Positions 1 through 64,000 of a DNA stretch of 64,000 bases are shown in pieces (position 1 is the stretch's first letter; each line of letters starts with the position of its first letter). The DNA lies in contig NZ_SOZD01000004.1 of assembly GCF_004519335.1 (NCBI RefSeq), positions 372,001 to 436,000 on the forward strand, given 5' to 3'. The position numbers and the translations under genes were made by a program. The notes below the pieces were generated by a model, which saw nothing but the letters and a program-made list of their open reading frames with translations, was not told the DNA's origin and searched no databases. Source of the stretch: Jiella endophytica. Lineage in GTDB: Bacteria; Pseudomonadota; Alphaproteobacteria; Rhizobiales; Rhizobiaceae.

Positions 1-120
1 TCTCTTCAAGGTTCGCCTTGGGGTCAGCAGCATACCCATTGATTTCGACTCTCTCGCATCCACGTCGGCGATCGCACTCACCTCCAGCGCTATACGCTCA
101 TCGACCCATTCTGCGATCAA
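1..120 (-). CDS. possible 5' part of an unidentified gene running off the left edge
   Basis: On the minus strand a frame stays open from about position 120 to the window edge and reads like ordinary protein (IAEWVDERIALEVSAIADV near the start, then MGMLLTPRRTLKR at the edge). A TTG at 120 follows GGAGGAA very closely, and a GTG at 78 is another possible start. It would overlap the end of the upstream secreted protein by about 23 bases, as coupled genes often do. The product cannot be named from 40 codons. It could also be a chance open frame. Confidence 0.3.
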   Translation of the reverse strand, partial: MIAEWVDERIALEVSAIADVDARESKSMGMLLTPRRTLKR

Positions 121-775
121 TTCCTCCGACGCCCAGGTAAGCCGAGCAGGCTTCAGCAAACTTTTTCATCAGGTCTTCACCACTTGGTTCCGCATGTCTC
201 TCCAGCATCGCAGGCGGCGCGGCTGACACATACAAAGGGAAGGGCATTTGCACCGGCTCTTCACCGCGAAATAGGCGCAGCAGACTCCGCATTTTTTCCG
301 GACTATCCGTTTCCCAGGTCACCAGCCAACTTCCAATTACCTCGTCTTTCATCCGCTCTCCAGAAACAAGGCCGAGGTGAACGACGCTTCGACCAGACCT
401 GATGAACTGCCCTGACGTGGCAGTTCTCCGGATGATCGCCGCGAACAATAATGACCCGATGTTCAGGCCGCGATATTCGAGGACGAGGGCAGGTGGATTT
501 TGTGCAGCACACGAAACTACTAGGGCCGTGCAATTCGGACTTTGCGGCTCGCACTCCTTGTCGCGAAACCCGAATGAGAGCTTGATCGGCTCGCCATGTT
601 CGATTTCCAAGCTTGGCCAGAGGCTGAAGATGGGCTGATCGTCGCGAGCGATCGCATCCGAGGCCGCAGTCACCAGAAGCCCGAATAGGAGCGCGATGGC
701 GACACAGACGCTGAATGTCAGATGCCAAACTCCACATGGTGGGACTTTCCAAGAACCAGACGGTGCACGCGCCAA
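98..775 (-). CDS. hypothetical secreted or membrane-anchored protein
   Basis: This 225-residue protein is not one I recognise. Residues about 20-45 form a hydrophobic segment (CVAIALLFGLLVTAASDAIA) followed by ARDDQ, so it is probably exported through Sec with a signal peptide or held by one N-terminal helix. The rest is soluble, with cysteines around residues 75-90 (KECEPQSPNC and VVSCAAQ) that could form disulfides in the periplasm. The start may lie a few codons further in, because the first 18 residues are a long n-region. Base composition is visibly less GC-rich than the pyrimidine genes beside it, which hints at a separate origin. It lies 5 bases past the stop of the amidohydrolase gene on the same strand and could be cotranscribed. 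No function is proposed. Confidence 0.6.
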   Translation of the reverse strand: MARAPSGSWKVPPCGVWHLTFSVCVAIALLFGLLVTAASDAIARDDQPIFSLWPSLEIEHGEPIKLSFGFRDKECEPQSPNCTALVVSCAAQNPPALVLEYRGLNIGSLLFAAIIRRTATSGQFIRSGRSVVHLGLVSGERMKDEVIGSWLVTWETDSPEKMRSLLRLFRGEEPVQMPFPLYVSAAPPAMLERHAEPSGEDLMKKFAEACSAYLGVGGIDRRMGR

Positions 776-780
776 TCAAA

Positions 781-2028
781 TCACTCCGCCACCCCCGCCG
801 TCTCCACCACCGCATGCAACAAGACGTTGGCGCCGTTCTGTGCCCACTCCTTCGAGATCTCCTCGGCCTCGTTGTGCGACAGTCCGTCGACGCAGGGGCA
901 CATGACCATCGCCGTCGGGGCGATGCGGTTGATCCAGCAGGCGTCGTGGCCGGCGCCGGAGACGATGTCGGTGTGCGACAGGCCGAGCCGTTCGGCGGCG
1001 TCGCGCACCGCCTTGACGCAGGTGGAGTCGAAGGTGACCGGATCGAAATGGCCGACGACCTCCACCTCGGCGGCAATGTCCATGGCATCAATGATCGTGT
1101 CTATGCCGTCCTCGATCCGCTCGCGCATTGCCTCCAGCGTCTCCTTCGAGGGCGAGCGGATGTCGACGGTGAAGACGGCCTTGCCCGGAATGATGTTGCG
1201 CGAGTTCGGATAGACCTCGACATGGCCGATCGCGCCGACGGCGTTCGGCTGAAAGTCCATCGCCGTCTCGTGGACGAGTTCGGTCACCCGCGCCATGCCG
1301 AGTCCGGCATTGCGGCGCTTCGGCATCGGGGTCGAGCCGGTGTGGCTCTCCTTGCCGGTCAGCGTCACCTGCAGCCAGTAAAGCCCCTGGCCGTGGGTGA
1401 CGACGCCGATATCGATCCCTTCGTCCTCGAGGATCGGTCCCTGCTCGATGTGGAGTTCGAAAAAGGCCTTCATCTTGCGGGCGCCGACTGGCTCCGCGCC
1501 CTCCCAGCCGATGCGGGCGAGCTCGTCGCCGAATGTCTTACCCTTCGCGTCAGTGCGGGCCTTCGCCCAGTCCTCTTCGTGGACGCCGGCAAAGACGCCG
1601 GAAGCCAGCATCGCCGGGGCGAAGCGCGTGCCTTCCTCGTTGGTCCAGTTGGTGACCACGATCGGATGCTTGGTCTTGATGTTAAGATCGTTGAGTGTGC
1701 GGACGATCTCCAGCGCACCGAGAACGCCGAGAACGCCGTCATACTTGCCGCCGGTCGGCTGGGTGTCGAGATGACTGCCGACATAGACCGGCAGGGCGTC
1801 CGGGTCGGTGCCCTCGCGGGTGAAGAACATGTTGCCCAATGTGTCCACGCCCATGGTCATGCCGGCACCCTCGGCCCAAGACTGGAAAAGCTTTCGCCCC
1901 TCGCCGTCCTCGTCGGTGAGCGTCTGGCGGTTGTTGCCGCCGGCGACGCCCGGGCCGATCTTCGCCATTTCCATCAGCGAATCCCACAGGCGATCACTGT
2001 TGATCTGGAGATTGGAAAGCTGGCTCAT
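781..2028 (-). CDS. Zn-dependent N-carbamoyl-amino-acid amidohydrolase (beta-ureidopropionase type), M20 family
   Basis: This 415-residue cytoplasmic enzyme belongs to the M20 / allantoate amidohydrolase family, which hydrolyses N-carbamoyl amides to the free amine, CO2 and ammonia. Metal ligands are visible in the usual order: GSHLDT (His86), KYDGVLG (Asp97) and TNEEGTRF (Glu131/132), then ELHIEQGP near residue 190 and a late GAGHDA. The ATG at 2028 was chosen over an upstream in-frame start because AAAGGACA sits just before it. With the aminotransferase, preA, preT and RutR nearby, the likely substrate is N-carbamoyl-beta-alanine or N-carbamoyl-beta-aminoisobutyrate, the third step of reductive pyrimidine breakdown. 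The sequence alone cannot exclude an L-carbamoylase or an allantoate amidohydrolase. Confidence 0.88.
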   Translation of the reverse strand: MSQLSNLQINSDRLWDSLMEMAKIGPGVAGGNNRQTLTDEDGEGRKLFQSWAEGAGMTMGVDTLGNMFFTREGTDPDALPVYVGSHLDTQPTGGKYDGVLGVLGALEIVRTLNDLNIKTKHPIVVTNWTNEEGTRFAPAMLASGVFAGVHEEDWAKARTDAKGKTFGDELARIGWEGAEPVGARKMKAFFELHIEQGPILEDEGIDIGVVTHGQGLYWLQVTLTGKESHTGSTPMPKRRNAGLGMARVTELVHETAMDFQPNAVGAIGHVEVYPNSRNIIPGKAVFTVDIRSPSKETLEAMRERIEDGIDTIIDAMDIAAEVEVVGHFDPVTFDSTCVKAVRDAAERLGLSHTDIVSGAGHDACWINRIAPTAMVMCPCVDGLSHNEAEEISKEWAQNGANVLLHAVVETAGVAE

Positions 2029-2137
2029 GGGGTGTCCTTTACGAGGGCTGGATAAAGAGGCCGAGCGCTCTCTTCTGGCATCTTGGTTCACGCTCGCGCT
2101 CGCGGCGACATGGCCCAGCGGGCGCCGCACCTCTCCG

Positions 2138-2273
2138 CGTCGTCATTCTCGGGCCCCGTCCCGAGAATCCAGAGATCGTCGGGTGCCATTCGTAGCAACG
2201 ACGCAAGGCCGCAACCGCCGGCGTCGCGGCAACCGCCCCTGGATTCTCGGGACGGGGCCCGAGAATGACGACG
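2138..2273. repeat. palindromic repeat pair (perfect 34-bp inverted arms, each itself a hairpin)
   Basis: Arms at 2138-2171 and 2240-2273 are exact reverse complements over 34 bases, separated by 68 bases. Each arm also contains its own smaller palindrome (ATTCTCGGG ... CCCGAGAAT). The element fills the 334-base gap between the aminotransferase stop and the amidohydrolase start on the same strand; nothing else is seen there. Mosaic intergenic palindromes of this kind are common in Hyphomicrobiales chromosomes. It may attenuate or stabilise the transcript between the two genes. No transposase is present. Confidence 0.85.
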
Positions 2274-2362
2274 TTTCAGTATCCCCGCCTTCTTCGTCGA
2301 TGTTCGGCGGAACCTCTGCCGGTGGGTGCCCCAGCCCGCAGGACGACCGAATAGGCAGGCAG

Positions 2363-3691
2363 TCACTCCAGCCCGGCTAAAATCCCCTTCAGCGTGTCGA
2401 CGATCTCCCCGATCTGCTCCTCGCTCACCATCAGCGGTGGCGACAAAGCGATGATGTCGCCGGTGGTGCGGATCAGCAGCCCCTCCTCGAAGGCCTTCAC
2501 GAAGGCCGAGAAGGCGCGCTTGGTGGGCTCGCCCTTCATCGGTTCGAGCTCGATCGCGCCGATCAGGCCGATGGTGCGGATGTCGATGACGTGGCGTGTG
2601 CCCTTGAGCGAGTGGATCGCATCGGCCCAGACCGGCTCCAGCGCCTTCGCCCGCTCGAACAACCCCTCCTCCTGATAGGTCTCGAGGGTGGCGAGGCCCG
2701 CCGCCGCGGCGATCGGATTGCCGGAATAGGTGTAGCCGTGGGCGAACTCGATCAGATGCTCCGGCCCGGTCATGAAGGCGTCGTGGATCGTGTCCTTCAC
2801 GAACACAGCGCCCATCGGGATGACGCCGTTGGTCAGGCCCTTGGCGGTGATCATGATGTCCGGCGTCACGCCGAAATAGTCGCTCGCAAAAGCCGTGCCC
2901 ATGCGTCCGTAGCCGGTGATCACCTCGTCGAAGATGAGGAGGATGCCGTGCTGGTCGCAGATCTCGCGCAGGCGCTTGAGGTAGCCTTTCGGCGGCGGCA
3001 GCACGCCGGTCGATCCGGCGACCGGTTCGACGATGACAGCGGCGATCGTCGAGGGATCGTGCAGCGTCGCGATGCGCAGGAGGTCGTCGGCAAGCTCGGC
3101 GCCGTGCTCGGTCTCACCCTTCGAATAGCCGTTCCGCTCCGGGTCGTGGGTGTGGCGCATGTGGTCGACGCCGGTCAGCAGCGTGCCGAACATCTTGCGA
3201 TTGCCGACGATGCCGCCGACCGAGATCCCGCCGAAATTGACCCCGTGATAGCCGCGCTCGCGGCCGATCAGCCGGAACCTGGCGCCGTCGCCCTTCGCCC
3301 GGTGGTAGGCGAGCGCGATCTTCAGCGCCGTCTCCACCGATTCCGAGCCGGAATTGGTGAAGAACACGTGGTCGAGGCCCTGCGGCGCGATGGTCGTCAG
3401 CCGCGAGGCGAGTTCGAAGGCCTTGGGGTGGCCCATCTGGAAGGCCGGGGCATAGTCGAGTTCGGCGGCCTGGCTCTGGATCGCCTCGGTGATCTTCGGC
3501 CGGCAGTGGCCGGCATTGACGCACCACAACCCCGCCGTCCCGTCCAACACCTGGCGGCCGTCCGCCGTCGTATAGTGCATGTCCTTCGCCGCGACGAACA
3601 TGCGCGGCGCCTGCTTGAACTGCCGGTTGGCCGAGAACGGCATCCAGAAGGCTTCGAGATTGTTGGGAACGATCCGCGATTGCTCGTTCAT
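2363..3691 (-). CDS. class III aminotransferase, beta-alanine:pyruvate (omega-amino acid) type
   Basis: A 442-residue fold-type I PLP enzyme of the omega-amino-acid:pyruvate aminotransferase group. Landmarks in order are the entry GTAGLWCVNAGH (51-62), FTNSGSESVETALK (111-124), the RGYHG loop, LLIFDEVITGYGRMG with cofactor-binding Asp255, and DIMITAKGLTNG with the Schiff-base Lys284. Length is typical. The ATG at 3691 fits the family N-terminus (NLEAFWMPFSANRQF); the frame extends nine codons further upstream. In this context it would convert beta-alanine (or beta-aminoisobutyrate) from pyrimidine breakdown to malonate semialdehyde. It is divergent from rutR, and a RutR operator lies 52 bases upstream, so repression by RutR until uracil or thymine binds is likely (inference). 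Confidence 0.9.
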   Translation of the reverse strand: MNEQSRIVPNNLEAFWMPFSANRQFKQAPRMFVAAKDMHYTTADGRQVLDGTAGLWCVNAGHCRPKITEAIQSQAAELDYAPAFQMGHPKAFELASRLTTIAPQGLDHVFFTNSGSESVETALKIALAYHRAKGDGARFRLIGRERGYHGVNFGGISVGGIVGNRKMFGTLLTGVDHMRHTHDPERNGYSKGETEHGAELADDLLRIATLHDPSTIAAVIVEPVAGSTGVLPPPKGYLKRLREICDQHGILLIFDEVITGYGRMGTAFASDYFGVTPDIMITAKGLTNGVIPMGAVFVKDTIHDAFMTGPEHLIEFAHGYTYSGNPIAAAAGLATLETYQEEGLFERAKALEPVWADAIHSLKGTRHVIDIRTIGLIGAIELEPMKGEPTKRAFSAFVKAFEEGLLIRTTGDIIALSPPLMVSEEQIGEIVDTLKGILAGLE

Positions 3692-3742
3692 CGACTGCCG
3701 CCTCGCTCGATCCGGCAAGCCTTGCGCTCTCGTTCCGGATTC

Positions 3743-3758
3743 TTGACTATTTGGTCAA
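3743..3758. promoter_or_regulatory. RutR operator between the aminotransferase gene and rutR
   Basis: The 16-mer TTGACTATTTGGTCAA matches the published RutR palindrome TTGACCA-NN-TGGTCAA at all but one defined position. It sits in the divergent intergenic region and overlaps a TTG that would otherwise allow an upstream start for rutR, so it more likely covers the promoter. It should repress the aminotransferase gene and autoregulate rutR. The match is seen directly; binding is inferred. Confidence 0.8.
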
Positions 3759-3834
3759 AACCGAGGCTAGAAGCTTGCCGGAAACCGGTCAAGCGCAATT
3801 GCCGCAGGCCTTGGCGGGTGGCGATGCGGCGAGG

Positions 3835-4506
3835 ATGGGGGCGGGTTTGGACGCCAAGGTCGAGGATCGTCCCGGAGCTGGCAGGGTGGCGCAGCAGCGC
3901 ACCCGGATCCAGCTCGTCAACCGCGAGATCATCCTTTCGGCAGCGCTCGAAGTCTTTGCCACGCACGGCTTTCGCGGCGCGACGGTCGACCAGATCGCCG
4001 CCCGCGCCGAAATGTCGAAGCCCAACCTGCTCTACTATTTCCGCCGCAAGCAGGACATCTACCGGGCCGTCCTCGAACATACCCTCGACGACTGGCTGGC
4101 GCCGCTCGCCGCCATCGACCGGGACGGCGACCCGATCGAAGAGTTGCGGCGCTACATCACGCTGAAGCTGCAGATGTCGGCGGAAAACCCGGCCGCCTCG
4201 CGCCTCTTCGCCAATGAGGTGCTCGCCGGGGCGCCCGTCATCGGGGACTTCCTGAAGACGCGGCTGCGCGAACTCGTCCACGAAAAGGCCGGCGTCGTCC
4301 GCGCCTGGGTCGGCGAAGGCCGCCTCGCCCCCGTCGATCCCACCCATCTGATCTTCATGATCTGGGCGGTGACCCAGCACTATGCCGATTTCGACGTCCA
4401 GGTGCGCGCGGTGCTGGGCTCGCAGGTCGACAAGCCGGGCTTCCACGAACAGACCGCCCAGGCGGTTCTCACCATCGTTCTGAACGGCATCCGCCCGCGC
4501 GACTGA
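3835..4506 (+). CDS. rutR: pyrimidine-responsive TetR-family repressor RutR
   Basis: TetR-type repressor of about 223 residues that closely follows E. coli RutR. The helix-turn-helix GFRGATVDQIAARAEMSKPN lies at residues about 46-64, followed by NLLYYF and the signature stretches WLAPL, LKLQMS, ASRLFANEVLAGAP and LIFMIWAVTQHYADF, which line the ligand pocket in RutR. RutR binds uracil or thymine and then releases DNA. The frame is open from a TTG at 3751, but that codon lies inside the operator, so the ATG at 3835 is preferred; the exact start is uncertain (TTG at 3811 or 3847 are alternatives). It is divergent from the aminotransferase and faces the GGDEF/EAL gene. It probably controls the reductive pathway genes here, rather than the Rut monooxygenase route it controls in E. 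coli. Confidence 0.9.
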   Translation: MGAGLDAKVEDRPGAGRVAQQRTRIQLVNREIILSAALEVFATHGFRGATVDQIAARAEMSKPNLLYYFRRKQDIYRAVLEHTLDDWLAPLAAIDRDGDPIEELRRYITLKLQMSAENPAASRLFANEVLAGAPVIGDFLKTRLRELVHEKAGVVRAWVGEGRLAPVDPTHLIFMIWAVTQHYADFDVQVRAVLGSQVDKPGFHEQTAQAVLTIVLNGIRPRD

Positions 4507-4542
4507 CGGCACCTGCGGCGGCTGTCGCCTCGGCCCCGACGG

Positions 4543-6990
4543 TCAGGCCGCAGCGGTGGCGCCCGCCGCCACGGCGAGATCGCCGGTCCAGCGCTTGGTG
4601 ATCTCGGCGATCACCCGCGGCAGTTCCTCCTTCGGCTGCGGCGTCGAGAAGAAATAGCCCTGCATCTCGAGACAGCCTTCCGCCAGCAGCGCCCGCATCT
4701 GCTCGCCGGTCTCGATGCCCTCGGCGATCACCTGCATCTTCAGGGACTTCGACAGACCGATGACCGAGCGCACGATGGCGATGTTCTCGGCCCGGCCCAT
4801 GTCGCGCACGAAGGACTGGTCGATCTTGATCTTGTTGAAGGAGAACTTGCTGAGATAGCCGAGGGAGGAATAGCCGGTGCCGAAATCGTCCATCGAAACG
4901 GTGAGGCCGCGCCGGCGCATCTCCTTCAGGATGTCGAGCACCCGGTCGCTTTCGTCGAGGAACAGCGATTCCGTCACCTCGATCTGCAGGCGCTCCGCCG
5001 CGAGCTTGGTCTTGGCGAGCACCCGGTCGATATCGGCGAGCAAAGTCGCGCTTTTGAACTGCATGGCCGAGAGGTTGACCGAGATGGTCATCGATCCGGG
5101 CCAGCTGGCGGCCTCGCTGCAGGCCGTCTCTAGGCACCAGACCCCGAGGCGTTCGATCAGCCCCGCCTCTTCCGCCAGCGGAATGAAATCCGCCGGCGAG
5201 ATCATGCCCTTTTCCGGATGGTTCCAGCGCAGCAGCGCCTCGAAGCCGCTGACCCGCTTTTCCGCCATATCGACGAAGGGCTGATAATAGAGCTCGAACT
5301 GTTCGGCATCGAGCGCCGCCTTCAGATCGAGCTCCATCTCCCGGCGCTGCTTCAGCTTGGAGCGCATCGCCGGCTCGAACATCCGGTAGGCGCCCTTGCC
5401 GGAACGGTCTTCCTTGGCCTTGTAGAGGGCGAGGTCGCAGTTCTGCAGCATCATGTCGGCGTCGATGCCCTCGGCATCGACGATACCCGGATCATGGGCG
5501 ACGATGCCGACGCTTGCGGTGGCGAAGATCCGCCGCCCGTCGACGTCGAAGGGCTCCTCGAAGGCGGTGACGATCGCCGCGCCGAGCGCCTCGCCGCTGA
5601 GCCCGGACTTGGTCTGTGGCGCGATGACGGCGAATTCGTCGCCGCCGAGCCGCGCGACGCTGGCCTTCGCATCGACGATGCCGGCGAGCCGCTCGCCGCA
5701 GCATTTCAGCAGCGCGTCGCCGATCGGATGGCCATAGGTGTCGTTGATCGACTTGAAATTGCGGATATCGACGACGACGACGGAGAACGGCTTCTTGGCG
5801 GTCTTCAAAAGCTGATCCAGCTCCTCGCCGAACTGCCGTCGGTTCGGCAGATCGGTCAGCTGGTCGTGGCCGGCGAGATAATGCAGGCGCTGGGAGATCT
5901 GCTCGCGCTCGGTGATGTCCTCGAAGGTGATCAGCAGTCCCTTGCCGGACATGCCGCGGCGCTTGACCTCGAGGATGGTGCCGTCGGGCATGGTCATCTG
6001 CTGGGAGTCGGTGTCGTTCTCGCGCAGATTGCTGGTGAGCTTGGAGTCGGAGAAGAACTTCTTGGCGGGCGTGAGGATCTCGAAGGCGCCGAAGCGCTCG
6101 TCGAAGACGCCGTTCGACAGCAGCAGCCGGCGCTGGCCGTCGAGCATGCACAGCGCCTGGGTCATGTTGTCGAGGGCGCCCTGCAGCTGGTTCTGCTTGT
6201 CGGCGATCTGGTCGGACAGCATGTTGGTCTTGGCGTCGAGGTCGGTCTTCAGGAACTGGCAGCGGTCCTGCATCTCGCCGAGGGCGGAGAACGCGTTGCG
6301 GATCTCCTTGGGGCCGGCCGGCGTGACCTTGATGTCGTCTTCCTCGGCCACCAGCGCCTTTGCCGTGTCGCTGAAGCGTTTCAGCGGCGTTGCGACCGAC
6401 CGCATGAGATAGACGAGCAGCGCCAGCATGGAGAAGATCACCGCGCCGAGCGCGATGGTCGCGTCGGTGGTGGTGCTCTTGAAGGCATGGTCGGCGGCTT
6501 CCTCGCGGGCCTTCAGATCGTTGCGGACGATCCGCACGGCAGACTGCAGCCCGAGCGTGATCTTCTCGATCTCGCGAAGCACCGTCGGCTTGGAAATCGA
6601 GGCATAGCCGGTCTCGATCAGGCCGAGCGAATAGACCATGCCGCGCAGCGCTGACTTCGCCTCTTCGGGAATGTCGGTCTCGAGAACGCCGGTGACGTTC
6701 TGGCGGATCTCACCCACCGCGGCGAGCACATCTTCGAGGTCACGGCCGCTGAGGGCCGAACGCCTGGCGGCCTCGCCCTCGATCTGGACCTGGCTTTCAA
6801 GGTTGCTGCGAACGTCGCCTATATTGGCGAGGCTCGACTGCAGGCGGGTGATCGGATCGACGCCGACGTCGACGAAAGCGGTCAGCCGCTCGATCGACTC
6901 GCGCTGGCTGCTGTAGGAGAGATAGCCGAAGGCACCCGTCAGGCCTGCAAAAATCAGACAGCCGAGGATGAGCCTCACCTTGATCGACAT
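4543..6990 (-). CDS. membrane-bound GGDEF-EAL c-di-GMP turnover protein with periplasmic sensor
   Basis: 815 residues. One membrane helix at about 6-26, a helical sensor region of about 150 residues, a second helix at about 175-197 and a HAMP-like linker (SVATPLKRFSDTAKAL) give a periplasmic ligand sensor. A PAS-like segment (about 270-365) precedes the GGDEF domain, whose active site reads RLGGDEF near residue 447. The EAL domain carries EALLRWNHP (near 583), VNLS, EVTES, DDFGTGYSS, KIDQSF and EGIET, so both catalytic sets look complete. No RxxD inhibitory site is seen five residues before GGDEF. It could synthesise or degrade c-di-GMP, and which activity dominates cannot be read. It faces rutR convergently with a 36-base gap and has no visible link to pyrimidine metabolism. 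Confidence 0.92.
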   Translation of the reverse strand: MSIKVRLILGCLIFAGLTGAFGYLSYSSQRESIERLTAFVDVGVDPITRLQSSLANIGDVRSNLESQVQIEGEAARRSALSGRDLEDVLAAVGEIRQNVTGVLETDIPEEAKSALRGMVYSLGLIETGYASISKPTVLREIEKITLGLQSAVRIVRNDLKAREEAADHAFKSTTTDATIALGAVIFSMLALLVYLMRSVATPLKRFSDTAKALVAEEDDIKVTPAGPKEIRNAFSALGEMQDRCQFLKTDLDAKTNMLSDQIADKQNQLQGALDNMTQALCMLDGQRRLLLSNGVFDERFGAFEILTPAKKFFSDSKLTSNLRENDTDSQQMTMPDGTILEVKRRGMSGKGLLITFEDITEREQISQRLHYLAGHDQLTDLPNRRQFGEELDQLLKTAKKPFSVVVVDIRNFKSINDTYGHPIGDALLKCCGERLAGIVDAKASVARLGGDEFAVIAPQTKSGLSGEALGAAIVTAFEEPFDVDGRRIFATASVGIVAHDPGIVDAEGIDADMMLQNCDLALYKAKEDRSGKGAYRMFEPAMRSKLKQRREMELDLKAALDAEQFELYYQPFVDMAEKRVSGFEALLRWNHPEKGMISPADFIPLAEEAGLIERLGVWCLETACSEAASWPGSMTISVNLSAMQFKSATLLADIDRVLAKTKLAAERLQIEVTESLFLDESDRVLDILKEMRRRGLTVSMDDFGTGYSSLGYLSKFSFNKIKIDQSFVRDMGRAENIAIVRSVIGLSKSLKMQVIAEGIETGEQMRALLAEGCLEMQGYFFSTPQPKEELPRVIAEITKRWTGDLAVAAGATAAA

Positions 6991-7214
6991 GACGCGTCTT
7001 TCTCGGCAGTAGAAACCAGATCAGAAGAGCGAAGACCCACACGCAGCCCTCGCCAGGGGCGCACTATGCCGACCCAAAGTTACTCTGCCGTTACAAAGCC
7101 ACCCTGCTGGGAAGTCGGCGGCGGCGGCGTGCAATTTTCGCTTCGCGAGCCACGACGGCCGGGATCATCGCAAAAGGCAATCGCCGATCATTGCTTCGGG
7201 GACGCTACGCAAAG

Positions 7215-8873
7215 CTATCGCGCCCTTGCGGCATGGCGGCCGGCGGCCCGGCCTGAAAACAGGCAGCCGCCGAGAAACGTCCCCTCCAGCGCATTGTAGC
7301 CGTGATAGCCGCCACCGCCGAAGCCGGCCGCCTCGCCCACCGCATAGAGCCCTTCGATCGGCCTGCCGGACGCGTCCAGCACCCGAGCGTCGAGGTCGGT
7401 GTGGATGCCGCCGAGGGTCTTGCGCGTCAGGATGTTGAGCCGCACGGCGATCAGCGGCCCGTGGGCGGGATCGAGAATGCGATGCGGCTTTGCCGTGCGG
7501 ACCAGCCGGTCGCCGAGATAGCGCCGTGCCCCGCGAATGGCGGTCACCTGCGCGTCCTTGGCGAAGGGATTGGCGATCTGCAGGTCGCGGGCGACGATTT
7601 CGGCGCGCAGGCAATCGAACGACAGGAGATCCTCGCCGACGAGAGCGTTCATCCCGGCGACCAGATCCTCCAGCCTGTCGGCGACGACGAAATCTGCGCC
7701 TCTCGCCTTGAAGGCCTCGACCGGCGGCGGTGCTCCCCTGCCGCGCCGGCTGCAGATCACGTCTCGCCAGCTCTTGCCGGTCATGTCCGGGTTCTGCTCG
7801 GAGCCGGACAAGGCGAATTCGCGCTCGATGATCGACTGGGTGAGCACGAACCAGGAATGGTCCCGGCCTGTCGCAAGAATCCGCTTCAGCGTCGCCATCG
7901 TGTCGAAGCCCGGCATCGCCGGCGCTTCCATCCGCTTGCCGAAGGCGTCGAACCACAGCGACGAAGGGCCCGGCAGGATGCGGATGCCATGCATCGGCCA
8001 GATCGGATCGTGATTTCGCAGCCCTTCGGTGTAGTGCCACATCCGGTCGCGGTTGATCACCGCACAGCCGGCCGCCTCGGCGATCTCGATCATCCGTCCG
8101 TCGACATGGGCCGGAACACCGGAAATCATGGAGTTCGGCGCAGGGCCCAGCCGTTCGACCGGCCAGTTCCTGCGCACCAGCGCATGATTGCCGCCGATGC
8201 CGCCGGAAGCGATGACGACGGCTCCGGCCTCGATGGCGAAATCGCCGACGACGTCGCGCGAGGTCGAGCGGCCGCGCGGCTCGCCGGAGACCGCGAGGAC
8301 CTCGCCCGCGACCGCATGGGCCCGGCCGTCCCCGACCTTCAGCGAGGAGACGCGGTGCCGCGGCCGGTAGTCGACCCGGCCCGCGGCGAGATGCTCTCGC
8401 AACCGCTTCTCGAAGGGTTCGACGACGCCGGGGCCGGTGCCCCAGGTGATGTGGAAGCGCGGCACCGAATTGCCGTGGCCGCTGGCAAGGCCACCGCCGC
8501 GCTCCGCCCACCCGACGACGGGAAACCAGCGCATGCCGAGACCATGGAGCCAGGCCCGCATCTCGCCGCAGGCAAAATCGAGATAGGCCTCGGCCACCCG
8601 CCGCGGCCAAAGGTCTTCCGGACGATCAAAACCGGCCGAGCCGAGCCAGTCCGACAGCGCGAGATCGTGGCTGTCCCTGATGCCGAGCCGGCGCTGTTCG
8701 GGCGTATCGACCATGAACAGCCCGCCGAGCGACCAGAAGGCCTGGCCGCCGAGCGACTGCTCGCCCTCCTGATCGATGAGCACCACAGGCGTGCCGCGAT
8801 CGGCGATCTCGCAGGCAGCAACGAGCCCCGCCAACCCCGCGCCGATGACGAGGGCGTCCGTTCTCTCCGGCAT
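7215..8873 (-). CDS. FAD-binding dehydrogenase (fumarate reductase / 3-ketosteroid-dehydrogenase-like, COG3573 type)
   Basis: 552-residue flavoprotein. The dinucleotide-binding start VIGAGLAGLVAA is at residues 9-20, followed by acidic VVLIDQEGEQSLGGQAFWSLGG. Further on come VVIASGGIGGNH and the C-terminal GLYAVGEAAGFGGGGYHGYNALEGTFLGG, typical of the fumarate-reductase / ketosteroid dehydrogenase superfamily. The start at 8873 was chosen because GGGAGGAA precedes it at proper distance; an ATG seven codons upstream lacks this. There is no signal peptide, so it should be cytoplasmic. The substrate is unknown. It lies between the two halves of the pyrimidine locus on the same strand as preA, but a role there is only a guess. 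Confidence 0.85.
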   Translation of the reverse strand: MPERTDALVIGAGLAGLVAACEIADRGTPVVLIDQEGEQSLGGQAFWSLGGLFMVDTPEQRRLGIRDSHDLALSDWLGSAGFDRPEDLWPRRVAEAYLDFACGEMRAWLHGLGMRWFPVVGWAERGGGLASGHGNSVPRFHITWGTGPGVVEPFEKRLREHLAAGRVDYRPRHRVSSLKVGDGRAHAVAGEVLAVSGEPRGRSTSRDVVGDFAIEAGAVVIASGGIGGNHALVRRNWPVERLGPAPNSMISGVPAHVDGRMIEIAEAAGCAVINRDRMWHYTEGLRNHDPIWPMHGIRILPGPSSLWFDAFGKRMEAPAMPGFDTMATLKRILATGRDHSWFVLTQSIIEREFALSGSEQNPDMTGKSWRDVICSRRGRGAPPPVEAFKARGADFVVADRLEDLVAGMNALVGEDLLSFDCLRAEIVARDLQIANPFAKDAQVTAIRGARRYLGDRLVRTAKPHRILDPAHGPLIAVRLNILTRKTLGGIHTDLDARVLDASGRPIEGLYAVGEAAGFGGGGYHGYNALEGTFLGGCLFSGRAAGRHAARAR

Positions 8874-9045
8874 TGCATTTCCTCCCGCCGGCAAACTGCC
8901 ATGGCGGGACGGGCGGCAGCAATCGCTCCGGCCCGGCGGGCAAGGGAGGGCGGCGCCAAGCGGGGTGTCACGGAAAGTCCAGCCCGCCTGTCCGATGTGT
9001 CCCGACCGGCGGGTCGATCACGCTTGGTCGGCAGCGGCAGTGAGG

Positions 9046-10116
9046 TCAGGCGAAGCCGGCATGCTCGCCGGCGACAAATGTCGCGGCGGCCTCGGCGGCA
9101 TGACGCAGCCAGCCGCGGCCGCGGCTTGCGAGATCAGCGCGCACCGCAGGCAGAATGGCCGGATCGTCGGCGTGGCAGGCGGCGATCTCCCGCCCCATCC
9201 GCTCGAGCATGGCCTCCGACAAAAGGTCGTCGAGATCGTCCTCGCTGTCGAGCTTGCGGCTGTTCGGCGACAACCGGCGGACCACCACGCCGTCAAGCAC
9301 GCGGTAGTGCGGATCCGGCGCGCGGCAGCGGCCCGCGGCGATCGCGCCCGCGAGGATCGGCGCCGCTCCGCCATCACGGGCGAGCGACCATGCCGATGGC
9401 AGCAGCGCCTTCGCCTCCCGCACCACAGGACCGCCGCGCCAGTCCGCCATGGCGACGAAGCGCGGCCGGCCGAGGCTGCCGAGGCCGGCCGTGCGCCGTG
9501 CGAATGTCATCTCCACGGACGGGTCGGGCATCGCCTGCCGCAACGCGTCATCGAACCGTTGCCCGATCGGCTCTGTGGCGGGTTTGAGGTCATGCAGCTT
9601 GCCCCAGAACTTCTTGCGCTCGCCCTCCGGCAGCATGACGGCCTTGCGCAGCCACTTGTGATCGCGCTCGAGCACCGTCGGCTGAGGCTCGTCGATGCCC
9701 TTTTCATAGCCCCTGAGGATCGCCCTGCAGATGGCGCCGGTTCCGGGCCCTCCCTTGGCGGCTTTCGCAAGCAGCGCGCTTGCGGCAAGCCGGACGATGT
9801 CGAGAGCGTAAGGCATTCGCGCCGCCTCGTCGAAATCGTTGACGCCCCAGATCAGCCGTCCCTCGGCGTCACGCCAGGTGCCGAAGTTTTCCAGATGGGT
9901 GTCGCCGATGGCGAGCAGTTCGGGAGCGGCGGAAAGATCGGGGCAGATTTCGGCGATCGTCTCTGCCCAGCGCCAGTAGGTGGCGCGCAGGAAGGCGAAG
10001 GAGGAGCACCGCATCTTGCAATGCTTCTCGCCGAGATCCTCGACAACGAGTTCGCCCGCCAGCCGGCTCGCCAGCCAGGCCTCGAAACGCGTCATCGATG
10101 CAGCAAAATCGCTCAT
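9046..10116 (-). CDS. DUF2252 family protein (atypical kinase-like)
   Basis: 356 residues with the DUF2252 hallmarks GDTHLENFG (71-79) and NDFDEAAR (93-100). These resemble the catalytic and metal loops of aminoglycoside-phosphotransferase-type kinases (His-Glu and Asp-Phe-Asp). The substrate of the family is unknown. The ATG at 10116 is preferred over a GTG at 10134 because AGGA lies eight bases before it. No signal peptide or membrane helix is seen, so it is probably cytoplasmic. It stands between the FAD dehydrogenase and preA with gaps of 172 and 106 bases, all on the minus strand. Confidence 0.85.
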   Translation of the reverse strand: MSDFAASMTRFEAWLASRLAGELVVEDLGEKHCKMRCSSFAFLRATYWRWAETIAEICPDLSAAPELLAIGDTHLENFGTWRDAEGRLIWGVNDFDEAARMPYALDIVRLAASALLAKAAKGGPGTGAICRAILRGYEKGIDEPQPTVLERDHKWLRKAVMLPEGERKKFWGKLHDLKPATEPIGQRFDDALRQAMPDPSVEMTFARRTAGLGSLGRPRFVAMADWRGGPVVREAKALLPSAWSLARDGGAAPILAGAIAAGRCRAPDPHYRVLDGVVVRRLSPNSRKLDSEDDLDDLLSEAMLERMGREIAACHADDPAILPAVRADLASRGRGWLRHAAEAAATFVAGEHAGFA

Positions 10117-10222
10117 GCCGGCCGTCCTGGCCACCAGGGATTGCAGCGATCCTACACCCGACCGCCGCCGCTGACATCACCTGGCGTCAGATATATCCTG
10201 CGCCCCTGCCCAGCTGCATGCC

Positions 10223-11566
10223 TTACTCGGCAGCGTCGGGCAGGGTGACCGGCTCGGGCGCATGCTGGAGCTTCTCAGTCGCCATCGGATTGTTGGGATG
10301 CGCCGTCCAGTTGCCGTATTCGTCGGGGATCGGCTTCTTCGTACGCGGGTCGTATCCGGCGATCCGCTCCATGGTGATGCAGTCCTCGACCGGACAGACA
10401 TTGACGCAGAGATTGCAGCCGACGCATTCCTCGTCGATCACCTCGAAGCGGCGCGCGCCGTCGACCATGCTGGTGATCGCCTGGTGGGAGGTGTCCTCGC
10501 AGACGATGTGGCAGCGCCCGCAGGAGATGCACTTGTCCTGGTCGATCCGCGCCTTGGTGACGTAGTTGAGGTTGAGATACTGCCAGTCGGTGACGTTCGG
10601 CGCCGCCAGCCCGCGGAAATCGTCAATGGTGCGATAGCCCTTCTCGTCCATCCAGTCAGACAGGCCCGAGATCATCTCCTTGACCACCTTGAAGCCGTAG
10701 GTCATCGCCGCGGTGCAGACCTGGACGTTGCCGCAGCCGAGCGCGATGAACTCCGCCGCATCGCGCCAGGTGGTGATGCCGCCGATGCCGGAGATCGGCA
10801 TGCCGACGGTCTCGGCGTCGCGGGCGATCTCGGCGACCATGTTGAGCGCCATCGGCCTGACCGCCGGGCCGCACATGCCGCCATGGGAGCCCTTGCCGTC
10901 GATGGTCGGGGTGGGAGCGAAATTGTCGAGGTCGATCGACATGATCGCAGAGACGGTGTTGATCAGGGACACCGCGTCGGCGCCGCCCTTTTTCGCCGCG
11001 CGGGCGGGATAGCGGATGTCGGTGATGTTCGGCGTCAGCTTGACGATCACCGGCAGCCGCGAATGCTGCTTGCACCAGCGGGCGACCATCTCGATATATT
11101 CCGGCACCTGGCCGACCGCCGAGCCCATGCCGCGCTCGCTCATGCCGTGCGGGCAGCCGAAATTCAGCTCCACCCCGTCGGCGCCCGTCTGTTCGACGAG
11201 GGCGAGAATCTTCTGCCAGGGCGCCTCCTCGCAGGGCACCATCAGCGAGACGACCACCGCCCGGTCCGGCCAGTTGCGCTTGACCCGGGCGATTTCCTCG
11301 AGATTGGTGTCGAGCGCCCGGTCGGTGATCAGCTCGATGTTGTTGAGCGCCAGCAACCGCCGGTCCGGCCCCCACAGCGCCCCGTAGCGCGGGCCGTTGA
11401 CATTGACGACCGGCGGGTCCTCGCCGAGCGTCTTCCAGACCACCCCGCCCCACCCGGCCTCAAAGGCCCGCTGGACGTTGTATTCCTTGTCCGTCGGCGG
11501 CGCCGAGGCGAGCCAGAACGGGTTCGGCGAGGCAATGCCGAGGAAGCTTGTCGTCAGGTCGGCCAT
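10223..11566 (-). CDS. preA: NAD-dependent dihydropyrimidine dehydrogenase subunit PreA
   Basis: 447 residues: an FMN-binding dihydroorotate-dehydrogenase-like barrel with NFGCPHGMSERGMGSA at 135-150 (active-site Cys138) and SGIGGITTW at 259-267. Two ferredoxin-type clusters follow (Cys346, 349, 352, 356 and Cys381, 384, 387, 391). PreA with PreT reduces uracil and thymine to the dihydro forms using NADH, the first step of the reductive pathway. In most relatives preT and preA are adjacent; here a methyltransferase gene lies between them. The start ATG at 11566 begins the conserved MADLTTSFLGI. Confidence 0.95.
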   Translation of the reverse strand: MADLTTSFLGIASPNPFWLASAPPTDKEYNVQRAFEAGWGGVVWKTLGEDPPVVNVNGPRYGALWGPDRRLLALNNIELITDRALDTNLEEIARVKRNWPDRAVVVSLMVPCEEAPWQKILALVEQTGADGVELNFGCPHGMSERGMGSAVGQVPEYIEMVARWCKQHSRLPVIVKLTPNITDIRYPARAAKKGGADAVSLINTVSAIMSIDLDNFAPTPTIDGKGSHGGMCGPAVRPMALNMVAEIARDAETVGMPISGIGGITTWRDAAEFIALGCGNVQVCTAAMTYGFKVVKEMISGLSDWMDEKGYRTIDDFRGLAAPNVTDWQYLNLNYVTKARIDQDKCISCGRCHIVCEDTSHQAITSMVDGARRFEVIDEECVGCNLCVNVCPVEDCITMERIAGYDPRTKKPIPDEYGNWTAHPNNPMATEKLQHAPEPVTLPDAAE

Positions 11567-11585
11567 GAGCTGTGTTTCCCGTTTG

Positions 11586-12422
11586 CTAGTCTGCGGGCAC
11601 GGTGAAGATCATTTCGACCGGAGCGATGACGCCGGCCTTGATGGCGGAGACCATGTTCTTGACCTTTTCGCCGACGGTCGGCCCCATCAGGAGATGCAGG
11701 CCGAGCGGCGCCGGCGCGGCAGAGTTTGCCGCCGATTGAACCTGTTCGAAGAAGGTGATCGCGACCTCGCGCCGATCGGTCTCGGCGAGAGATTTCAATC
11801 CGGCAGCCGCCGCGGCGTTGCGATAGACGTCGGGTTCGGCGAGCGCTGACAACGTCGCAGTCTCCGCCCAGGGCACCGGATAGACAAGTTCGCCCGCGCC
11901 GACCTTCATCACCTCGTAGACTGCGAAGGCACCGCCAGGCTTCAGGACGCGGGCAGCCTCGGAAAACAGCGCCGCCTTGTCCGGGATATTCATTCCGACA
12001 TGCAGCATCGTCGCGATGTCGAAGCGGGCGGCGTCAAAAGGGAGCGCCGTCGCACTGGCAACCTCAAAGCGGACCTTGTCGGAAAGGCCGCAGAGTTTCG
12101 TCAGATGGGTGGCGGCCTCGACATAGGCCGGCGTCAGATCGATGCCCGTTACCTTGCAGCCATAACGGCTGGCGATCGAGCGCGCCGGCCCGCCGATGCC
12201 AGACCCAATGTCGAGAAGACGGGTCTCGGCGGTAATCCCGAGCTGATCGAGGAGTCGCGCCGTCGCTTCGGCACCTCCGATGTGGAACTCGTCGACGGCT
12301 TTCAACTGGTCCGGCGTCAGATGTTCGGGGTCGACGGCCGCTGTCTTGAGGCCTTCGAGAATGCGAGGCAGAACGTCATAGGCCGCATAGTGACGTGTCA
12401 CACCGTCTTCCGAGAACGACAT
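11586..12422 (-). CDS. class I SAM-dependent methyltransferase (UbiE / sarcosine-methyltransferase-like)
   Basis: 278 residues. The SAM-binding motif I LLDIGSGIGGPARSIA is near residue 75, motif II region VTGIDLTPAYVEAA follows, and MLHVGMNIPDKAALFSEAARVLKPGGAFAVYEVM forms motifs IV-VI. The overall pattern resembles glycine/sarcosine/dimethylglycine and UbiE-type enzymes. The start at 12422 was chosen over an in-frame ATG at 12440 because GAGGGAG precedes it by eight bases. It sits between preT and preA on the same strand with a 19-base gap to preA, so it is probably cotranscribed with preA. Neither its substrate nor a reason for its place in a pyrimidine locus is evident. Confidence 0.85.
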   Translation of the reverse strand: MSFSEDGVTRHYAAYDVLPRILEGLKTAAVDPEHLTPDQLKAVDEFHIGGAEATARLLDQLGITAETRLLDIGSGIGGPARSIASRYGCKVTGIDLTPAYVEAATHLTKLCGLSDKVRFEVASATALPFDAARFDIATMLHVGMNIPDKAALFSEAARVLKPGGAFAVYEVMKVGAGELVYPVPWAETATLSALAEPDVYRNAAAAAGLKSLAETDRREVAITFFEQVQSAANSAAPAPLGLHLLMGPTVGEKVKNMVSAIKAGVIAPVEMIFTVPAD

Positions 12423-12680
12423 GGTTTGCAGCTCCCTCAAGCCAAAAGCCGACAGGTTGGCGACGGCAGCAAGTGAGCTCCGTGGGCTAGTTGATTGTCA
12501 AGTGAGTGCAAGATGCAACCTGAATGACTTTGCGGAAGAAAACCTCGCAGGTCTTTGATGTCTCGCAAAATTGCGTCCAGACGGAGGGTGCCCAGGCAAA
12601 CGCCTGTCGCTGATGTTGCTTTCGGGGACGATCTCGTCACGCCGGTCAACGGGATGTGCTCGCGCGATGCATCCGGGGTC

Positions 12681-14057
12681 TCACTCCGCCGCGACCCTGT
12701 CCGCCGCAGTCAGAGCGGCGTGGATGTCCATCGCCGCGACCTTGCCGTCCTCCACCGCGACGACGGTCAAGTCCTCGCCTTCGGCGATGCAGTCGCCGCC
12801 GGCCCAGACACCCTCCAGCGAAGTGCGCCGCGCGGCGTCGACCCTGATCCGGCCGCGCTCCAGCGCGATCCCCTCGCCTTCCGCTTCGGTCCCGTGCGGC
12901 AGGAACGTCTGGCCGATCGCCTTGAAGACCTGGTCAGCCTCGATCGTCACCGTCTCCCCTGTCAGCACTAGCTTGCCGTTCTCGATCATCGTCCGTTCGA
13001 GTTCGATCGCCGCGACGTGGCCGTCCTCGGCATGAATCCGCTTCGGCTGGAGATGGAAGCGCAGGTGGACGCCGCGGGTCGCCGCCACCTCTTGCTCGTA
13101 AGGGCTGGCATTCATCGCCTCGCGGCCGCGGCGATAGGCGATGGTCACCTCTTCCGCGCCGAGCGCCTTGGCCTGGACGGCCGCATCGATCGCCGTCATG
13201 CCGCCGCCGATGACGACGACGCGCCGGCCGACCGGCAGCCCCGAGAGATCGGCGGTCTGGCGCAGATCGGCGATCCAGGCGACGGCGTCGTGGGAGCCGC
13301 TCGAAGCCTCCCCGTCGGCGCCGAGCGCGTTGACGCCTGCAAGCCCGAGGCCAAGGAACACCGCGTCGAAGTCGCGCCGAAGGTCGGCAAGGTGGATGCC
13401 CTGGCCGAGCGCCTTGCCGGTCTCGAAGGTGATCCCGCCGATCTTCAGGAGGAACGCCACCTCTTTCTGGGCGAAATCCTCCGTCGCCTTGTAGGCGGCG
13501 ATGCCATATTCGTTGAGACCGCCCGGCTTTTCCCGGGCGTCGTAGATCGTCACGTCATGGCCCAGCATGGCGAGGCGGTGGGCGGCCGAAAGCCCGGCTG
13601 GGCCGGCGCCGACGACCGCGATTCTCCTCCCCGTGGCCGCAGCCCGCTTAAAGGGATGCTCGCCCGTCGCCATCAGGGTGTCGGTGGCATGGCGCTGAAG
13701 CATGCCGATCTGCACCGGCTTGCCCTCGGCCACCTCGCGCACGCAGACCTCTTCGCACAGCGTTTCGGTCGGACAGACCCGCGCGCACATACCACCGAGA
13801 ATGTTCTGCGACAGGATGGTCTTCGCCGCGCCGATCGGATTGCCCGCCTGGATCTCGCGGATGAACAGCGGGATGTCGATCGCCGTCGGGCAGGCGTTCA
13901 TGCAAGGGGCGTCGTAGCAGAAGTAGCAGCGATCCGCCTCGACCAGCGCCTCGTGCCGCTCGAGCGCCGGATGCAGGTCGGCAAAACCCGTGGCGAGTTC
14001 TTCGGCCGGCAGGCGTCCGGCCCTGATGTCGGGTCGGCGTGGCAGCGGATCGGACAT
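12681..14057 (-). CDS. preT: NAD-dependent dihydropyrimidine dehydrogenase subunit PreT
   Basis: 458-residue GltD-like flavoprotein that passes electrons from NADH to PreA. N-terminal cluster ligands are Cys44, 47, 52, 56 and Cys91, 95, 101, 105. The FAD site AVVGAGPAGLSAAH lies at 147-160, the second dinucleotide site VVIGGGMTAIDAA at 281-293 and GVWAGGDCIAEGEDLTVVAVEDGK near the C-terminus. The ATG at 14057 (MSDPLPRRPD) has AGAGGGA about ten bases upstream; the frame extends 14 codons further without a better signal. It is divergent from the LysR gene across about 200 bases that contain a RutR half-site. Confidence 0.94.
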   Translation of the reverse strand: MSDPLPRRPDIRAGRLPAEELATGFADLHPALERHEALVEADRCYFCYDAPCMNACPTAIDIPLFIREIQAGNPIGAAKTILSQNILGGMCARVCPTETLCEEVCVREVAEGKPVQIGMLQRHATDTLMATGEHPFKRAAATGRRIAVVGAGPAGLSAAHRLAMLGHDVTIYDAREKPGGLNEYGIAAYKATEDFAQKEVAFLLKIGGITFETGKALGQGIHLADLRRDFDAVFLGLGLAGVNALGADGEASSGSHDAVAWIADLRQTADLSGLPVGRRVVVIGGGMTAIDAAVQAKALGAEEVTIAYRRGREAMNASPYEQEVAATRGVHLRFHLQPKRIHAEDGHVAAIELERTMIENGKLVLTGETVTIEADQVFKAIGQTFLPHGTEAEGEGIALERGRIRVDAARRTSLEGVWAGGDCIAEGEDLTVVAVEDGKVAAMDIHAALTAADRVAAE

Positions 14058-14157
14058 GGCGATCGTTCCCTCTGGCTGGCCCTCGTCCCCTCGCGCCAAG
14101 GCGGCTCAGCGACCGGGATGAATGAGAATGATTCCATTTTTCGCGGCCGTCAAATTT

Positions 14158-14185
14158 TTTATCGTTTGGTCAAAAATCGAACGAT
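14158..14185. promoter_or_regulatory. candidate RutR half-site and LysR-type inverted repeat in the preT-lysR divergent region
   Basis: TTTGGTCAA at 14165-14173 repeats the right half of the RutR operator at 3743-3758; the left half of the 16-mer is degenerate. Overlapping it is an inverted repeat, ATCGTT (14161-14166) and AACGAT (14180-14185), spaced 13 bases. A second ATCGTT lies at 14224. The region could be bound by RutR for preT and by the LysR protein for its own gene. Both roles are inferred from position and partial matches. Confidence 0.4.
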
Positions 14186-14263
14186 CAACCGATCTGCTTT
14201 TTCGATTGAAACGACATGATTAAATCGTTGGATTGAACGGTTGCCGGCCACTACCTTGGCTGC

Positions 14264-15136
14264 ATGACACTCGAACAGCTCCGCATCTTCATCGCCGTCG
14301 CCGAACGCCAACACATGACCCGCGGCGCCGACGCCGCGCATGTCACCCAGTCGGCGGCGAGCAGCGCCATCGCGGCGCTGGAGCTTCGCCACGGCACCCA
14401 GCTGTTCCACCGTGTGGGCCGCGGCATCGAACTCACCGAGGCCGGCAAGCTGTTCCTCACCGAAGCCCGTGCGGTGCTCGCCAGTGCCGAGACGGCGGAA
14501 CGGCTTCTCGAGGAATTCGGCGATCTTCGCCGCGGCGCCCTCCGCCTCGTCGCCAGCCAGACGATTGCCAGCTATTGGCTGCCCGCCCGGCTCGCCCGGT
14601 TTCAGCAGCGATATCCGCAGATCGAGATCCGCCTCTCCCTCGACAACAGCGAGGGCGCCGCCGCCAAGGTGGTGGATGGCGCTGCCGAACTCGGCTTCAT
14701 CGAGGGCATCGTCGAGGCGCCGGCGCTGGCCAACTGGCGGGTCGGCGAGGACCGGATGCTGCTGGTATCGGCGACACCTGCGGGCGCCATCGATGCCGGC
14801 TGGCTGCGCGCCGCCCGATGGATCGTCCGCGAACGCGGATCGGGAACGCGGTCCTCCTTCGAGGATGCCGCCCGGCGGCTCGGCCTCGATCCGGACGCCT
14901 TCGAGATCGGCATGACGCTTCCCTCCAACGAGGCGGTCCGCACCGCCGTCGAAGCCGGGGCCGGCGTCGCCGTCCTCTCGGAGCTGGTCGTCCGCGCGGC
15001 CATCGCCACCGGACGGCTGCAGGTACTGCCATTCGACCTGCCGGCACGGCCTTTCTTCGCGCTCCGCCACAAGGAGCGCTTTCGCACGCACGCGGCAGAC
15101 GCGTTCGTGACGCTGCTCACGGAAGACGACCAATGA
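14264..15136 (+). CDS. LysR-family transcriptional regulator
   Basis: 290 residues with the standard N-terminal winged helix-turn-helix (MTLEQLRIFIAVAERQHMTR, then AAHVTQSAASSAIAALE) and a two-lobed effector domain. Its stop overlaps the start of the TDT transporter by four bases (ATGA), so the two are translationally coupled and the regulator probably controls the transporter. It is divergent from preT. Pairing with an anion exporter suggests it senses a small anion such as sulfite or a dicarboxylate, but the effector cannot be read from the sequence. Confidence 0.92.
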   Translation: MTLEQLRIFIAVAERQHMTRGADAAHVTQSAASSAIAALELRHGTQLFHRVGRGIELTEAGKLFLTEARAVLASAETAERLLEEFGDLRRGALRLVASQTIASYWLPARLARFQQRYPQIEIRLSLDNSEGAAAKVVDGAAELGFIEGIVEAPALANWRVGEDRMLLVSATPAGAIDAGWLRAARWIVRERGSGTRSSFEDAARRLGLDPDAFEIGMTLPSNEAVRTAVEAGAGVAVLSELVVRAAIATGRLQVLPFDLPARPFFALRHKERFRTHAADAFVTLLTEDDQ

Positions 15137-16284
15137 CGATGAGTCACACGCTGAAGCCCCTTCCCGGGGGGCTGCGCCCCTTCGCACGCCTCGACCATCC
15201 CCGCGAGGTCATCCGGCAGTTCACGCCGAACTGGTTCGCCGCGACGATGGGGACGGGCATCCTGTCGCTGCTCCTGCCTCAGCTTCCCCTGGCCGGGCCG
15301 CTGCTCACGCCGATCGGCGAGGCCCTGTGGTTCTTCAACATCGGCCTGTTTTCGCTGTTCTCGCTGCTCTACGCCGCCCGCTGGGTGATGTTCCGGCACG
15401 AGGCGGGCCGGGTCTTCGGCCACAACACCGTCTCGATGTTCTTCGGCACCATTCCGATGGGGCTCGCGACGATCATCAATGGCTGCCTTGCCTTCGGCAT
15501 CGCGCGGTTCGGCGAGGCGATCATTCCCGTCGCCCATGCCCTCTGGTGGGTCGACGTCGCCATGTCGCTCGCCTGCGGTGTCGTCATTCCCTATCTGATG
15601 TTCACCCGCCAGGAGCACAGCCTCGACCAGATGACGGCGGTCTGGCTGCTGCCGGTTGTCGCAGCCGAGGTCACGGGCGCCTCCGGCGGGTTGCTGGCGC
15701 CGCATCTTGCCGACGGGCAGTTCGTCGTTCTCGCGACGTCTTATATCCTCTGGGCCTATTCGGTGCCGGTCGCCTTCGCGATCCTCTCCATTCTCGTGCT
15801 GCGCATGGCACTCCACAAGCTGCCCCATGAGAGCATGGCGGCCTCCGCCTGGCTGGCGCTTGGCCCGATCGGCACAGGCGCGCTCGGAATGCTGGTTCTC
15901 GGCGGCGAAGCGCCGGCGGTGCTCGACGCCCGCGGCCTCGGCGAGATCGGCGGGGCGGCGGCAGGGATCGGCGCCATCGCCGGGCTCACGCTCTGGGGCT
16001 TCGGCCTGTGGTGGGTCGCCCTCGCCGCGCTCATCACGCTGCGCTACTGGCGCGCCGGCGTGTCGTTCAATCTCGGCTGGTGGGGCTATACCTTCCCGAT
16101 CGGCGTCTATACGGCCTCGACCTTCAAGCTCGCCGCGGTGTTCGACGCGCCCTTCTTCTGGCTGGCCGGAACGCTGCTGACCATCGTCCTCGCGACGATG
16201 TGGCTGGTCGTCGGCAGCAAGACCTTGGAGGGCGCCTGGACCGGCAAGCTGTTCGCCTGCCCTTCGCTGCCAGCAAAGGGGTGA
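15133..16284 (+). CDS. TDT-family transporter (TehA / SLAC1 / Mae1-like, anion or C4-dicarboxylate/sulfite channel)
   Basis: 383-residue inner-membrane protein with about ten hydrophobic helices. The N-terminal TPNWFAATMGTGILSLLL and GWWGYTFPIGVYTAS near residue 320 are typical of the tellurite-resistance / dicarboxylate transporter family, which includes yeast sulfite exporter Ssu1 and plant anion channel SLAC1. The substrate is not predictable. The ATG at 15133 overlaps the LysR stop, and the frame further upstream lies inside lysR. Convergent with the DUF900 gene, with a 125-base gap holding no clear terminator. Confidence 0.88.
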   Translation: MTMSHTLKPLPGGLRPFARLDHPREVIRQFTPNWFAATMGTGILSLLLPQLPLAGPLLTPIGEALWFFNIGLFSLFSLLYAARWVMFRHEAGRVFGHNTVSMFFGTIPMGLATIINGCLAFGIARFGEAIIPVAHALWWVDVAMSLACGVVIPYLMFTRQEHSLDQMTAVWLLPVVAAEVTGASGGLLAPHLADGQFVVLATSYILWAYSVPVAFAILSILVLRMALHKLPHESMAASAWLALGPIGTGALGMLVLGGEAPAVLDARGLGEIGGAAAGIGAIAGLTLWGFGLWWVALAALITLRYWRAGVSFNLGWWGYTFPIGVYTASTFKLAAVFDAPFFWLAGTLLTIVLATMWLVVGSKTLEGAWTGKLFACPSLPAKG

Positions 16285-16409
16285 TCATGGGCTAATTGGC
16301 CAGCGGCCATCTCAGATCGAGGCCGCATTCGATTGCAGCAATATAGGCGCCAGCCATTTGCCCTGATCTGGCACTATCTACTGATCGGCCGGACCGAGGT
16401 GGTGCTTAG

Positions 16410-17513
16410 TCATCTGGGCTGTAGTCTCCAGCTTCGCCCGGGACGGACAACGATCCGGCCGCTGCGATCCTCTTGGGGCTGATCATCGAGCGTCAGCCGA
16501 ATGTCCTCGATCACCTCGTCCCTCAGGCGGTAGTACTGGTGGCGGCCGTCGAGCAGAGCCGTTTCACTGACCTTTCGGCAATCAATAGCAAACACTCTTT
16601 CGCTGACGAGATCGAGATTCTTCGGCCCATCGGACCCGAGCCGATCGGGCAGCCCTTTGGTGGTATCTGAAATGGTCAACGCGATGTCGTTGGCTGCGTG
16701 GTAGACGAAAGTGCGGTTGGCGAGTTCCTCGAGGCGTCGGAGCTTCAACCTTTCCTGCAGTGCATCATTGTCCTCGTCCGCGGCCATCAGGAAGGCGCAA
16801 TCGATAACACGAGGAATGTGACCGCCGTTGAGATCGGAGAACTTACGCAGCGCGTGGCGAAATGCCCAATTGCCCATGGAATGAGCCAGGAGGTGAAGAC
16901 GCTGCGTGCACTGCCGGAGGTCTTCGGGCTTCGGGACTTGGCCAATACGGCGGGCCTGAACCACCGTCTCGCGATCCACCGCGCGCATTTCTGTGAGAAA
17001 CTCCACCAACCGCAACAAGGCTCGCCCCATCGCAAGGCCGGAAGCCTCCGCATCCTCTCTGTCAGAGAAGTAATTCCACGCCGGCGCAACTTCGCCATTC
17101 GACGGCCAAGAAAAAAGAACAACAATTACTCGTTGCTTTTCCGAATTATAAAGCTCTTGGAGAGCCGCCGCGCGTTGTAGGGAATTTTCGAACGTGTTGG
17201 CAAAGCCAGGTATATAGGCGATGACGTCACAATCTCCGCCCTTCAGTAATTTTCGCAATCCTTCAAACAGGCGTGCTGAGCCGTAGGTAGCCGGCTTATT
17301 GTTCCGATCTTGAAGATTTTCTGGATAGAGCTTACCCGCCCCGACGGTCCAGTTCCCATCAATCTTTGGATCATCCCCAGCGTAATCGACATTCGCTTCG
17401 CCAACTCGGAAACATTGCGGGCCGAGCTGATTGAACCGCTCGCCGAAAAGATGGCTCGTTGTAGAGGTCTCATGTAACACGTCGCGATTGCTTGCAAAAT
17501 AGATCGTTGTCAT
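16410..17513 (-). CDS. DUF900 alpha/beta hydrolase
   Basis: About 367 residues of the DUF900 esterase-like family. The N-terminus TTIYFASNRDV is typical. DVIAYIPGFANTFENSLQRAAALQ and VVLFSWPSNG precede the nucleophile elbow LLAHSMGNW (Ser in AHSMGN), and acidic and histidine candidates follow (AADEDND, YHAANDIAL). No signal peptide. Starts further upstream (17522, 17525, 17594) remain possible; 17513 matches the family N-terminus. The gene and its flanks are visibly less GC-rich than neighbours, suggesting recent acquisition. It is separated from the xox cluster by about 170 bases and no role there is evident. The substrate is unknown. Confidence 0.8.
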   Translation of the reverse strand: MTTIYFASNRDVLHETSTTSHLFGERFNQLGPQCFRVGEANVDYAGDDPKIDGNWTVGAGKLYPENLQDRNNKPATYGSARLFEGLRKLLKGGDCDVIAYIPGFANTFENSLQRAAALQELYNSEKQRVIVVLFSWPSNGEVAPAWNYFSDREDAEASGLAMGRALLRLVEFLTEMRAVDRETVVQARRIGQVPKPEDLRQCTQRLHLLAHSMGNWAFRHALRKFSDLNGGHIPRVIDCAFLMAADEDNDALQERLKLRRLEELANRTFVYHAANDIALTISDTTKGLPDRLGSDGPKNLDLVSERVFAIDCRKVSETALLDGRHQYYRLRDEVIEDIRLTLDDQPQEDRSGRIVVRPGRSWRLQPR

Positions 17514-17681
17514 CGGGACCATCATCAATCCAAAGTTGTGACAAACGATCTGTAGCATGAGATGCACATCGGTGCACCTTTGAATTGAATACAAGCGATT
17601 GCGATAGCAGCGCGGGAGTAGCCTCAGACTGGCTCTATCCGGTCAGATCTTTGATCCAATTTGGCAAAGTGAGAGCCAAGC

Positions 17682-18287
17682 CTATTCGTCAGGACGCGGT
17701 TCGGGCTCGCGCTTTTCCAGCGGCCGGCCGGCTTCCGCCCAGCCTTCGGTCCCGTCGGGGTACCAGTAGACCGCCTTGTAGCCCGAGGCGATGGCGCGCC
17801 TGGCGGCATTGTAGCTCATCCAGCAGTCGCGCTTGCAGTAGAACAGCACCGGCGCAGATTTCTCGCCCTTCGTCGCACTCTCGATGCCGTCGAAGAAATA
17901 GCGCTCCATCACCGGGGCAAGTTCGCCATAGCCGGTGTCGACCAGCCAGATCGAGCCGGGAATGTCCTTGCGCGGCTCCGGCCGCCAGATCGTGCCTTCT
18001 GGCAGGTTCTTCGGCCGCGGCACCCGCGGCAGGACGTCGATGAACGGCACACCGCCGGCATGCAGCCGAACCGCCTCCTCCGTATCGACCACCGTCCCGC
18101 CCGTCAGCGTCGAGGGCACCGGCGCGCGATAGTCCTCCATGCGGTAGCCGTCCGGCTCCGGCACGGCCTCACCGGCCGCAGGACTTTCGGCAAAAGCGGG
18201 GATCGCCGCCACCGCCGCGACGATCAGCGACAGCCTGAAGACCGCAGATGTCCGCCGCACCTGCCGGCCGGTTCCCGCAATGCCCAT
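17682..18287 (-). CDS. PQQ-dependent catabolism-associated CXXCW motif protein (rhodanese-like, periplasmic)
   Basis: 201 residues beginning with a signal peptide (VFRLSLIVAAVAAIPAFAES). The body is a rhodanese-like fold in which the active loop reads FYCKRDCWMSYNAARRA, giving the CxxCW motif that defines this family (TIGR03865 type). The family occurs next to XoxF, MxaF or PQQ alcohol dehydrogenases, but its reaction is not established; redox or cysteine-persulfide chemistry on the quinoprotein chain is a reasonable guess. The ATG at 18287 lies one base after the xoxJ stop, which fixes the start and shows coupling. It is the last gene of the leftward xoxF-G-J operon. Confidence 0.85.
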   Translation of the reverse strand: MGIAGTGRQVRRTSAVFRLSLIVAAVAAIPAFAESPAAGEAVPEPDGYRMEDYRAPVPSTLTGGTVVDTEEAVRLHAGGVPFIDVLPRVPRPKNLPEGTIWRPEPRKDIPGSIWLVDTGYGELAPVMERYFFDGIESATKGEKSAPVLFYCKRDCWMSYNAARRAIASGYKAVYWYPDGTEGWAEAGRPLEKREPEPRPDE

Positions 18288-18288
18288 C

Positions 18289-19269
18289 TCAGCCTTTCGG
18301 GCCGGCCGCCGGCGCGTCCGCCTTCGTCTCAGGCATCGCTGCTCCCGCCTTGCCGGAAGGCTTGATGGGGTTGTCCTGCTCGTCGAGCAGCGGCACGCCA
18401 TAGGAGAGGAGGATGTCGTTGATGGCGTCCTGGTTCTCGGCGATGGTGCGGTTCAGCGTCCGCTTCCATTCCTGGTCGGACGGCCTGACGCCCATGGTGA
18501 TGCGGAAGGCCATCGCCGGACCCTTGGTCTCGTGGGTCAGCGGCACGACGGAATAAGCCCCCTTCGCCTGCTTGGCATAGTATCCCGCCATCGGCCCCCA
18601 CAGAACCCCGGCGTCGATCTTGCCGCTGGCAAGGTCGTCGATCATCGCCTTGGCGGAATTGTCGATCCGTGTGTCGATGACCAGCGGATAGGACTTCGCC
18701 CTGGCCATCAGCCCGGCCCGGGCGATGTAGGTCCCGGGCGGCGTGCCGGCGATGACGCCGATGCGCTTGCCCTTGAGCTTTTCGTCCTCGAGCGTCGTGA
18801 CACCCTCGAGATCGCCGCCCTTCGGCGTCACCAGAGCATAGGCCGTGCGATAATACGCGTTGGTATTCTGGACCAGCTCGTCGCCCTGCGGATAGCTCAT
18901 GATGACGTCGCAGAGATTGGAGCCGAGCGTCATCCGCACGAAACCCGTCGCCTGCGGGAAATAGGTGTAGGCGACGTCGCTGCGGCCGAGCTTGCCGGCG
19001 AGGAACTTGGCGACGGCCTGCTCGAAACCCTCGCCCGCCTGGTTCGAGAAGGGCATGTTGTTGGGGTCGGCGCAGACCCTCAGGATATCCGGATCGACGA
19101 GTTCCACCTCGCTGCCGAACTCGCGGTCGGCCTGTGCCACGGCGACGCTCGAAAGCGCCGCCAGCGACAGGACCGCAGCCGAGATGCGCAGGATTGCACG
19201 GCAGAGCCGCCGTTCGGGTCGGCCCGCCGGGCTAGCCTGCCGGCGGGCGTTGTCGAGGTGAACCGTCAT
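18289..19269 (-). CDS. xoxJ: quinoprotein dehydrogenase-associated periplasmic binding protein XoxJ (MxaJ-like)
   Basis: 326 residues: an n-region rich in Arg, a hydrophobic helix (AILRISAAVLSLAALSSVAVAQA) and then an extracellular solute-binding protein fold beginning LRVCADPNNMPFSNQAGEGFE, the diagnostic opening of the MxaJ/XoxJ group. KLKGKRIGVIAGTPPGTYIAR and DDLASGKIDAGVLWGPMAGYYAK are also typical. It is believed to interact with or activate XoxF rather than serve an ABC importer; no transporter genes are nearby. It lies three bases after xoxG and one base before the CXXCW gene. The C-terminus has a short Pro/Ala tail. Confidence 0.9.
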   Translation of the reverse strand: MTVHLDNARRQASPAGRPERRLCRAILRISAAVLSLAALSSVAVAQADREFGSEVELVDPDILRVCADPNNMPFSNQAGEGFEQAVAKFLAGKLGRSDVAYTYFPQATGFVRMTLGSNLCDVIMSYPQGDELVQNTNAYYRTAYALVTPKGGDLEGVTTLEDEKLKGKRIGVIAGTPPGTYIARAGLMARAKSYPLVIDTRIDNSAKAMIDDLASGKIDAGVLWGPMAGYYAKQAKGAYSVVPLTHETKGPAMAFRITMGVRPSDQEWKRTLNRTIAENQDAINDILLSYGVPLLDEQDNPIKPSGKAGAAMPETKADAPAAGPKG

Positions 19270-19272
19270 CGA

Positions 19273-20052
19273 TCAAAATCCCAGGCAGCTGTACTCTTCT
19301 TCCTGCGCCGGCTTGTTGTTCCCGGCCCGCTTCGGCTCGCCGCGACCGACGACACCATCGGCGCGGGCGCGCAGATAGATGTAGATCGCATCCATCGAGC
19401 ACATGACGTTCGGATCTTCGCCCCAGGCCGGCATCACCGAGTTGCCGGACGGGTTCCACTTGTTCTTCTGGCCGGAGACGACGATGCCGGCGAAGTCGTA
19501 ATAGGAGAGATCCTGCAGCTGGCTGGTCAGGTTCGGCGCGAAGGACGAGCCGAGGCCGTCGGGACCATGGCACTGCATGCAGTTGGCCATGTATTTCTTG
19601 TAGCCGCGCCAGGTGTACCAGTCCGCCTTGCCGTCGGCCTCGATCTTGTAGGTCGGATTGCCCGACGGATCGGCATATTTGCCGAGATCGCCTTCGGTGG
19701 GCTCGTTGCCCTCGGTCGCGGTGTCCTTGGAAGGATGGGCGTCCGGCTTCATGTGGTCGGCATCGGCCATCTTGGCGTCATCGCTGACCGGCGTCGTCGG
19801 CGCTTCCTTGGTGCCTGCGGGGGCGCTTGCGCCATCTGCCGCAGCGCTCTTCCCGCCGCCGGCCGCAGCAGCCCCGTTTCCGCCCGCTGCCTGGCCGGAC
19901 GTCGCTGCCGCCGCGGCCGCGCCGCCGCTCCCCTGATCCGGGGCAGTCTGGCCCTGCGGCACGATGGTGGTGCCGGAAGTCTGGGCGAAGGCAAGACCGG
20001 ACACCGAAAGAACCAGGGCGCCGGCAAGAGCAATCATCTTCGTCGTCATCAT
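19273..20052 (-). CDS. xoxG: XoxG, c-type cytochrome electron acceptor of XoxF (4-Cys methanol-related type)
   Basis: 259 residues with a signal peptide (MIALAGALVLSVSGLAFAQ). One haem site CMQCH uses Cys158, Cys161 and His162, and Met207 in NSVMPAWG is the probable sixth ligand. Two more cysteines, Cys218 and Cys256, fit the 4-Cys cytochrome family linked to methanol oxidation (TIGR03874 type). Between the signal peptide and the cytochrome fold is an unusually long low-complexity stretch (about residues 25-125) rich in Ala, Gly, Pro and Asp, probably a flexible linker. It accepts electrons from XoxF and passes them to the respiratory chain. Second gene of the operon; the start may be the second Met. 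Confidence 0.9.
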   Translation of the reverse strand: MMTTKMIALAGALVLSVSGLAFAQTSGTTIVPQGQTAPDQGSGGAAAAAATSGQAAGGNGAAAAGGGKSAAADGASAPAGTKEAPTTPVSDDAKMADADHMKPDAHPSKDTATEGNEPTEGDLGKYADPSGNPTYKIEADGKADWYTWRGYKKYMANCMQCHGPDGLGSSFAPNLTSQLQDLSYYDFAGIVVSGQKNKWNPSGNSVMPAWGEDPNVMCSMDAIYIYLRARADGVVGRGEPKRAGNNKPAQEEEYSCLGF

Positions 20053-20292
20053 TTCCTCAACTACTGGCGCGGAACGCGCATCGCATGTCGGCTGGCCTTG
20101 CGCCCGTCGCTTCGGGGCGGGTCATGCCGGTTGCCGGAGGCAGCCGGTGCAGGCGGCCGTTCGGGGCATCCGCCACTGCCTTCGGGAGGTGAGAACGGCC
20201 GGACCTTGCCGCGGCGATGCCCTGATACGCGCCACGTCGCGACCGGATCTCCGCAATTCGGGAACAAGTCCCAGTTCCACCACCCCGGCAGC

Positions 20293-20327
20293 GAACGGGC
20301 CCCGCGATCGCTTCGCGGGGCCCGTTC
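20293..20327 (-). terminator. strong hairpin downstream of xoxF
   Basis: A perfect 14-bp stem (20293-20306 with 20314-20327) and 7-base loop lie 22 bases past the xoxF stop, in the 296-base gap before xoxG. There is no clear T-run on the minus strand, so it may partly terminate or protect the xoxF transcript and set a higher level of xoxF than of xoxGJ. Confidence 0.6.
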
Positions 20328-20348
20328 CTTGTCATGCCGTCTGACCGA

Positions 20349-22193
20349 CTACTTCGAGGCGGTCTGGTCGGGAACGGTGAAGACCGTCAGCTGACCACCG
20401 AGGGCGGTGTACTTCGACAGCGCCGCGTAGCCGCCGACCGCGCCAAGGCCGGCATTCGGGTCGGTGAGGCCGGCCGCGAGGCCGATGCCGGCCCAGCCGC
20501 CGATGCCGGACAGGATGCCGACATACTGCTTGCCGTCATTCTCGTAGGTCATCACGTTGCCGATGATGCCCGACGGGGTCTTGTACTTGTAGAGTTCCTT
20601 GCCCGTCTCGGCATCGACCGCCTTCAGATAACCCTCGAGGGTACCGTAGAAGACGATGCCGCCCTTGGTGGCGAGGGCGCCCGACCACACCGAGAACTGC
20701 TCGGGCAGCGACCAGACGATCTTGCCCTTGCCGGCATCCCAGGCGATGAAGTTGCCCATGCCGCCATGGCTGTTCGGCGCAGGATACATCGACAGCGTCG
20801 CGCCGACGTAAGGCTGGCCGGCCGTGTAGGCGACGCGGAACGGCTCGTAGTCCATGCAGACGTGGTTGGTCGGCACGTAGAACAGCTTGGTGTCCGGCGA
20901 ATAGGCCGCCGGCTGCTGGTCCTTGGTGCCGAGCGCGGCCGGGCAGATGCCCGTCGAGTTCACGTCTTCGCCGTTGTGCTCGGTCGAGTACTCGGCGACG
21001 ACCTTCGGACGACCGTAGGTCTCGGAGCTCTTGTCCATGTCGACTTCGGTGGCCCAGTTCACCGCCGGATCGTACTTCTGGGCGACCAGCAGTTCGCCGC
21101 TCTCGCGATCGAGGGTGTAGGCGAAGCCGTTGCGGTCGAAGTGGACGAGCGCCTTGTGGTCCTTGCCGTCGACGGAGACGTCGGCGAGGATCATCTCGTT
21201 GACGCCGTCATAGTCCCACTCGTCATGCGGGGTCATCTGGTAGACCCACTTCGCCTCGCCGGTGTCGGCGTCGCGAGCATTGATCGTCATCGACCACTTG
21301 TTGTCGCCCGGGCGCTGCGCCGGGTTCCAGGTCGAGGGGTTGCCGGTGCCGTAATAGACGAGGTTCAGGTCCGGATCATAGGCCGTCCAGCCCCAGGTGG
21401 CGCCGCCACCGATCTGCCACTGGTCGCCTTCCCAGGTCTTCACCGAGGAGTCCTTGCCGACCGGCTTGCCGAGTTCGGTGGTCTTCTCCGGATCGATCAG
21501 CATTTCCTCGTCCGGACCGGTCGAATAGGCCTTCCAGACTTCCTTGCCGTCGGCGAGGCTGTAGGCGGTCATACGGCCGCGTACACCGAACTCGCCGCCG
21601 GAGATGCCGACGAGCACCTTGTCCTTGACGACCTGCGGCGCGGCGGTGCCGGTCTCGCCCTTGGAGGGATCGCCGTTCTTCACCGACCAGACGACTTCGC
21701 CGCTATCGGCATTGAGCGCCACCAGCGTGGTGTCGGCCTGGTCGAGGATGATCAGAGCCGGACGGTCGCCATCGGCCGGAGCATAGGCAACGCCGCGGTT
21801 GACCGTGTCGCAGCACATGACCGGGATGACGTTCGGATCCTGCTTGGGCTCGTATTTCCACTTGATGGTGCCCTCGTCCTTGAGGTCGAGCGCATAGACG
21901 ATGTTCGGGAACGGCGTGTGCACGAACATCGTGTCGCCGATCACCAGAGGGTTGCCTTCATGGCCGCGCAGCACGCCGGTCGAGAACGACCAGGCGGGGA
22001 CCATGTTGGCGACGTTGTCCTTGTTGATCTTGTCGAGCGAGGAGTAGCGGTTGTTCGCGTAATCGCCGGTGGGCATCACCCACTGGCTGCCGTTCTTGGC
22101 CATGTCCTGCAGGCCTTCGGCCGCCGTGGCGACACTCCCGAGGCCAATCAGCAGGCTCGAAGCGAGCGCGGCCTTCGTAATCGATTTCAGCAT
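20349..22193 (-). CDS. xoxF: lanthanide-dependent PQQ methanol dehydrogenase XoxF
   Basis: 614-residue periplasmic eight-bladed quinoprotein with signal peptide ([17 protein letters not shown]). Visible active-site residues are the vicinal disulfide Cys127-Cys128 (VMCCDT), Glu201 (GGEFG), Asn285 (GTGNPS), catalytic Asp327 and Asp329 in WDYDG. The second Asp is the lanthanide ligand that separates XoxF from calcium-type MxaF, which has Ala there. W-motifs such as GKIVWSLP mark the blades. It oxidises methanol (often also formaldehyde and other primary alcohols) using PQQ and a light rare earth. The ATG at 22193 has GGGAGGA seven bases before it. First gene of xoxF-G-J-CXXCW. No PQQ synthesis genes are in the window. 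Confidence 0.96.
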
Positions 22194-22915
22194 AAACGGT
22201 CCTCCCAAGGAACTGAGTTCACATGTCGACCGCGTGAGTGCAGCCAACATGGTGCCAGCGATGAATGGGGAAGGCTTCCGGCAGCGTGTCACGACCTCCA
22301 ATAGGGGTCTTGGTGGGCACCGTTGATCATTACCCTACCAGTGGCCTTCGAGATTCGGGGCGCTCCCAACACCCCGATCTTGAAGCCGGAAACCATGAGG
22401 CACCCTAGTGCGGGAATTTTTCCTGTGCAAGCACTGTTATCGGCTTTTTCTAGGTGCACTGCACAAAATCACTGGTTCGTCATGCCGCGATATTTATCTC
22501 CCTCTAGGATATCCAAGCGTATTACCAGACTGCGGTCGGATCAATTCGCCGTCCGGCCGGATCACTCTCCATCTTCCAAGTCTAGCTGGGGGATCGTCGG
22601 GTAAGATCACCCCGCCAAGACCTTATCTAGACAACGCCGAGATTTCTCCCGCTGCCGCGCTACCCGATCCGAAGCCGGTTGTTGGACGGCGACTTTTACC
22701 GATGTTTGCGCCCTCGCAGCGGATTTTCCGGAAGGTGTCCATGGTGCAATGCAACAAAAGTCAGGGCAGTTTGACGCAGGACGAGGGCGCGAAGGCTCTT
22801 CGTCTTTCGCATTGCCGGACCGATCGTCCATCATGAGCGCGCGGGGCGCCCGGGAGAGGCTCACCCGCAGAGCTCGGCGGGAAAGCCGCGCCTTGAAGGA
22901 AAGGGAGGACAATTC
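22194..22915. promoter_or_regulatory. 722-base divergent control region between xoxF and the zinc metallohydrolase gene
   Basis: This long non-coding stretch separates two divergent transcripts of the quinoprotein system and is less GC-rich than its flanks, especially 22320-22620. I see no convincing gene; short open frames in it lack ribosome sites and normal composition. A small inverted repeat (CGGGG ... CCCCG, about 22358-22375) and A/T-rich segments near 22430-22510 may be regulator or promoter sites. Expression of xoxF is known in other methylotrophs to depend on lanthanide supply, so this is the expected place for such control, but no known operator was recognised. Confidence 0.5.
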
Positions 22916-23845
22916 ATGACGCGGACGATCCTGTTCGCCACGCTGGCGGCCCTGATTCTCGCCGTGCCGATGCCGGCGAAGGCGACCGAGCCTCTCGCCG
23001 TCACCGAAATCGCACCGGGCGTCTATGTCCATCATGGCGAGGTCGCCGAGACGACACCACAGAATCAGGGCGACATCGCCAATATCGGTTTCATCGTCGG
23101 CGATGATGCGGTGGCGATGATCGACAGCGGCGGCAGCGTGCCGGTCGGCGAGGCGGCGCTCGCCGCGATCCGGGCGGTCACCGACAAGCCGGTGAAATAC
23201 CTGATCAACACCCACATGCATCCCGACCACACCTTCGGCAATCAGGTGTTCAAGGCGGCCGGTGCGACGATCCTCGGCCATCGGCGGCTGCCGGCGGCGC
23301 TCGGTGCTCGGGCGGATTTCTACAAGCAGTCGATGCGCGAGCAGCTGGGGCCCGAACTTGACGATCAGGTGACGATCACCGGGCCGGACGACACCGTGGC
23401 AAAGGAGCGGCGGATCGACCTCGGCGGCCGGACCATCGTCCTCAAAGCCTGGGAAACCGCCCATACCGACAACGACCTGACGGTCTATGACGAGAAGACC
23501 CGGACGCTGTTTGCCGGCGACCTTCTGTTCATGCAGCATTGCCCGGTGCTCGACGGCAGCCTGAAGGGCTGGCTCGATCAGATCCCGGCGCTGAAGGACG
23601 TTCCGGCGGCACGCGTCGTTCCCGGCCACGGACCGGTGAGCGCGCCATGGCCGCAGGCGATCGACGCCGAAACCCGCTATCTCGAGACGCTCGCGAGCGA
23701 CATCCGCCAGGCGATCAGGGACGGCGTCCCGCTCGCCGATGCGGTGCCGGAAGCCGCTGCCAGCGAGAGCGACAAATGGCAGCTCTTCGACGACTACAAC
23801 CCGCGCAATGCGACGGCGGCCTTCGCCGAACTCGAATGGGAGTGA
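22916..23845 (+). CDS. quinoprotein relay system zinc metallohydrolase (MBL fold, periplasmic)
   Basis: 309 residues with a signal peptide (TRTILFATLAALILAVPMPAKA). The metallo-beta-lactamase zinc motif is NTHMHPDHTFGN (His100, His102, Asp104, His105), with later ligands in WETAHTDND, FAGDLLF and VPGHGP. The family (SoxH-related, TIGR04559 type) is found with SoxYZ-like carriers and XoxF or other PQQ dehydrogenases. It is predicted to hydrolyse a product, perhaps a thioester or persulfide adduct on the carrier protein, but no substrate is established. GGGAGGA stands seven bases before the ATG. It is followed by the SoxYZ-like carrier gene on the same strand, 185 bases on. Confidence 0.87.
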   Translation: MTRTILFATLAALILAVPMPAKATEPLAVTEIAPGVYVHHGEVAETTPQNQGDIANIGFIVGDDAVAMIDSGGSVPVGEAALAAIRAVTDKPVKYLINTHMHPDHTFGNQVFKAAGATILGHRRLPAALGARADFYKQSMREQLGPELDDQVTITGPDDTVAKERRIDLGGRTIVLKAWETAHTDNDLTVYDEKTRTLFAGDLLFMQHCPVLDGSLKGWLDQIPALKDVPAARVVPGHGPVSAPWPQAIDAETRYLETLASDIRQAIRDGVPLADAVPEAAASESDKWQLFDDYNPRNATAAFAELEWE

Positions 23846-24030
23846 CGGCCCCGCCGCACCAAATCAACGTCACGACCCGGGAAAATTCCGCGTCGCCATG
23901 CCGGTCTTTTGAAGGTGGCGGCCCTTGCCGGTGCTGCAATTGCGGTCAAAATGGGTGGCGGTGGGCGCCTGCCGCCGCGAAACGGGAGTTCGCGGCAGCA
24001 AGCCGATGCAGCCCCAAGGGAGGAAGACAC

Positions 24031-24879
24031 ATGGCCGGAAATCCGATGGTTGGCCGCAGCGCCGCAGGCCGCAGAACCGCGATCGCGCTGCTTTCGGCGC
24101 TGGCGATCGGCGGAGCCGGCCTCGCCCGCGCCGAGACTGCGATGTCGCCCGAACAGAAGGCCGCCGAGGCGGATTCGGCCTGGCCTGAGCTGAAGCCCGA
24201 CCTTTTCGGCGACCGGCCGCTGATCGACGGCACGGACACCGTGTCGATCGAGGCGCCGAAGCGCGCCACCGACCCGGCCGTGGTGCCGGTGAAGCTGAGC
24301 TTTGATCCGAAGATGGAGGTGCGGAAGGTCACCCTCGTCATTGACGAGAACCCCTCGCCCGTCGCGGCCACCTTCGACTTTGCCGAGGGCGCCGGGGTCG
24401 CCGAGCTTTCGACCCGGGTGCGGGTCAACGCCTATACCGACATCCATGCCGTCGCCGAGACGGCGGACGGCAAGCTCTATGTCACCAAGACCTTCGTGAA
24501 GGCGGCCGGCGGCTGCGCGGCGCCGGCCGCGAAGGACCCGGAAGTCGCCGCCCGCGAGATGGGCAAGATGAAGATGCGCGAGTTTTCCAGCGACGATCCC
24601 TCGCTGCACGAGGCGCAGCTGATGATCCGCCATCCCAACAATTCCGGCCTGCAGAAGGACCAGGTGACGCTGCTCTACATCCCTGCGCATTTCATCACCG
24701 ATCTCTCGGTGGAAAAGGGCGGCAAGGCGCTGTTCACCATGACCGGCGGCATCTCGATCTCCGAGGATCCGAGCTTCAGGTTCAAATATCGTGCCGACGA
24801 CGCCGGCCCGTTCCACGCCAAGGCGTCCGACACCGAGGGCCAGGTGTTCGAGAAGACCTTCGACAGCGGCCAGTCCTGA
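24031..24879 (+). CDS. quinoprotein dehydrogenase-associated SoxYZ-like carrier
   Basis: 282 residues with a signal peptide (AIALLSALAIGGAGLARAET). The N-terminal half is SoxY-like and ends in AAGGCAAPAAKDP, where Cys162 corresponds to the swinging-arm cysteine of SoxY. The C-terminal half (MIRHPNNSGLQKDQ onward) is SoxZ-like, so it is a natural SoxY-SoxZ fusion (TIGR04557 type). In Sox systems the cysteine carries the substrate between enzymes; here it probably carries an intermediate between the quinoprotein chain and the zinc hydrolase. AAGGGAGGAA precedes the ATG at 24031. Convergent with the 4-Cys protein gene across the repeat-filled gap. Confidence 0.87.
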   Translation: MAGNPMVGRSAAGRRTAIALLSALAIGGAGLARAETAMSPEQKAAEADSAWPELKPDLFGDRPLIDGTDTVSIEAPKRATDPAVVPVKLSFDPKMEVRKVTLVIDENPSPVAATFDFAEGAGVAELSTRVRVNAYTDIHAVAETADGKLYVTKTFVKAAGGCAAPAAKDPEVAAREMGKMKMREFSSDDPSLHEAQLMIRHPNNSGLQKDQVTLLYIPAHFITDLSVEKGGKALFTMTGGISISEDPSFRFKYRADDAGPFHAKASDTEGQVFEKTFDSGQS

Positions 24880-25008
24880 ACGGCCTGGCGGCGCCTCAAG
24901 GCAGGTTCGGCTGGGGGCAGGTCAGGCGGTAGCGGCGCTGGGCGGGACTGAGGCAGGAAAAAGCGTCGGTGCAGCTTGGTGCATTGAGCTCCTATCATGG
25001 GCGTTGAC

Positions 25009-25361
25009 GATCCCCTCGCCCTTCGAGGCTCGCTTCGCTCGCACCTCAGGATGAGGGGATCTTCGATGCCCGCCTGCTCGACTCGCGCCACCCCAAGGCC
25101 GCGATCGCTTGGGAACTGTCGTCATCCCGGCTTCGGCCGGGATCCACTGCTCTGCGCCAGGACAGCCCCATGGAACGGGAAAAAGGTGGGCCATCCTTTA
25201 CGATGAGACTGCAACGATTTGGCAAGGATCCCGGGTCAGCGGCCGGGATGACGAGCGCGTTGACAAGAAAAGGCGGCGGCAAAACGTGGCCGGCTCGACC
25301 GGAACAGAGATCCCCTCATCCTGAGGTGCGAGCGAAGCGAGCCTCGAAGGGCGAGGGGATC
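25009..25361. repeat. nested inverted repeats in a convergent intergenic gap
   Basis: Outer arms 25009-25062 and 25308-25361 are exact reverse complements over 54 bases. Inside them, 25121-25145 and 25227-25252 form a second, imperfect inverted pair (GTCATCCCGG ... CCGGGATGAC type). The inner sequence resembles the widespread alphaproteobacterial GTCATCCCGGC intergenic palindrome. The whole 548-base gap 24880-25427 lies between the converging SoxYZ-like and 4-Cys genes and holds no gene. A bidirectional terminator or boundary role is likely; the origin may be mobile palindromic repeats. No transposase is present. Confidence 0.85.
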
Positions 25362-25427
25362 TTCGGCACTTCACATCAGTATGAACGGGATCGCCGGCGT
25401 CACAGCGGGATCGCCGGCGCTGAACCG

Positions 25428-26051
25428 TCACTCGAAGCAGCGGATCTCTGCCTCGGCCTGGGCGCGGCGGAGGTCGCCGATCGCCGCCTTCGACTCGGCC
25501 GAATCGCGGAAAATGCTGCCCTTCTCGCCGGTCACCTGGCCCATCGACAGCCATGTCGAGGCCTCGACATAGCGATCATAGGGGATGATCGAGGCAACGA
25601 CGTCGAAGGAGCAGGAGCACTGCTTCAGCGCCGTGCTGGTGTTGCCGTTGGTGGCCATGCAGGCAAAGACGTAGTCGGCGATCGCCGTCGTCGGATAGTC
25701 GGCGCGGGTGGTCGAGGCGCCTGACGCCGTCGGGAAGTGAACGATGCCGGCGCCCTCGCCGGTAAGCGAGCCGGCTTCGCCGTCGCCGCCCGCAGCCGTG
25801 CCGGCCTCACCATCCGGCCGGGTCCCCTGTGGCATCGTGCCTGGCGCCATCGCACCCTGCGCCGTCGCACCCTGTGGCACCGCTCCCGGCGCGACCGACC
25901 CCGGCATCATGGTCCCGGACGAGGTGGCGGCAGGGGCCTCGGTGCCGGGATTTCCTGCCGTCTGGGCATGGCCGGCCAGTGGCGCCGCCATAAGCATCGG
26001 AGCGGCGAGAAGTGCCGCAGCCAGCCCGGCGCTTGCGTTGGAAATGGTCAT
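25428..26051 (-). CDS. secreted 4-cysteine protein of unknown function in the xox cluster
   Basis: 207 residues, not a family I can name. A signal peptide (GLAAALLAAPMLMAAPLAGHAQ) is followed by a low-complexity linker with repeated PGxVPQG / APGTMPQG units (about residues 40-95). A compact C-terminal domain (about 120-205) carries four cysteines: Cys131 (YVFACMATNG), Cys145 and Cys147 (KQCSCSFD) and Cys205 (EIRCFE). The CxC pair suggests a disulfide, metal or persulfide site. GGGAGGAA precedes the ATG. It lies 121 bases after the beta-propeller gene on the same strand, so it is probably the last gene of the mxaD-propeller operon. Cysteine content and location suggest a part in the quinoprotein relay (inference). 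Confidence 0.75.
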   Translation of the reverse strand: MTISNASAGLAAALLAAPMLMAAPLAGHAQTAGNPGTEAPAATSSGTMMPGSVAPGAVPQGATAQGAMAPGTMPQGTRPDGEAGTAAGGDGEAGSLTGEGAGIVHFPTASGASTTRADYPTTAIADYVFACMATNGNTSTALKQCSCSFDVVASIIPYDRYVEASTWLSMGQVTGEKGSIFRDSAESKAAIGDLRRAQAEAEIRCFE

Positions 26052-26172
26052 CGTCAGCTTCCTCCCGAAGCCGCCCTTTCGGGTGGTTTCCCGTCAGATA
26101 TGTCGCGGCATCACCGGCTTGCCCGGTTTTCCCAAAGATTTGGCCGGGAAAGGTTCCCGATTTCGCCGGCCG

Positions 26173-27180
26173 TCATTTCGCTGCGGCGGTCGGGGCCGCC
26201 CGGACGAAAGCGCCGAAGGCCCGCGGACCGTCCGGCACGTCGACGCTGCCGACGACCTCGAGACTGCCCGCATCGAGCTTGAGCAGCGTGTTGGCGAACC
26301 AGTTCGCCACATAGACGAAGCGGCCGTCGCTGCCTGAGGCGATCCCCTCCGGATAGTCGCAGCAGTCGAGCTGCCCGATCCGCTCGCCGCTCTCGGCGTC
26401 GAACACCGTCAGCGTGCCGCCATACTGGTCGGTGACGAAGACCTTCCCCGTCGTTTCGACGGCATCGTAGGGATGCGAGCCGACCGGCACCGTGCGAAGG
26501 ACGAAATGGCCCCGCGCATCGACGACGCTGACGGAATCCGAGCCGACATTGGCGGCATAGACCCGCGTTCCGTCCGGCGAGAAGGCGACGCCGAAGGGCC
26601 GCTCGCCGGCCACGACCCGGGCGATCACCTCGCCGGTCTTCGCCGCGAAGAACGAAATCTGGTTGGAATCCCGGTCGGCGGTGACGACGACGTTCCCATC
26701 CGCGGAGACGGCAACGCCCGAGGGGGACTGGCCGGTCTCGAAATCGCCGACGACCTTGCGGCTTTCCGGATCGACGAGGAGCAGCCGGTGCGAATACCAG
26801 TCGGCGACATAGACCGGCGAGCCCGACGGATGCACCGCGATGCCGAGCGGCCCGCCGCCGACCTTGACCTCTCCGACCACCTCGCGCTTCGCCGTATCGA
26901 CGATGGCGATCTGCTGGGAATCCGGCTGCGACACATAGGCGCGCGTGCCGTCGCGGCTCACCGCAATGCCGGCAGGCTTGCCCGGAACAGCGATGGTCTT
27001 TTCGACAGTCATCGTGTCGAGATCGACGAAGGAGAGGCTTCCGGCCTCCTGGCTCGTCACATAGGCGACGTCGCCTGCCGCCGCGCCCGACACCCCTGCG
27101 CCGAGCAGAAGAGCCGAAAGGCTGAGCGCCGCCGCCCGCCGCGGTGCGGCGCCGGCAAGCCGCAGGAGGCGCCCGCTCAC
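26173..27180 (-). CDS. PQQ-dependent catabolism-associated YVTN-family beta-propeller protein
   Basis: 335 residues with a signal peptide (ALSLSALLLGAGVSGAAAG). It is made of seven or so propeller repeats of about 42 residues, each with a YVTN/YVAN/YVAD core (AYVTSQEAGSLSFVD, AYVSQPDSQQIAIVD, VYVADWYSHRLLLVD, VYAANVGSDSVSVVD, VYVANWFANTLLKLD). This matches the TIGR03866-type protein linked to PQQ catabolism. The role is unknown, perhaps a scaffold. In other bacteria this family stands beside an ABC exporter; none is found here. Its start overlaps the MxaD-like gene stop by four bases. Confidence 0.87.
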   Translation of the reverse strand: MSGRLLRLAGAAPRRAAALSLSALLLGAGVSGAAAGDVAYVTSQEAGSLSFVDLDTMTVEKTIAVPGKPAGIAVSRDGTRAYVSQPDSQQIAIVDTAKREVVGEVKVGGGPLGIAVHPSGSPVYVADWYSHRLLLVDPESRKVVGDFETGQSPSGVAVSADGNVVVTADRDSNQISFFAAKTGEVIARVVAGERPFGVAFSPDGTRVYAANVGSDSVSVVDARGHFVLRTVPVGSHPYDAVETTGKVFVTDQYGGTLTVFDAESGERIGQLDCCDYPEGIASGSDGRFVYVANWFANTLLKLDAGSLEVVGSVDVPDGPRAFGAFVRAAPTAAAK

Positions 27181-27728
27181 GAGCCGGATTCGACCTTGTT
27201 CTTCAGGCTTTCGAGCCCTTCGGTGATGAACTCGGTGACGCCCTTCACCGAGGCCTCGTCGTTGAGATTGGCCGGCGGCTCGTTGTTCGGATAGCCGCGA
27301 TAAAAGGCCGCGCGCCAGGTGACGTCGGACTTCGCGCCACCATCCGCCGGCTTCACGGTGATCGTCGAGGAATAGTTCGTCGCCGGCAGGAGATCGACGT
27401 TCACATGGCCGATGAAGGTCGAATAGCTCATCTTGTCGGCGTCGTATTTGGAGAGTTCCTCCTCCATCATGCCGCCCGACGTGAACCCGAGCGTGCGGAC
27501 GGAGCCCTTCTCGTTGCCCTTGGTCGCGTCGGTCATGGCAATGCGCGGGTGCCAGGACATGTCGCCGAAATTCTGAATGACGGCCCAGACCTTGTCCGGC
27601 GCGGCGTCGATGGTGATGGATTCGCTCGCCTTCTGGCGCGTCGGACCATGCGCCGCGGCGATGCCGGGCAGGATCATCAGCGCCACGGCAAAGGCGGCGA
27701 GTTTCGTGAACACCGATTTCTCGAACAA
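27177..27728 (-). CDS. MxaD-like SRPBCC-family periplasmic protein
   Basis: About 183 residues. The signal peptide (FEKSVFTKLAAFAVALMILPGIAAAHG) is followed by an SRPBCC fold: ESITIDAAPDKVWAVIQNFGDMSWHP, then KGSVRTLGF and a C-terminal helix GVTEFITEGLESLKNKVE. MxaD was reported to aid electron transfer between methanol dehydrogenase and its cytochrome. The TTG at 27728 is preferred because GAGGAG lies nine bases before it and the signal peptide then starts cleanly. A GTG at 27770 is an alternative that adds 14 polar residues. First gene of the operon that continues with the beta-propeller and 4-Cys protein. Confidence 0.85.
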   Translation of the reverse strand: MFEKSVFTKLAAFAVALMILPGIAAAHGPTRQKASESITIDAAPDKVWAVIQNFGDMSWHPRIAMTDATKGNEKGSVRTLGFTSGGMMEEELSKYDADKMSYSTFIGHVNVDLLPATNYSSTITVKPADGGAKSDVTWRAAFYRGYPNNEPPANLNDEASVKGVTEFITEGLESLKNKVESGS

Positions 27729-28024
27729 GCGGCCAGTCTCCTCTTCCGATTCGGTGCCCACCCGAACCACGGCCAGCGCGGACCCTAGTCAGATCGCCGA
27801 CGAAGGGAAAGACCTCGTCTCGAAGCCCTCCAGCGATCGACCACGATTTACTCTTACGTTCGCGTCAATTATATTTCGGTCACGAGCTCTCGCCGTGGAG
27901 GATGGCGGCGGGCAGTGCAAGCAATGATACGCAAAGACGCCGCAGTGCCGGCACAATTGCCGGCTTCGACGCTGCGGCATCCGCGCCGAGACGAGGCGCC
28001 ACCAGACGATCGGGAGGACGATCC

Positions 28025-29227
28025 ATGGACCTGAAATTCACGCCCGAAGAGGCCGCGTTCCGCCAGGAGGTCCGAAGCTTTATCCGCGACAACGTTCCCG
28101 GCGACGTCACCGAGACACTGCGGGCAGGACGGCATGTTTCGAAGGACCAGCTGGTGCGCTGGACCCGCATCCTCAACGACAAGGGCTGGTCGGTCCCGCA
28201 CTGGCCGGTCGAACATGGCGGCACCGGCTGGGACGCGATCCGGCAGTACATCTTTCTCGACGAGATGCAGCGGGCGCCGGCGCCGCAGATGCTGCCCTTC
28301 GGCCATTCGATGGTCGGCCCGGTGATCTACACCTTCGGCTCGAAGGAGCAGAAGGCGAAGTTCCTGCCGCGCATCGCCAATCTCGACGACTGGTGGTGCC
28401 AGGGCTTTTCCGAGCCGGGCGCCGGCTCCGACCTTGCCGGGCTGTCGACCAGGGCGGTTCGCGACGGCGACCATTACGTGGTCAACGGCCAGAAGACCTG
28501 GACGACGCTCGGCCAGTATGCCGACTGGATCTTCTGCCTGGTGCGCACCGACCCCGCCGCGCCGAAGAAGCAGATGGGCATTTCCTTCCTTCTGATCGAC
28601 ATGACGACACCCGGCATCACCGTCCGGCCGATCCGCACCATCGAGGGCGGCCACGAGGTCAACGAGGTCTTCTTCGACGACGTGAAGGTGCCGGTGGAAA
28701 ACCTCGTCGGCGAGGAGAACCGCGGCTGGGACTATGCGAAATTCCTGCTCGGCAACGAGCGCACCGGGATTGCCGGCGTCGGCGCCACCAAGCAGCGCAT
28801 CCGGCGGCTGAAGGAAATCGCCAAGGCCGAGCCGGCTGCAGGCGGTGTCGTCTGGGACGATGCGCGCTTCCGCGAGAAGGTCGCGGCCGTCGAGGTCGAG
28901 CTGAAGGCGCTGGAAATGACCCAGCTGAGGGTCGTCTCGGCGGAAGCGCGACAGGGCCACGGCAAGCCGGACCCGGCCTCCTCGATCCTGAAGATCAAGG
29001 GCACCGAGCTGCAGCAGGCGACGACCGAACTCCTGATGGAGGCGATCGGCCCCTTCGCCCTGCCCTACGAGGCGGAGGAGATCGAGGGCCGCAACGAGCC
29101 GCCGGTCGGCCCGGACTACGCCGCGCCCATCGCGCCGAATTATTTCAACTACCGCAAGGTGTCGATCTACGGCGGCTCCAACGAGATCCAGAAGAACATC
29201 ATCGCCAAGGCGATCCTCGGGCTGTGA
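28025..29227 (+). CDS. acyl-CoA dehydrogenase, pimeloyl-CoA dehydrogenase large-subunit-like
   Basis: 400 residues with the full acyl-CoA dehydrogenase layout: an N-terminal helical domain (MDLKFTPEEAAFRQEVRSFI), FAD-binding GFSEPGAGSDLAGLSTRA and QKTWTTLGQYADW in the middle, and a C-terminal helical domain ending VSIYGGSNEIQKNIIAKAILGL. The long sequence and paired second gene resemble PimC/PimD of Rhodopseudomonas, which oxidise dicarboxylyl-CoA esters. GGGAGGA stands eight bases before the ATG at 28025; the open frame further upstream is not normal protein. A repeat-filled 312-base gap separates it from its partner. No other genes of this beta-oxidation route are present. Confidence 0.87.
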   Translation: MDLKFTPEEAAFRQEVRSFIRDNVPGDVTETLRAGRHVSKDQLVRWTRILNDKGWSVPHWPVEHGGTGWDAIRQYIFLDEMQRAPAPQMLPFGHSMVGPVIYTFGSKEQKAKFLPRIANLDDWWCQGFSEPGAGSDLAGLSTRAVRDGDHYVVNGQKTWTTLGQYADWIFCLVRTDPAAPKKQMGISFLLIDMTTPGITVRPIRTIEGGHEVNEVFFDDVKVPVENLVGEENRGWDYAKFLLGNERTGIAGVGATKQRIRRLKEIAKAEPAAGGVVWDDARFREKVAAVEVELKALEMTQLRVVSAEARQGHGKPDPASSILKIKGTELQQATTELLMEAIGPFALPYEAEEIEGRNEPPVGPDYAAPIAPNYFNYRKVSIYGGSNEIQKNIIAKAILGL

Positions 29228-29268
29228 GCGGCTGACTTGGCTGGTTGAACGGCGTCGGCGCATGCATA

Positions 29269-29444
29269 CCCCCCTCTGTCCTGCCGGACATCTCCCCCTC
29301 AAGGGGGGAGATCGGTCTTGCGCCAGAGGCGCTACGCCAATCTGAGACGCCTGAAAGCCGCATAGGCGCTGGAAACGAGACGACAACAACGAAGCGAATG
29401 ATCTCCCCCCTGGCGGGGGAGATGTCCGGCAGGACGGAGGGGGG
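29269..29444. repeat. inverted repeat between the two acyl-CoA dehydrogenase genes
   Basis: Arms 29269-29312 and 29401-29444 are reverse complements over 44 bases with about four mismatches, around the core CTGCCGGACATCTCCCCC. Within each arm the CCCCC/GGGGG runs form a smaller hairpin. The remainder of the 312-base gap holds nothing else. This is the third, unrelated-sequence palindromic element of similar architecture in the window, and it lies inside an apparent operon, where it may lower downstream expression. Confidence 0.85.
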
Positions 29445-29539
29445 CGCCTCGCGCCGTCATGTCAAAACGATAAGCGTGAACGGCGCCGAGCACTGACGAC
29501 GGTGCAGTCGATCGTTTGTAGAATTTCGGGAGGAAACCC

Positions 29540-30688
29540 ATGGATTTCGAACTGTCCGAGGAACAGAGCCTCATCAAGGACTCGGTGACCCGGCTGCTGC
29601 GCGCCGAATACGGCTTCGAGCAGCGTGAGAAGCACCGGGCGGAGCCGATCGGCTTTTCCGAAACGATCTGGCAGTCCTTCGCCGAGCTCGGGCTGCTCGC
29701 CATTCCCTTCGCCGAGGAGGATGGCGGGCTGGGCGCCGGGCCCGTCGAGACCATGATCGTCATGGAGGCCTTCGGCCGCGCCCTCGTCGTCGAGCCCTAT
29801 CTCGCTTCCGTCGTCATGGCCGGCGCGGCGCTGCGCCACGCGGCCTCGCCCGAGCAGCGCGCCGACCTCGTTCCCGGCCTTGTCGACGGGTCGAGCCGCC
29901 TTGCCCTCGCCTTCGCCGAGCGGGACACCCGCTACGACCTCTCCCGGATTGCCATGGCCGCGACGCGCGATGGCGAAGGGTACCGTCTTTCCGGCGAGAA
30001 GACGCTGGTCCTTCATGGCGACAGCGCCACCGGCTTCATCGTCGCTGCCCGCACGGCGGGCGCGCCCGGCGAGACGGCCGGACTCGGCCTGTTCCATGTC
30101 CCGGCAGATGCCGAGGGCCTGTCCCGCCGCGGCTACCCGACCCAGGACGGCATGCGCGCGGCCGAGCTCAACTTCGCCAAGGTCCTCGTCCCTGCCGGGT
30201 CGGTGCTCGGCGATCCCGAAGGCGCTCTCGAGACGCTGATGCGGATCGAGGCCGAGACCATTGCGGCGCTCTGCGCCGAGGCGGTCGGCTCGATGGAGAG
30301 GATGGTCGAGCTGACCACCGCCTACATCAAGGAGCGCAAGCAGTTCGGCGTGCCGATCGCCGCCTTCCAGGCGCTGCAGCACCGGGCTGCGGAAATGTAT
30401 ATCGCGCTCGAACAGGCCCGCTCGATGATGTTCTTCGCGGCGATGAACGCCGGCGAGGACGACGCCGCGGCGCGGCGCGCGGCGATCTCCGCCGCCAAGG
30501 TGCAGATCGGTCGCTCCGGCCGCTTCGTCGGCCAGAGCGCCGTGCAGCTCCATGGCGGCGTCGGCGTGACGATGGAGTACGAGATCGCCCATCACTTCAA
30601 GCGCCAGGCGATGATCGACCTCTTCCTCGGCGACGCGGACCATCACCTCGCGGTCGTCGCCAGGGAAGGCGGGCTCGACGAAGCCTGA
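29540..30688 (+). CDS. acyl-CoA dehydrogenase, pimeloyl-CoA dehydrogenase small-subunit-like
   Basis: 382 residues. The N-terminal MDFELSEEQSLIKDSVTRLL, middle domain LALAFAERDTRYDLS and C-terminal QFGVPIAAFQALQHRAAEMYI and VQLHGGVGVTMEYEIAHHFKR are typical of the family. The usual FAD-loop signature EPxxGSD is replaced by AERDTRYDL, as in small subunits of heteromeric acyl-CoA dehydrogenases, so it probably works only with the larger partner upstream. GGGAGGAAA precedes the ATG. Pairing with the previous gene is inferred from order and from this divergence. Confidence 0.85.
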   Translation: MDFELSEEQSLIKDSVTRLLRAEYGFEQREKHRAEPIGFSETIWQSFAELGLLAIPFAEEDGGLGAGPVETMIVMEAFGRALVVEPYLASVVMAGAALRHAASPEQRADLVPGLVDGSSRLALAFAERDTRYDLSRIAMAATRDGEGYRLSGEKTLVLHGDSATGFIVAARTAGAPGETAGLGLFHVPADAEGLSRRGYPTQDGMRAAELNFAKVLVPAGSVLGDPEGALETLMRIEAETIAALCAEAVGSMERMVELTTAYIKERKQFGVPIAAFQALQHRAAEMYIALEQARSMMFFAAMNAGEDDAAARRAAISAAKVQIGRSGRFVGQSAVQLHGGVGVTMEYEIAHHFKRQAMIDLFLGDADHHLAVVAREGGLDEA

Positions 30689-30816
30689 CGTTCGCGAACT
30701 GGCCTCCCCGGCTGACACCAATCGTTACACATCGATACGGCCCGCGCATGGAAGCGCTTGCCGGCAGCGTTTATCTTCGAAGCTGCCGAAATGACGCTTC
30801 CAGAATGTGGGACCCG

Positions 30817-31980
30817 ATGAAGTTCTTCGCGAAAACCAGGCGGATCGCCCTCCTCGTCGCCGCCGCGGCCGTCGTGGTGATCGGCTGCCAGCTCGGATTT
30901 TCCGGCAAGCGCGACAGCGATGCGGCGGCAAGCGTCGGCACGCCTGCCGCGCCCTCGGCCGTACCCGCCGAGCCTGCGAGCCTCACCGTCACCACCGACA
31001 CGGTGCGGCGCACGAAGATCGGCGAGACGATCGTCGCCAACGGCGTCGTCGCCGCCAGACGCGAGGTCATCATCGGATCGGAGGCGAGCGGCCTGCGGCT
31101 CGCCGAGGTCGAGGTTGCGCAGGGCGACCACGTCACGGCAGGCCAGATCCTGGCGCGGCTCGACGATTCGCTGCTCAAGGCGCAGATCGCCGAACAGGAT
31201 GCCGCGATCGACAGCGCCAAGGCGACGCTTGCCAATGCGGTCTCGACCAGCGAGCGCAGCCAGCGGCTGATGAAATCCGGTACCGTGTCGAAGGAGACCG
31301 CCGAGACGAACGCGACCGCCGTCGCGACGGCGAAGGCCGCCCTCGCCCAGGCCGAGGCCGGCAGGAAGACGCTGGAGGTGCAACTCGCCCGCACCGAGAT
31401 CCGCGCTCCCTTTGCCGGCATCGTCTCGGCCCGGCCGGCAGTTCCCGGCATCATCGTCCAGACCTCGACGGAGATCGCCCGCATCCAGGAGGATGGCGCG
31501 CTGGAGGCCCGGGTGGACGTGCCCGAGCAGTCGGTCTCCGCGCTCGTGGCGGGCGCCGTGGCGGCCGTCACCGCGCCGGACGGGCGCACCATCGACGCGA
31601 CGCTCACCTCCCTCGACGAGGTGGTCGACACCGACACCCATCTCGCCCTCGCAGTGGTCGCGCTGCCGCAGGATTCCGGCCTCAAGGCCGGCATGTTCGT
31701 CACCGCCAGGATCGAGACCGGCGGCGCCGAGAGCCTGACGGTCGCCGACAAGGCGCTGACCTGGCAGGATGGCAAGACCGCCGTCTTCAAGGTGGCCGCC
31801 GACGATATCGTCGCGGCCGTGCCGGTCACCGTTGGCAAGCGCAGCGACGGCCGCGTCGCCGTCTCCGGCGACCTTGCCATCGGCGACCGAGTGGTGACGA
31901 GCGGCGCCGGCTTCCTGCAGGACGGCAACAAGGTGCGGCTGGTCACCGAACAGGCCTCGGCCGGCGGAGACGCCCAGTGA
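30817..31980 (+). CDS. RND efflux periplasmic adaptor (membrane fusion protein)
   Basis: 387 residues. The N-terminal helix (IALLVAAAAVVVIG) ends in VIGCQ, a weak lipobox with Cys24, so it may be a lipoprotein or membrane-anchored. Then come a barrel-sandwich half (GLRLAEVEVAQGDHVTAGQILARLD), a coiled-coil hairpin (AKATLANAVSTSERSQRLMKSGTVSKE), the second lipoyl half (IRAPFAGIVSARPAVPGIIV) and a beta-barrel. The ATG at 30817 has GGGA upstream; 30748 and 30805 are weaker. Its stop overlaps the GTG start of the permease by four bases. No outer-membrane factor is next to the pair, so TolC from elsewhere is presumed. Substrate unknown. Confidence 0.9.
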   Translation: MKFFAKTRRIALLVAAAAVVVIGCQLGFSGKRDSDAAASVGTPAAPSAVPAEPASLTVTTDTVRRTKIGETIVANGVVAARREVIIGSEASGLRLAEVEVAQGDHVTAGQILARLDDSLLKAQIAEQDAAIDSAKATLANAVSTSERSQRLMKSGTVSKETAETNATAVATAKAALAQAEAGRKTLEVQLARTEIRAPFAGIVSARPAVPGIIVQTSTEIARIQEDGALEARVDVPEQSVSALVAGAVAAVTAPDGRTIDATLTSLDEVVDTDTHLALAVVALPQDSGLKAGMFVTARIETGGAESLTVADKALTWQDGKTAVFKVAADDIVAAVPVTVGKRSDGRVAVSGDLAIGDRVVTSGAGFLQDGNKVRLVTEQASAGGDAQ

Positions 31981-34900
31981 AGAACATCTCCGCCTGGGCG
32001 ATCCGCCACCCGCTGCCGACGATCGTCCTGTTCCTCGCTCTGGCGATCGCCGGCGCATGGGGCTTCATGCAGCTGCGCGTCAACAACATGCCCGACATCG
32101 ATTTTCCGATGGTGCGGGTGACCGTGACCCAGACCGGCGCCTCGCCGACCGAGATCGAGACGCAGGTGACCGATCTCGTCGAGAACGCGGTCGCGACGAT
32201 CGCCGGCGTCGAGGACGTCACCTCGACGATCAGCGAGGGCTCCTCCGTCACCGCCATCCAGTTCGAGCTCGACACCAACCTCATCGAGGCGACCGACGAC
32301 GTCCAAAACGCCATCGACGGCATCCAGAGCCAGCTGCCGGACGCGGCCGAGACGCCGATCGTCGCCCGCGTCGAGGCCGGCGACAATTCCATCCTCACCT
32401 ATGTGGTCGAGGCGCCCGGCATGCAGCCGGACGAGCTCTCCTGGTATGTCGACGAGGACGTCTCCAAGGCGCTGCTCGCCGTCGACGGCGTCTCGAAGAT
32501 CGAGCGCTCGGGCGGCGTCGATCGCGCCATCCTCGTCAAGCTCGACCCGGCGCGGCTCGACGCCTTCGGCACCACCGTCGGTGCGGTGACCAGCACGCTC
32601 GCCGCCCAGAACATCAACCAGGCGGGGGGGCGCACCGTCATCGGCGGCACCGAGCAGTCGGTGCGCACCCTCGGCAGCGCCGGTTCGGTCGCCGAACTCG
32701 CCAACACGCCGATCACCATCGCGCCCGGCAAGTCGGTGCGGCTGTCCGATCTCGGCCAGATCGTCGACGGCTGGGAAGAGCCGCGCAGCCGCGCCCGCCT
32801 CGACGGCAAGGAGGTCGTCGCCTTCTCCGTCTACAGCGCCAAGGGCTCCAGCCAGGTCGGCGTTACCAAGGCCGCACGCGCCGCGATCAAGGCGATCGAC
32901 GCGAAGAACAAGGATGTCAGCTTCACCGAGGTCACCTCGTCTTCGGACTTCGTCGAGGAGAGCTACGACGCCGCGCTGGAAGCCCTGTGGATCGGCGCGC
33001 TGCTCGCCGTCGTCGTGGTCTTCCTGTTCCTGCGCGACATCCGCGCGACGATCGTCGCAGCAACCGCGCTGCCTTTGTCGCTGATCCCGACCTTCGCGGT
33101 GATGGCCTGGCTCGACCTGTCGCTCAACAACATTACCCTCCTGGCGCTGTCGCTGGTGGTCGGCATCCTCGTCGACGACGCCATCGTCGAGATCGAGAAC
33201 ATCGTCCGGCACATGCGCGAAAGCGGCAAGAGCGCCTTCGACGCCGCCATCGAGGCCGCCGACGAGATCGGCCTCGCGGTGGTTGCGACCACCGCGACGA
33301 TCATCGCCGTCTTCCTGCCCGTCGCCTTCATGCCGGGCATCCCGGGCAAGCTTTTCGTCAGCTTCGCCATCGCCGTCTGCGTTTCGGTGAGCTTCTCGCT
33401 GATCGTCGCGCGGCTTTTGACGCCGCTCCTCGGCGCCTATCTCGTCAAGGCGGGCCATGGCGGCTCGGAAGAGGACACGCCCTTCTGGGTGCCGGGTTAT
33501 CTCGCGGTGCTGCGCCAGGCGCTGCGATTCCGCTGGCTGACGGCACTCGTCGGCATCGCCTTCTTCGCGGCCTCCGTGATCGTCGCCTTGGGTCTTCCGA
33601 CCGAGTTCATGCCCGCCTCGGACCGCGGCCGCGCGCTCGCCTCCGTCGAGCTCGTTCCCGGTTCGACGCTGGAGGAGACCGACGCCGTGGTGAAGACGGT
33701 GAGCGCGATCCTGAAGAAGCAGCCGGAGGTCGCCTCGGTCTTCGCCTCGATCGGCACGGCCTCGGAGGGCGGCGGCGGTCCGCAGCGCCACACCACCGCC
33801 GCCGTCAATTCCGCCACCGTGACCGCCAATCTCCTGCCCCGCGACCAGCGCGCGGTAAGCCAGCAGGAATTCGAAAAGCGCCTCGCCGGCGCCTTCGACG
33901 ACATTGCCGGTGCCCGTGTGCAGTTCGGCGCCGACAACCAGTCCGGCTCGAAGGTGAAGATCACGCTTGCCGGCCCGGACAGTGACAAGCTCTCCGAAAC
34001 CGCCAACGAACTCGCCGCCGAGATGCGCGACGTGCCGGGCCTGCTCAATCCGATCTCGGATGCCGCGGCGGCCAAGCCCGAACTCGTGATTGCGCCGGAC
34101 AAGCAGCGCATGGCCCGCCTCGGCATCACCGCCAGCGACGTCGCGACGCTGCTCTCCGTCGCCACCATCGGTGCCAACCAGTCGGCGCTGGCGAAATACA
34201 GCCTCGGCGACCGGCAGGTCTATATCGTGCCGACGCTGACCGACGACGCGAGGGGCGATCTCGCCCGGATCAAGTCGCTGAAGATCGCCGGCACCTCGCA
34301 GACCGTGCCGCTCGGCTCGATCGCGACGTTCTCCTTCGGCGCCGGCCCGACGACCATCACCCATTATGACGGCGACCGGACCGCGAGCGTCGAGGCGGAG
34401 CTTTCGGGGCTGACGCTCGGCGAGGCGCGCGAGGCGATCGCCAATCTGCCGGCGATGAAGAACCTGCCGGAGGGCATCCGTGAGAAGGCGCAAGGCGACG
34501 CCAAGCGGATGAACGAGATGTTCTCGGGCTTCACCATGGCGATGGCGACCGGCGTCCTGTTGATGTTCGCGACGCTGGCGCTGCTCTTCAACTCCTTCCT
34601 ACAGCCGATCACCATCCTCACCGCCCTGCCGCTGTCGATCGGTGGCGCCTTCGGCTTCCTCTGGCTGACCGATTCGGCGGTGGCGATCTCGGTGCTGATC
34701 GGCGTCCTGCTTTTGATGGGCATCGCCGCGAAGAACTCGATCCTGCTGGTCGAATACGCCATCGTCGCGCGGCGAGAGGGACAGGACCGGTTCGGTGCGC
34801 TGATGGACGCGGCGAGGAAGCGCGCCCGGCCGATCGTCATGACGTCGATCGCCATGGGCGCCGGCATGGCGCCGCTCGCCCTCAGCCTCGGTGCCGACGC

Positions 34901-35099
34901 CGAAACGCGGGCCCCGATGGCGATCGCGGTGATCGGCGGCCTGGTCTCCTCGACGCTTCTGTCGCTCGTCTATGTGCCGGTGGTCTATACGATCATCGAC
35001 GATCTCGAGCGGGTGCTCGGCCGCTGGCTCGGCAAGCTCCTGCCGAAGGACGAGCCGCGGCCTGCGGCGATCGAAGCGGCGGCGACCCCGGCGGAGTGA
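31977..35099 (+). CDS. RND family efflux permease (AcrB/HAE1-type)
   Basis: 1040 residues with the twelve-helix RND plan: a first helix at HPLPTIVLFLALAIAGAWGF, two large periplasmic loops, and a fourth helix with the proton-relay pair ILVDDAIVEIENIVRHM (Asp-Asp near residue 400). The second half mirrors the first (PITILTALPLSIGGAFGFL, NSILLVEYAIVARR). The GTG at 31977 overlaps the adaptor stop. It exports amphiphilic compounds by proton antiport. The closest visible flavour is the shorter-loop group common in alphaproteobacteria rather than classical AcrB. The gene ends 24 bases from the convergent unknown gene, with no clear terminator. Confidence 0.92.
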   Translation: MKNISAWAIRHPLPTIVLFLALAIAGAWGFMQLRVNNMPDIDFPMVRVTVTQTGASPTEIETQVTDLVENAVATIAGVEDVTSTISEGSSVTAIQFELDTNLIEATDDVQNAIDGIQSQLPDAAETPIVARVEAGDNSILTYVVEAPGMQPDELSWYVDEDVSKALLAVDGVSKIERSGGVDRAILVKLDPARLDAFGTTVGAVTSTLAAQNINQAGGRTVIGGTEQSVRTLGSAGSVAELANTPITIAPGKSVRLSDLGQIVDGWEEPRSRARLDGKEVVAFSVYSAKGSSQVGVTKAARAAIKAIDAKNKDVSFTEVTSSSDFVEESYDAALEALWIGALLAVVVVFLFLRDIRATIVAATALPLSLIPTFAVMAWLDLSLNNITLLALSLVVGILVDDAIVEIENIVRHMRESGKSAFDAAIEAADEIGLAVVATTATIIAVFLPVAFMPGIPGKLFVSFAIAVCVSVSFSLIVARLLTPLLGAYLVKAGHGGSEEDTPFWVPGYLAVLRQALRFRWLTALVGIAFFAASVIVALGLPTEFMPASDRGRALASVELVPGSTLEETDAVVKTVSAILKKQPEVASVFASIGTASEGGGGPQRHTTAAVNSATVTANLLPRDQRAVSQQEFEKRLAGAFDDIAGARVQFGADNQSGSKVKITLAGPDSDKLSETANELAAEMRDVPGLLNPISDAAAAKPELVIAPDKQRMARLGITASDVATLLSVATIGANQSALAKYSLGDRQVYIVPTLTDDARGDLARIKSLKIAGTSQTVPLGSIATFSFGAGPTTITHYDGDRTASVEAELSGLTLGEAREAIANLPAMKNLPEGIREKAQGDAKRMNEMFSGFTMAMATGVLLMFATLALLFNSFLQPITILTALPLSIGGAFGFLWLTDSAVAISVLIGVLLLMGIAAKNSILLVEYAIVARREGQDRFGALMDAARKRARPIVMTSIAMGAGMAPLALSLGADAETRAPMAIAVIGGLVSSTLLSLVYVPVVYTIIDDLERVLGRWLGKLLPKDEPRPAAIEAAATPAE

Positions 35100-35123
35100 T
35101 TTCCGGCGGACCCTGTGGCAGAT

Positions 35124-35480
35124 CTACGGATGCGTACGGAGCTGTCGTGTTGCGGACCCCTCTGTCGCCTCTGTGCGAGACCAGATCACAGCACTTTGAG
35201 GCACGCCAAGAATCTCCATGATCGCCAGGCTCAATGCTGAATCGATGTCCTCTCGGGTATAGAGCGTGTAATAATTGAGCGGTTCACCACGATACCGCTT
35301 TATGGCGACTCTGGTCGTGCCGTCGACACAGTAGACTGCACCGTTGAAGCTGTCGAAATCATCGGCGCCGCTGAGCTGTTGCAGTTCCTGCCATGTCTTG
35401 CTTTGGCTCGAAACGATGAACTGCAGCTGCGGAAACGTTGCTTCGTACAACAGGTCGGCATCCGCAAGCTCGATCTGCAT
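35124..35480 (-). CDS. hypothetical small protein
   Basis: 118 residues, no recognised family. It is soluble, acidic to neutral and well-formed (MQIELADADLLYEATFPQLQFI ... LNYYTLYTREDIDSALSLAIMEILG), without signal peptide. The ATG at 35480 follows AAAGG and lies 14 bases after the stop of the next small gene, so both are probably one transcript. Base composition is less GC-rich than the flanking RND and ggt genes. An open frame continues upstream but overlaps the partner gene and looks non-protein. The pair could be a small acquired cassette; nothing points to toxin or immunity function specifically. Confidence 0.6.
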   Translation of the reverse strand: MQIELADADLLYEATFPQLQFIVSSQSKTWQELQQLSGADDFDSFNGAVYCVDGTTRVAIKRYRGEPLNYYTLYTREDIDSALSLAIMEILGVPQSAVIWSRTEATEGSATRQLRTHP

Positions 35481-35493
35481 GGCTTTCTGCCTT

Positions 35494-35832
35494 TCAAGGA
35501 AGTGGCCGAACCTTCGTAATCTGCACTGGGATGGCCGCATAGTCGACGCCATCGCTATGTCTCGCAAGAACGCCCGGCGTGTATCCAAGATACCAATGAG
35601 CCAGAGTTGCCGTCGAATGACCGGGAAGTGGCTGCACATCCGTATAAAACTCGATCCCGTCCTGCGCATCGGGTAGACTTCCAACATAGGCCTTGACGAC
35701 AAGGAAGTTGGATTGGGCAACGTTCCGTGGCTCACGGCCCCAGATTTCGTTGGATGCCATCTGCTTTCTGGCGACAGCTGGAGACTGGGACGGGCTCGCT
35801 CGGCGGTAAAAAGGGCCGTATGCGGCTGCCAT
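35494..35832 (-). CDS. hypothetical small protein, upstream partner of the gene at 35124
   Basis: Up to 112 residues, no recognised family. Well-formed segments are NFLVVKAYVGSLPDAQDGIEF, TDVQPLPGHSTATLAHWYLGY and DYAAIPVQITKVRPLP. There is no membrane helix. The start is uncertain: ATG at 35832 has a G-rich stretch before it, while ATG at 35760 would give an 88-residue protein starting MASNEIWG. It is followed 14 bases later by the second unknown gene. The 300 bases between this gene and ggt (35833-36132) contain no gene, only the divergent promoters, with an A/T-richer part near 35870-35970. Confidence 0.55.
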   Translation of the reverse strand: MAAAYGPFYRRASPSQSPAVARKQMASNEIWGREPRNVAQSNFLVVKAYVGSLPDAQDGIEFYTDVQPLPGHSTATLAHWYLGYTPGVLARHSDGVDYAAIPVQITKVRPLP

Positions 35833-36132
35833 CCATGCCCCCCAGCGTCACGATCGCCTCATCGGCAGTCTAAGATCAATACCACTTATCGTCGCGGCGC
35901 CAGATTTAAATGACCGGGTTGCAAGGCCGCCTCGAAACCACCGGTAGCTAGATGGCCCTTTTTTTCGTGGGCCACTGCGATCGCCACTTCTGCGAAGGTT
36001 CCTCTTGCGATCGCGTTCACCGCAGATCCGAAGGTCACCATGACGACGCCGGCGCTACTGTCTCGGCTGAGCGCTTCCGCATCGGCTCTCCGGCCCTAGC
36101 TTCCTTCCAGACAACCTGAAGGAGCCACGCCC

Positions 36133-37902
36133 GTGACGTTCTTCCGCCCGATCATCGCCGCCGTGCTTGTCGGCTTTCTCTTTGCCGGACCGGCGATCGG
36201 CCAGCAGGCGGCCGACAGCGTCGCGCCGGAAGCTGCGAGCAGCATGCGCGCCTCCTCGGCCGAGCCGGCGCGGGCGAAGAAATTCATGGTCGCGGCGGCC
36301 AATCCGCTGGCAGCCGAGGCCGGCGTGGCGATCCTCAAGAAAGGCGGCAACGCCATCGACGCGATGGTGACGACCCAGCTCGTCCTCAATCTCGTCGAGC
36401 CGCAGTCCTCCGGCATCGGCGGCGGTGCCTTCCTGGTCTTCTTCGACGCCAAGGCCGGCCGGCTCACCACCTTCGACGGCCGCGAAACGGCACCTGCCGG
36501 AGCGGATCCGAAACTCTTCCTCGACGAGGCGGGCGATCCGCTCGAATTCTACGATGCCGTCGTCGGCGGGCGTTCGGTCGGCACGCCCGGCACGCTGCGC
36601 CTGCTCTTCGAGACCCATGAGCGCTTCGGCGCGCTCGACTGGAAGACCGTCGTCCAGCCGGCGATCGATCTGGCCCGCGGCGGCTTCGACGTCTCGCCGC
36701 GTCTCCACGATCTCATCGTCGAGGACGGCGACAGGCTGAAGCGCTTTTCCGTCGCCAGGGACTACTTCTTCGATCGCGAGGGCGAGCCGCTGAAGGCCGG
36801 CATGCGCCTGAAAAACGAGGCCTTCGCCGAGACCCTCACGACCATCGCGGAAAAGGGCGCCGAGGGTTTCTACGAGGGGCCGGTCGCCGAGGCGATCGTC
36901 GCCACCGTCCAGAACGCCGAGGGCAATCCCGGCCGCCTGGCGCTTTCCGACCTTGCCAATTACCGCGTCGTCGAGCGCGAGCCCGTCTGCCTCACCTATC
37001 GCGTTTACGACGTCTGCGGCATGGGGCCGCCGTCGTCAGGCGCACTCACCGTCGGCCAGATCCTCGGCCTTCTCGCGCCCTTCGACATTGCCGGCCTCGG
37101 CCCCGAAAGCGTCAAGGCGTGGCGGCTGATCGGCGATGCCTCGCGTCTCGCCTTTGCCGATCGTGGTCGCTACATGGCCGACATCGACTATGTGCCGATG
37201 CCGCTGAAGGGACTTCTCGACGAGGCCTATCTCGCCTCCCGCTCGAAACTTCTCGAGGGCGAGCGCGCGCTTGCCGAAGCCGACGTCGCGCCCGGCATGC
37301 CACCCTTCGACCATGCCATGCTTCTCGGCGACGACACCGCCATCGAGTTTCCCTCGACCAGCCATTTTTCCATCGTCGACGGCGCCGGCAACGTCGTCTC
37401 GATCACCACCACGATCGAGAACGGCTTCGGTTCGCGGCTGATGACCGGCGGTTTTCTGCTCAACAACGAGCTCACCGACTTCTCCTTCGAGACCCATGAC
37501 GCGGACGGCCGGGTGATCGCCAATGCCGTCGCGCCGGGCAAACGGCCGCGCTCGTCGATGGCCCCGACCATCGTCATGCGCGACGGCAAGCCGGTGCTGG
37601 CGGTCGGATCGCCCGGCGGCAGCCGGATCATCGGCTATGTCGCCGAGGCGCTGATCGCCGTTCTCGACTGGAACATGAACGTTCAGCAGGCCGCCGCCCT
37701 GCCCCACCTCGTCAACCGGTTCGGCACCTTCGACGTCGAAGCCGGCACCGACGCCGTGAAGCTTGCGGAACCTCTGAAAGGCCTTGGCTTCGCGGTGAAG
37801 GAGGGCGACCTCAATTCCGGCATCCACGCCATCGCCATCACCCCGCGGGGGCTCGAAGGCGGGGCCGATCCGCGCCGCGAAGGCGTTGCCGTCGGCGAAT
37901 AG
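36133..37902 (+). CDS. ggt: gamma-glutamyltransferase
   Basis: 589-residue periplasmic N-terminal nucleophile hydrolase with signal peptide (PIIAAVLVGFLFAGPAIGQQ). It is made as a precursor that cuts itself before the catalytic Thr409 in PSTSHFSIVD. Typical stretches are ANPLAAEAGVAILKKGGNAIDA, EPQSSGIGGGAFLVFFD, GPPSSGALTV, GSRLMTGGFLLNNELTDF, KRPRSSMAPTIV and GSPGGSRIIGYV. It removes or transfers the glutamyl group of glutathione and gamma-glutamyl peptides. The GTG at 36133 follows AAGGAG by eight bases. It stands alone, with a hairpin just past its stop. Confidence 0.94.
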   Translation: MTFFRPIIAAVLVGFLFAGPAIGQQAADSVAPEAASSMRASSAEPARAKKFMVAAANPLAAEAGVAILKKGGNAIDAMVTTQLVLNLVEPQSSGIGGGAFLVFFDAKAGRLTTFDGRETAPAGADPKLFLDEAGDPLEFYDAVVGGRSVGTPGTLRLLFETHERFGALDWKTVVQPAIDLARGGFDVSPRLHDLIVEDGDRLKRFSVARDYFFDREGEPLKAGMRLKNEAFAETLTTIAEKGAEGFYEGPVAEAIVATVQNAEGNPGRLALSDLANYRVVEREPVCLTYRVYDVCGMGPPSSGALTVGQILGLLAPFDIAGLGPESVKAWRLIGDASRLAFADRGRYMADIDYVPMPLKGLLDEAYLASRSKLLEGERALAEADVAPGMPPFDHAMLLGDDTAIEFPSTSHFSIVDGAGNVVSITTTIENGFGSRLMTGGFLLNNELTDFSFETHDADGRVIANAVAPGKRPRSSMAPTIVMRDGKPVLAVGSPGGSRIIGYVAEALIAVLDWNMNVQQAAALPHLVNRFGTFDVEAGTDAVKLAEPLKGLGFAVKEGDLNSGIHAIAITPRGLEGGADPRREGVAVGE

Positions 37903-37904
37903 GA

Positions 37905-37930
37905 TGCCCGTCCTGCCGGGCAATCCTTTT
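37905..37930 (+). terminator. probable intrinsic terminator of ggt
   Basis: A short stem TGCCCG (37905-37910) / CGGGCA (37917-37922) with a six-base loop begins two bases after the ggt stop and is followed by ATCCTTTTCTT. The small stem and T-rich tail fit a weak rho-independent terminator. Confidence 0.5.
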
Positions 37931-38197
37931 CTTCGCAGAATATCAGGTCGCAAGACCAGATTTTGATGACATCTGCCAGTTGACTGTCAATTCCAGCTGA
38001 TCCTCGCTTTCTCCGGCCGCTTTCCGCGTCGACGGACAGATATATCGTTGCCGCGCCATTCTGTAATACCTGGAATTGCAGTCAATCCTTCCCGGCCATT
38101 CAGAACTCTTTCATCCGTCCGGCGCACGATGCGCCGAGACATACAATTTCGACGTTCTATAAATCGCTCATATGATCCATGCCGAAAGTGCGATTGC

Positions 38198-39538
38198 ATG
38201 ATGACCGCGACGACACTGGTGGAGGGGGCCGGTCCGCAATCGGACGATCTGCTCGACGCGATTTCGCGTTCGAACCTGGTCGTGGATTTTTCCATCGACG
38301 GCCAGGTTCGTTCGGCCAACCAGAATTTCCTGCAGCTGATGCACTATCGGCCCGAAGAGGTGATCGGCCGGCACCATTGCATGTTCGTCCGCGCCGACGA
38401 TCGCGAGACGCCCCACTACCGCGCCTTCTGGGAGCTTCTGAAGGCCGGTGAGTTCGTCCAGCGGGAAATGCGCATGGTCGCCAATGGCGGCCGCGAGATC
38501 TGGCTGCAGTCGAGCTATAATCCGATTCTCGGCAGACAGGGCGAGATCCGCAGCATCCTGATGCTGGCGACGGACATCACCGCCGAAAAACAGCGCGCGG
38601 CCAATCACGAGAGCACGCTCAACGCCATCTCGCGATCGACGGCGATGATCGAATTCGCCATGAACGGCACGATTCTTGCGGCCAACGCCAAGCTGGCGGC
38701 GATCATGGGCTACGAGGTGCAGGAAATCCTCGGACGCAATCACCGGGAATTCGTGCCGCCCGAGGTCGCCGAGAGCGAAGCCTACCGGATCTTCTGGAAC
38801 CGGCTGCGGGCGGGCGAATATGTCGAGGACGAATTTCCGCGGATTGCCCGCTGCGGCAAGACGATCTGGCTGCAGGCGAGCTACAACCCCATCCTCGACG
38901 CATCGGGGCGCCCGACCGCGGTCATGAAGATCGCCACCGACATCACCGACCGCTGGCAGCGCAACGCCGAATCCGAACGTCTTGCGCTCCTCGATCCCTT
39001 GACCGGCGTTTCCAACCGCCGCGGCTTCGATCTCGCGCTCACGACGATGACGAACGACTATGCCGCGCGGATGGAGCCGATCTCGCTCCTCATCCTCGAC
39101 ATCGACCACTTCAAGGCCTTCAACGACACCTTTGGTCACCAGATCGGCGATCTGTGCCTGCGGGTGATCGCCAAGGCCATCGAACTCGCCCTGCAGCCCC
39201 GGCCGGACAGTCTCGTCTGCCGCTATGGCGGGGAGGAATTCGCGGTGCTCCTGCCTGCCGCGGACCAGGCGCAGGCTGCCGCCGTCGCCGAGGATATCCG
39301 CGGCGAAATCGCCGCGCTGAAGATCTCCCATCCCGGCAATACCGGCTGGGAGAGAGTGACCACCAGCATCGGCAGCGCCACTATCGAGCCGGACCCGGCG
39401 AGGCCGTCGCAATACGGGACGGAGCTCGTCGCGGCGGCCGACAAGGCGCTCTACGCGGCCAAGCGCCGTGGCCGCAATCGCGTCGTCGATGCGGTCATCG
39501 CACGGCCGGAGAGCCCTTCTCTCGCCTTTGATATCTGA
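38198..39538 (+). CDS. soluble PAS-PAS-GGDEF diguanylate cyclase
   Basis: 446 residues with no membrane helix. Two PAS domains of one type lie in tandem (about 15-135 and 140-255); each has the same landmarks, FSIDGQVRSANQNFLQLMHY / FAMNGTILAANAKLAAIMGY and REIWLQSSYNPILG / KTIWLQASYNPILD, so they arose by duplication. This PAS type is common in chemoreceptors that sense redox or haem-like ligands. The GGDEF domain has the active site RYGGEEF near residue 344; the preceding site reads RPDS rather than RxxD, so product inhibition may be altered. The start is at the tandem ATGATG at 38198; a longer open frame upstream looks non-protein. Confidence 0.9.
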   Translation: MMTATTLVEGAGPQSDDLLDAISRSNLVVDFSIDGQVRSANQNFLQLMHYRPEEVIGRHHCMFVRADDRETPHYRAFWELLKAGEFVQREMRMVANGGREIWLQSSYNPILGRQGEIRSILMLATDITAEKQRAANHESTLNAISRSTAMIEFAMNGTILAANAKLAAIMGYEVQEILGRNHREFVPPEVAESEAYRIFWNRLRAGEYVEDEFPRIARCGKTIWLQASYNPILDASGRPTAVMKIATDITDRWQRNAESERLALLDPLTGVSNRRGFDLALTTMTNDYAARMEPISLLILDIDHFKAFNDTFGHQIGDLCLRVIAKAIELALQPRPDSLVCRYGGEEFAVLLPAADQAQAAAVAEDIRGEIAALKISHPGNTGWERVTTSIGSATIEPDPARPSQYGTELVAAADKALYAAKRRGRNRVVDAVIARPESPSLAFDI

Positions 39539-40221
39539 CCGCCGGCAAAGACGTTACAGATAATATTATTAGTATTATCGCTGTAATTTCGTGGCGGACC
39601 CGCCGTCCTTTACCACGGCGCAGCGCCCGGAACACTCGCTCCGCGCGGCGTCCGATCTTCAAGCTGCAAGAGCTTCTCCCCAGATGCATGCAACGGAAGG
39701 TTCCGTGTCGCGCTACCAGGCTGCGATCGGCGCAAATGCCGTCATCCGCTGACTTCAGGGCAATCTCCCGCGGTCTTCGCGTCCACCTGCCCGACTCTCG
39801 CTGAGGGCGACTCCAAACGTTCCTGCACGCATGACATGCGCTTCACGGAATGCTTTGCTGCATCGCAAAACGTTACCGTTGCATAAGCTGAAAATCATGT
39901 TAGAAAATATCGAGTCTGACTTAACTGCAGGCCCGTCGGCAGCCTTCCGCCAATCGGGCGCCCACCCCAAAATCGCCGCAAATGAAGGCTTGTACGGGGT
40001 AAGGCGTTTCGGGGAGAGACTGCAGCCGATCAGCACGGAGATCGCAGGTGACGCAACGTATGTGGCGATCTCGCACCAGTGCCAAGAAATCAGCAGCAGA
40101 GTTTCACGATCGTTTACATCGGGGGATGGGCCGCGTATCCACTGCGGCTGTTGCGATGATCAAACCGGTTGCAGACGATTGGCAGCCGGCACTGGCAGGG
40201 GGCTAGGGGGCGTTGCAGAGA
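39539..40221. other. 683-base intergenic region without a recognised gene
   Basis: It lies between the diguanylate cyclase and the KpsS-like gene. The A/T-rich stretch 39553-39590 (AATATTATTAGTATTAT core) stands out in this high-GC sequence and could be a promoter or protein-binding site. A second A/T-rich part is at 39860-39925. A 151-codon open frame on the plus strand (39831-40286) overlaps the next gene and has an odd composition with no ribosome site, so I do not call it. A small RNA cannot be excluded. Confidence 0.4.
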
Positions 40222-41514
40222 ATGGCGACGAAACGCATCCTGTTCATCGGTGCGCCGTTCGGACAGTTCTTTCGGGAACTGGCTGAATCGCTCGAGAACC
40301 AGGGTGCCGAAGTCTATCGGATCGTCCTCGAGGGCGGGGACTGGGCGGAAACGCCCGCTCGCAATCGGATCATGCTCAAGCGCTCGATGAGCTGGGCGCG
40401 CTTCCTGCGGGAAGTCATCCGCAGCCGCGGCATCCAGACCGTCGTCACCTATAACGATACCCTGCCGCGCAACCGCATTGCTCTCGCCATCGCCAAGCGG
40501 CTGGGTCTCACCCGGCTGGTGCTCGAGAACGGCTATCTGCGCCCGCATCACGTGACGCTCGCGCAGAACGGCGTGAACGGCAACAGCGAACTCAGCTGCG
40601 ACCCGGCGGTGATCAGCGAAGCGCCGAAGCCCCAGTCCGAGTGCCGCGAATTCCCGGTCTACATGCGCCCGCATGTGGTCAACACCATGCGGCACTTCTT
40701 CTGGAGCATGCTGCTCAAGCCGATCCTGCCCTATAATTCCCGCTACTACGGCGATTCCGTCGAGCGGCAGGGCATCGGCTATTTCGGCGAATATTCCTGG
40801 CGCCTGTGGCACGACGAAAGCGCCGCACTGGCGGCCGTCGACGCCCACAAGCAGAAGCCCGGCTCGCGCATCTATCTCGTCCTGATGCAGAAGCCCGGCG
40901 ACGGACAGATCCGCTATCACTCACCCTTCGGAACCAACCGGCGGTTTCTCGAGGAGGTCCTGACCTCCTTCGCCAGACACGCCCCCGACGACGCCTTCCT
41001 GGTCGTCAAGCAGCACCCGCTCGACTACGGCATCGAGCGCCTGCAGAAGACCTTCGAGGCGCTGGCCGAGAAGCTCGACCTCAAGGGCCGCGCCGTCTAC
41101 ATGCGCAAGGCGGGCATTGCCGGCCTGATGGAGCGCACCGACTGCATGGTGACCATCAATTCCACCGGTGGCCTGCAGGGCGTAATGAGCGGCGTTCCGG
41201 TGAAGTGCCTCGGCAAGGCCGTCTACGACGTCGCCGGCCTGACCTTCCAGGGTGGGCTCGAGGAATTCTGGTCGAGCGCCGAGAAGCCGGATCCCGCGAT
41301 GATCCGCGCCTATCGCAACTTCCTCCTGATGACCTGCCAGCTGAACGGCGGCTTTCACACGCGCGAGGCCCGGGCCATCCTGATCCCGGCCATGTCCCAG
41401 CGCATTCTCGAACTGACGACGCCGAGCCTCGTCGAAAAGCGTGCCCCCGTCGGCATGCAGGTCGAAGACAACGCCGAGATCTTCGCCCATGAGGGGCTGG
41501 TCCCGGCCGAATAG
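40222..41514 (+). CDS. KpsS-like capsular polysaccharide protein
   Basis: 430 residues of the capsule polysaccharide synthesis/export family (KpsS/KpsC, LipB-like). The N-terminal ATKRILFIGAPFGQFFRELAESL and FLVVKQHPLDYG are typical. TINSTGGLQGVMSGVPVKCLGKAVYDVAGLTF is the family's sugar-nucleotide-binding core. KpsS-type enzymes add beta-Kdo to the lipid end of group 2 capsules in the cytoplasm. The ATG at 40222 follows AGGGGG. No kpsC, transporter or other capsule gene is next to it, so it works with genes elsewhere or in another polysaccharide. It may carry an altered linker role. Confidence 0.8.
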   Translation: MATKRILFIGAPFGQFFRELAESLENQGAEVYRIVLEGGDWAETPARNRIMLKRSMSWARFLREVIRSRGIQTVVTYNDTLPRNRIALAIAKRLGLTRLVLENGYLRPHHVTLAQNGVNGNSELSCDPAVISEAPKPQSECREFPVYMRPHVVNTMRHFFWSMLLKPILPYNSRYYGDSVERQGIGYFGEYSWRLWHDESAALAAVDAHKQKPGSRIYLVLMQKPGDGQIRYHSPFGTNRRFLEEVLTSFARHAPDDAFLVVKQHPLDYGIERLQKTFEALAEKLDLKGRAVYMRKAGIAGLMERTDCMVTINSTGGLQGVMSGVPVKCLGKAVYDVAGLTFQGGLEEFWSSAEKPDPAMIRAYRNFLLMTCQLNGGFHTREARAILIPAMSQRILELTTPSLVEKRAPVGMQVEDNAEIFAHEGLVPAE

Positions 41515-41726
41515 GCCGCCTGCCCCCAGGCAAAACCGCTATTCAGGCCAGATATCCGGCCATCGGCACGATCACAGTGCCGCGGCACTCGCCGCGTCGC
41601 CGGTCCGTCCAACATCGCTGCCGATCGCCGCAAACGGGTGCTGCGCGAAGTGGGCGAAAAGGTCGGGCCGGGCCAATGCTCCGGTATCCGCCGATTCGAC
41701 CGACCCGCTCCCATCACGCCAAACAA

Positions 41727-41756
41727 AAGGCCCCGCACCTTTCGATGCAGGGCCTT
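41727..41756 (-). terminator. intrinsic terminator of the adenosine kinase gene
   Basis: On the minus strand AAGGCCC ... GGGCCTT forms a stem closed by an inner GC pair and loop. It is followed directly by TTTTGTTT, 24 bases past the adenosine kinase stop. This is the clearest rho-independent terminator in the window. Confidence 0.75.
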
Positions 41757-41779
41757 GGCATTCTTCGCTCCTTTGCCGG

Positions 41780-42784
41780 TCAGGCGGCGGAGACGAGCGC
41801 CTTCACCTTCGGCAGATCGGCGAGCGGCGTCTGCGGCCGCGGGCCAATCTGCTGGATGATGTGGCTCGCCGCCAGATTGCCGAGACGGGCGGAGGTCTCG
41901 CGGTCGAGGCCGGCGGTGTAGCCGCGCAGGAAGCCGGCAGCAAAGAGATCGCCGGCACCGGTGGTGTCGACCAGCTTGTCGACTGTCTCGGTCGGCACGT
42001 CGATGCGCTTGTCGCCCTCCAGGACCACGCAGCCCTTTTCCGAGCGGGTCACCACGGCGATCTGCGAGGCGTCCCTGGCGAGCCCGGCGCAGGCCTCGTC
42101 GAAATTCTCGGTCTCGTAGAGCGCCAGCGCCTCGGCCTCGTTGGCAAAGACGATGCCGACGGTGCCGGAGCGCAAAAGATCGAGGAATTCGGCGCGGTAG
42201 CGGTGGACGCAGAAGGAATCCGACAGCGTCATGGCGACCGAGCGGCCGTTTGCCTTGGCGATCTTGGCGGCCTTGACGATGGCCTCCTTGGCCCGCGGCG
42301 GATCCCACAGATAGCCTTCGAAATAGGTGACCTTGGCGCTCGCCACGATCGCCTCGTCGATGTCCTCCGGCCCGAGTTCGACGCAGGCGCCGAGATAGGT
42401 GCTCATCGAGCGCTCGCCGTCGGGCGTCACCACGACCATGCAGCGCGCCGTCGGCGGATGGCCCTCGAGCGGCCTCGTCTCGTACTTGACGCCGAGCGAG
42501 CGGATGTCGTGGGTGAAGATGCCGCCCAGCTGATCGTTCGCGACCTTGCCGATATAGGCGCCGGTGCCGCCGAGGCTGACGAAGCCGGCGACCGTGTTGC
42601 CGGCGCTGCCGCCGGAGGTCTCGACGCCCGGCCCCATCGCGGCATAGAGCTGCTCGGCGCGCTCGGCGTCGATGAGCGTCATGCCGCCCTTCTGGATCGT
42701 TTCGCGTTCGAGAAAGCCGTCATCCTCGCGTGAAATGACGTCGACGATGGCATTGCCGATGGTGAGAACGTCGTATTCTGCCAT
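41780..42784 (-). CDS. adenosine kinase (PfkB family)
   Basis: 334-residue cytoplasmic ribokinase-fold enzyme that phosphorylates adenosine to AMP with ATP. Landmarks are the N-terminal DVLTIGNAIVDVISRED, SGGSAGNTVAGFVSLGG (57-73), the middle ANEAEALALY and the PfkB signature DTTGAGDLFAAGFLRGY, with catalytic Asp279. It is the alphaproteobacterial type often labelled adenosine kinase; other nucleosides or sugars remain possible. It appears monocistronic, with a strong terminator after it and the GGDEF-EAL gene 130 bases upstream on the same strand. Confidence 0.88.
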   Translation of the reverse strand: MAEYDVLTIGNAIVDVISREDDGFLERETIQKGGMTLIDAERAEQLYAAMGPGVETSGGSAGNTVAGFVSLGGTGAYIGKVANDQLGGIFTHDIRSLGVKYETRPLEGHPPTARCMVVVTPDGERSMSTYLGACVELGPEDIDEAIVASAKVTYFEGYLWDPPRAKEAIVKAAKIAKANGRSVAMTLSDSFCVHRYRAEFLDLLRSGTVGIVFANEAEALALYETENFDEACAGLARDASQIAVVTRSEKGCVVLEGDKRIDVPTETVDKLVDTTGAGDLFAAGFLRGYTAGLDRETSARLGNLAASHIIQQIGPRPQTPLADLPKVKALVSAA

Positions 42785-42914
42785 GATCCTGTCCGTTGCG
42801 TTGCAGATGGACGGATCGGTATCGTCTGTTGCCGCGCCTGGCTAGGGTTTTGGCCGAGAAAGGCAGCGAGAGCGGCCAGCGAAACCGGCCGTTCCGCCGT
42901 CCGGCGGCCGTCGC

Positions 42915-44906
42915 TCAGCGCGCCCGTGCCGCCTTTGCGGGCGCTTTGACTGCGCTCAGCATGTCGGACGCGCAGGGCCGGCCGAGGTGATAGCCTTGGG
43001 CCAAGCGGACGCCGAACTTCTTCAGGAACGCCAGCTGCGCCGCGGTCTCGACGCCTTCCAGAACCACCGTCAGGCCGCGATTGTTCACCAGCGTCAGAAT
43101 GTCCTGCAGGAAGCGTGCGCCGTCCTCGGTCTCGCAGGCTTGCAAGAAGCGCTGATCGATCTTCACCAGGGTGAAGTCGACGGCCTGCAGCCAGGAGAGG
43201 CCGGCATAGCCGGTTCCGAAATCGTCCAGCCAGACCTCGACGCCGGCGCGGCGCAGCGCCACCACCGCTTGGATGACGGTCGAATCCGAGGCGATGTCGA
43301 AGCCTTCGGTGATCTCCAGGGCGAGCGTCGAGGGCTCCAGCCCGAATTCGGCGAGGACGCCGGCGACGAACAGCGGGAAACTCGCCTCGCGCAGCTGGAA
43401 CGCCGAAACGTTGACCGACACCTTCGGCGCCAGGCCCCTGGCGAGGATTTCCGAACACGCCCGGCGCACCGCCCATCGCCCGAGCTGGACGATGGCGCCG
43501 GTGCGCTCGGCGACGGGGATGAAGGCCGATGGCGCGATCGTCATGCCGTCGATGTCGCGCAGCCGCATCAGCGCCTCGACCGCATGGACCTCGTTGGTAC
43601 TGACATCGATGATCGGCTGGTAGACCAGCGAGAGAAGGTCGCGCTCGACCGCCTGGGCGACGATGATCGCCAGGTTGCGATCCTCGTTGTCGGTCTGCGG
43701 CGCCTTCGGATCGAAGAGATGGGTGCCGTTGCGCCCGTTCGCCTTGGCCGAATAGAGCGCGTTGTCGGCCTCGCTGCACATGCGTTCCAGGTCGGAGCTC
43801 TCGTCCGGCCGGGTGATGCTCGCCCCGATGCTGACGGTGACCACCGAGGTGCCGTCCCGGCGACGCGAATGGGGCAGCGCCAGCGCTTCGACGGCGCGGC
43901 GGACCGACTCGGCGAACTGGTAGAGCGCGTCGCGATCGGCGACATGGGCAAAAGCGATGAACTCCTCGCCGCCATAACGGCCGAGGACGCCGCCCGCCGC
44001 GGCCGCGGCACCCTGCAACGCTCGCCCGACATCGACGAGGCAATAGTCGCCCGACTGGTGGCCGTAATAGTCGTTGAACGCCTTGAAGTGGTCGACGTCG
44101 ATGAGGATGACACCGATCGGCCGGCCATCGCGCAGCCAGAGCTCGCGGAACACGTCGTATTCCTGGACCACCGCCCGGCGGTTCTTCAGCCCGGTCAGGT
44201 GATCGGTGTTGGCGATGCGGGCGAGCTGCTCCCCCTTCTCGCGCACATCCATCTCGTTCAGCTGCGCCCGCGTCGCATTGAGGAAGGTCACGTAGCGCTC
44301 GGCCGCCAGCTGCCAGGAGAGATAGAGGGCAAGGCCGAGGAAGAAGACGAAGAACGTCACCAGGATGATCTTGAAGCCGAGATCGACATCCGCGCCGATC
44401 GCCGCGCAGGCGAACAGCACCGTGATGCTGGTCGAACTGAGGGCGCCGACCCAGAAGCGAATCCGGAAGAACAGGCTCGAACTGACGACGAACACAGTGC
44501 CGAAGATGATGAACTCGGCAAAGCTCATCTGGGCGCCGGTGCGTGCGGCGACGAGCAGCCAGCCGAGCGCCGCGACCGCAAGCCCGAAGGCGCAGGTGGC
44601 ATTGATCGAGGCCATGCTGCGGCCGCGGGACACCTGCCATTCGACGATGCCGAGGAACAAGACGCCGATGGCAAAACGCACCGCCACCGACATCCAGCCG
44701 ACATCGGGAAACAGCCAGAGATCGAAGCTGCCGAACAGCACGAAGCAGGCGACGGCCGCCCTCACCCCGACCCGGGTCGACGCCCTGTCGACCTGGTCCG
44801 TGCTCGCCTCGAACATCCGGTAGAGATCGGGATCGGCCGGCCGCCAGCGCTCACCGGAGAGGGCGCGCTCGACGCGATCGCGGAGTTCGTCCTCAGCCTC
44901 AGCCAT
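42915..44906 (-). CDS. integral-membrane GGDEF-EAL protein
   Basis: 663 residues. The N-terminal part (about 45-215) has five or six membrane helices (AAVACFVLFGSFDLWLF, FAIGVLFLGIVEWQV, TCAFGLAVAALGWLLVAA, FIIFGTVFVVSSSLFF, ILVTFFVFFLGLALYLSW), a MASE-like sensor domain. The GGDEF domain has RYGGEEF near residue 312 and the EAL domain EALMRLRD near 444, with VNVSAF, EITEG, DDFGTGYAG, KIDQRF and EGVET, so both catalytic sets look intact. No RxxD inhibitory site is seen. It faces away from the methyltransferase at 45148 across 241 A/T-rich bases holding a CtrA-like box. Confidence 0.92.
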   Translation of the reverse strand: MAEAEDELRDRVERALSGERWRPADPDLYRMFEASTDQVDRASTRVGVRAAVACFVLFGSFDLWLFPDVGWMSVAVRFAIGVLFLGIVEWQVSRGRSMASINATCAFGLAVAALGWLLVAARTGAQMSFAEFIIFGTVFVVSSSLFFRIRFWVGALSSTSITVLFACAAIGADVDLGFKIILVTFFVFFLGLALYLSWQLAAERYVTFLNATRAQLNEMDVREKGEQLARIANTDHLTGLKNRRAVVQEYDVFRELWLRDGRPIGVILIDVDHFKAFNDYYGHQSGDYCLVDVGRALQGAAAAAGGVLGRYGGEEFIAFAHVADRDALYQFAESVRRAVEALALPHSRRRDGTSVVTVSIGASITRPDESSDLERMCSEADNALYSAKANGRNGTHLFDPKAPQTDNEDRNLAIIVAQAVERDLLSLVYQPIIDVSTNEVHAVEALMRLRDIDGMTIAPSAFIPVAERTGAIVQLGRWAVRRACSEILARGLAPKVSVNVSAFQLREASFPLFVAGVLAEFGLEPSTLALEITEGFDIASDSTVIQAVVALRRAGVEVWLDDFGTGYAGLSWLQAVDFTLVKIDQRFLQACETEDGARFLQDILTLVNNRGLTVVLEGVETAAQLAFLKKFGVRLAQGYHLGRPCASDMLSAVKAPAKAARAR

Positions 44907-45080
44907 CTGCTCGCCTCCGACATACGACGGGGTAAGCGCCGCAAGTCAGCTCCTGCTGCAGCACGACTGCGCCCACGACGACGTTCAATACGGTCGCCAG
45001 ACTATCAAGAGAACCTTACCGGCCATTGAACGACCTGGCAGCGCGACAGCGGCCGGCGCAAACGTTAACCACTGTTAATA

Positions 45081-45095
45081 TTAATGCTTCCTTAA
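45081..45095. promoter_or_regulatory. candidate CtrA box upstream of the methyltransferase gene
   Basis: TTAATGCTTCCTTAA is an exact TTAA-N7-TTAA, the core of the CtrA binding consensus of alphaproteobacteria, 53 bases before the start at 45148. More TTAA units crowd the region (45065-45078 and 45104-45114), in otherwise high-GC DNA. CtrA could control the methyltransferase, the divergent GGDEF-EAL gene, or both. Binding is inferred. Confidence 0.5.
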
Positions 45096-45147
45096 TTTGC
45101 CCGTTTAAGCTTTAATCGAGAAAGTGCCATTGCCACGGAGAAATGCG

Positions 45148-46197
45148 ATGTCCACAGTCAAGCCTTCGATCAGCATCGATGAGCAAAGCCTTATCACCAG
45201 TGAGCTTTTCCGCGGCAAATCCGTAGTCCAGACGGATGACAATACAGATGGAGAAATTCTCGAATACAGTGGAAAACTGTCGATCATTCTCGAACTGGCG
45301 AAGCAAGGCTTCGAAAATGCGCGACCGGCAGCGGAAATTGTAGCGCGGCTTGCCGGCGATTTGCATCAAATGCGGGCAACCTCCTCTACGGCAGTCTGGG
45401 AGAAGCTCGTCGCCATCGCCCAGGATCACCCGGTTGCCGAGTTCCTCGCGGAGGATCCGCTGTCGAACTGGTCGTTCACCAAACCACGCGGCTATTCCGG
45501 CGATGCCAGCCTTCTCGACCTCTACTACCAGCATCCGAGCATGGCGTCGGAAGTCGCCGAAGCGACCCCGCGCGGCCGCGAGATCTACGACTATACGGTG
45601 AACGTGCCGGCCTGCGCGGCGGGCCGCGAGCGTTGCCAGATTCTCGCCCGCACCGTCGACGAAGCGGCGGAGCGCGCCGGCGGCGACGTGGAAATCTTCG
45701 CGGTGGCCGCCGGCCATCTGCGCGAGGCCGAGATCTGCAAGAGCCTTCCGGCCGGCAAGATCAAACGCTGGGTGGCGCTCGACCAGGATCCGGTCAGCGT
45801 CGGCGTGATGACCCGCGACATCGGCGGCGCCGTCGTCCAGCCGATGACAGGTTCGGTGATGGGGCTGCTGAAGCGCTCCTACGGCCACCTCGGCGATTTC
45901 GATCTCGTCTACGCCTCGGGCCTGTACGACTATCTGCAGCGGAAAGTGGCGATCAAGCTGATGCAGCGGATGGTGGAGTTCGTTCGCCCCGGCGGCATGC
46001 TGCTCTTTGCCAATTTCAGCGACGAGATCACCTCCGACGGCTACATGGAAACCTTCATGGACTGGCCGCTGATCCTGCGCTCGGCCGACGACATGTGGGA
46101 CATCATCAATGCCAGCGTCGACCGCAACGCCTTCGACTGCGACGTCTGGTACGGAACCAACCGCAACATCGTCTACGGCACGCTCCGCCGCAAATAG
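45148..46197 (+). CDS. class I SAM-dependent methyltransferase, EF/3-OH-PAME-synthesis-like
   Basis: 349 residues. The N-terminal half is helical and contains WSFTKPRGYSGDASLLDLYY, close to the GYxGDxxxL motif of proteins annotated as extracellular-factor (3-hydroxypalmitate methyl ester) synthesis methyltransferases. The SAM-binding half follows (VEIFAVAAGHLREAEI, WVALDQDPVSV, FDLVYASGLYDYL, FVRPGGMLLFANFS). CGGAG lies eight bases before the ATG. Motif I is atypical (AVAAGHLRE rather than DxGxGxG), so the substrate may differ. It stands alone behind a CtrA-like box. A signalling or surface-lipid role is a guess from the family. Confidence 0.75.
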   Translation: MSTVKPSISIDEQSLITSELFRGKSVVQTDDNTDGEILEYSGKLSIILELAKQGFENARPAAEIVARLAGDLHQMRATSSTAVWEKLVAIAQDHPVAEFLAEDPLSNWSFTKPRGYSGDASLLDLYYQHPSMASEVAEATPRGREIYDYTVNVPACAAGRERCQILARTVDEAAERAGGDVEIFAVAAGHLREAEICKSLPAGKIKRWVALDQDPVSVGVMTRDIGGAVVQPMTGSVMGLLKRSYGHLGDFDLVYASGLYDYLQRKVAIKLMQRMVEFVRPGGMLLFANFSDEITSDGYMETFMDWPLILRSADDMWDIINASVDRNAFDCDVWYGTNRNIVYGTLRRK

Positions 46198-46253
46198 GCC
46201 AACGAGGAGAGACGCGTCAGCGCTCACCTTCGCTCAAGCGGCGACGTCCAAAC

Positions 46254-46293
46254 GACATCGGCCCGGAATCACCAGCGATTCCGGGCCGATGTC
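46254..46293. terminator. bidirectional hairpin terminator
   Basis: A perfect 17-bp stem (46254-46270 with 46277-46293) and six-base loop lie between the convergent methyltransferase and ClC genes, 57 bases past one stop and 68 from the other. No long T-run follows on either side. Position and stem strength fit a shared terminator. Confidence 0.7.
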
Positions 46294-46360
46294 TTGATCG
46301 GATATGCTGGAGCGTCCGTCTCGCGTTGCTCGGAACGTGCAGCGCTCGGGGGCCGACGCC

Positions 46361-48172
46361 TCAGCCGTAGTGGTTGCGCACCAGGGCGTTGGCGATTTCC
46401 TCGCGGCCGATGATGCCGGCGATGTCCTCCGGCCGCGGCAGGCCGCGGGTGTTGCGCACGACGATCGCATAGGTGCGGTTGCGCCGGTTCATTCGGGTGA
46501 CCACCGTATTCAGGTTGTTCCCGATTGAAGCGATGATGAATTCCGACGAGGCGATGTCGCCGAGGGTCTGCCTTGCGAAGCGGTCGGCCTGATAGGGGAT
46601 CGTGCCGAACCGGACATAGCCGGTGATGCGCGTTCCGTCGGTCGTGATGACGCGGGTCTTGTGGACCTCGACCTGCTTCAGCGCCTCGGTCACCGTCATC
46701 GAGCCCGGCAGCACCACGAAATCGCGATACATCACCTCGCTCGCCTGGCGCACCAGGAACATGTTGGTGGTGCGGTCGGTCGGGATCGGCTTGCCGCGGT
46801 TGCGCAGCTTGATCGTATAGATGTCGGCGGTCGTCAGCGCCCGTCTGACGCCGATCGCCAGCGCCACGGAGAGCACCAGCGGCAGGATGATCTCGTAGTC
46901 GCGGGTCATCTCGAAGATCATCACGATGGCGGTCATCGCGGCCGAGGTGGCGCCGCCGACCATCGCGCCCATGCCGATGATGGCGAAGGTCTCCGGCGAG
47001 ATGCCGGCGCCGGGAAGCACCGCCTCGCCGATGACGCCGACCGCGCCGCCGAGCGTCGCGCCCATGAAGAGGCTCGGCGAGAAGATGCCGCCGGAGGCGC
47101 CCGAGCCGAGACTGAGGCAGGTGGCGACGAGCTTGCCGGCAAACAGCAGGAGCAGCAGCCAGGCCGTCGTCATGCCGCCGTTGAGCACGTCCTGGATCGT
47201 CGAATAGCCGACGCTGTAGACGTGGTAATGGCCGGTGGCGAGCATGAATCCGTAGCCGAGAAGGCCGACGGAGACCATGCCGATGACGTTCTGGAGATAG
47301 GGGTTGATGCCGGAATCGTCGAAGAGATCCTCCGACCAGGCGAGCACCTTGACGAAGGCATAGGCGGCCAGCCCCATCAGGACGCCGAGGGCGGCGGCGA
47401 GAAGAAGCTCGGCGCCATTGACGAGATGACCCTGGACGAGACCGTCGAAGGGGACGACGAAGGCGGATTCGACGCCCATCACGGCGCGATAGACATAGGT
47501 GGAGGTCGCCGTCGCCACGACGACCGGCAGGAAGGTGCGGGTCGAGACCTCCGGCAGAAGCACTTCCGAGGCGAACAGCACGCCGCCAAGCGGGGTGTTG
47601 AATGTCGCGGCGATGCCGGCGCCGGCACCCGCCGAAAGCAGCGTGATCTTCTGGTGCTGAACGAGATTCAGCGCCCGGGCGAAGGTCGAGCCGAAGGACG
47701 AGCCGATCTGGATGATCGGCCCTTCGCGGCCGACCGAAGCGCCGGTGCCGATCGAGATCGCCGAGGCGAGCGACTTCACCGCGGCGACGATGCCGCGGAC
47801 ATTGCCGTTCTGGTGATAGATCGCGAACATCACCTCGGGCACGCCGTGCCCCTTGGCCTCCGGCGCAAAGCTCCTGACCAGCCAGACGACGATCAGCCCG
47901 CCGATCACCGGAACGAGGATGATTCCCGCGCCCCAGGGGCTCGCGGGCCCATAGGCGTTCGGATCGAGATGCAGGGAAAAGATGCCGTAGAAGGCGAGAT
48001 TATAGATGAAGGCGATCAGATATTTGAAGAAGATCGCGCCGATGCCGGCGACGATGCCGACGATCAGCGACAGCACCAGCATGATCTTCAGCGTCACTTC
48101 CCGTTCCGGCGGCGCCTCCGTCTCCGATGCGGCGGTCGCAGCGGAAGATGCAGGCGGATTGACGACGGACAT
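46361..48172 (-). CDS. ClC-family chloride channel/transporter with C-terminal CBS domains
   Basis: 603-residue inner-membrane protein. The ClC anion-path motifs are present: KGHGVPEV (107-114), SVGREGPIIQIGS (gating Glu150), and GSGASGGIFSPSLFMGA. Two CBS domains occupy about residues 460-600. After NTPLGGVLF the sequence reads ASEVLLPE: the position of the inner proton-transfer glutamate of E. coli ClcA (Glu203) is Val204, as in eukaryotic ClC channels. It may therefore not be a standard 2:1 chloride/proton exchanger. The ATG at 48172 begins a polar Ala-rich N-terminus. It is on the minus strand downstream of the cupin gene with a 138-base gap. Confidence 0.92.
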   Translation of the reverse strand: MSVVNPPASSAATAASETEAPPEREVTLKIMLVLSLIVGIVAGIGAIFFKYLIAFIYNLAFYGIFSLHLDPNAYGPASPWGAGIILVPVIGGLIVVWLVRSFAPEAKGHGVPEVMFAIYHQNGNVRGIVAAVKSLASAISIGTGASVGREGPIIQIGSSFGSTFARALNLVQHQKITLLSAGAGAGIAATFNTPLGGVLFASEVLLPEVSTRTFLPVVVATATSTYVYRAVMGVESAFVVPFDGLVQGHLVNGAELLLAAALGVLMGLAAYAFVKVLAWSEDLFDDSGINPYLQNVIGMVSVGLLGYGFMLATGHYHVYSVGYSTIQDVLNGGMTTAWLLLLLFAGKLVATCLSLGSGASGGIFSPSLFMGATLGGAVGVIGEAVLPGAGISPETFAIIGMGAMVGGATSAAMTAIVMIFEMTRDYEIILPLVLSVALAIGVRRALTTADIYTIKLRNRGKPIPTDRTTNMFLVRQASEVMYRDFVVLPGSMTVTEALKQVEVHKTRVITTDGTRITGYVRFGTIPYQADRFARQTLGDIASSEFIIASIGNNLNTVVTRMNRRNRTYAIVVRNTRGLPRPEDIAGIIGREEIANALVRNHYG

Positions 48173-48310
48173 GGGTACGGGCTGACTTTGGCTGGCAGGT
48201 TGGCGGGAGGTCCTCTCTATTTCATCCTTCGCCGGCCAGCGGAAGGGCAGTGCGGCAAAAAAGCACGCCGATGGACATATTTTTCGCCGGATTCGGTGGG
48301 CCGGCGCAGC

Positions 48311-48811
48311 TCACGCGCCCCAGACCGCGAGCGCGCCGGGCAACTGGCCGCTGACGGGATCCGTCCGTGGCAGGCAGAGTGCGGCGATCCGTTCGGCCGC
48401 AGCCGCGACCGGAAGGCTGCCGGCGCGGGTGATCGCGCCGTTCTGGCCGGGCGGATAGGCGCCAACCACCTGGAATCCGGAGCTGCCGGCGAGCCGCCTG
48501 TGGCCGACGCCGGCGGGAATGACCACCACGTCGCCGGGCGTCATCGCGACTTTCCCGCCGCCGTCACCGCCGAAGCCGATCGTCGCCTCGCCCGAAACGC
48601 AGCCGAGCACCTCGTGGCCTTCGACGTGATAATGCCAATAGTCGAAGACGGTGTAGAGCCAGGTGCCCTGCCAGCCGTTCTCCTCGAAACGAATCTGCAC
48701 GGCCTCGGGCGTCGCCTCGCCGGCCGGGACGGCGCCGGGCAGGACGATCAGCGGCAAAGGACTGTTGGGCATCGTCTCGTCGGGTTCGAAGACGAAATTT
48801 TCCAGCGCCAT
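48311..48811 (-). CDS. cupin domain protein (YjlB-like)
   Basis: 166 residues forming a single small beta-barrel cupin. Metal-binding motif 1 reads FDYWHYHVEGHEVLGCVSGEA, and motif 2 lies around PGDVVVIPAGVGHRRLA, supplying two or three His and a Glu. It resembles B. subtilis YjlB, of unknown function; a dioxygenase or isomerase role is possible. The ATG at 48811 has GGAG five bases upstream; a longer open frame is the end region of ppx read in another frame. It begins 35 bases after the ppx stop and is probably cotranscribed with it. Confidence 0.8.
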   Translation of the reverse strand: MALENFVFEPDETMPNSPLPLIVLPGAVPAGEATPEAVQIRFEENGWQGTWLYTVFDYWHYHVEGHEVLGCVSGEATIGFGGDGGGKVAMTPGDVVVIPAGVGHRRLAGSSGFQVVGAYPPGQNGAITRAGSLPVAAAAERIAALCLPRTDPVSGQLPGALAVWGA

Positions 48812-48846
48812 CTCCTCTCCGGAATTGCGCAAGAGCCCGACCAGGC

Positions 48847-50406
48847 TCAGCGCGCTTCCATGCGCAGGGTCTTGTCGACGATCCTGGCAAATTGCTGGAG
48901 CCGTCCCTCCGGGCGCTCGCCGATGAGATCGGCGAGATGCGCCGGCATTGCCAGGGTGAAGCCGCCGCGCGGGTCCTGCGCCCATTTGAACTGGTCGAGG
49001 ATGCCCGGCATCGACGCGGTGAGAAGGTAGGTGACGCGGAACAGCGAGGCGAGGATCTGCGCCCGCTTCAGCAGCCTCTCGTCGACCAGGCGCTCGAGCT
49101 CGGGAATGTGCTGCTGTTCGAGGCTGCCTTCGTGCCGGTAGAAATTGGTGAGGCCGAGAAAGGCGCGGCCGCGGTGGTCGACCGCCGGCATCGCCGCATG
49201 GGCGATGATCGACAGCGCCTGTTTGCCGCGATAGTCGGGATGGGCGCGCCAGCCGATGTCGGCGAGGAGGCAGGCGGCGACACGCAGGCGCTCCTCCTCC
49301 GGCGTCTCGTCGATGCCGAGCGCCTCGAAGCTGCGGCGCGACCAGTCGATCAGCTCACGGGCATGGTCCGGCGAGCGCGAGCGCAGCATCGCCAGTTCCC
49401 AGGAGCTTTCGAGCAGCGGGTCCTTGGCCTGCTCGTCCTGCGGCAGCTGGTCATAGAGGAAACCCTCGCGGACGCCGAGGGCCGACATGACGATCTTCTG
49501 CGGCTTGACGAAGCGCAGGACGCTTCTCAGCGCCACGGCGCCATAGGCGAGAAGCGCCCGCCGCGACTTCGAGACCGCGGCGATGCCGGGGAGCTTTTCC
49601 GGATCCGACTTGATCACCGCATCGAGGAAGCCGTCGAGCCCGGCCGCCGGAAGCTCATAGGCATGCATCACATGCAGCGGATAGTTCTGCTGTTCCATGT
49701 GCAGCTTGGCGAGGTTGCGCCAGGTACCGCCGACGGCGAAGAACGCCCGGCCCTCACCCTTGCCGGCCAGCGCCGAGGCCGAAACGTGGCTGTCGGCGAT
49801 GCTCTGCGCCTTGTTAAGGTCGCCGCCGGAAAGATCGCGCAGGCGCAGCCCGCCGAGCGGGGTGGTGATGCCCTCGCCGAGCCCGTCAGGGGTCACGTCG
49901 ATGAGTTCGAGGCTGCCGCCGCCGAGATCGCCGACGATGCCGTCCGGCCGGTAGAAACCGGCAAGGACGCCGTTTGCCGCGCCGCGCGCCTCGTCGGCGC
50001 CGGAAAGGATGATGATCTGTCGCCCGAGCACCGCCTCGGCGGCGGCGATGAACTCGGCGCCGTTCTGCGCCTCGCGGGCGGCGGCGGTGGCGATCGGATA
50101 GAGCTGCTCGACGCCTGCCTGGCTTGCGATCAGCGCGAAGCGGCGGAGCGCCGCAAGGGCGCTCTCGACCGCCTGGCCGTCGAGCCGGTTGGTCTGGGCG
50201 AGCCCCTTGCCGAGCCCGCTCAGGACCTTTTCGTTGAACAGCACCGTCAGCGAGCGCGCCAGGCCCTCGTAGATGACCAGGCGGACCGAGTTCGATCCGA
50301 TGTCGATGACGCCGACGGGCCGCATGCCCGGCAGGCGGCCGAGGGCGGGTGTGTCAGTCGAAGCGGCCGTGTTCGGCCTTTTGTCTTGCGATGAGTCTTG
50401 GAGCAT
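48847..50406 (-). CDS. ppx: exopolyphosphatase (Ppx/GppA family)
   Basis: 519 residues of the ASKHA fold. [15 protein letters not shown] (33-47) is the phosphate-1 loop, [11 protein letters not shown] and [16 protein letters not shown] follow, and [16 protein letters not shown] is the phosphate-2 loop; the C-terminal half is the HD-like helical part ([17 protein letters not shown]). It removes phosphate from polyphosphate ends or converts pppGpp to ppGpp. The frame begins 53 bases inside the ppk gene, so the two are tightly coupled; an internal Met at 50325 is a later alternative. It acts against the kinase encoded just upstream. Confidence 0.92.
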
Positions 50407-52813
50407 CCGTCTTCAGCGCTTTACCGCGACCCGACAAGCTCGGGTTGGTCATGAAGTAGCGTTGGGCGTTGAACGGCTGTTCGCCCGGCGAGGGCACGAT
50501 ACGACGCGACGAGCCGTCCGCAGCTACCGACCAGCTCTGCTGGTTGTCAAGAATGTTGCCCAGCATGATCTGGGACAGAATCTGGCTGTGAACAGTGGGG
50601 TTGGTGACCGGCACCAGCACCTCGACGCGCCGATCGAGATTGCGCGGCATCATGTCGGCCGAGCCAAGATAGACGATCGCCTGGTCCGAGGGCAGGCCAT
50701 GGCCGTTGCCGTAGCAGAAGATGCGGCTGTGCTCGAGGAAGCGGCCGACGATCGACTTCACGCGAATGTTGTCGGACAGGCCCGACACCCGCGGCTTCAG
50801 GCAGCAGATGCCGCGCACCACCAGGTCGATCTCGACGCCGGCCTGGCTCGCCCGGTAGAGCGCGTCGATCACCGCGCCGTCGACCAGCGAGTTCATCTTC
50901 ATCCAGATCTGCCCTGGCCGTCCGGCCCTGACATGGGCGATCTCGTCCTCGATATGGCCGATGATCTTCGAGCGCATCGTCACCGGCGAGACGGCGAGCT
51001 TCTTCACCTCGGAGGGCTCGGCATAGCCGGTGATGTAGTTGAAGACGAGGCCGACGTCATGGGCGATGTCGGGGTCGGCAGTGAAGTAGGAGAGGTCGGT
51101 ATAAATCTTCGCGGTGATCGGGTGATAGTTGCCGGTGCCGATGTGGCAGAAGCTGACAAAACGGCCTTCCTCGCGCCGGATCACCAGCGACAGCTTGGCG
51201 TGGGTCTTCTTCTCGATGAAGCCGAACACCACCTGCACGCCGGCCCGCTCCATGTCGCGGGCCCAGCGGATGTTCGCCTCCTCGTCGAAGCGCGCCTTCA
51301 GTTCGATCAGCGCCGTCACCGACTTGCCGGCCTCGGCCGCGTCGATCAGCGCGCGGACGATCGGCGAGTCGTTCGAGGTGCGATAGAGCGTCTGCTTGAT
51401 GGCGATGACGTTGGGATCCATCGCCGCCTGGCGGACGAACTGGACCACCACGTCGAAGGATTCGTAGGGGTGGTGGACGACGATGTCCTTCTCGCGGATC
51501 GCCGCGAAGCAGTCGCCGTTATGCTCGCGAATCCGCTCGGGAAAGCGCGGGATGTAGGGCTGAAACTTCAGATCGTCGCGATCGAGCTTGCAGAGCTGCG
51601 ACATGGAATCGAGCGCCAGCATGCCGTCCATTACCGAGATCCGCGCTTCCGGCACTTCGAGCTCGGCGGCGACGAAGTTGCGCAGGCCTTCCGGCATCAC
51701 CGAATCGAACTCGATGCGGATCACCGAGCCGCGACGCCGGCGCTTCAGCGCGCTTTCGAACAGCCGCACCAGGTCCTCGGCCTCTTCCTCCACCTCGATG
51801 TCGGAGTCGCGAATGATCCGGAAGGTGCCCGAGCCCTTCACGCGGTAGCCGGGGAAGAGCTTGCCGATGAACAGCGCGACGACGCTTTCGAGCGGCACGA
51901 ACCGCGCCGCGCCGTCGGCCGTCAGCGGCATCTCGATGAAGCGCTGCAGCGCCACCGGCAGGCGCAGAAGGGCGTTCATGCCGTTGGAATCGCGTTCCCT
52001 GACGAGGGAGAGGGCGATCGAGAAGCCGAGATTGGGAATGAACGGAAACGGATGAGCCGGATCGATCGACAGCGGCGTCAGGATCGGGAAGATCCGCTCC
52101 TCGAAGACCCTCTGCAGCCAGGCCCGGTCCTCGCCCTTCAATTCGCCGGCGCCGACGATCATGATCTTTTCGGCCCGCAGCGCCTTCATCAGGTCGGCGA
52201 GGGAGGCCTGCTGCTCGCTCTGCAGCTGGCTGACCTCCGCAAGGATCCGGTCGAGCTGCTCCTGCGGTGTCATGCCGTCGATCGAGCGGACAGGCAGCTT
52301 CTCGCGCACCTGGCCGGCAAGGCCCGCAACGCGGACCATGAAGAACTCGTCGAGATTGTCGGCCGAGATCGACAGGAAACGGACCCGCTCGAGCAGCGGA
52401 TGGTTCTCGTTCTGGGATTCCTCAAGCACCCGGCGATTGAACTGCAGCCAGGAGAGTTCCCGGTTGATGTAGCGATCGGCCGGCAGTTCCACCGCCTCGG
52501 CGGTGATCCGGGCCGGCTGCGGCTCCGGCTCGGGAACGTCGGCAAGGATCATCGCGGCTTCCGACACCAGCGCCTCGGCGGCATCGGCCGTCTCGCTGGC
52601 GGAGGCCGCCCGGGCAGCCGTCGCGGCAGCGGCGCGCCGGCGCGGCGCCTGGCGCGGCTTGGCGGTTTCGCCGGGGGCCTTGCGCGGCGCGGCCCGGCCG
52701 GCGGCGGGAGCGGCGCGCGGGCGCCGGGGAGCGCGCGGCCGGCTCGTCTCGCCTCCGGCGGAGTTCGCTCCGGTCTCGCCTGCCGGCGTCTCGGTGCCGT
52801 CCCTGTCGCTCAT
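50354..52813 (-). CDS. ppk: polyphosphate kinase (RNA-degradosome type)
   Basis: 819 residues. The core begins near residue 114 with [19 protein letters not shown]. Phosphorylated histidine is in [10 protein letters not shown] (about residue 538), and a second active-site His is in [11 protein letters not shown] (about 705). [10 protein letters not shown] and [12 protein letters not shown] are also typical. It makes polyphosphate from ATP reversibly. The first 110 residues are an Ala/Pro/Arg-rich, probably disordered extension not found in E. coli Ppk, and could bind nucleic acid or polyphosphate. It precedes ppx with a 53-base overlap. Confidence 0.94.
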
Positions 52814-53156
52814 CGTGCCATCCCCTTGCTTGTCACTTTACCCAGACCGCCGCGCGTCTGATGCGACGCGCCGGGACGCTCTCACTCATTCAATCACCGC
52901 ATCGCGCCTCGCGAAAACCGGCCCCGAATTTCGGGCCGATGCCGTGATGGATCGGATTTGACAATCGGGTCCCGGTCGAGGTCAAGCACTGGAACCTATG
53001 CCAAATTGAAAAATCCCCTAAAAACATAGACTTGACCAGCGGCCTTGCGATTTCGACATCGGCTCGGCGATTGCCACCGAACAGGTCTCGATGTCGGAAG
53101 CGGACCACTAGCCATTGCTAACGACGCTTTCATGACATGACATGACCAGGCCCGGC
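52814..53156. promoter_or_regulatory. 343-base gap between hdaA and ppk
   Basis: It holds no gene. A palindrome CGGCCC ... GGGCCG (52919-52938) is a candidate hairpin. The A/T-richer part 52995-53040 is the likely ppk promoter on the minus strand. I found no clear direct-repeat Pho box. A short CATGA triplet repeat is at 53131-53147. Confidence 0.4.
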
Positions 53157-53825
53157 TCAGGCTGAATGCCATCCCTCCTCGCCGAGAACCCGGCGAAGCA
53201 GCGGGCGCGTCACCTTCTTCTTCTCCGCCAGCGCTTCCCGGTCGACCGCGGCGACGATCCTGCGGGCGTCGTCGAGGGAGCGTTCCATCCGCTCGACCAG
53301 ATAGCGCAGGGCCCCCGGCTCCACCTCGATCTGCCGGTCGGCGAAGAGCTTGGCGAGGACGCCGGTCAGAAGCGCGTCGTCCGGCGCACCGAGCGCGGCG
53401 ATGGTGGCGGCGGCGAGCCGCGAGCGCAGGTCCGGCATGGCGATGTCGAGCGCCGCGGGGGGAACACGGCTGGTCAGGAGCAGCGAGCCGCCGCCGAGCC
53501 GGGCCGCATTGACGAGGGCGAACAGCGCCGCCTCGTCCACCCCGGCGCGGTCGACGTCGTCGACGACGACGCGGAAATCGTCTGCCCGCAGGATCGCACC
53601 GAGATCGTGACCACCGGCGACGACGGCCCCCGCCTCGCCGGCCCAGACCTCGGCAAGATGGCTCTTGCCGGAGCCGGCAGGCCCGGTGACGAGGAGCACC
53701 GGATGCGGCCAGTCCGGAAAGGCGTCGACCGCCTCGACGGCAAGGCGGTTCGCCGCCGAGACGACGAGATCGTCGCGCGCATGGGACGGGCGGTGCGGAA
53801 GGTCGAGCGGCAGCTGCCTTGCCAT
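53157..53825 (-). CDS. hdaA: DnaA regulatory inactivator HdaA
   Basis: 222 residues: a small AAA+ protein homologous to the DnaA ATPase core. The extreme N-terminus ARQLPLDLP is the clamp-binding motif that docks on the replication sliding clamp. Walker A is VTGPAGSGKSHL (47-57), Walker B VVVDDVDRA and sensor 1 LLLTSRVPP; no DNA-binding domain follows. It promotes ATP hydrolysis by DnaA after initiation. It is the last gene of the CDP-alcohol phosphotransferase - perM - hdaA operon, seven bases after perM. This gene order near purMN is typical of Hyphomicrobiales. Confidence 0.9.
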   Translation of the reverse strand: MARQLPLDLPHRPSHARDDLVVSAANRLAVEAVDAFPDWPHPVLLVTGPAGSGKSHLAEVWAGEAGAVVAGGHDLGAILRADDFRVVVDDVDRAGVDEAALFALVNAARLGGGSLLLTSRVPPAALDIAMPDLRSRLAAATIAALGAPDDALLTGVLAKLFADRQIEVEPGALRYLVERMERSLDDARRIVAAVDREALAEKKKVTRPLLRRVLGEEGWHSA

Positions 53826-53832
53826 CGCCGCC

Positions 53833-54999
53833 TCAGACCGCCGGATCGGCGCCGGCCTTGGGGCGCGGCGGCAGCGCCGGCGGAACGACGTCGTTCTCGA
53901 TCATCTCGGTTTCCTGGCGCGTCGGCTCGCGGCCGAAATACATCTCGCTCTGGAGATATTGCGAGAGGGCAAAGCGCACCAGCACGCCGACGGCCGCCGC
54001 CGAGGGCACCGCGATCAGGAGCCCGACGAAGCCGAACATCGCGCCGAAGGCGAGGAGCGCGAACATCAGCCAGACCGGATGCAGCCCGACGGAGGCGCCG
54101 ACGAGCTTCGGCTGCAGGATGTTGCCCTCGAGGAACTGGCCGACGAAGAAGATCGCGCCCACCGCGACGATCCACGGCCAGTCCGGCCAGAACTGCACCA
54201 GAGCGACGCCCACCGACAGCACCAGCCCGCTGATCGAGCCGATATAGGGGATGAAGGAGACGAGGCCGGCGAACAGCCCGATCAGCAGGCCGAAATTCAG
54301 CCCCACCGCCGACAGGGCGACGCCGTAGAAGGTGCCGAGGATGAGGCAGAGGCTGCCCTGCCCGCGCAGGAAGCCGGCGACGGAGCGGTCGATGTCGCGG
54401 GCAAGCCGCCTGATGGTCGTCACGTGCTGGCGCGGCACGCAGTCGTCGATCCGCGCGACCATGCGGTCCCAGTCGAGCAGCATGTAGAAGGCGACGACGG
54501 GGGTGACGACGAAGAGCGAGACGAAATTGACCACCGCCAGCGAGGAGGACCACAGCGAGGCGACGAAGGCGGTGATGATGCCGGCGCCTTCGCTGACCAG
54601 CTTGCCGAGGTCCTGCTTCAGATTGGCCTCGCCCTGGGGCAGCAGCCAGCCGATCGAGCTCGACCGGATGTCGCTCATGATCGCCTGCACCCTGTCGACA
54701 TAGTCTGGGATGCGGCCGGCGATGCCGGCGGTCTGCTCGACGATGACCGGTACCAGCAGCACGATGACGCCGATGAAGATCATCAGAAACAGGACGAGGA
54801 TCAGGATCGTCGCCCACAGCCGCGAGACGCCGTTCCGCTCGAGCCAGTCGGCGACCGGGTCAAGGAAATAGGCGATCATCATGCCGAGGACGAAGGGCAG
54901 GAGGATGCCGGAGAACAACCACAAAAGCAGCACCGCCACGGATGCGGTGATGCTCCAGAACAGAACCTGCCGCCTGATCAGCGCACTGCGGTCGGTCAT
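53833..54999 (-). CDS. AI-2E / PerM-family membrane transporter
   Basis: 388 residues with about seven to eight membrane helices (LFWSITASVAVLLLWLF, LPFVLGMMIAYFLDPV, ATILILVLFLMIFIGV and more). The family signature region is LLIGLFAGLVSFIPYIGSISG with GNILQPKLVGASVGLHPVWL. Members export small signals or ions (TqsA, PerM, Na+/H+ antiport), and the substrate here is not predictable. The ATG at 54999 overlaps the stop of the CDP-alcohol phosphotransferase gene by four bases, and hdaA follows after seven bases. The cytoplasmic C-terminus is Pro-rich. Confidence 0.9.
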   Translation of the reverse strand: MTDRSALIRRQVLFWSITASVAVLLLWLFSGILLPFVLGMMIAYFLDPVADWLERNGVSRLWATILILVLFLMIFIGVIVLLVPVIVEQTAGIAGRIPDYVDRVQAIMSDIRSSSIGWLLPQGEANLKQDLGKLVSEGAGIITAFVASLWSSSLAVVNFVSLFVVTPVVAFYMLLDWDRMVARIDDCVPRQHVTTIRRLARDIDRSVAGFLRGQGSLCLILGTFYGVALSAVGLNFGLLIGLFAGLVSFIPYIGSISGLVLSVGVALVQFWPDWPWIVAVGAIFFVGQFLEGNILQPKLVGASVGLHPVWLMFALLAFGAMFGFVGLLIAVPSAAAVGVLVRFALSQYLQSEMYFGREPTRQETEMIENDVVPPALPPRPKAGADPAV

Positions 55000-55562
55000 G
55001 GGCCCTCGTCGTCCTTCGGTTCGGCTCCGTGGGGCGACGCCATATGCCGTAGCCAGTCGATGAGATAGGCGGCGGCCGAGGCGACGGTCAAGATCGCCGT
55101 AAGGACGACGAGAAGATCGATGACGGGGCCAAGGCTCAGACCGAAGGCCGATTCGCCGAGGACGCTCGCCGCGAGCACGATCTGCGCCGCCGTCGTCGCC
55201 TTCGAGACGAAGAGCGGCTGCACCGTCATCGGCAGCCCCATCACATAGGCGAGGAGAAAGGCGGCGACGATCAGGACGTCGCGGCTGACCACGGCGATCA
55301 CCAGCCAGTCCGGCAGCCGGCCGAGCAGGCCGAGACCGATGAACACGGTGGACAGAAGCGCCTTGTCGGCGATCGGATCGAGATAGAGGCCAAGGGTCGA
55401 CTGCTGGTCGAAATGGCGGGCGATGGCGCCGTCGACGGCATCCGAGATCCCGGCGACGACGAAGGTGGCGAAGGCGAGCGGCCAGTTGCCGCCGATCAGC
55501 GCCCAGATCATCAGCGGAACGGCGAGCAGCCTGGCGATGGAGATCAGGTTGGGGATCGTCAT
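54996..55562 (-). CDS. CDP-alcohol phosphatidyltransferase family protein
   Basis: 188 residues with four to six membrane helices. The catalytic signature DxxDGxxARxxxxxxxxGxxxDxxxD is complete in DAVDGAIARHFDQQ and LGLYLDPIADK. It transfers a phosphatidyl group from CDP-diacylglycerol to an alcohol and may be a PgsA-like phosphatidylglycerophosphate synthase or a cardiolipin synthase. CGGAGG is six bases before the ATG at 55562; a longer open frame upstream overlaps the purM promoter and is not normal protein. First gene of the operon with perM and hdaA, divergent from purM. Confidence 0.9.
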   Translation of the reverse strand: MTIPNLISIARLLAVPLMIWALIGGNWPLAFATFVVAGISDAVDGAIARHFDQQSTLGLYLDPIADKALLSTVFIGLGLLGRLPDWLVIAVVSRDVLIVAAFLLAYVMGLPMTVQPLFVSKATTAAQIVLAASVLGESAFGLSLGPVIDLLVVLTAILTVASAAAYLIDWLRHMASPHGAEPKDDEGP

Positions 55563-55756
55563 GAAGGCCTCCGGACCACCCACTGACGCCGGTTCGCGGG
55601 CCCATGACCAAGTGGTGTCGAAGGGCCGGCATTGAAAGCCGCGGACATCGGTTTCGCGGCCATGCGGACGTCGCTTCGAAGACACACACCCATGCCGCGG
55701 GTCTTGCTCGCGGCCCCCGATCATGTCAACTCCGGCAGAAACGGGGCAAAGGGCCG

Positions 55757-56827
55757 ATGGCAGACCAACGCGATTCATTGACCTACCGCGATGCCGGGGT
55801 CGACATCGATGCCGGCAACGAGATGGTCCGGCGGATCAAGCCGCATGTGCGCTCGACGACGCGCAAGGGCGCCGACGGCGAGATCGGCGGTTTCGGCGGG
55901 CTGTTCGACCTCAAGGCCGCGGGCTTTGCCGATCCGATCCTCGTCGCCGCCAATGACGGCGTCGGCACCAAGGTCAAGATCGCCATCGAGACCGGCCGCC
56001 ACGCGACGATCGGCATCGATCTCGTCGCGATGTGCGTCAACGATCTCGTGGTGCAGGGCGCCGAGCCGCTGCTCTTCCTCGATTACTACGCCACCGGCCA
56101 TCTCGACCCGGAGGAAGGCGCCGCGATCGTCGAGGGGATCGCCGCCGGCTGCCGCATGGCCGGCTGCGCGCTGCTCGGCGGCGAGACCGCCGAAATGCCG
56201 GGGCTCTACGCGAAGGGCGACTACGACCTCGCAGGCTTCGCCGTCGGAGCTGCCGAGCGCGGAACGTTGCTGCCGCAGACGGAAAGGCTCGTTGCCGGCG
56301 ACGTGATCCTCGGCCTCGCCTCGTCGGGGGTGCATTCCAACGGCTATTCGCTGGTGCGCCGGATCGTCGAGCGCAGCGGCCTTTCCTACGACGCGCCGGC
56401 GCCCTTCGAGGCCGGCCGCAGCCTCGGCGACGCGCTGCTCGAGCCGACGCGGATCTATGTGAAGCCGCTGATCGAGGCGATCCGCGGCGGCGCCGGCATC
56501 AAGGCGCTCGCCCACATCACCGGCGGCGGCTTTACGGAAAACATTCCGCGCGTCCTGCCCGATCACCTCGCGGCCGAGATCGACCTCTTCGCGGTCCCCG
56601 TCCCGCCGGTGTTTTCATGGCTGGCGAAGATCGGCGGCGTCCCCGCGCCCGAGATGCTGCGCACCTTCAACTGCGGCATCGGCATGATCGTCGTGACCTC
56701 CGCGGCAGACGCGGCAAATGCTTCGGCGATGCTGGCCGAGGCAGGCGAAACCGTGGTGCCGCTCGGCCGGCTCTCTCCGCGTGAGGGCGCCGGCGTAACA
56801 TTCAACGGCGAGCTGGCGCTCTCATGA
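55757..56827 (+). CDS. purM: phosphoribosylformylglycinamidine cyclo-ligase (AIR synthetase)
   Basis: 356 residues. The opening [61 protein letters not shown] and [11 protein letters not shown] are diagnostic. It closes the imidazole ring to form 5-aminoimidazole ribonucleotide with ATP in purine synthesis. The ATG at 55757 fits the family N-terminus. Its stop overlaps the purN start (ATGA), a common arrangement in alphaproteobacteria. Confidence 0.96.
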
Positions 56828-57537
56828 CGGCGGCGCAGCGCAAGCGCATCGCGGTGCTGATTTCAGGTCGCGGCACCAACATGAAAGCGATCATCGCCGC
56901 CTGCATGGATCCGGCCTTTCCCGGCGAGGTGAGCGCGGTGATCGCCAACCGGCCGGACGCTGCGGGCCTCGAGACGGCGCGGCGCTACGACATCGCCGCC
57001 CATGCCGTCGACCAGAAGGCCTATCAGAGCCGCGAGGAGCACGAGCGGGCGGTGCTCGACGTCCTCGAGGCTGTCAATCCGGACGTCATCTGCCTCGCCG
57101 GCTACATGCGGCTCCTGACGACGGACTTCGTGCGTCGTTTCGACGGCCGGATGATCAACATCCACCCGTCGCTGCTGCCACTGTTTCCCGGCCTCGACAC
57201 CCATGCCCGGGCGCTCGCCGCCGGCATGCGCGTTCATGGCTGCACGGTGCACTACGTCACGGAGCGCATGGATGAGGGGCCGATCATCGCTCAGGCGGCG
57301 ATCGCCATCGAGCCCGAGGACAATGCCGACAGCCTCGCCGACCGGCTGCTGAGGGCCGAACACCGGCTCTATCCGCATGCGCTGCGGATGGTGCTGACCG
57401 GCGAGGTGCGGATGGTCAACGGCCAGGCGGCCTTCCGCCGCCGCCCGCCCGCCCTGCAGGAGGACGACGCCGAGGGCCTGAGCGATGCGCCGCGGCCGCC
57501 GCAGATACTGCTGTCGCCGGACGCGCGACGAAACTGA
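56824..57537 (+). CDS. purN: phosphoribosylglycinamide formyltransferase
   Basis: 237 residues. [17 protein letters not shown] is the substrate-phosphate loop, and [12 protein letters not shown] with Asn112 and His114 plus Asp150 (ERMDEGPI) give the catalytic set. It transfers formyl from 10-formyl-tetrahydrofolate to GAR, the third purine step. The C-terminal 25 or so residues after RRRPPA are a Pro/Asp tail longer than in E. coli. Coupled to purM by a four-base overlap. Confidence 0.95.
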
Positions 57538-57622
57538 CTCACCCGATACGCCCCTTGAGAAGCGCTGCCAAGCGACCGCAGACACCGAACGACCAGACGC
57601 GACGACAGGAGACAGGCACACG

Positions 57623-58012
57623 ATGCCCCAGAGACTTGCCACCGCCGCCATCATCACGCTGAGCCTTGCAGCGGGTGCCTGTTCCAGCACCAGCCAGCGG
57701 CCGACGCCGCTGCCCGCCTCGACCCTGCCGGCCGCCAGCGCGCCGGCGGCACAGCCGGGGCCGGTCGCCGGAGGCTTCGGCCAGTCGGGGACTGTCGCTG
57801 CCGGCGGCGGCATTTGCAACGCTTCGGCCGCAAGCATCGTCGTCGGGCAACTCGGCACCAGCGTCGCCTCGGAGCAGGCCAAGGAAGCGACCGGCGCCGC
57901 CAGCGTGCGCATCCTCTATCCGAACCAGCCGGTGACCCAGGAATATGTCGGCGACCGGCTCAACCTCATTACCGACGAAGAGAACCGCATCACCACCGTG
58001 CGCTGCGGCTGA
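57623..58012 (+). CDS. I78-family peptidase-inhibitor-like lipoprotein
   Basis: 129 residues. The N-terminal ATAAIITLSLAAGACSS has a lipobox (AAGAC, Cys20), then a Pro/Ala/Ser linker and a C-terminal domain: ICNASAASIVVGQLGTSVASEQAKEATGAASVRIL and VTQEYVGDRLNLITDEENRITTVRCG. This is the inhibitor I78 pattern, a short potato-inhibitor-like fold closed by a Cys pair. It probably faces the periplasm on the outer membrane and may block host or self serine proteases. AGGAGA lies upstream of the ATG. It follows purN by 85 bases and converges on the phosphatase gene. Confidence 0.8.
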   Translation: MPQRLATAAIITLSLAAGACSSTSQRPTPLPASTLPAASAPAAQPGPVAGGFGQSGTVAAGGGICNASAASIVVGQLGTSVASEQAKEATGAASVRILYPNQPVTQEYVGDRLNLITDEENRITTVRCG

Positions 58013-58061
58013 GGCCTGACGCCGGAGCCCAGCGAGAGGCGCGCTCGAAGTCGTTTGAGCC

Positions 58062-58541
58062 CTACCTGCCGAAGCGGCCGCTGATTCGCGTCTCGATCCG
58101 CTTCAGCACGTCGCGATAGGCGTCGAGGATCTGCTCGCGCGAGCCGGTGACGACGGAGGGGTCGGGCATCGGCCAGAACTCCACCTCGACGGATGATGTC
58201 CCCGCCGCGTCGAGGGCGACGTGGTGGGCCTCGGGCGCCATGGTGACGATGAGGTCGAAATAGCCGTCTTCAAGGTCCTCGTAGCGCTGCGGCTGGCGCT
58301 CGCCGAGGGTAAGCCCGCGCTCGGCGAGAACCGCATCGACGAAGGGATCGCGCCGTCCCTGCCTGACGCCCGCAGAGGCGATATAGACCGTCGCCGGCAG
58401 CATCGTGCGGGCAAGCGCCTCGGCCATGGGCGAGCGGATGGCATTCATGCCGCAGAGAAACAGGACGGAAGAGATCTTGTCGCCGGCAGCGCCCTGCCCG
58501 GCTGCACCGGCCGCAGCTTCGCTCCCCTGCCCGCCGCTCAC
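58062..58541 (-). CDS. low-molecular-weight phosphatase family protein
   Basis: 159 residues. The P-loop VLFLCGMNAIRSPMAEA carries the CX5R motif (Cys30, Arg36), and WPMPDPS near residue 125 supplies the general acid Asp. It is the LMW protein-tyrosine-phosphatase / arsenate-reductase fold. The substrate is not evident. The N-terminal 22 residues are a Gly/Ala-rich extension; a later start at DKISSV would lack Met. It belongs to the conserved block with UPF0262 and hisD on the same strand. In many relatives infA and maf follow; here the I78 gene converges instead. Confidence 0.85.
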   Translation of the reverse strand: MSGGQGSEAAAGAAGQGAAGDKISSVLFLCGMNAIRSPMAEALARTMLPATVYIASAGVRQGRRDPFVDAVLAERGLTLGERQPQRYEDLEDGYFDLIVTMAPEAHHVALDAAGTSSVEVEFWPMPDPSVVTGSREQILDAYRDVLKRIETRISGRFGR

Positions 58542-58691
58542 CGGATGGCCCCGCGGCTTGGAGAACAGCCGGCCGGCCGGTTGAGGCGACGACGGAAAGC
58601 GGACGAGACGCGGCCTGCCATGCCCCGAGCCAGCGGCCCGAGCCTGCGGCTCAGCGGCCTGACGGTGGGCTGACGGGCCGCCATCGCCGCC

Positions 58692-59180
58692 TCAGCTCCG
58701 CCAATTGAGAACGCAGATCAGCGTGAACAGCCGGCGCGCGGTATCGAGATCAACCTCGATCTTGCCTTCCAGGCGCTCCATCAGCGTCTGCGATCCGTCA
58801 TTGTGGATGCCGCGCCGGCCCATGTCGATCGCCTCGATCTGCTGCGGCGTCGCCGAGCGGATCGCCTCGTAATAGCTGTCGCAGATCATGAAATAGTCGC
58901 GGATGACCTTTCGGAAGGGGGTGAGCGACAGGATGTGGGTGACCAGCGTCCCGCCGGCCTCGTCGCGGATGTCGAAGACGAGGCGCTTGTCGACCAGCGA
59001 CAGCTTCAGCCGAAACTTCGCGCCCTCCGGTGCCCCGACGGGATTGAAGAGGTTCTCCTCGACGAGATCGAAGATCGCGACGTTGCGCTCGTGCTCGACG
59101 TCGGGCGTGGCACGGCCGATCGTCTCGTCGAGCTCGACGTCGATCAGGCGGCCGCTCCCGGTCGTTTGCGCCTCAGCCAT
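58692..59180 (-). CDS. UPF0262 family protein
   Basis: 162 residues of the uncharacterised UPF0262 family of alphaproteobacteria. Typical parts are [56 protein letters not shown] and [23 protein letters not shown]. It is cytoplasmic, without known function. It starts ten bases after the hisD stop and is followed by the phosphatase gene 150 bases on. Confidence 0.92.
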
Positions 59181-59189
59181 CCGGGCCCC

Positions 59190-60482
59190 TCAGAGATTGA
59201 GCCTGATGGCGACCGAGCGGCCGTGGGCGTCGAGCCCCTCGACCCGCGCGAGCTCGATCGCCGCGGGGCCGAGTTCACGCAGCTGCTCAGCGGAAAGCTT
59301 CAGGATCGAGGTGCGCTTGACGAAGTCGAGCACCGAGAGCCCGGAGGAGAAGCGCGCCGAGCGGGCGGTCGGCAGCACGTGGTTGGAGCCGCCGACATAG
59401 TCGCCGATCACTTCCGGCGTGTGGCGGCCGAGGAAGACGGCGCCGGCATTGCGGAGCTTGGCAAACAGCGCCTCGGGATCTTCGACGGCGAGCTCCAGAT
59501 GCTCCGGCGCGATACGGTCGGACAGGGGCGCAGCATCATCCAGGGTCGGCACGAGGATGATCGCGCCGTGCTCGGCCCAGCTCTTCGCCGCCGTCTCGGC
59601 CCGCGACAGGCTCTTGAGCTGGCGCTCGACGGCCGCCTCGACGGCATCGGCGAAACCGGCATCGTCGGTGATCAGGATCGACTGGGCGGCGGTGTCGTGC
59701 TCGGCCTGGCTGAGGAGGTCGGCGGCGATCCAGTCGGGATCATTGCCGGCGTCGGCGATCACCAGGATCTCCGACGGTCCGGCGATCATGTCGATGCCGA
59801 CATGGCCGAAGACATGCCGCTTGGCGGCGGCGACGAAGGCGTTGCCGGGGCCAACGATCTTGGCGACGGGGGCGATCGTCTCGGTGCCGTAGGCGAGCGC
59901 GGCCACAGCCTGTGCCCCGCCGATCCGGTAGATTTCGCGGACGCCGACGATCTTCGCCGCAGCCAGCACCAGCGGATTGAGCGCGCCGCGCATCGCCGGC
60001 ACCACCATGGCGATGCGCCCGACGCCAGCGACCTTCGCCGGGACGGCGTTCATCAGCACCGAGGAAGGGTAGCTCGCCATGCCGCCCGGAACATAGAGGC
60101 CGACGGATTCGATCGCCGTCCAGCGGCTGCCGAGCTCGACGCCGATCTGGTCGGTATAGCGGTCGTCCTTCGGCAGCTGGCGGCGGTGATGGGAAGCGAT
60201 CCGCTCATGGGCAAATTCGAGCGCTCGCAGCGTCTCGATCGGGGTTGCCTCGTAGGCGGCGTCGATCTCAGCCTCGCCGACCCGCATGGTCGACGGCGTC
60301 AGATCCAGCTGGTCGAACTGGCGGGTCAGCTCGATCAGCGCCGCATCGCCCTCGCTGCGAACCCTCGCGACGATCGTCCGCACCGCCGCGTCGACATCGG
60401 CAGACTGTTCGCGCTTTGCGCCGAGGAGCGCCGCAAAGTCCGGCTCGAAACCAACATCCGTCGAATTGAGGCGCCAGGGCAA
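59190..60482 (-). CDS. hisD: histidinol dehydrogenase
   Basis: 430 residues. Signatures are YVPGGMASYPSSVLMNAVPAKVAG, GGAQAVAALAYGTETI, IVGPGNAFVAAAKRHVFG, IDMIAGPSEILVIAD and the metal-site region DLLSQAEHDTAAQS, with HLELAV and VGGSNHVLPT. It is a Zn enzyme that makes the last two oxidations of histidine synthesis with NAD. It stands apart from other his genes, in the DUF2948-hisD-UPF0262-phosphatase operon common in Hyphomicrobiales. Confidence 0.96.
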   Translation of the reverse strand: MPWRLNSTDVGFEPDFAALLGAKREQSADVDAAVRTIVARVRSEGDAALIELTRQFDQLDLTPSTMRVGEAEIDAAYEATPIETLRALEFAHERIASHHRRQLPKDDRYTDQIGVELGSRWTAIESVGLYVPGGMASYPSSVLMNAVPAKVAGVGRIAMVVPAMRGALNPLVLAAAKIVGVREIYRIGGAQAVAALAYGTETIAPVAKIVGPGNAFVAAAKRHVFGHVGIDMIAGPSEILVIADAGNDPDWIAADLLSQAEHDTAAQSILITDDAGFADAVEAAVERQLKSLSRAETAAKSWAEHGAIILVPTLDDAAPLSDRIAPEHLELAVEDPEALFAKLRNAGAVFLGRHTPEVIGDYVGGSNHVLPTARSARFSSGLSVLDFVKRTSILKLSAEQLRELGPAAIELARVEGLDAHGRSVAIRLNL

Positions 60483-60568
60483 TCTCAGAGTCCTCTTTCC
60501 TGCCCTTTGGCGGGCCGATCAGCGTCTCGAGGCGCGGGGCGGCACGGCGAACCCCGCCGGCAGCCGCC

Positions 60569-61021
60569 TCAGGCGCGGTGGTCGGGCCTTGCGAGCGTTC
60601 CCCAGGCGCCGCCGACATCGGCGAGCTGCGCCTCGATGACCTCGACCTCCAGCCTTATCGCGGAGCCGCCGGCAAACACAAGTTCGACCGCGCCGGAGGG
60701 TGCCTCGCCTTCTTCGAAACGGATGGCGAGGAGAACGAGCACATCGTCCTCGGCCAGCCTGTCGAAGCCGAGGCGGGCCGCGGCGGTCACCCTGTCGAAA
60801 TGCAGGATCGCCCGGCGGCGCTCGTAGTCCGGCCGGCGGAACAGCGAAAAGCGCTTGGGCGCGACGAGCTTTTCCCAGACGAAGCGGTTCATCTCCACGA
60901 CGAACTTCTTCTCGCCCGGAGCGTAATGGAGTTCCTCGACGCGGATCACGGCGTCCTGGCAATGCGCCGAGACGATCGCAAGGTCTTCCGCATCGACGGC
61001 AAGCAGACGCAACTGATCCAT
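60569..61021 (-). CDS. DUF2948 family protein
   Basis: 150 residues, a small soluble protein of the alphaproteobacterial DUF2948 family (MDQLRLLAVDAEDLAIVSAHCQDAVI, KKFVVEMNRFVWEK, RRAILHFDRV). The function is unknown. The start at 61021 matches the family N-terminus; an open frame runs further upstream. It is the first gene of the hisD operon. The 318 bases to the divergent acyltransferase gene (61022-61339) hold no other gene; TTAACGCTTCCTTAC at 61189-61203 is a near-match to a CtrA box. Confidence 0.85.
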   Translation of the reverse strand: MDQLRLLAVDAEDLAIVSAHCQDAVIRVEELHYAPGEKKFVVEMNRFVWEKLVAPKRFSLFRRPDYERRRAILHFDRVTAAARLGFDRLAEDDVLVLLAIRFEEGEAPSGAVELVFAGGSAIRLEVEVIEAQLADVGGAWGTLARPDHRA

Positions 61022-61339
61022 ACTGACGGACAAACTGGTTTCCCTTGGCTGAGCGCGGTCTCCCCTCGGGCCCCAATTAGGTGCAAGCGCGAAAGCTGCA
61101 AGGAACCCCGCCGGCGCACCGCGCGGCCCACGGTCCCGCGGCAAGGAACCGGCATGGCCTTCCGACCCATCCGCTTTGAACGTCGGCTTTAACGCTTCCT
61201 TACCGGCAACAGCGCAGGATGCCGTACGATGTTCCCGGCGGCGGATCGTGATCGCGGGCCGGCCTGGCTCGGCTCAGCTTGGGACAGAGCTGCTCGGCAG
61301 GACGAATTCCCGGCTTCGGCCGGATGGGAGGCTGTTGCG

Positions 61340-62524
61340 ATGATCGAAGGCCGCGCTGCGGTCCGCGACGAGGGCGGGCGTTTTCTGGCCCTGGACGGCT
61401 GGCGGGGCGTCTGCGCGCTGCTCGTCGTCTGCTTTCACGCGCCGGTCACCGGCTTTGCCGAGACCAATGGCCTCATCCGCAACGCCTTTCTCTTCGTCGA
61501 CTTCTTCTTCGTCCTTTCCGGCTACGTGATCACCCACGCCTTTTTCGAGCCGTTGCGGGAAAAGTGCGAATTCGGCCGGTTCTTCCTGCTTCGACTGTTC
61601 CGGGTCTATCCGCTGCATCTCGCCATGCTGGCGCTTTACGTGGCGTTCGAGGCCGCCCGGCTGGCGGTCGCCGGCCCGGGCGATGCCTTTCGCGGCGGCA
61701 CGTCGCTCGAAGGGCTCGCAATCAGCCTCTTGATGGCGCAATCCTTCGGCTTTCTCGACACTTTGACCTGGAACTATCCGAGCTGGTCGATCTCGGCGGA
61801 ACTCGTCGCCTATGCCGCCTTCGCCGCCGTGGTGGTGACGGTGCCGCGGCTGATCCTGCCGCTCTCTGCCGTGGCGGTCGTCACCGGCATCGTCGTCATC
61901 GCGCTGGTGAGAGGCGACATGGACGCCGCCTCGCATCTCGGCTGGCTGCGATGCCTCGCCGGCTTTTCCTTCGGCGTCATCCTGCGCCGGGCCGTCTGGC
62001 GGCCGGAGGCGGCCGACGAGGCCAAAGGCCAGCCGATCGCCTGGAGCCTTGCGGAGATCGCGGCGGTGCTTCTCGTCGTCGTCTTCGTGGTGCGGCTCGG
62101 CGGCACCATCCTCTCCGTCGCCGCCCCGCTGGTCTTCGGCCTCGCCCTCTATGTCTTCACCCATGAGGGCGGCATCGTCAGCCGGCTCCTGAAGTCGCGG
62201 CCGGTCGCCTTTCTCGGGCTGATCTCCTATTCGCTCTACATGACCCACGCCTTCGTCATCGACCGCGTCCACAATGCCGCGACCGTGGTCGGCAAGGTCA
62301 CCGGCATCGACCTCTTCGTCGAATCGACGCAAGGGCGCGGCGAACTGATCGGCCCGCAGGGCTGGGAAGGCTCGCTCGTCCTCGTCGTCATCGTCGCAGG
62401 AACGATCGTCTTCAGCTGGATCACCTACCGGCTCGTCGAAAAGCCGGGCATGGCGCTCGGCCGCCGGCTGCTCGCCAGGGGCGGCACCGCGGCAAGGCCG
62501 GGCAGCGCGCGGGCCGCTGCCTGA
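61340..62524 (+). CDS. acyltransferase 3 family membrane protein
   Basis: 394 residues with about ten membrane helices. The opening RFLALDGWRGVCALLVVCFHAPV contains the catalytic-type His of the family, and FLFVDFFFVLSGYVITHAF and YPSWSISAELVAY are typical (OafA/ExoZ/NodX group). It probably O-acetylates or succinylates an exopolysaccharide or O-antigen at the inner membrane. The ATG at 61340 has GGGAGG nine bases upstream; the frame opens from 61229 but with abnormal composition. It precedes a convergent polysaccharide polymerase/ligase gene, in keeping with that role. Confidence 0.88.
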   Translation: MIEGRAAVRDEGGRFLALDGWRGVCALLVVCFHAPVTGFAETNGLIRNAFLFVDFFFVLSGYVITHAFFEPLREKCEFGRFFLLRLFRVYPLHLAMLALYVAFEAARLAVAGPGDAFRGGTSLEGLAISLLMAQSFGFLDTLTWNYPSWSISAELVAYAAFAAVVVTVPRLILPLSAVAVVTGIVVIALVRGDMDAASHLGWLRCLAGFSFGVILRRAVWRPEAADEAKGQPIAWSLAEIAAVLLVVVFVVRLGGTILSVAAPLVFGLALYVFTHEGGIVSRLLKSRPVAFLGLISYSLYMTHAFVIDRVHNAATVVGKVTGIDLFVESTQGRGELIGPQGWEGSLVLVVIVAGTIVFSWITYRLVEKPGMALGRRLLARGGTAARPGSARAAA

Positions 62525-62592
62525 CGGCGGTCGCCGTCATTTGCCGGAAGGGCGGTGAGACTTCGAGGCGGGACGTATGTCCCTCCTCCGTT

Positions 62593-63900
62593 TCAGGGCG
62601 CGGCGGTCTCCACCCGGTGCCGGCCGAGAAGCCGCAGACCGACGACGGCGAACCACACCGTCATCCAGACCGGATTGGCGCGCTCGAAGAGAAAGCTCTC
62701 GAGGAACGAGTTCAAGAGGAGATAGGTGAGGATCATCAGCAGCGTATCGCCGAGCCGCGTGCTCTCGGCATCGCGGCCGATCCGCGCATAGTCGAAGAGC
62801 GGCAGGATCACCAGCATCAGGACGGCGATGAAAAGCCCCGGCAGACCCATGGAAATGGCGATGTCGAGATAGCCGTTATGGGCATTGGGGCTGCCACGCG
62901 GATCCCAGGACAGTTCAAAGTTCTTCTCGGTGCCCGCGACGACCTCGGTCTGCCAGAAGGCGTTGAGGCCGAAGCCGGTCCATTCGTGCCCGTGCCAGAC
63001 CTCGAGGGCGAAGCGCCAGAGATCCATGCGGCCGGTATAGGTGGTGCCGGGCGCAACCCACTGGACGATGGAATCGAGCATCGGCGACAGCACTGTGCCG
63101 AGGGTCAGCAGCGCCATCGCGGCGACCACCAGGAAGACGCCGAAGGCGAGGAGTTTGCGACCGCCGATCAGCCGGCCGAAGATGACGATCAGCGTCACCA
63201 TCGGCAGCAACCCCGTCGCCGTCTTCGATCCGGTGTGGAGGACGAAGTTGCCGGCAAGGCCGCAGACGAGCAGCCCCGTCCAGAGCATCCGCGAGCGCAG
63301 CAGATAGACGCCGAAGAAGAACAGCGCGCCGATCACCGCGCCGGCGACGTTCTTGTGCGAATAGATGCCGCGCCAGAGCCCGGCATGTTCGGGCTCTGAG
63401 CCCGAGGCGTCGTGAATGGCGAGATGCGGTAGAAAGGCGATGCCGAAATAGGAGAGGCCGAGCACCGCCAGGGCGCCGATCGCCAGCACCCAGCGGAACG
63501 ACGTCGCATCCTTCGGGAAGGTGAAGACGCCGGTGACCGCGACCATGGCCAGCAGCGTGAACAGCGCCGAGCGAACGGCGTTTTCCGGGCTCGGTGCCCA
63601 GAGCGCGCTGGCAAAGAGCCAGGCCGCCATTGCCAACCATGTCGGCCGCAGCAGCGACAGGAGGACATGCCGGTCGGAAAACACCAGATGGCCGGCGAGC
63701 ACCACCGCCGCGAGGCCGGAATAGCCGAGCTGGTTGGCGAGATCGCCGGAATTCTGGTTGCCGTCGAAGGTGACGACGAACGGCGTGAAGGTGACGAGCA
63801 CGGCCGACAGCACCGCCGCCGCGACCAGGAACCGCAGAAAGCCGATCCAGTCCGGCGCGGCGACCGCGTCAGTTGTGTTCAGGCTGGCGGTATTGCTCAT
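62593..63900 (-). CDS. O-antigen ligase / polysaccharide polymerase family protein
   Basis: 435 residues with about eleven to twelve membrane helices. The large periplasmic loop region carries GIYSHKNVAGAV, with a His-Lys-Asn motif seen in WaaL, Wzy and rhizobial ExoQ proteins. GFGLNAFWQTEV and NAHNGYLDIAISMGLPG are the second loop landmarks. It probably polymerises exopolysaccharide units or joins O-antigen to lipid A core. It overlaps by 32 bases an open frame entering from the right edge, so it likely belongs to a larger leftward polysaccharide operon. Confidence 0.88.
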   Translation of the reverse strand: MSNTASLNTTDAVAAPDWIGFLRFLVAAAVLSAVLVTFTPFVVTFDGNQNSGDLANQLGYSGLAAVVLAGHLVFSDRHVLLSLLRPTWLAMAAWLFASALWAPSPENAVRSALFTLLAMVAVTGVFTFPKDATSFRWVLAIGALAVLGLSYFGIAFLPHLAIHDASGSEPEHAGLWRGIYSHKNVAGAVIGALFFFGVYLLRSRMLWTGLLVCGLAGNFVLHTGSKTATGLLPMVTLIVIFGRLIGGRKLLAFGVFLVVAAMALLTLGTVLSPMLDSIVQWVAPGTTYTGRMDLWRFALEVWHGHEWTGFGLNAFWQTEVVAGTEKNFELSWDPRGSPNAHNGYLDIAISMGLPGLFIAVLMLVILPLFDYARIGRDAESTRLGDTLLMILTYLLLNSFLESFLFERANPVWMTVWFAVVGLRLLGRHRVETAAP

Positions 63901-64000
63901 TGACCCGTCCGAATTCGGCGAGAAGCCGCCCGACTGCGACCTGGCAGTGATAAAGGCCGATCGTCGCGGAGCCGGTGCCGAGGCCGAGCTTCAGCGACCG
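63869..64000 (-). CDS. C-terminal end of a gene entering from the right edge (partial)
   Basis: On the minus strand a frame is open from the window edge to a TGA at 63869-63871 and reads SLKLGLGTGSATIGLYHCQ, then VAVGRLLAEFGRVNEQY, a natural protein composition. It overlaps the start of the ligase gene by 32 bases, as coupled genes do. It is probably the tail of another polysaccharide-synthesis protein, but 43 residues do not allow a name. Confidence 0.45.
   Translation of the reverse strand, partial: RSLKLGLGTGSATIGLYHCQVAVGRLLAEFGRVNEQYRQPEHN

Follow-up and report, generated by a model that had tools for sequence, protein, structure and literature searches.

A XoxF-type methanol oxidation locus of Jiella endophytica with a SoxYZ-like carrier triad and a four-cysteine protein co-distributed with XoxF

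Which of the genes around a lanthanide-type methanol dehydrogenase serve the enzyme itself, and what would a SoxYZ-like carrier do beside an alcohol oxidase? These questions are raised by a 64,000-nucleotide stretch of Jiella endophytica DNA (contig NZ_SOZD01000004.1; hereafter the window), which, judged from its sequence, carries a locus for methanol oxidation by a lanthanide enzyme of the XoxF type, in a Jiella-like genome.

Gene content of the locus

We found by profile scores and open reading frames that the nine genes listed in an earlier note on this DNA are all present and in the order claimed. On the reverse strand lie the genes of a PQQ-associated, rhodanese-like CXXCW protein (17682..18401; TIGR03865, 218 bits, cut-off 128), the periplasmic binding-protein-like assembly factor XoxJ (18289..19269; TIGR03871, 288 bits, cut-off 212), the cytochrome c XoxG (19273..20052; Pfam cytochrome c) and the lanthanide-type methanol dehydrogenase XoxF (20349..22193; TIGR03075, 753 bits). 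On the forward strand are a SoxH-type MBL-fold hydrolase (quinoprotein relay system zinc metallohydrolase 2; 22916..23845; TIGR04559, 420 bits, cut-off 280) and a fused SoxYZ-like carrier (24031..24879; TIGR04557, 284 bits, cut-off 140; Pfam SoxY and SoxZ). The reverse strand then carries the four-cysteine protein C4 (25428..26051), recognised by its co-distribution with XoxF and lying outside Pfam and NCBIfam families, a YVTN-type beta-propeller (26173..27180) and a protein called MxaD-like in the earlier note (27177..27770; Pfam Polyketide_cyc2, 102.5 bits). The labels given to the CXXCW protein, XoxJ, the PQQ dehydrogenase, the hydrolase and the carrier are borne out, each scoring above its own NCBIfam cut-off. 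The XoxG label fits by position and by a CxxCH motif (CMQCH), although its TIGR03874 score of 157.4 bits stays just under the cut-off of 161.75. The propeller gene is there, with TIGR02276 repeats above cut-off, but falls well short of TIGR03866 (155 against 287 bits).

The XoxF reading frame runs on to 22301, with the ATG at 22193 as its likely start, and its best PDB match is the XoxF 6oc5 (1032 bits). Lanthanide-type enzymes are distinguished by the DxD motif, in which the catalytic Asp is followed, two positions on, by a further Asp. The Asp-Tyr-Asp site that had been noticed here is indeed found (DEWDYDGV), together with a vicinal cysteine pair (VMCCDT), and lanthanide dependence is predicted from this motif. 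XoxG begins with a long low-complexity extension. When comparing 22 related loci (L003-L025 minus the frame-broken L024), we observe the CXXCW protein, XoxJ, XoxG, XoxF and the carrier in every one, the hydrolase in 20 (it is missing from L015 and L018) and C4 in 21, the exception being L007, where it was not found within a 20.7-kb stretch containing xoxF. In seven of them (L007, L011, L012, L014, L016, L019, L025) the search found neither the propeller nor the MxaD-like gene next to the locus.

The carrier triad and the dehydrogenases that it accompanies

With the ATG at 24031 as its start, the carrier has a single cysteine, correctly numbered Cys162 in the earlier note (codon 24514-24516); it sits within a GGCAAP arm whose GGC is invariant across 22 of 22 aligned sequences. 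The TIGR04557 and Pfam scores were computed on the reading frame from 24079, and the predicted structure of the carrier matches both SoxY and SoxZ chains in a fold search. The HxHxDH motif attributed to the hydrolase is present as HxHPDH, with three more His/Asp/His ligands kept in 33-35 of 35 aligned sequences, and the complete MBL metal motif and the score above cut-off place the protein in TIGR04559. The CXXCW protein matches Pfam Rhodanese (27.1 bits, cut-off 22.2), and its Cys189 aligns weakly with Cys63 of YgaP (E 0.043). The carrier departs from canonical Sox thiosulfate carriers in being fused, in holding GGCAAP within the chain and in scoring 74 bits on TIGR04488 against 125. A whole-genome profile search found no second SoxY-like match, so the carrier is not part of a Sox system for thiosulfate oxidation in this genome. 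A sulfur role for the carrier and CXXCW unit is possible. The triad of rhodanese, carrier and hydrolase adjoining PQQ dehydrogenases is already in print, as extracts of PMC12997753 and PMC11237559 document, so this locus is a further case of a documented arrangement; a literature search with locus tags of the triad brought up, besides PMC12997753, one other abstract of relevance (PMC12875217), and a text search for triad terms in PMC7391723 and PMC11520305 gave nothing of use.

The fused carrier was near 12 of 50 DxD PQQ dehydrogenases vs 0 of 43 non-DxD ones, and it is found near DxD alcohol dehydrogenases other than XoxF too. Across the order (n=120) it occurs in 32/32 XoxF genomes, with only a partial match in G337, and in 5 of the 88 genomes without XoxF, or 9 of 88 when four matches containing stops are counted. 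All 11 hydrolases and all six CXXCW proteins scoring above cut-off fall in fused-carrier genomes, and six weaker CXXCW matches sit in genomes without it. Co-occurrence exceeds chance in the genome surveys, relatedness being ignored, and the association with PQQ dehydrogenases stated in the earlier note holds up. There are exceptions in both directions. The fused carrier was not matched in the XoxF genomes G112 and G022, so XoxF can occur without the triad. Carriers without a DxD enzyme were found as well, in G257, which has only a WDFS enzyme, and in G111 and G160, with no dehydrogenase in the genome as searched; in G340 some 2 kb separate the carrier from a WDYS enzyme, and in G310 it adjoins the MxaD/propeller end of an mxa cluster. 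Longest-ORF gene calls around carriers distant from a dehydrogenase were dropped, as they are unreliable in GC-rich DNA. It follows from these sequence comparisons that the triad tracks lanthanide-type dehydrogenases rather than vicinal cysteines, with the exceptions given.

This contrast bears on one suggestion made in PMC12997753, as far as its extracts go, that the triad acts on the vicinal disulfide of PQQ dehydrogenases, either forming or repairing it. In the same source a thioredoxin-like gene adjoins the triad of M. extorquens, and all 12 DxD enzymes with a nearby fused carrier have the CC pair. The pair is not predictive, however: the carrier is near 12 of 86 CC enzymes, the 43 non-DxD enzymes without a carrier all have CC, the seven enzymes scored as lacking it (at least L093 and L091 being gaps there) include one near an unfused SoxY, and none of the 11 stretches around calcium-type (DYA) MxaF genes, all with vicinal cysteines, contains a carrier. 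The disulfide as the feature tracked is thus unsupported by the DxD vs non-DxD contrast, and we consider this function unlikely. The triad could instead be a general periplasmic sulfur detoxifier that is merely co-regulated with alcohol oxidation, in line with the inhibition of H. denitrificans methanol growth by thiosulfate (cited in PMC12997753 and PMC11237559) and with the protection from thiosulfate speculated upon in an extract of PMC11237559. Some carriers, moreover, occur without a dehydrogenase in the stretch or in the genome as searched, but a general detoxifier would be expected to follow XoxF less closely than the carrier does across the order, and we give this explanation the same low weight.

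Very improbable is the aldehyde form of the relay proposed in the earlier note, in which Cys162 takes up the product of XoxF for periplasmic hydrolysis and free formaldehyde is thereby kept out of the cell. A single arm cysteine and an MBL-fold hydrolase adjoining an alcohol oxidase speak for it, but the rhodanese-like partner suits sulfur better and the carriers also accompany the other DxD alcohol dehydrogenases. The formaldehyde genes contradict it, because fae, which the note asked about as a gene possibly missing when the carrier is present, stands alongside it: among the 231 genomes of the class, 9/9 fae genomes also have the fused carrier, and two fae along with two matches to GSH-formaldehyde dehydrogenase were found in the genome to which the window belongs. 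One or the other was matched in 15 of 17 fused-carrier genomes; G142 and G160 yielded neither at the thresholds used. An aldehyde carrier is rejected on this co-occurrence, and the formaldehyde-bypass reading may be set aside. The product of M. extorquens XoxF1 is formaldehyde, not formate, according to an extract of PMC6414531.

C4: sequence, structure and distribution

C4 has a conserved 91-aa helical core (about 25434-25703) with the pattern C-x13-C-x-C-x57-C, preceded by an N-terminus that is hydrophobic by eye and then by a low-complexity stretch. The four cysteines are kept in 62 of 62 distinct cores, and the predicted model reaches a pLDDT of 92.6. The earlier note called it new, and no Pfam or NCBIfam family covers it: the ten members searched brought up no more than isolated, weak hits on families of other kinds. 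A PDB sequence search returned nothing up to E 1, and a fold search returned nothing with E < 1, the top hit (TM 0.53, rmsd 4.8-4.9) being the cat allergen Fel d 1, which we judged to be noise. No description was found in a narrow literature search (position-guessed S. meliloti tags, general terms and PMC12628762). We also considered C4 as a lanthanide binder and rejected it: D34 is the only fully invariant acidic residue, so there is no obvious carboxylate site.

In the order, C4 and XoxF occupy exactly the same 32 of 120 genomes, and four genomes of the order whose methanol dehydrogenases are 50-55% identical to the window's XoxF lack C4 (G258, G298, G328, G340). In the survey of 231 genomes, limited like our other genome surveys to one class, C4 was present in 11 of 12 XoxF genomes and in one other genome, G111; the XoxF genome without it, G007, has a contig that stops where its sister G204 has C4. 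Elsewhere the neighbours of C4 include pqqE (a fragment at a locus edge), GSH-formaldehyde dehydrogenase and fae, and in Azoarcus, Azospirillum and Ruegeria also carrier and hydrolase genes. The C4 gene was seen in the laboratory strains S. meliloti 1021 and Paracoccus alcaliphilus DSM 8512 too. Plasmid-borne copies exist, the matches in Betaproteobacteria coming from plasmids alone.

Such a pattern could arise if C4 were merely inherited as a passenger in one methylotrophy gene block, as its position at most 21 kb from XoxF in 26 of the 32 genomes and its plasmid copies would allow. Yet C4 is kept in the remaining six despite lying on another contig (some of them short) or more than 300 kb away, and XoxF and C4 are absent together within one genus (G310 vs G340) and within families (G000, G324 vs G251, G293; G345/G242; G288/G245; G294, G325 vs G254), which makes the passenger reading quite improbable. 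Present in nearly all surveyed XoxF relatives and almost nowhere else, C4 may well be a helper that has gone unnoticed. The co-inheritance is observed directly; C4 is putatively exported and is probably an XoxF-specific maturation or stability factor. The more specific proposal, to which we give somewhat less than an even chance, holds that C4, joined in many lineages by an unnamed ~220-aa protein encoded directly upstream, is an undescribed obligate factor of XoxF, not of MxaF, acting as a disulfide-stabilised periplasmic chaperone or cofactor loader and overlooked as short and unnamed. The L007 stretch, with xoxF but no C4 found, speaks against it.

Proposed arrangement and closest known systems

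We put at about even the chances of an arrangement in three layers: a core of XoxF, XoxG and XoxJ, the triad as a periplasmic sulfur-handling side unit, and the MxaD-like, propeller and C4 block of accessory proteins, among them a XoxF helper. As is established for their families, XoxF would oxidise methanol to formaldehyde and pass electrons to XoxG, its assembly being aided by XoxJ. In the triad, the CXXCW protein would most likely move sulfane sulfur, Cys162 on the SoxY-like arm would hold it, and the SoxH-type hydrolase would release it from the carrier. Sulfur nucleophiles would thereby be kept away from the lanthanide-PQQ site, or the site repaired after contact with them, while the enzyme matures or thereafter. 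In the accessory block, C4 would most likely assist XoxF in folding, cofactor loading or stability.

How XoxF comes by its PQQ and lanthanide can be approached through C4, one gene that is simple to delete and that tracks XoxF and not MxaF, for instance in the tractable Sinorhizobium meliloti. Why lanthanide enzymes have sulfur-type helpers is a question that the DxD comparison makes narrower, the triad tracking enzyme type more than the proposed vicinal disulfide.

The mxa cluster, which serves the calcium methanol dehydrogenase, has the MxaD-like gene and the propeller in common with the window, relatives being found in 11/11 and 10/11 MxaF stretches, respectively. By gene order, C4 might correspond to MxaH, the third gene after mxaD and mxaE. 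The difference lies in the slot after the propeller, which in G310, the one cluster concerned, holds a different protein (vWA-like by eye), not C4. Canonical SoxYZ (2ox5, 2oxg, 4uwq) shares the SoxY and SoxZ folds and the GGC arm with the window's carrier, whereas the latter is fused with an internal GGC[AST]AP-like arm in place of a terminal GGCGG on a separate SoxY. The lucinid symbiont soxYZ-S2 and soxYZ-S4 arrangements, likened by description, also place fused soxYZ and soxH near PQQ-ADH or xoxF, but in sulfur oxidisers that have soxB too (PMC11237559, in extract). The P. putida ped cluster (PP_2666, PP_2677, PP_2678, pedH) likewise combines rhodanese, SoxYZ-like carrier and SoxH-like hydrolase, its lanthanide enzyme being of the PedH type where the window's is XoxF; triad phenotypes were minimal in RB-TnSeq of P. 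putida without lanthanides (both from extracts of PMC12997753). S. meliloti 1021 pSymB (L136) and Ruegeria sp. AD91A (L140) have C4, carrier, hydrolase, XoxF, XoxG and XoxJ together, as here, and differ in that the unnamed ~220-aa protein stands directly before C4, where the window instead has the MxaD-like gene and the propeller.

Layout of the locus and its relatives

The window genome G000 spans 5.25 Mb in 28 contigs, and within its stretch G000:C23:372001-436000 we observe three blocks, namely xoxF, xoxG, xoxJ and the gene of a CXXCW protein on the minus strand (17682-22193), the hydrolase and carrier genes on the plus strand (22916-24879), and the genes of an MxaD-like protein, a propeller and the unnamed four-cysteine protein C4 on the minus strand (25428-27770). 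The curated NCBIfam cut-offs are exceeded by the CXXCW protein, XoxJ, the PQQ dehydrogenase, the hydrolase and the carrier, with XoxG falling slightly, and the propeller clearly, under those of their named profiles. XoxF carries the lanthanide-type (DxD) motif DEWDYD together with vicinal cysteines, and its best solved relative is the XoxF 6oc5. The CXXCW protein is rhodanese-like by Pfam, and its Cys189 aligns weakly with Cys63 of YgaP (E = 0.043). The haem domain of XoxG (19273-20052) is preceded by about 100 additional N-terminal residues, among which Ala, Gly and charged residues are abundant, and a low-complexity stretch of its own precedes the core of C4 (25428-26051).

A search of genome contigs placed the closest relatives of the carrier in Jiella, Aurantimonas and neighbouring genera, on which basis we assign the genome to the Aurantimonadaceae and its class to the Alphaproteobacteria. 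Across 22 related loci, counted with L024 excluded, CXXCW, XoxJ, XoxG, XoxF and the carrier are found in all, C4 in 21 and the hydrolase in 20. In Jiella sonneratiae (L007), a 20.7-kb stretch holds xoxF, xoxG, xoxJ and the CXXCW, hydrolase and carrier genes, and C4, propeller and MxaD-like gene are all absent from it; neither a propeller nor an MxaD-like gene was detected adjoining C4 in six loci (L011, L012, L014, L016, L019, L025). In Jiella mangrovi (L021, 10826-15816), the MxaD-propeller-C4 block and the adjoining acyl-CoA dehydrogenases are inverted relative to other Jiella loci. In the Jiella pelagia record (L024), titled complete genome, the frames matching carrier, XoxF and XoxG at about 5000-11200 are interrupted or short, reflecting either pseudogenes or sequencing errors.

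Co-distribution of C4 with XoxF

No consistent Pfam or NCBIfam match was obtained for ten aligned C4 cores, and no sequence match in the PDB. The C4 model comprises five helices (pLDDT 92.6), for which Foldseek returned nothing under E = 1, and the four cysteines are invariant in 62/62 distinct cores. A narrow literature search found no published description of the protein.

Among 231 genomes of one class, C4 was detected in 12 with a profile derived from XoxF loci (clear matches, E of 1e-14 or better) and XoxF proper likewise in 12 (profile score at least 853, the next enzyme scoring 587), with 11 genomes common to both. In the genome with XoxF and no C4 (G007), the contig stops next to the carrier, where its sister G204 carries C4, and the sole C4-matching genome in which XoxF was not found (G111) combines C4 with a carrier, a hydrolase and fae, with no dehydrogenase among the matches. 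XoxF and C4 occur with no fused-carrier match in G112 and G022. A second draw of 120 genomes of the order, sharing at least G000 and G058 with the first, gave XoxF (at least 62% identity) in 32 and C4 in the identical 32; C4 was not found in four genomes of the order with no MDH closer than 50-55% identity. Several of these contrasts between presence and absence set members of one family or one genus against each other. The distance between C4 and XoxF is at most 5 kb in 18 of these 32 genomes and at most 21 kb in 26, the other six having C4 on another contig or more than 300 kb away; the carrier is no more than 5 kb from C4 in 18/32. Distant C4 genes neighbour pqqE in G294 (a fragment at the locus edge) and, by eye, in G325, and GSH-formaldehyde dehydrogenase in G345; in G196 of the class draw, fae is 1.6 kb from C4. 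C4 was also found in 126 plasmid records, including Sinorhizobium, Azospirillum, Rhizobium and Paraburkholderia, annotated as hypothetical protein or unannotated among the matches listed (40 of 126), and the neighbours at six plasmid loci include XoxF or another PQQ dehydrogenase, carrier, hydrolase, fae or mch. We suggest that C4 would be exported and would assist XoxF specifically, a reading against which the 20.7-kb L007 stretch, with xoxF and no C4, counts.

In 18 of the 30 order C4 loci examined, the gene immediately preceding C4, in the same orientation, encodes an unnamed protein of about 220 residues with the consensus GNPxxxxFLExDVRxMxxxxGGSPxYxRNRIR. The protein also occurs in S. meliloti, Ruegeria, Paracoccus and Azoarcus, and examples lie at L154:1871-2584 (minus), L137:8345-9070, L140:8327-8998 and L136:8270-8920 (plus). 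Six members scanned gave no Pfam or NCBIfam family. It has no match in the window or in L003-L024, and in the window its position is occupied by the propeller and MxaD-like genes.

The carrier and formaldehyde genes

The AlphaFold2 model of the carrier (pLDDT 89.7) matches solved SoxY and SoxZ chains and places its single cysteine, Cys162 counted from the ATG at 24031, in the loop joining the two domains, where model confidence drops; the GGC motif is invariant in 22/22 aligned carriers. A TIGR04557 search at E 0.001 found no second SoxY-like protein in the window genome, although many other genomes give lower-scoring matches of SoxY-like type with the same profile. Several genomes have three or four carrier matches, and the family therefore has paralogues in other contexts. 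Fused carriers occur without any dehydrogenase in the stretch at L195, L200, L206, L208 and L209, as do carrier-hydrolase pairs at L120 (G160) and L115 (G060), with arm motifs GGCSTP and GGCSSP, respectively.

The earlier note proposed that an aldehyde or sulfur species is carried on Cys162 instead of free formaldehyde entering the cell, and raised the question of whether fae or glutathione-formaldehyde genes are absent from genomes with the carrier. The carrier cut-off is passed in 19/231 class genomes, 17 of them with fused carriers; in G165 and G072 a stop lies inside the sole passing match, which ends in GGCGG, and these therefore represent separate soxY and soxZ. All nine genomes with fae (E 1e-20) are fused-carrier genomes (Fisher p-value 5.5e-12, relatedness ignored), and fae or GSH-formaldehyde dehydrogenase is present in 15/17, with neither found at the thresholds used in G142 and G160. 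GSH-formaldehyde dehydrogenase alone shows no association (over cut-off in 7/17 versus 111/214 others). The window genome also has both genes. On these counts the carrier accompanies the pathway for free formaldehyde rather than substituting for it. Two GSH-formaldehyde dehydrogenase matches of equal score lie on different contigs of the window genome (G000:C11:17842-18945 and G000:C24:260095-261198), being either a true or an assembly duplicate.

Dehydrogenases that the triad follows

The CXXCW protein, the carrier and the hydrolase together make up the triad. In the class, CXXCW (6/231) and the hydrolase (11/231) pass their cut-offs exclusively in fused-carrier genomes, and six weaker CXXCW matches come from genomes without one. 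We compared the surroundings, at most 20 kb per stretch, of 93 over-cut-off dehydrogenases, excluding that of the window and scoring at most six candidates per genome. Among the matches listed, Asp occupies the lanthanide position in 50/93 enzymes and does not in 43/93, and a SoxYZ match is present in 13/50 and 0/43 stretches, respectively (Fisher p-value 1.5e-4, shared ancestry ignored, in this single-class survey). The L091 match among the 13 belongs to an unfused SoxY that terminates in GGCGG, leaving 12. Vicinal cysteines occur in 86/93 among the matches listed and do not predict carrier presence, and at 11 MxaF loci of the order, which combine the calcium-type DYA with vicinal cysteines, carrier, hydrolase, CXXCW and C4 are all absent from the stretches.

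Although strong, the association of the triad with lanthanide-type enzymes has exceptions. Carrier and hydrolase occur in G257, yet its sole enzyme found is of the WDFS type; in G340 about 2 kb separate a carrier from a WDYS enzyme, and in G310 a carrier adjoins the MxaD/propeller end of an mxa cluster, at a distance of about 10 kb from MxaF. In G111 and G160, which also encode carriers, there is no dehydrogenase among the matches, and in G258, G298 and G328 the carriers are far from XoxF proper, but other DxD enzymes are present. G340 also encodes a PQQ dehydrogenase (L179:8899-10923) with DVWGFD, in which Gly stands where the catalytic Asp is normally found; XoxG-like and CXXCW genes come after it. 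We suggest that the triad would handle sulfane sulfur and in this way help to maintain lanthanide-PQQ dehydrogenases.

NCBIfam names already connect the triad with PQQ dehydrogenases, a link also made in PMC12997753 and PMC11237559. PMC12997753 associates the triad with enzymes that have neighbouring cysteines, whereas our emphasis falls on enzymes of the lanthanide (DxD) type.
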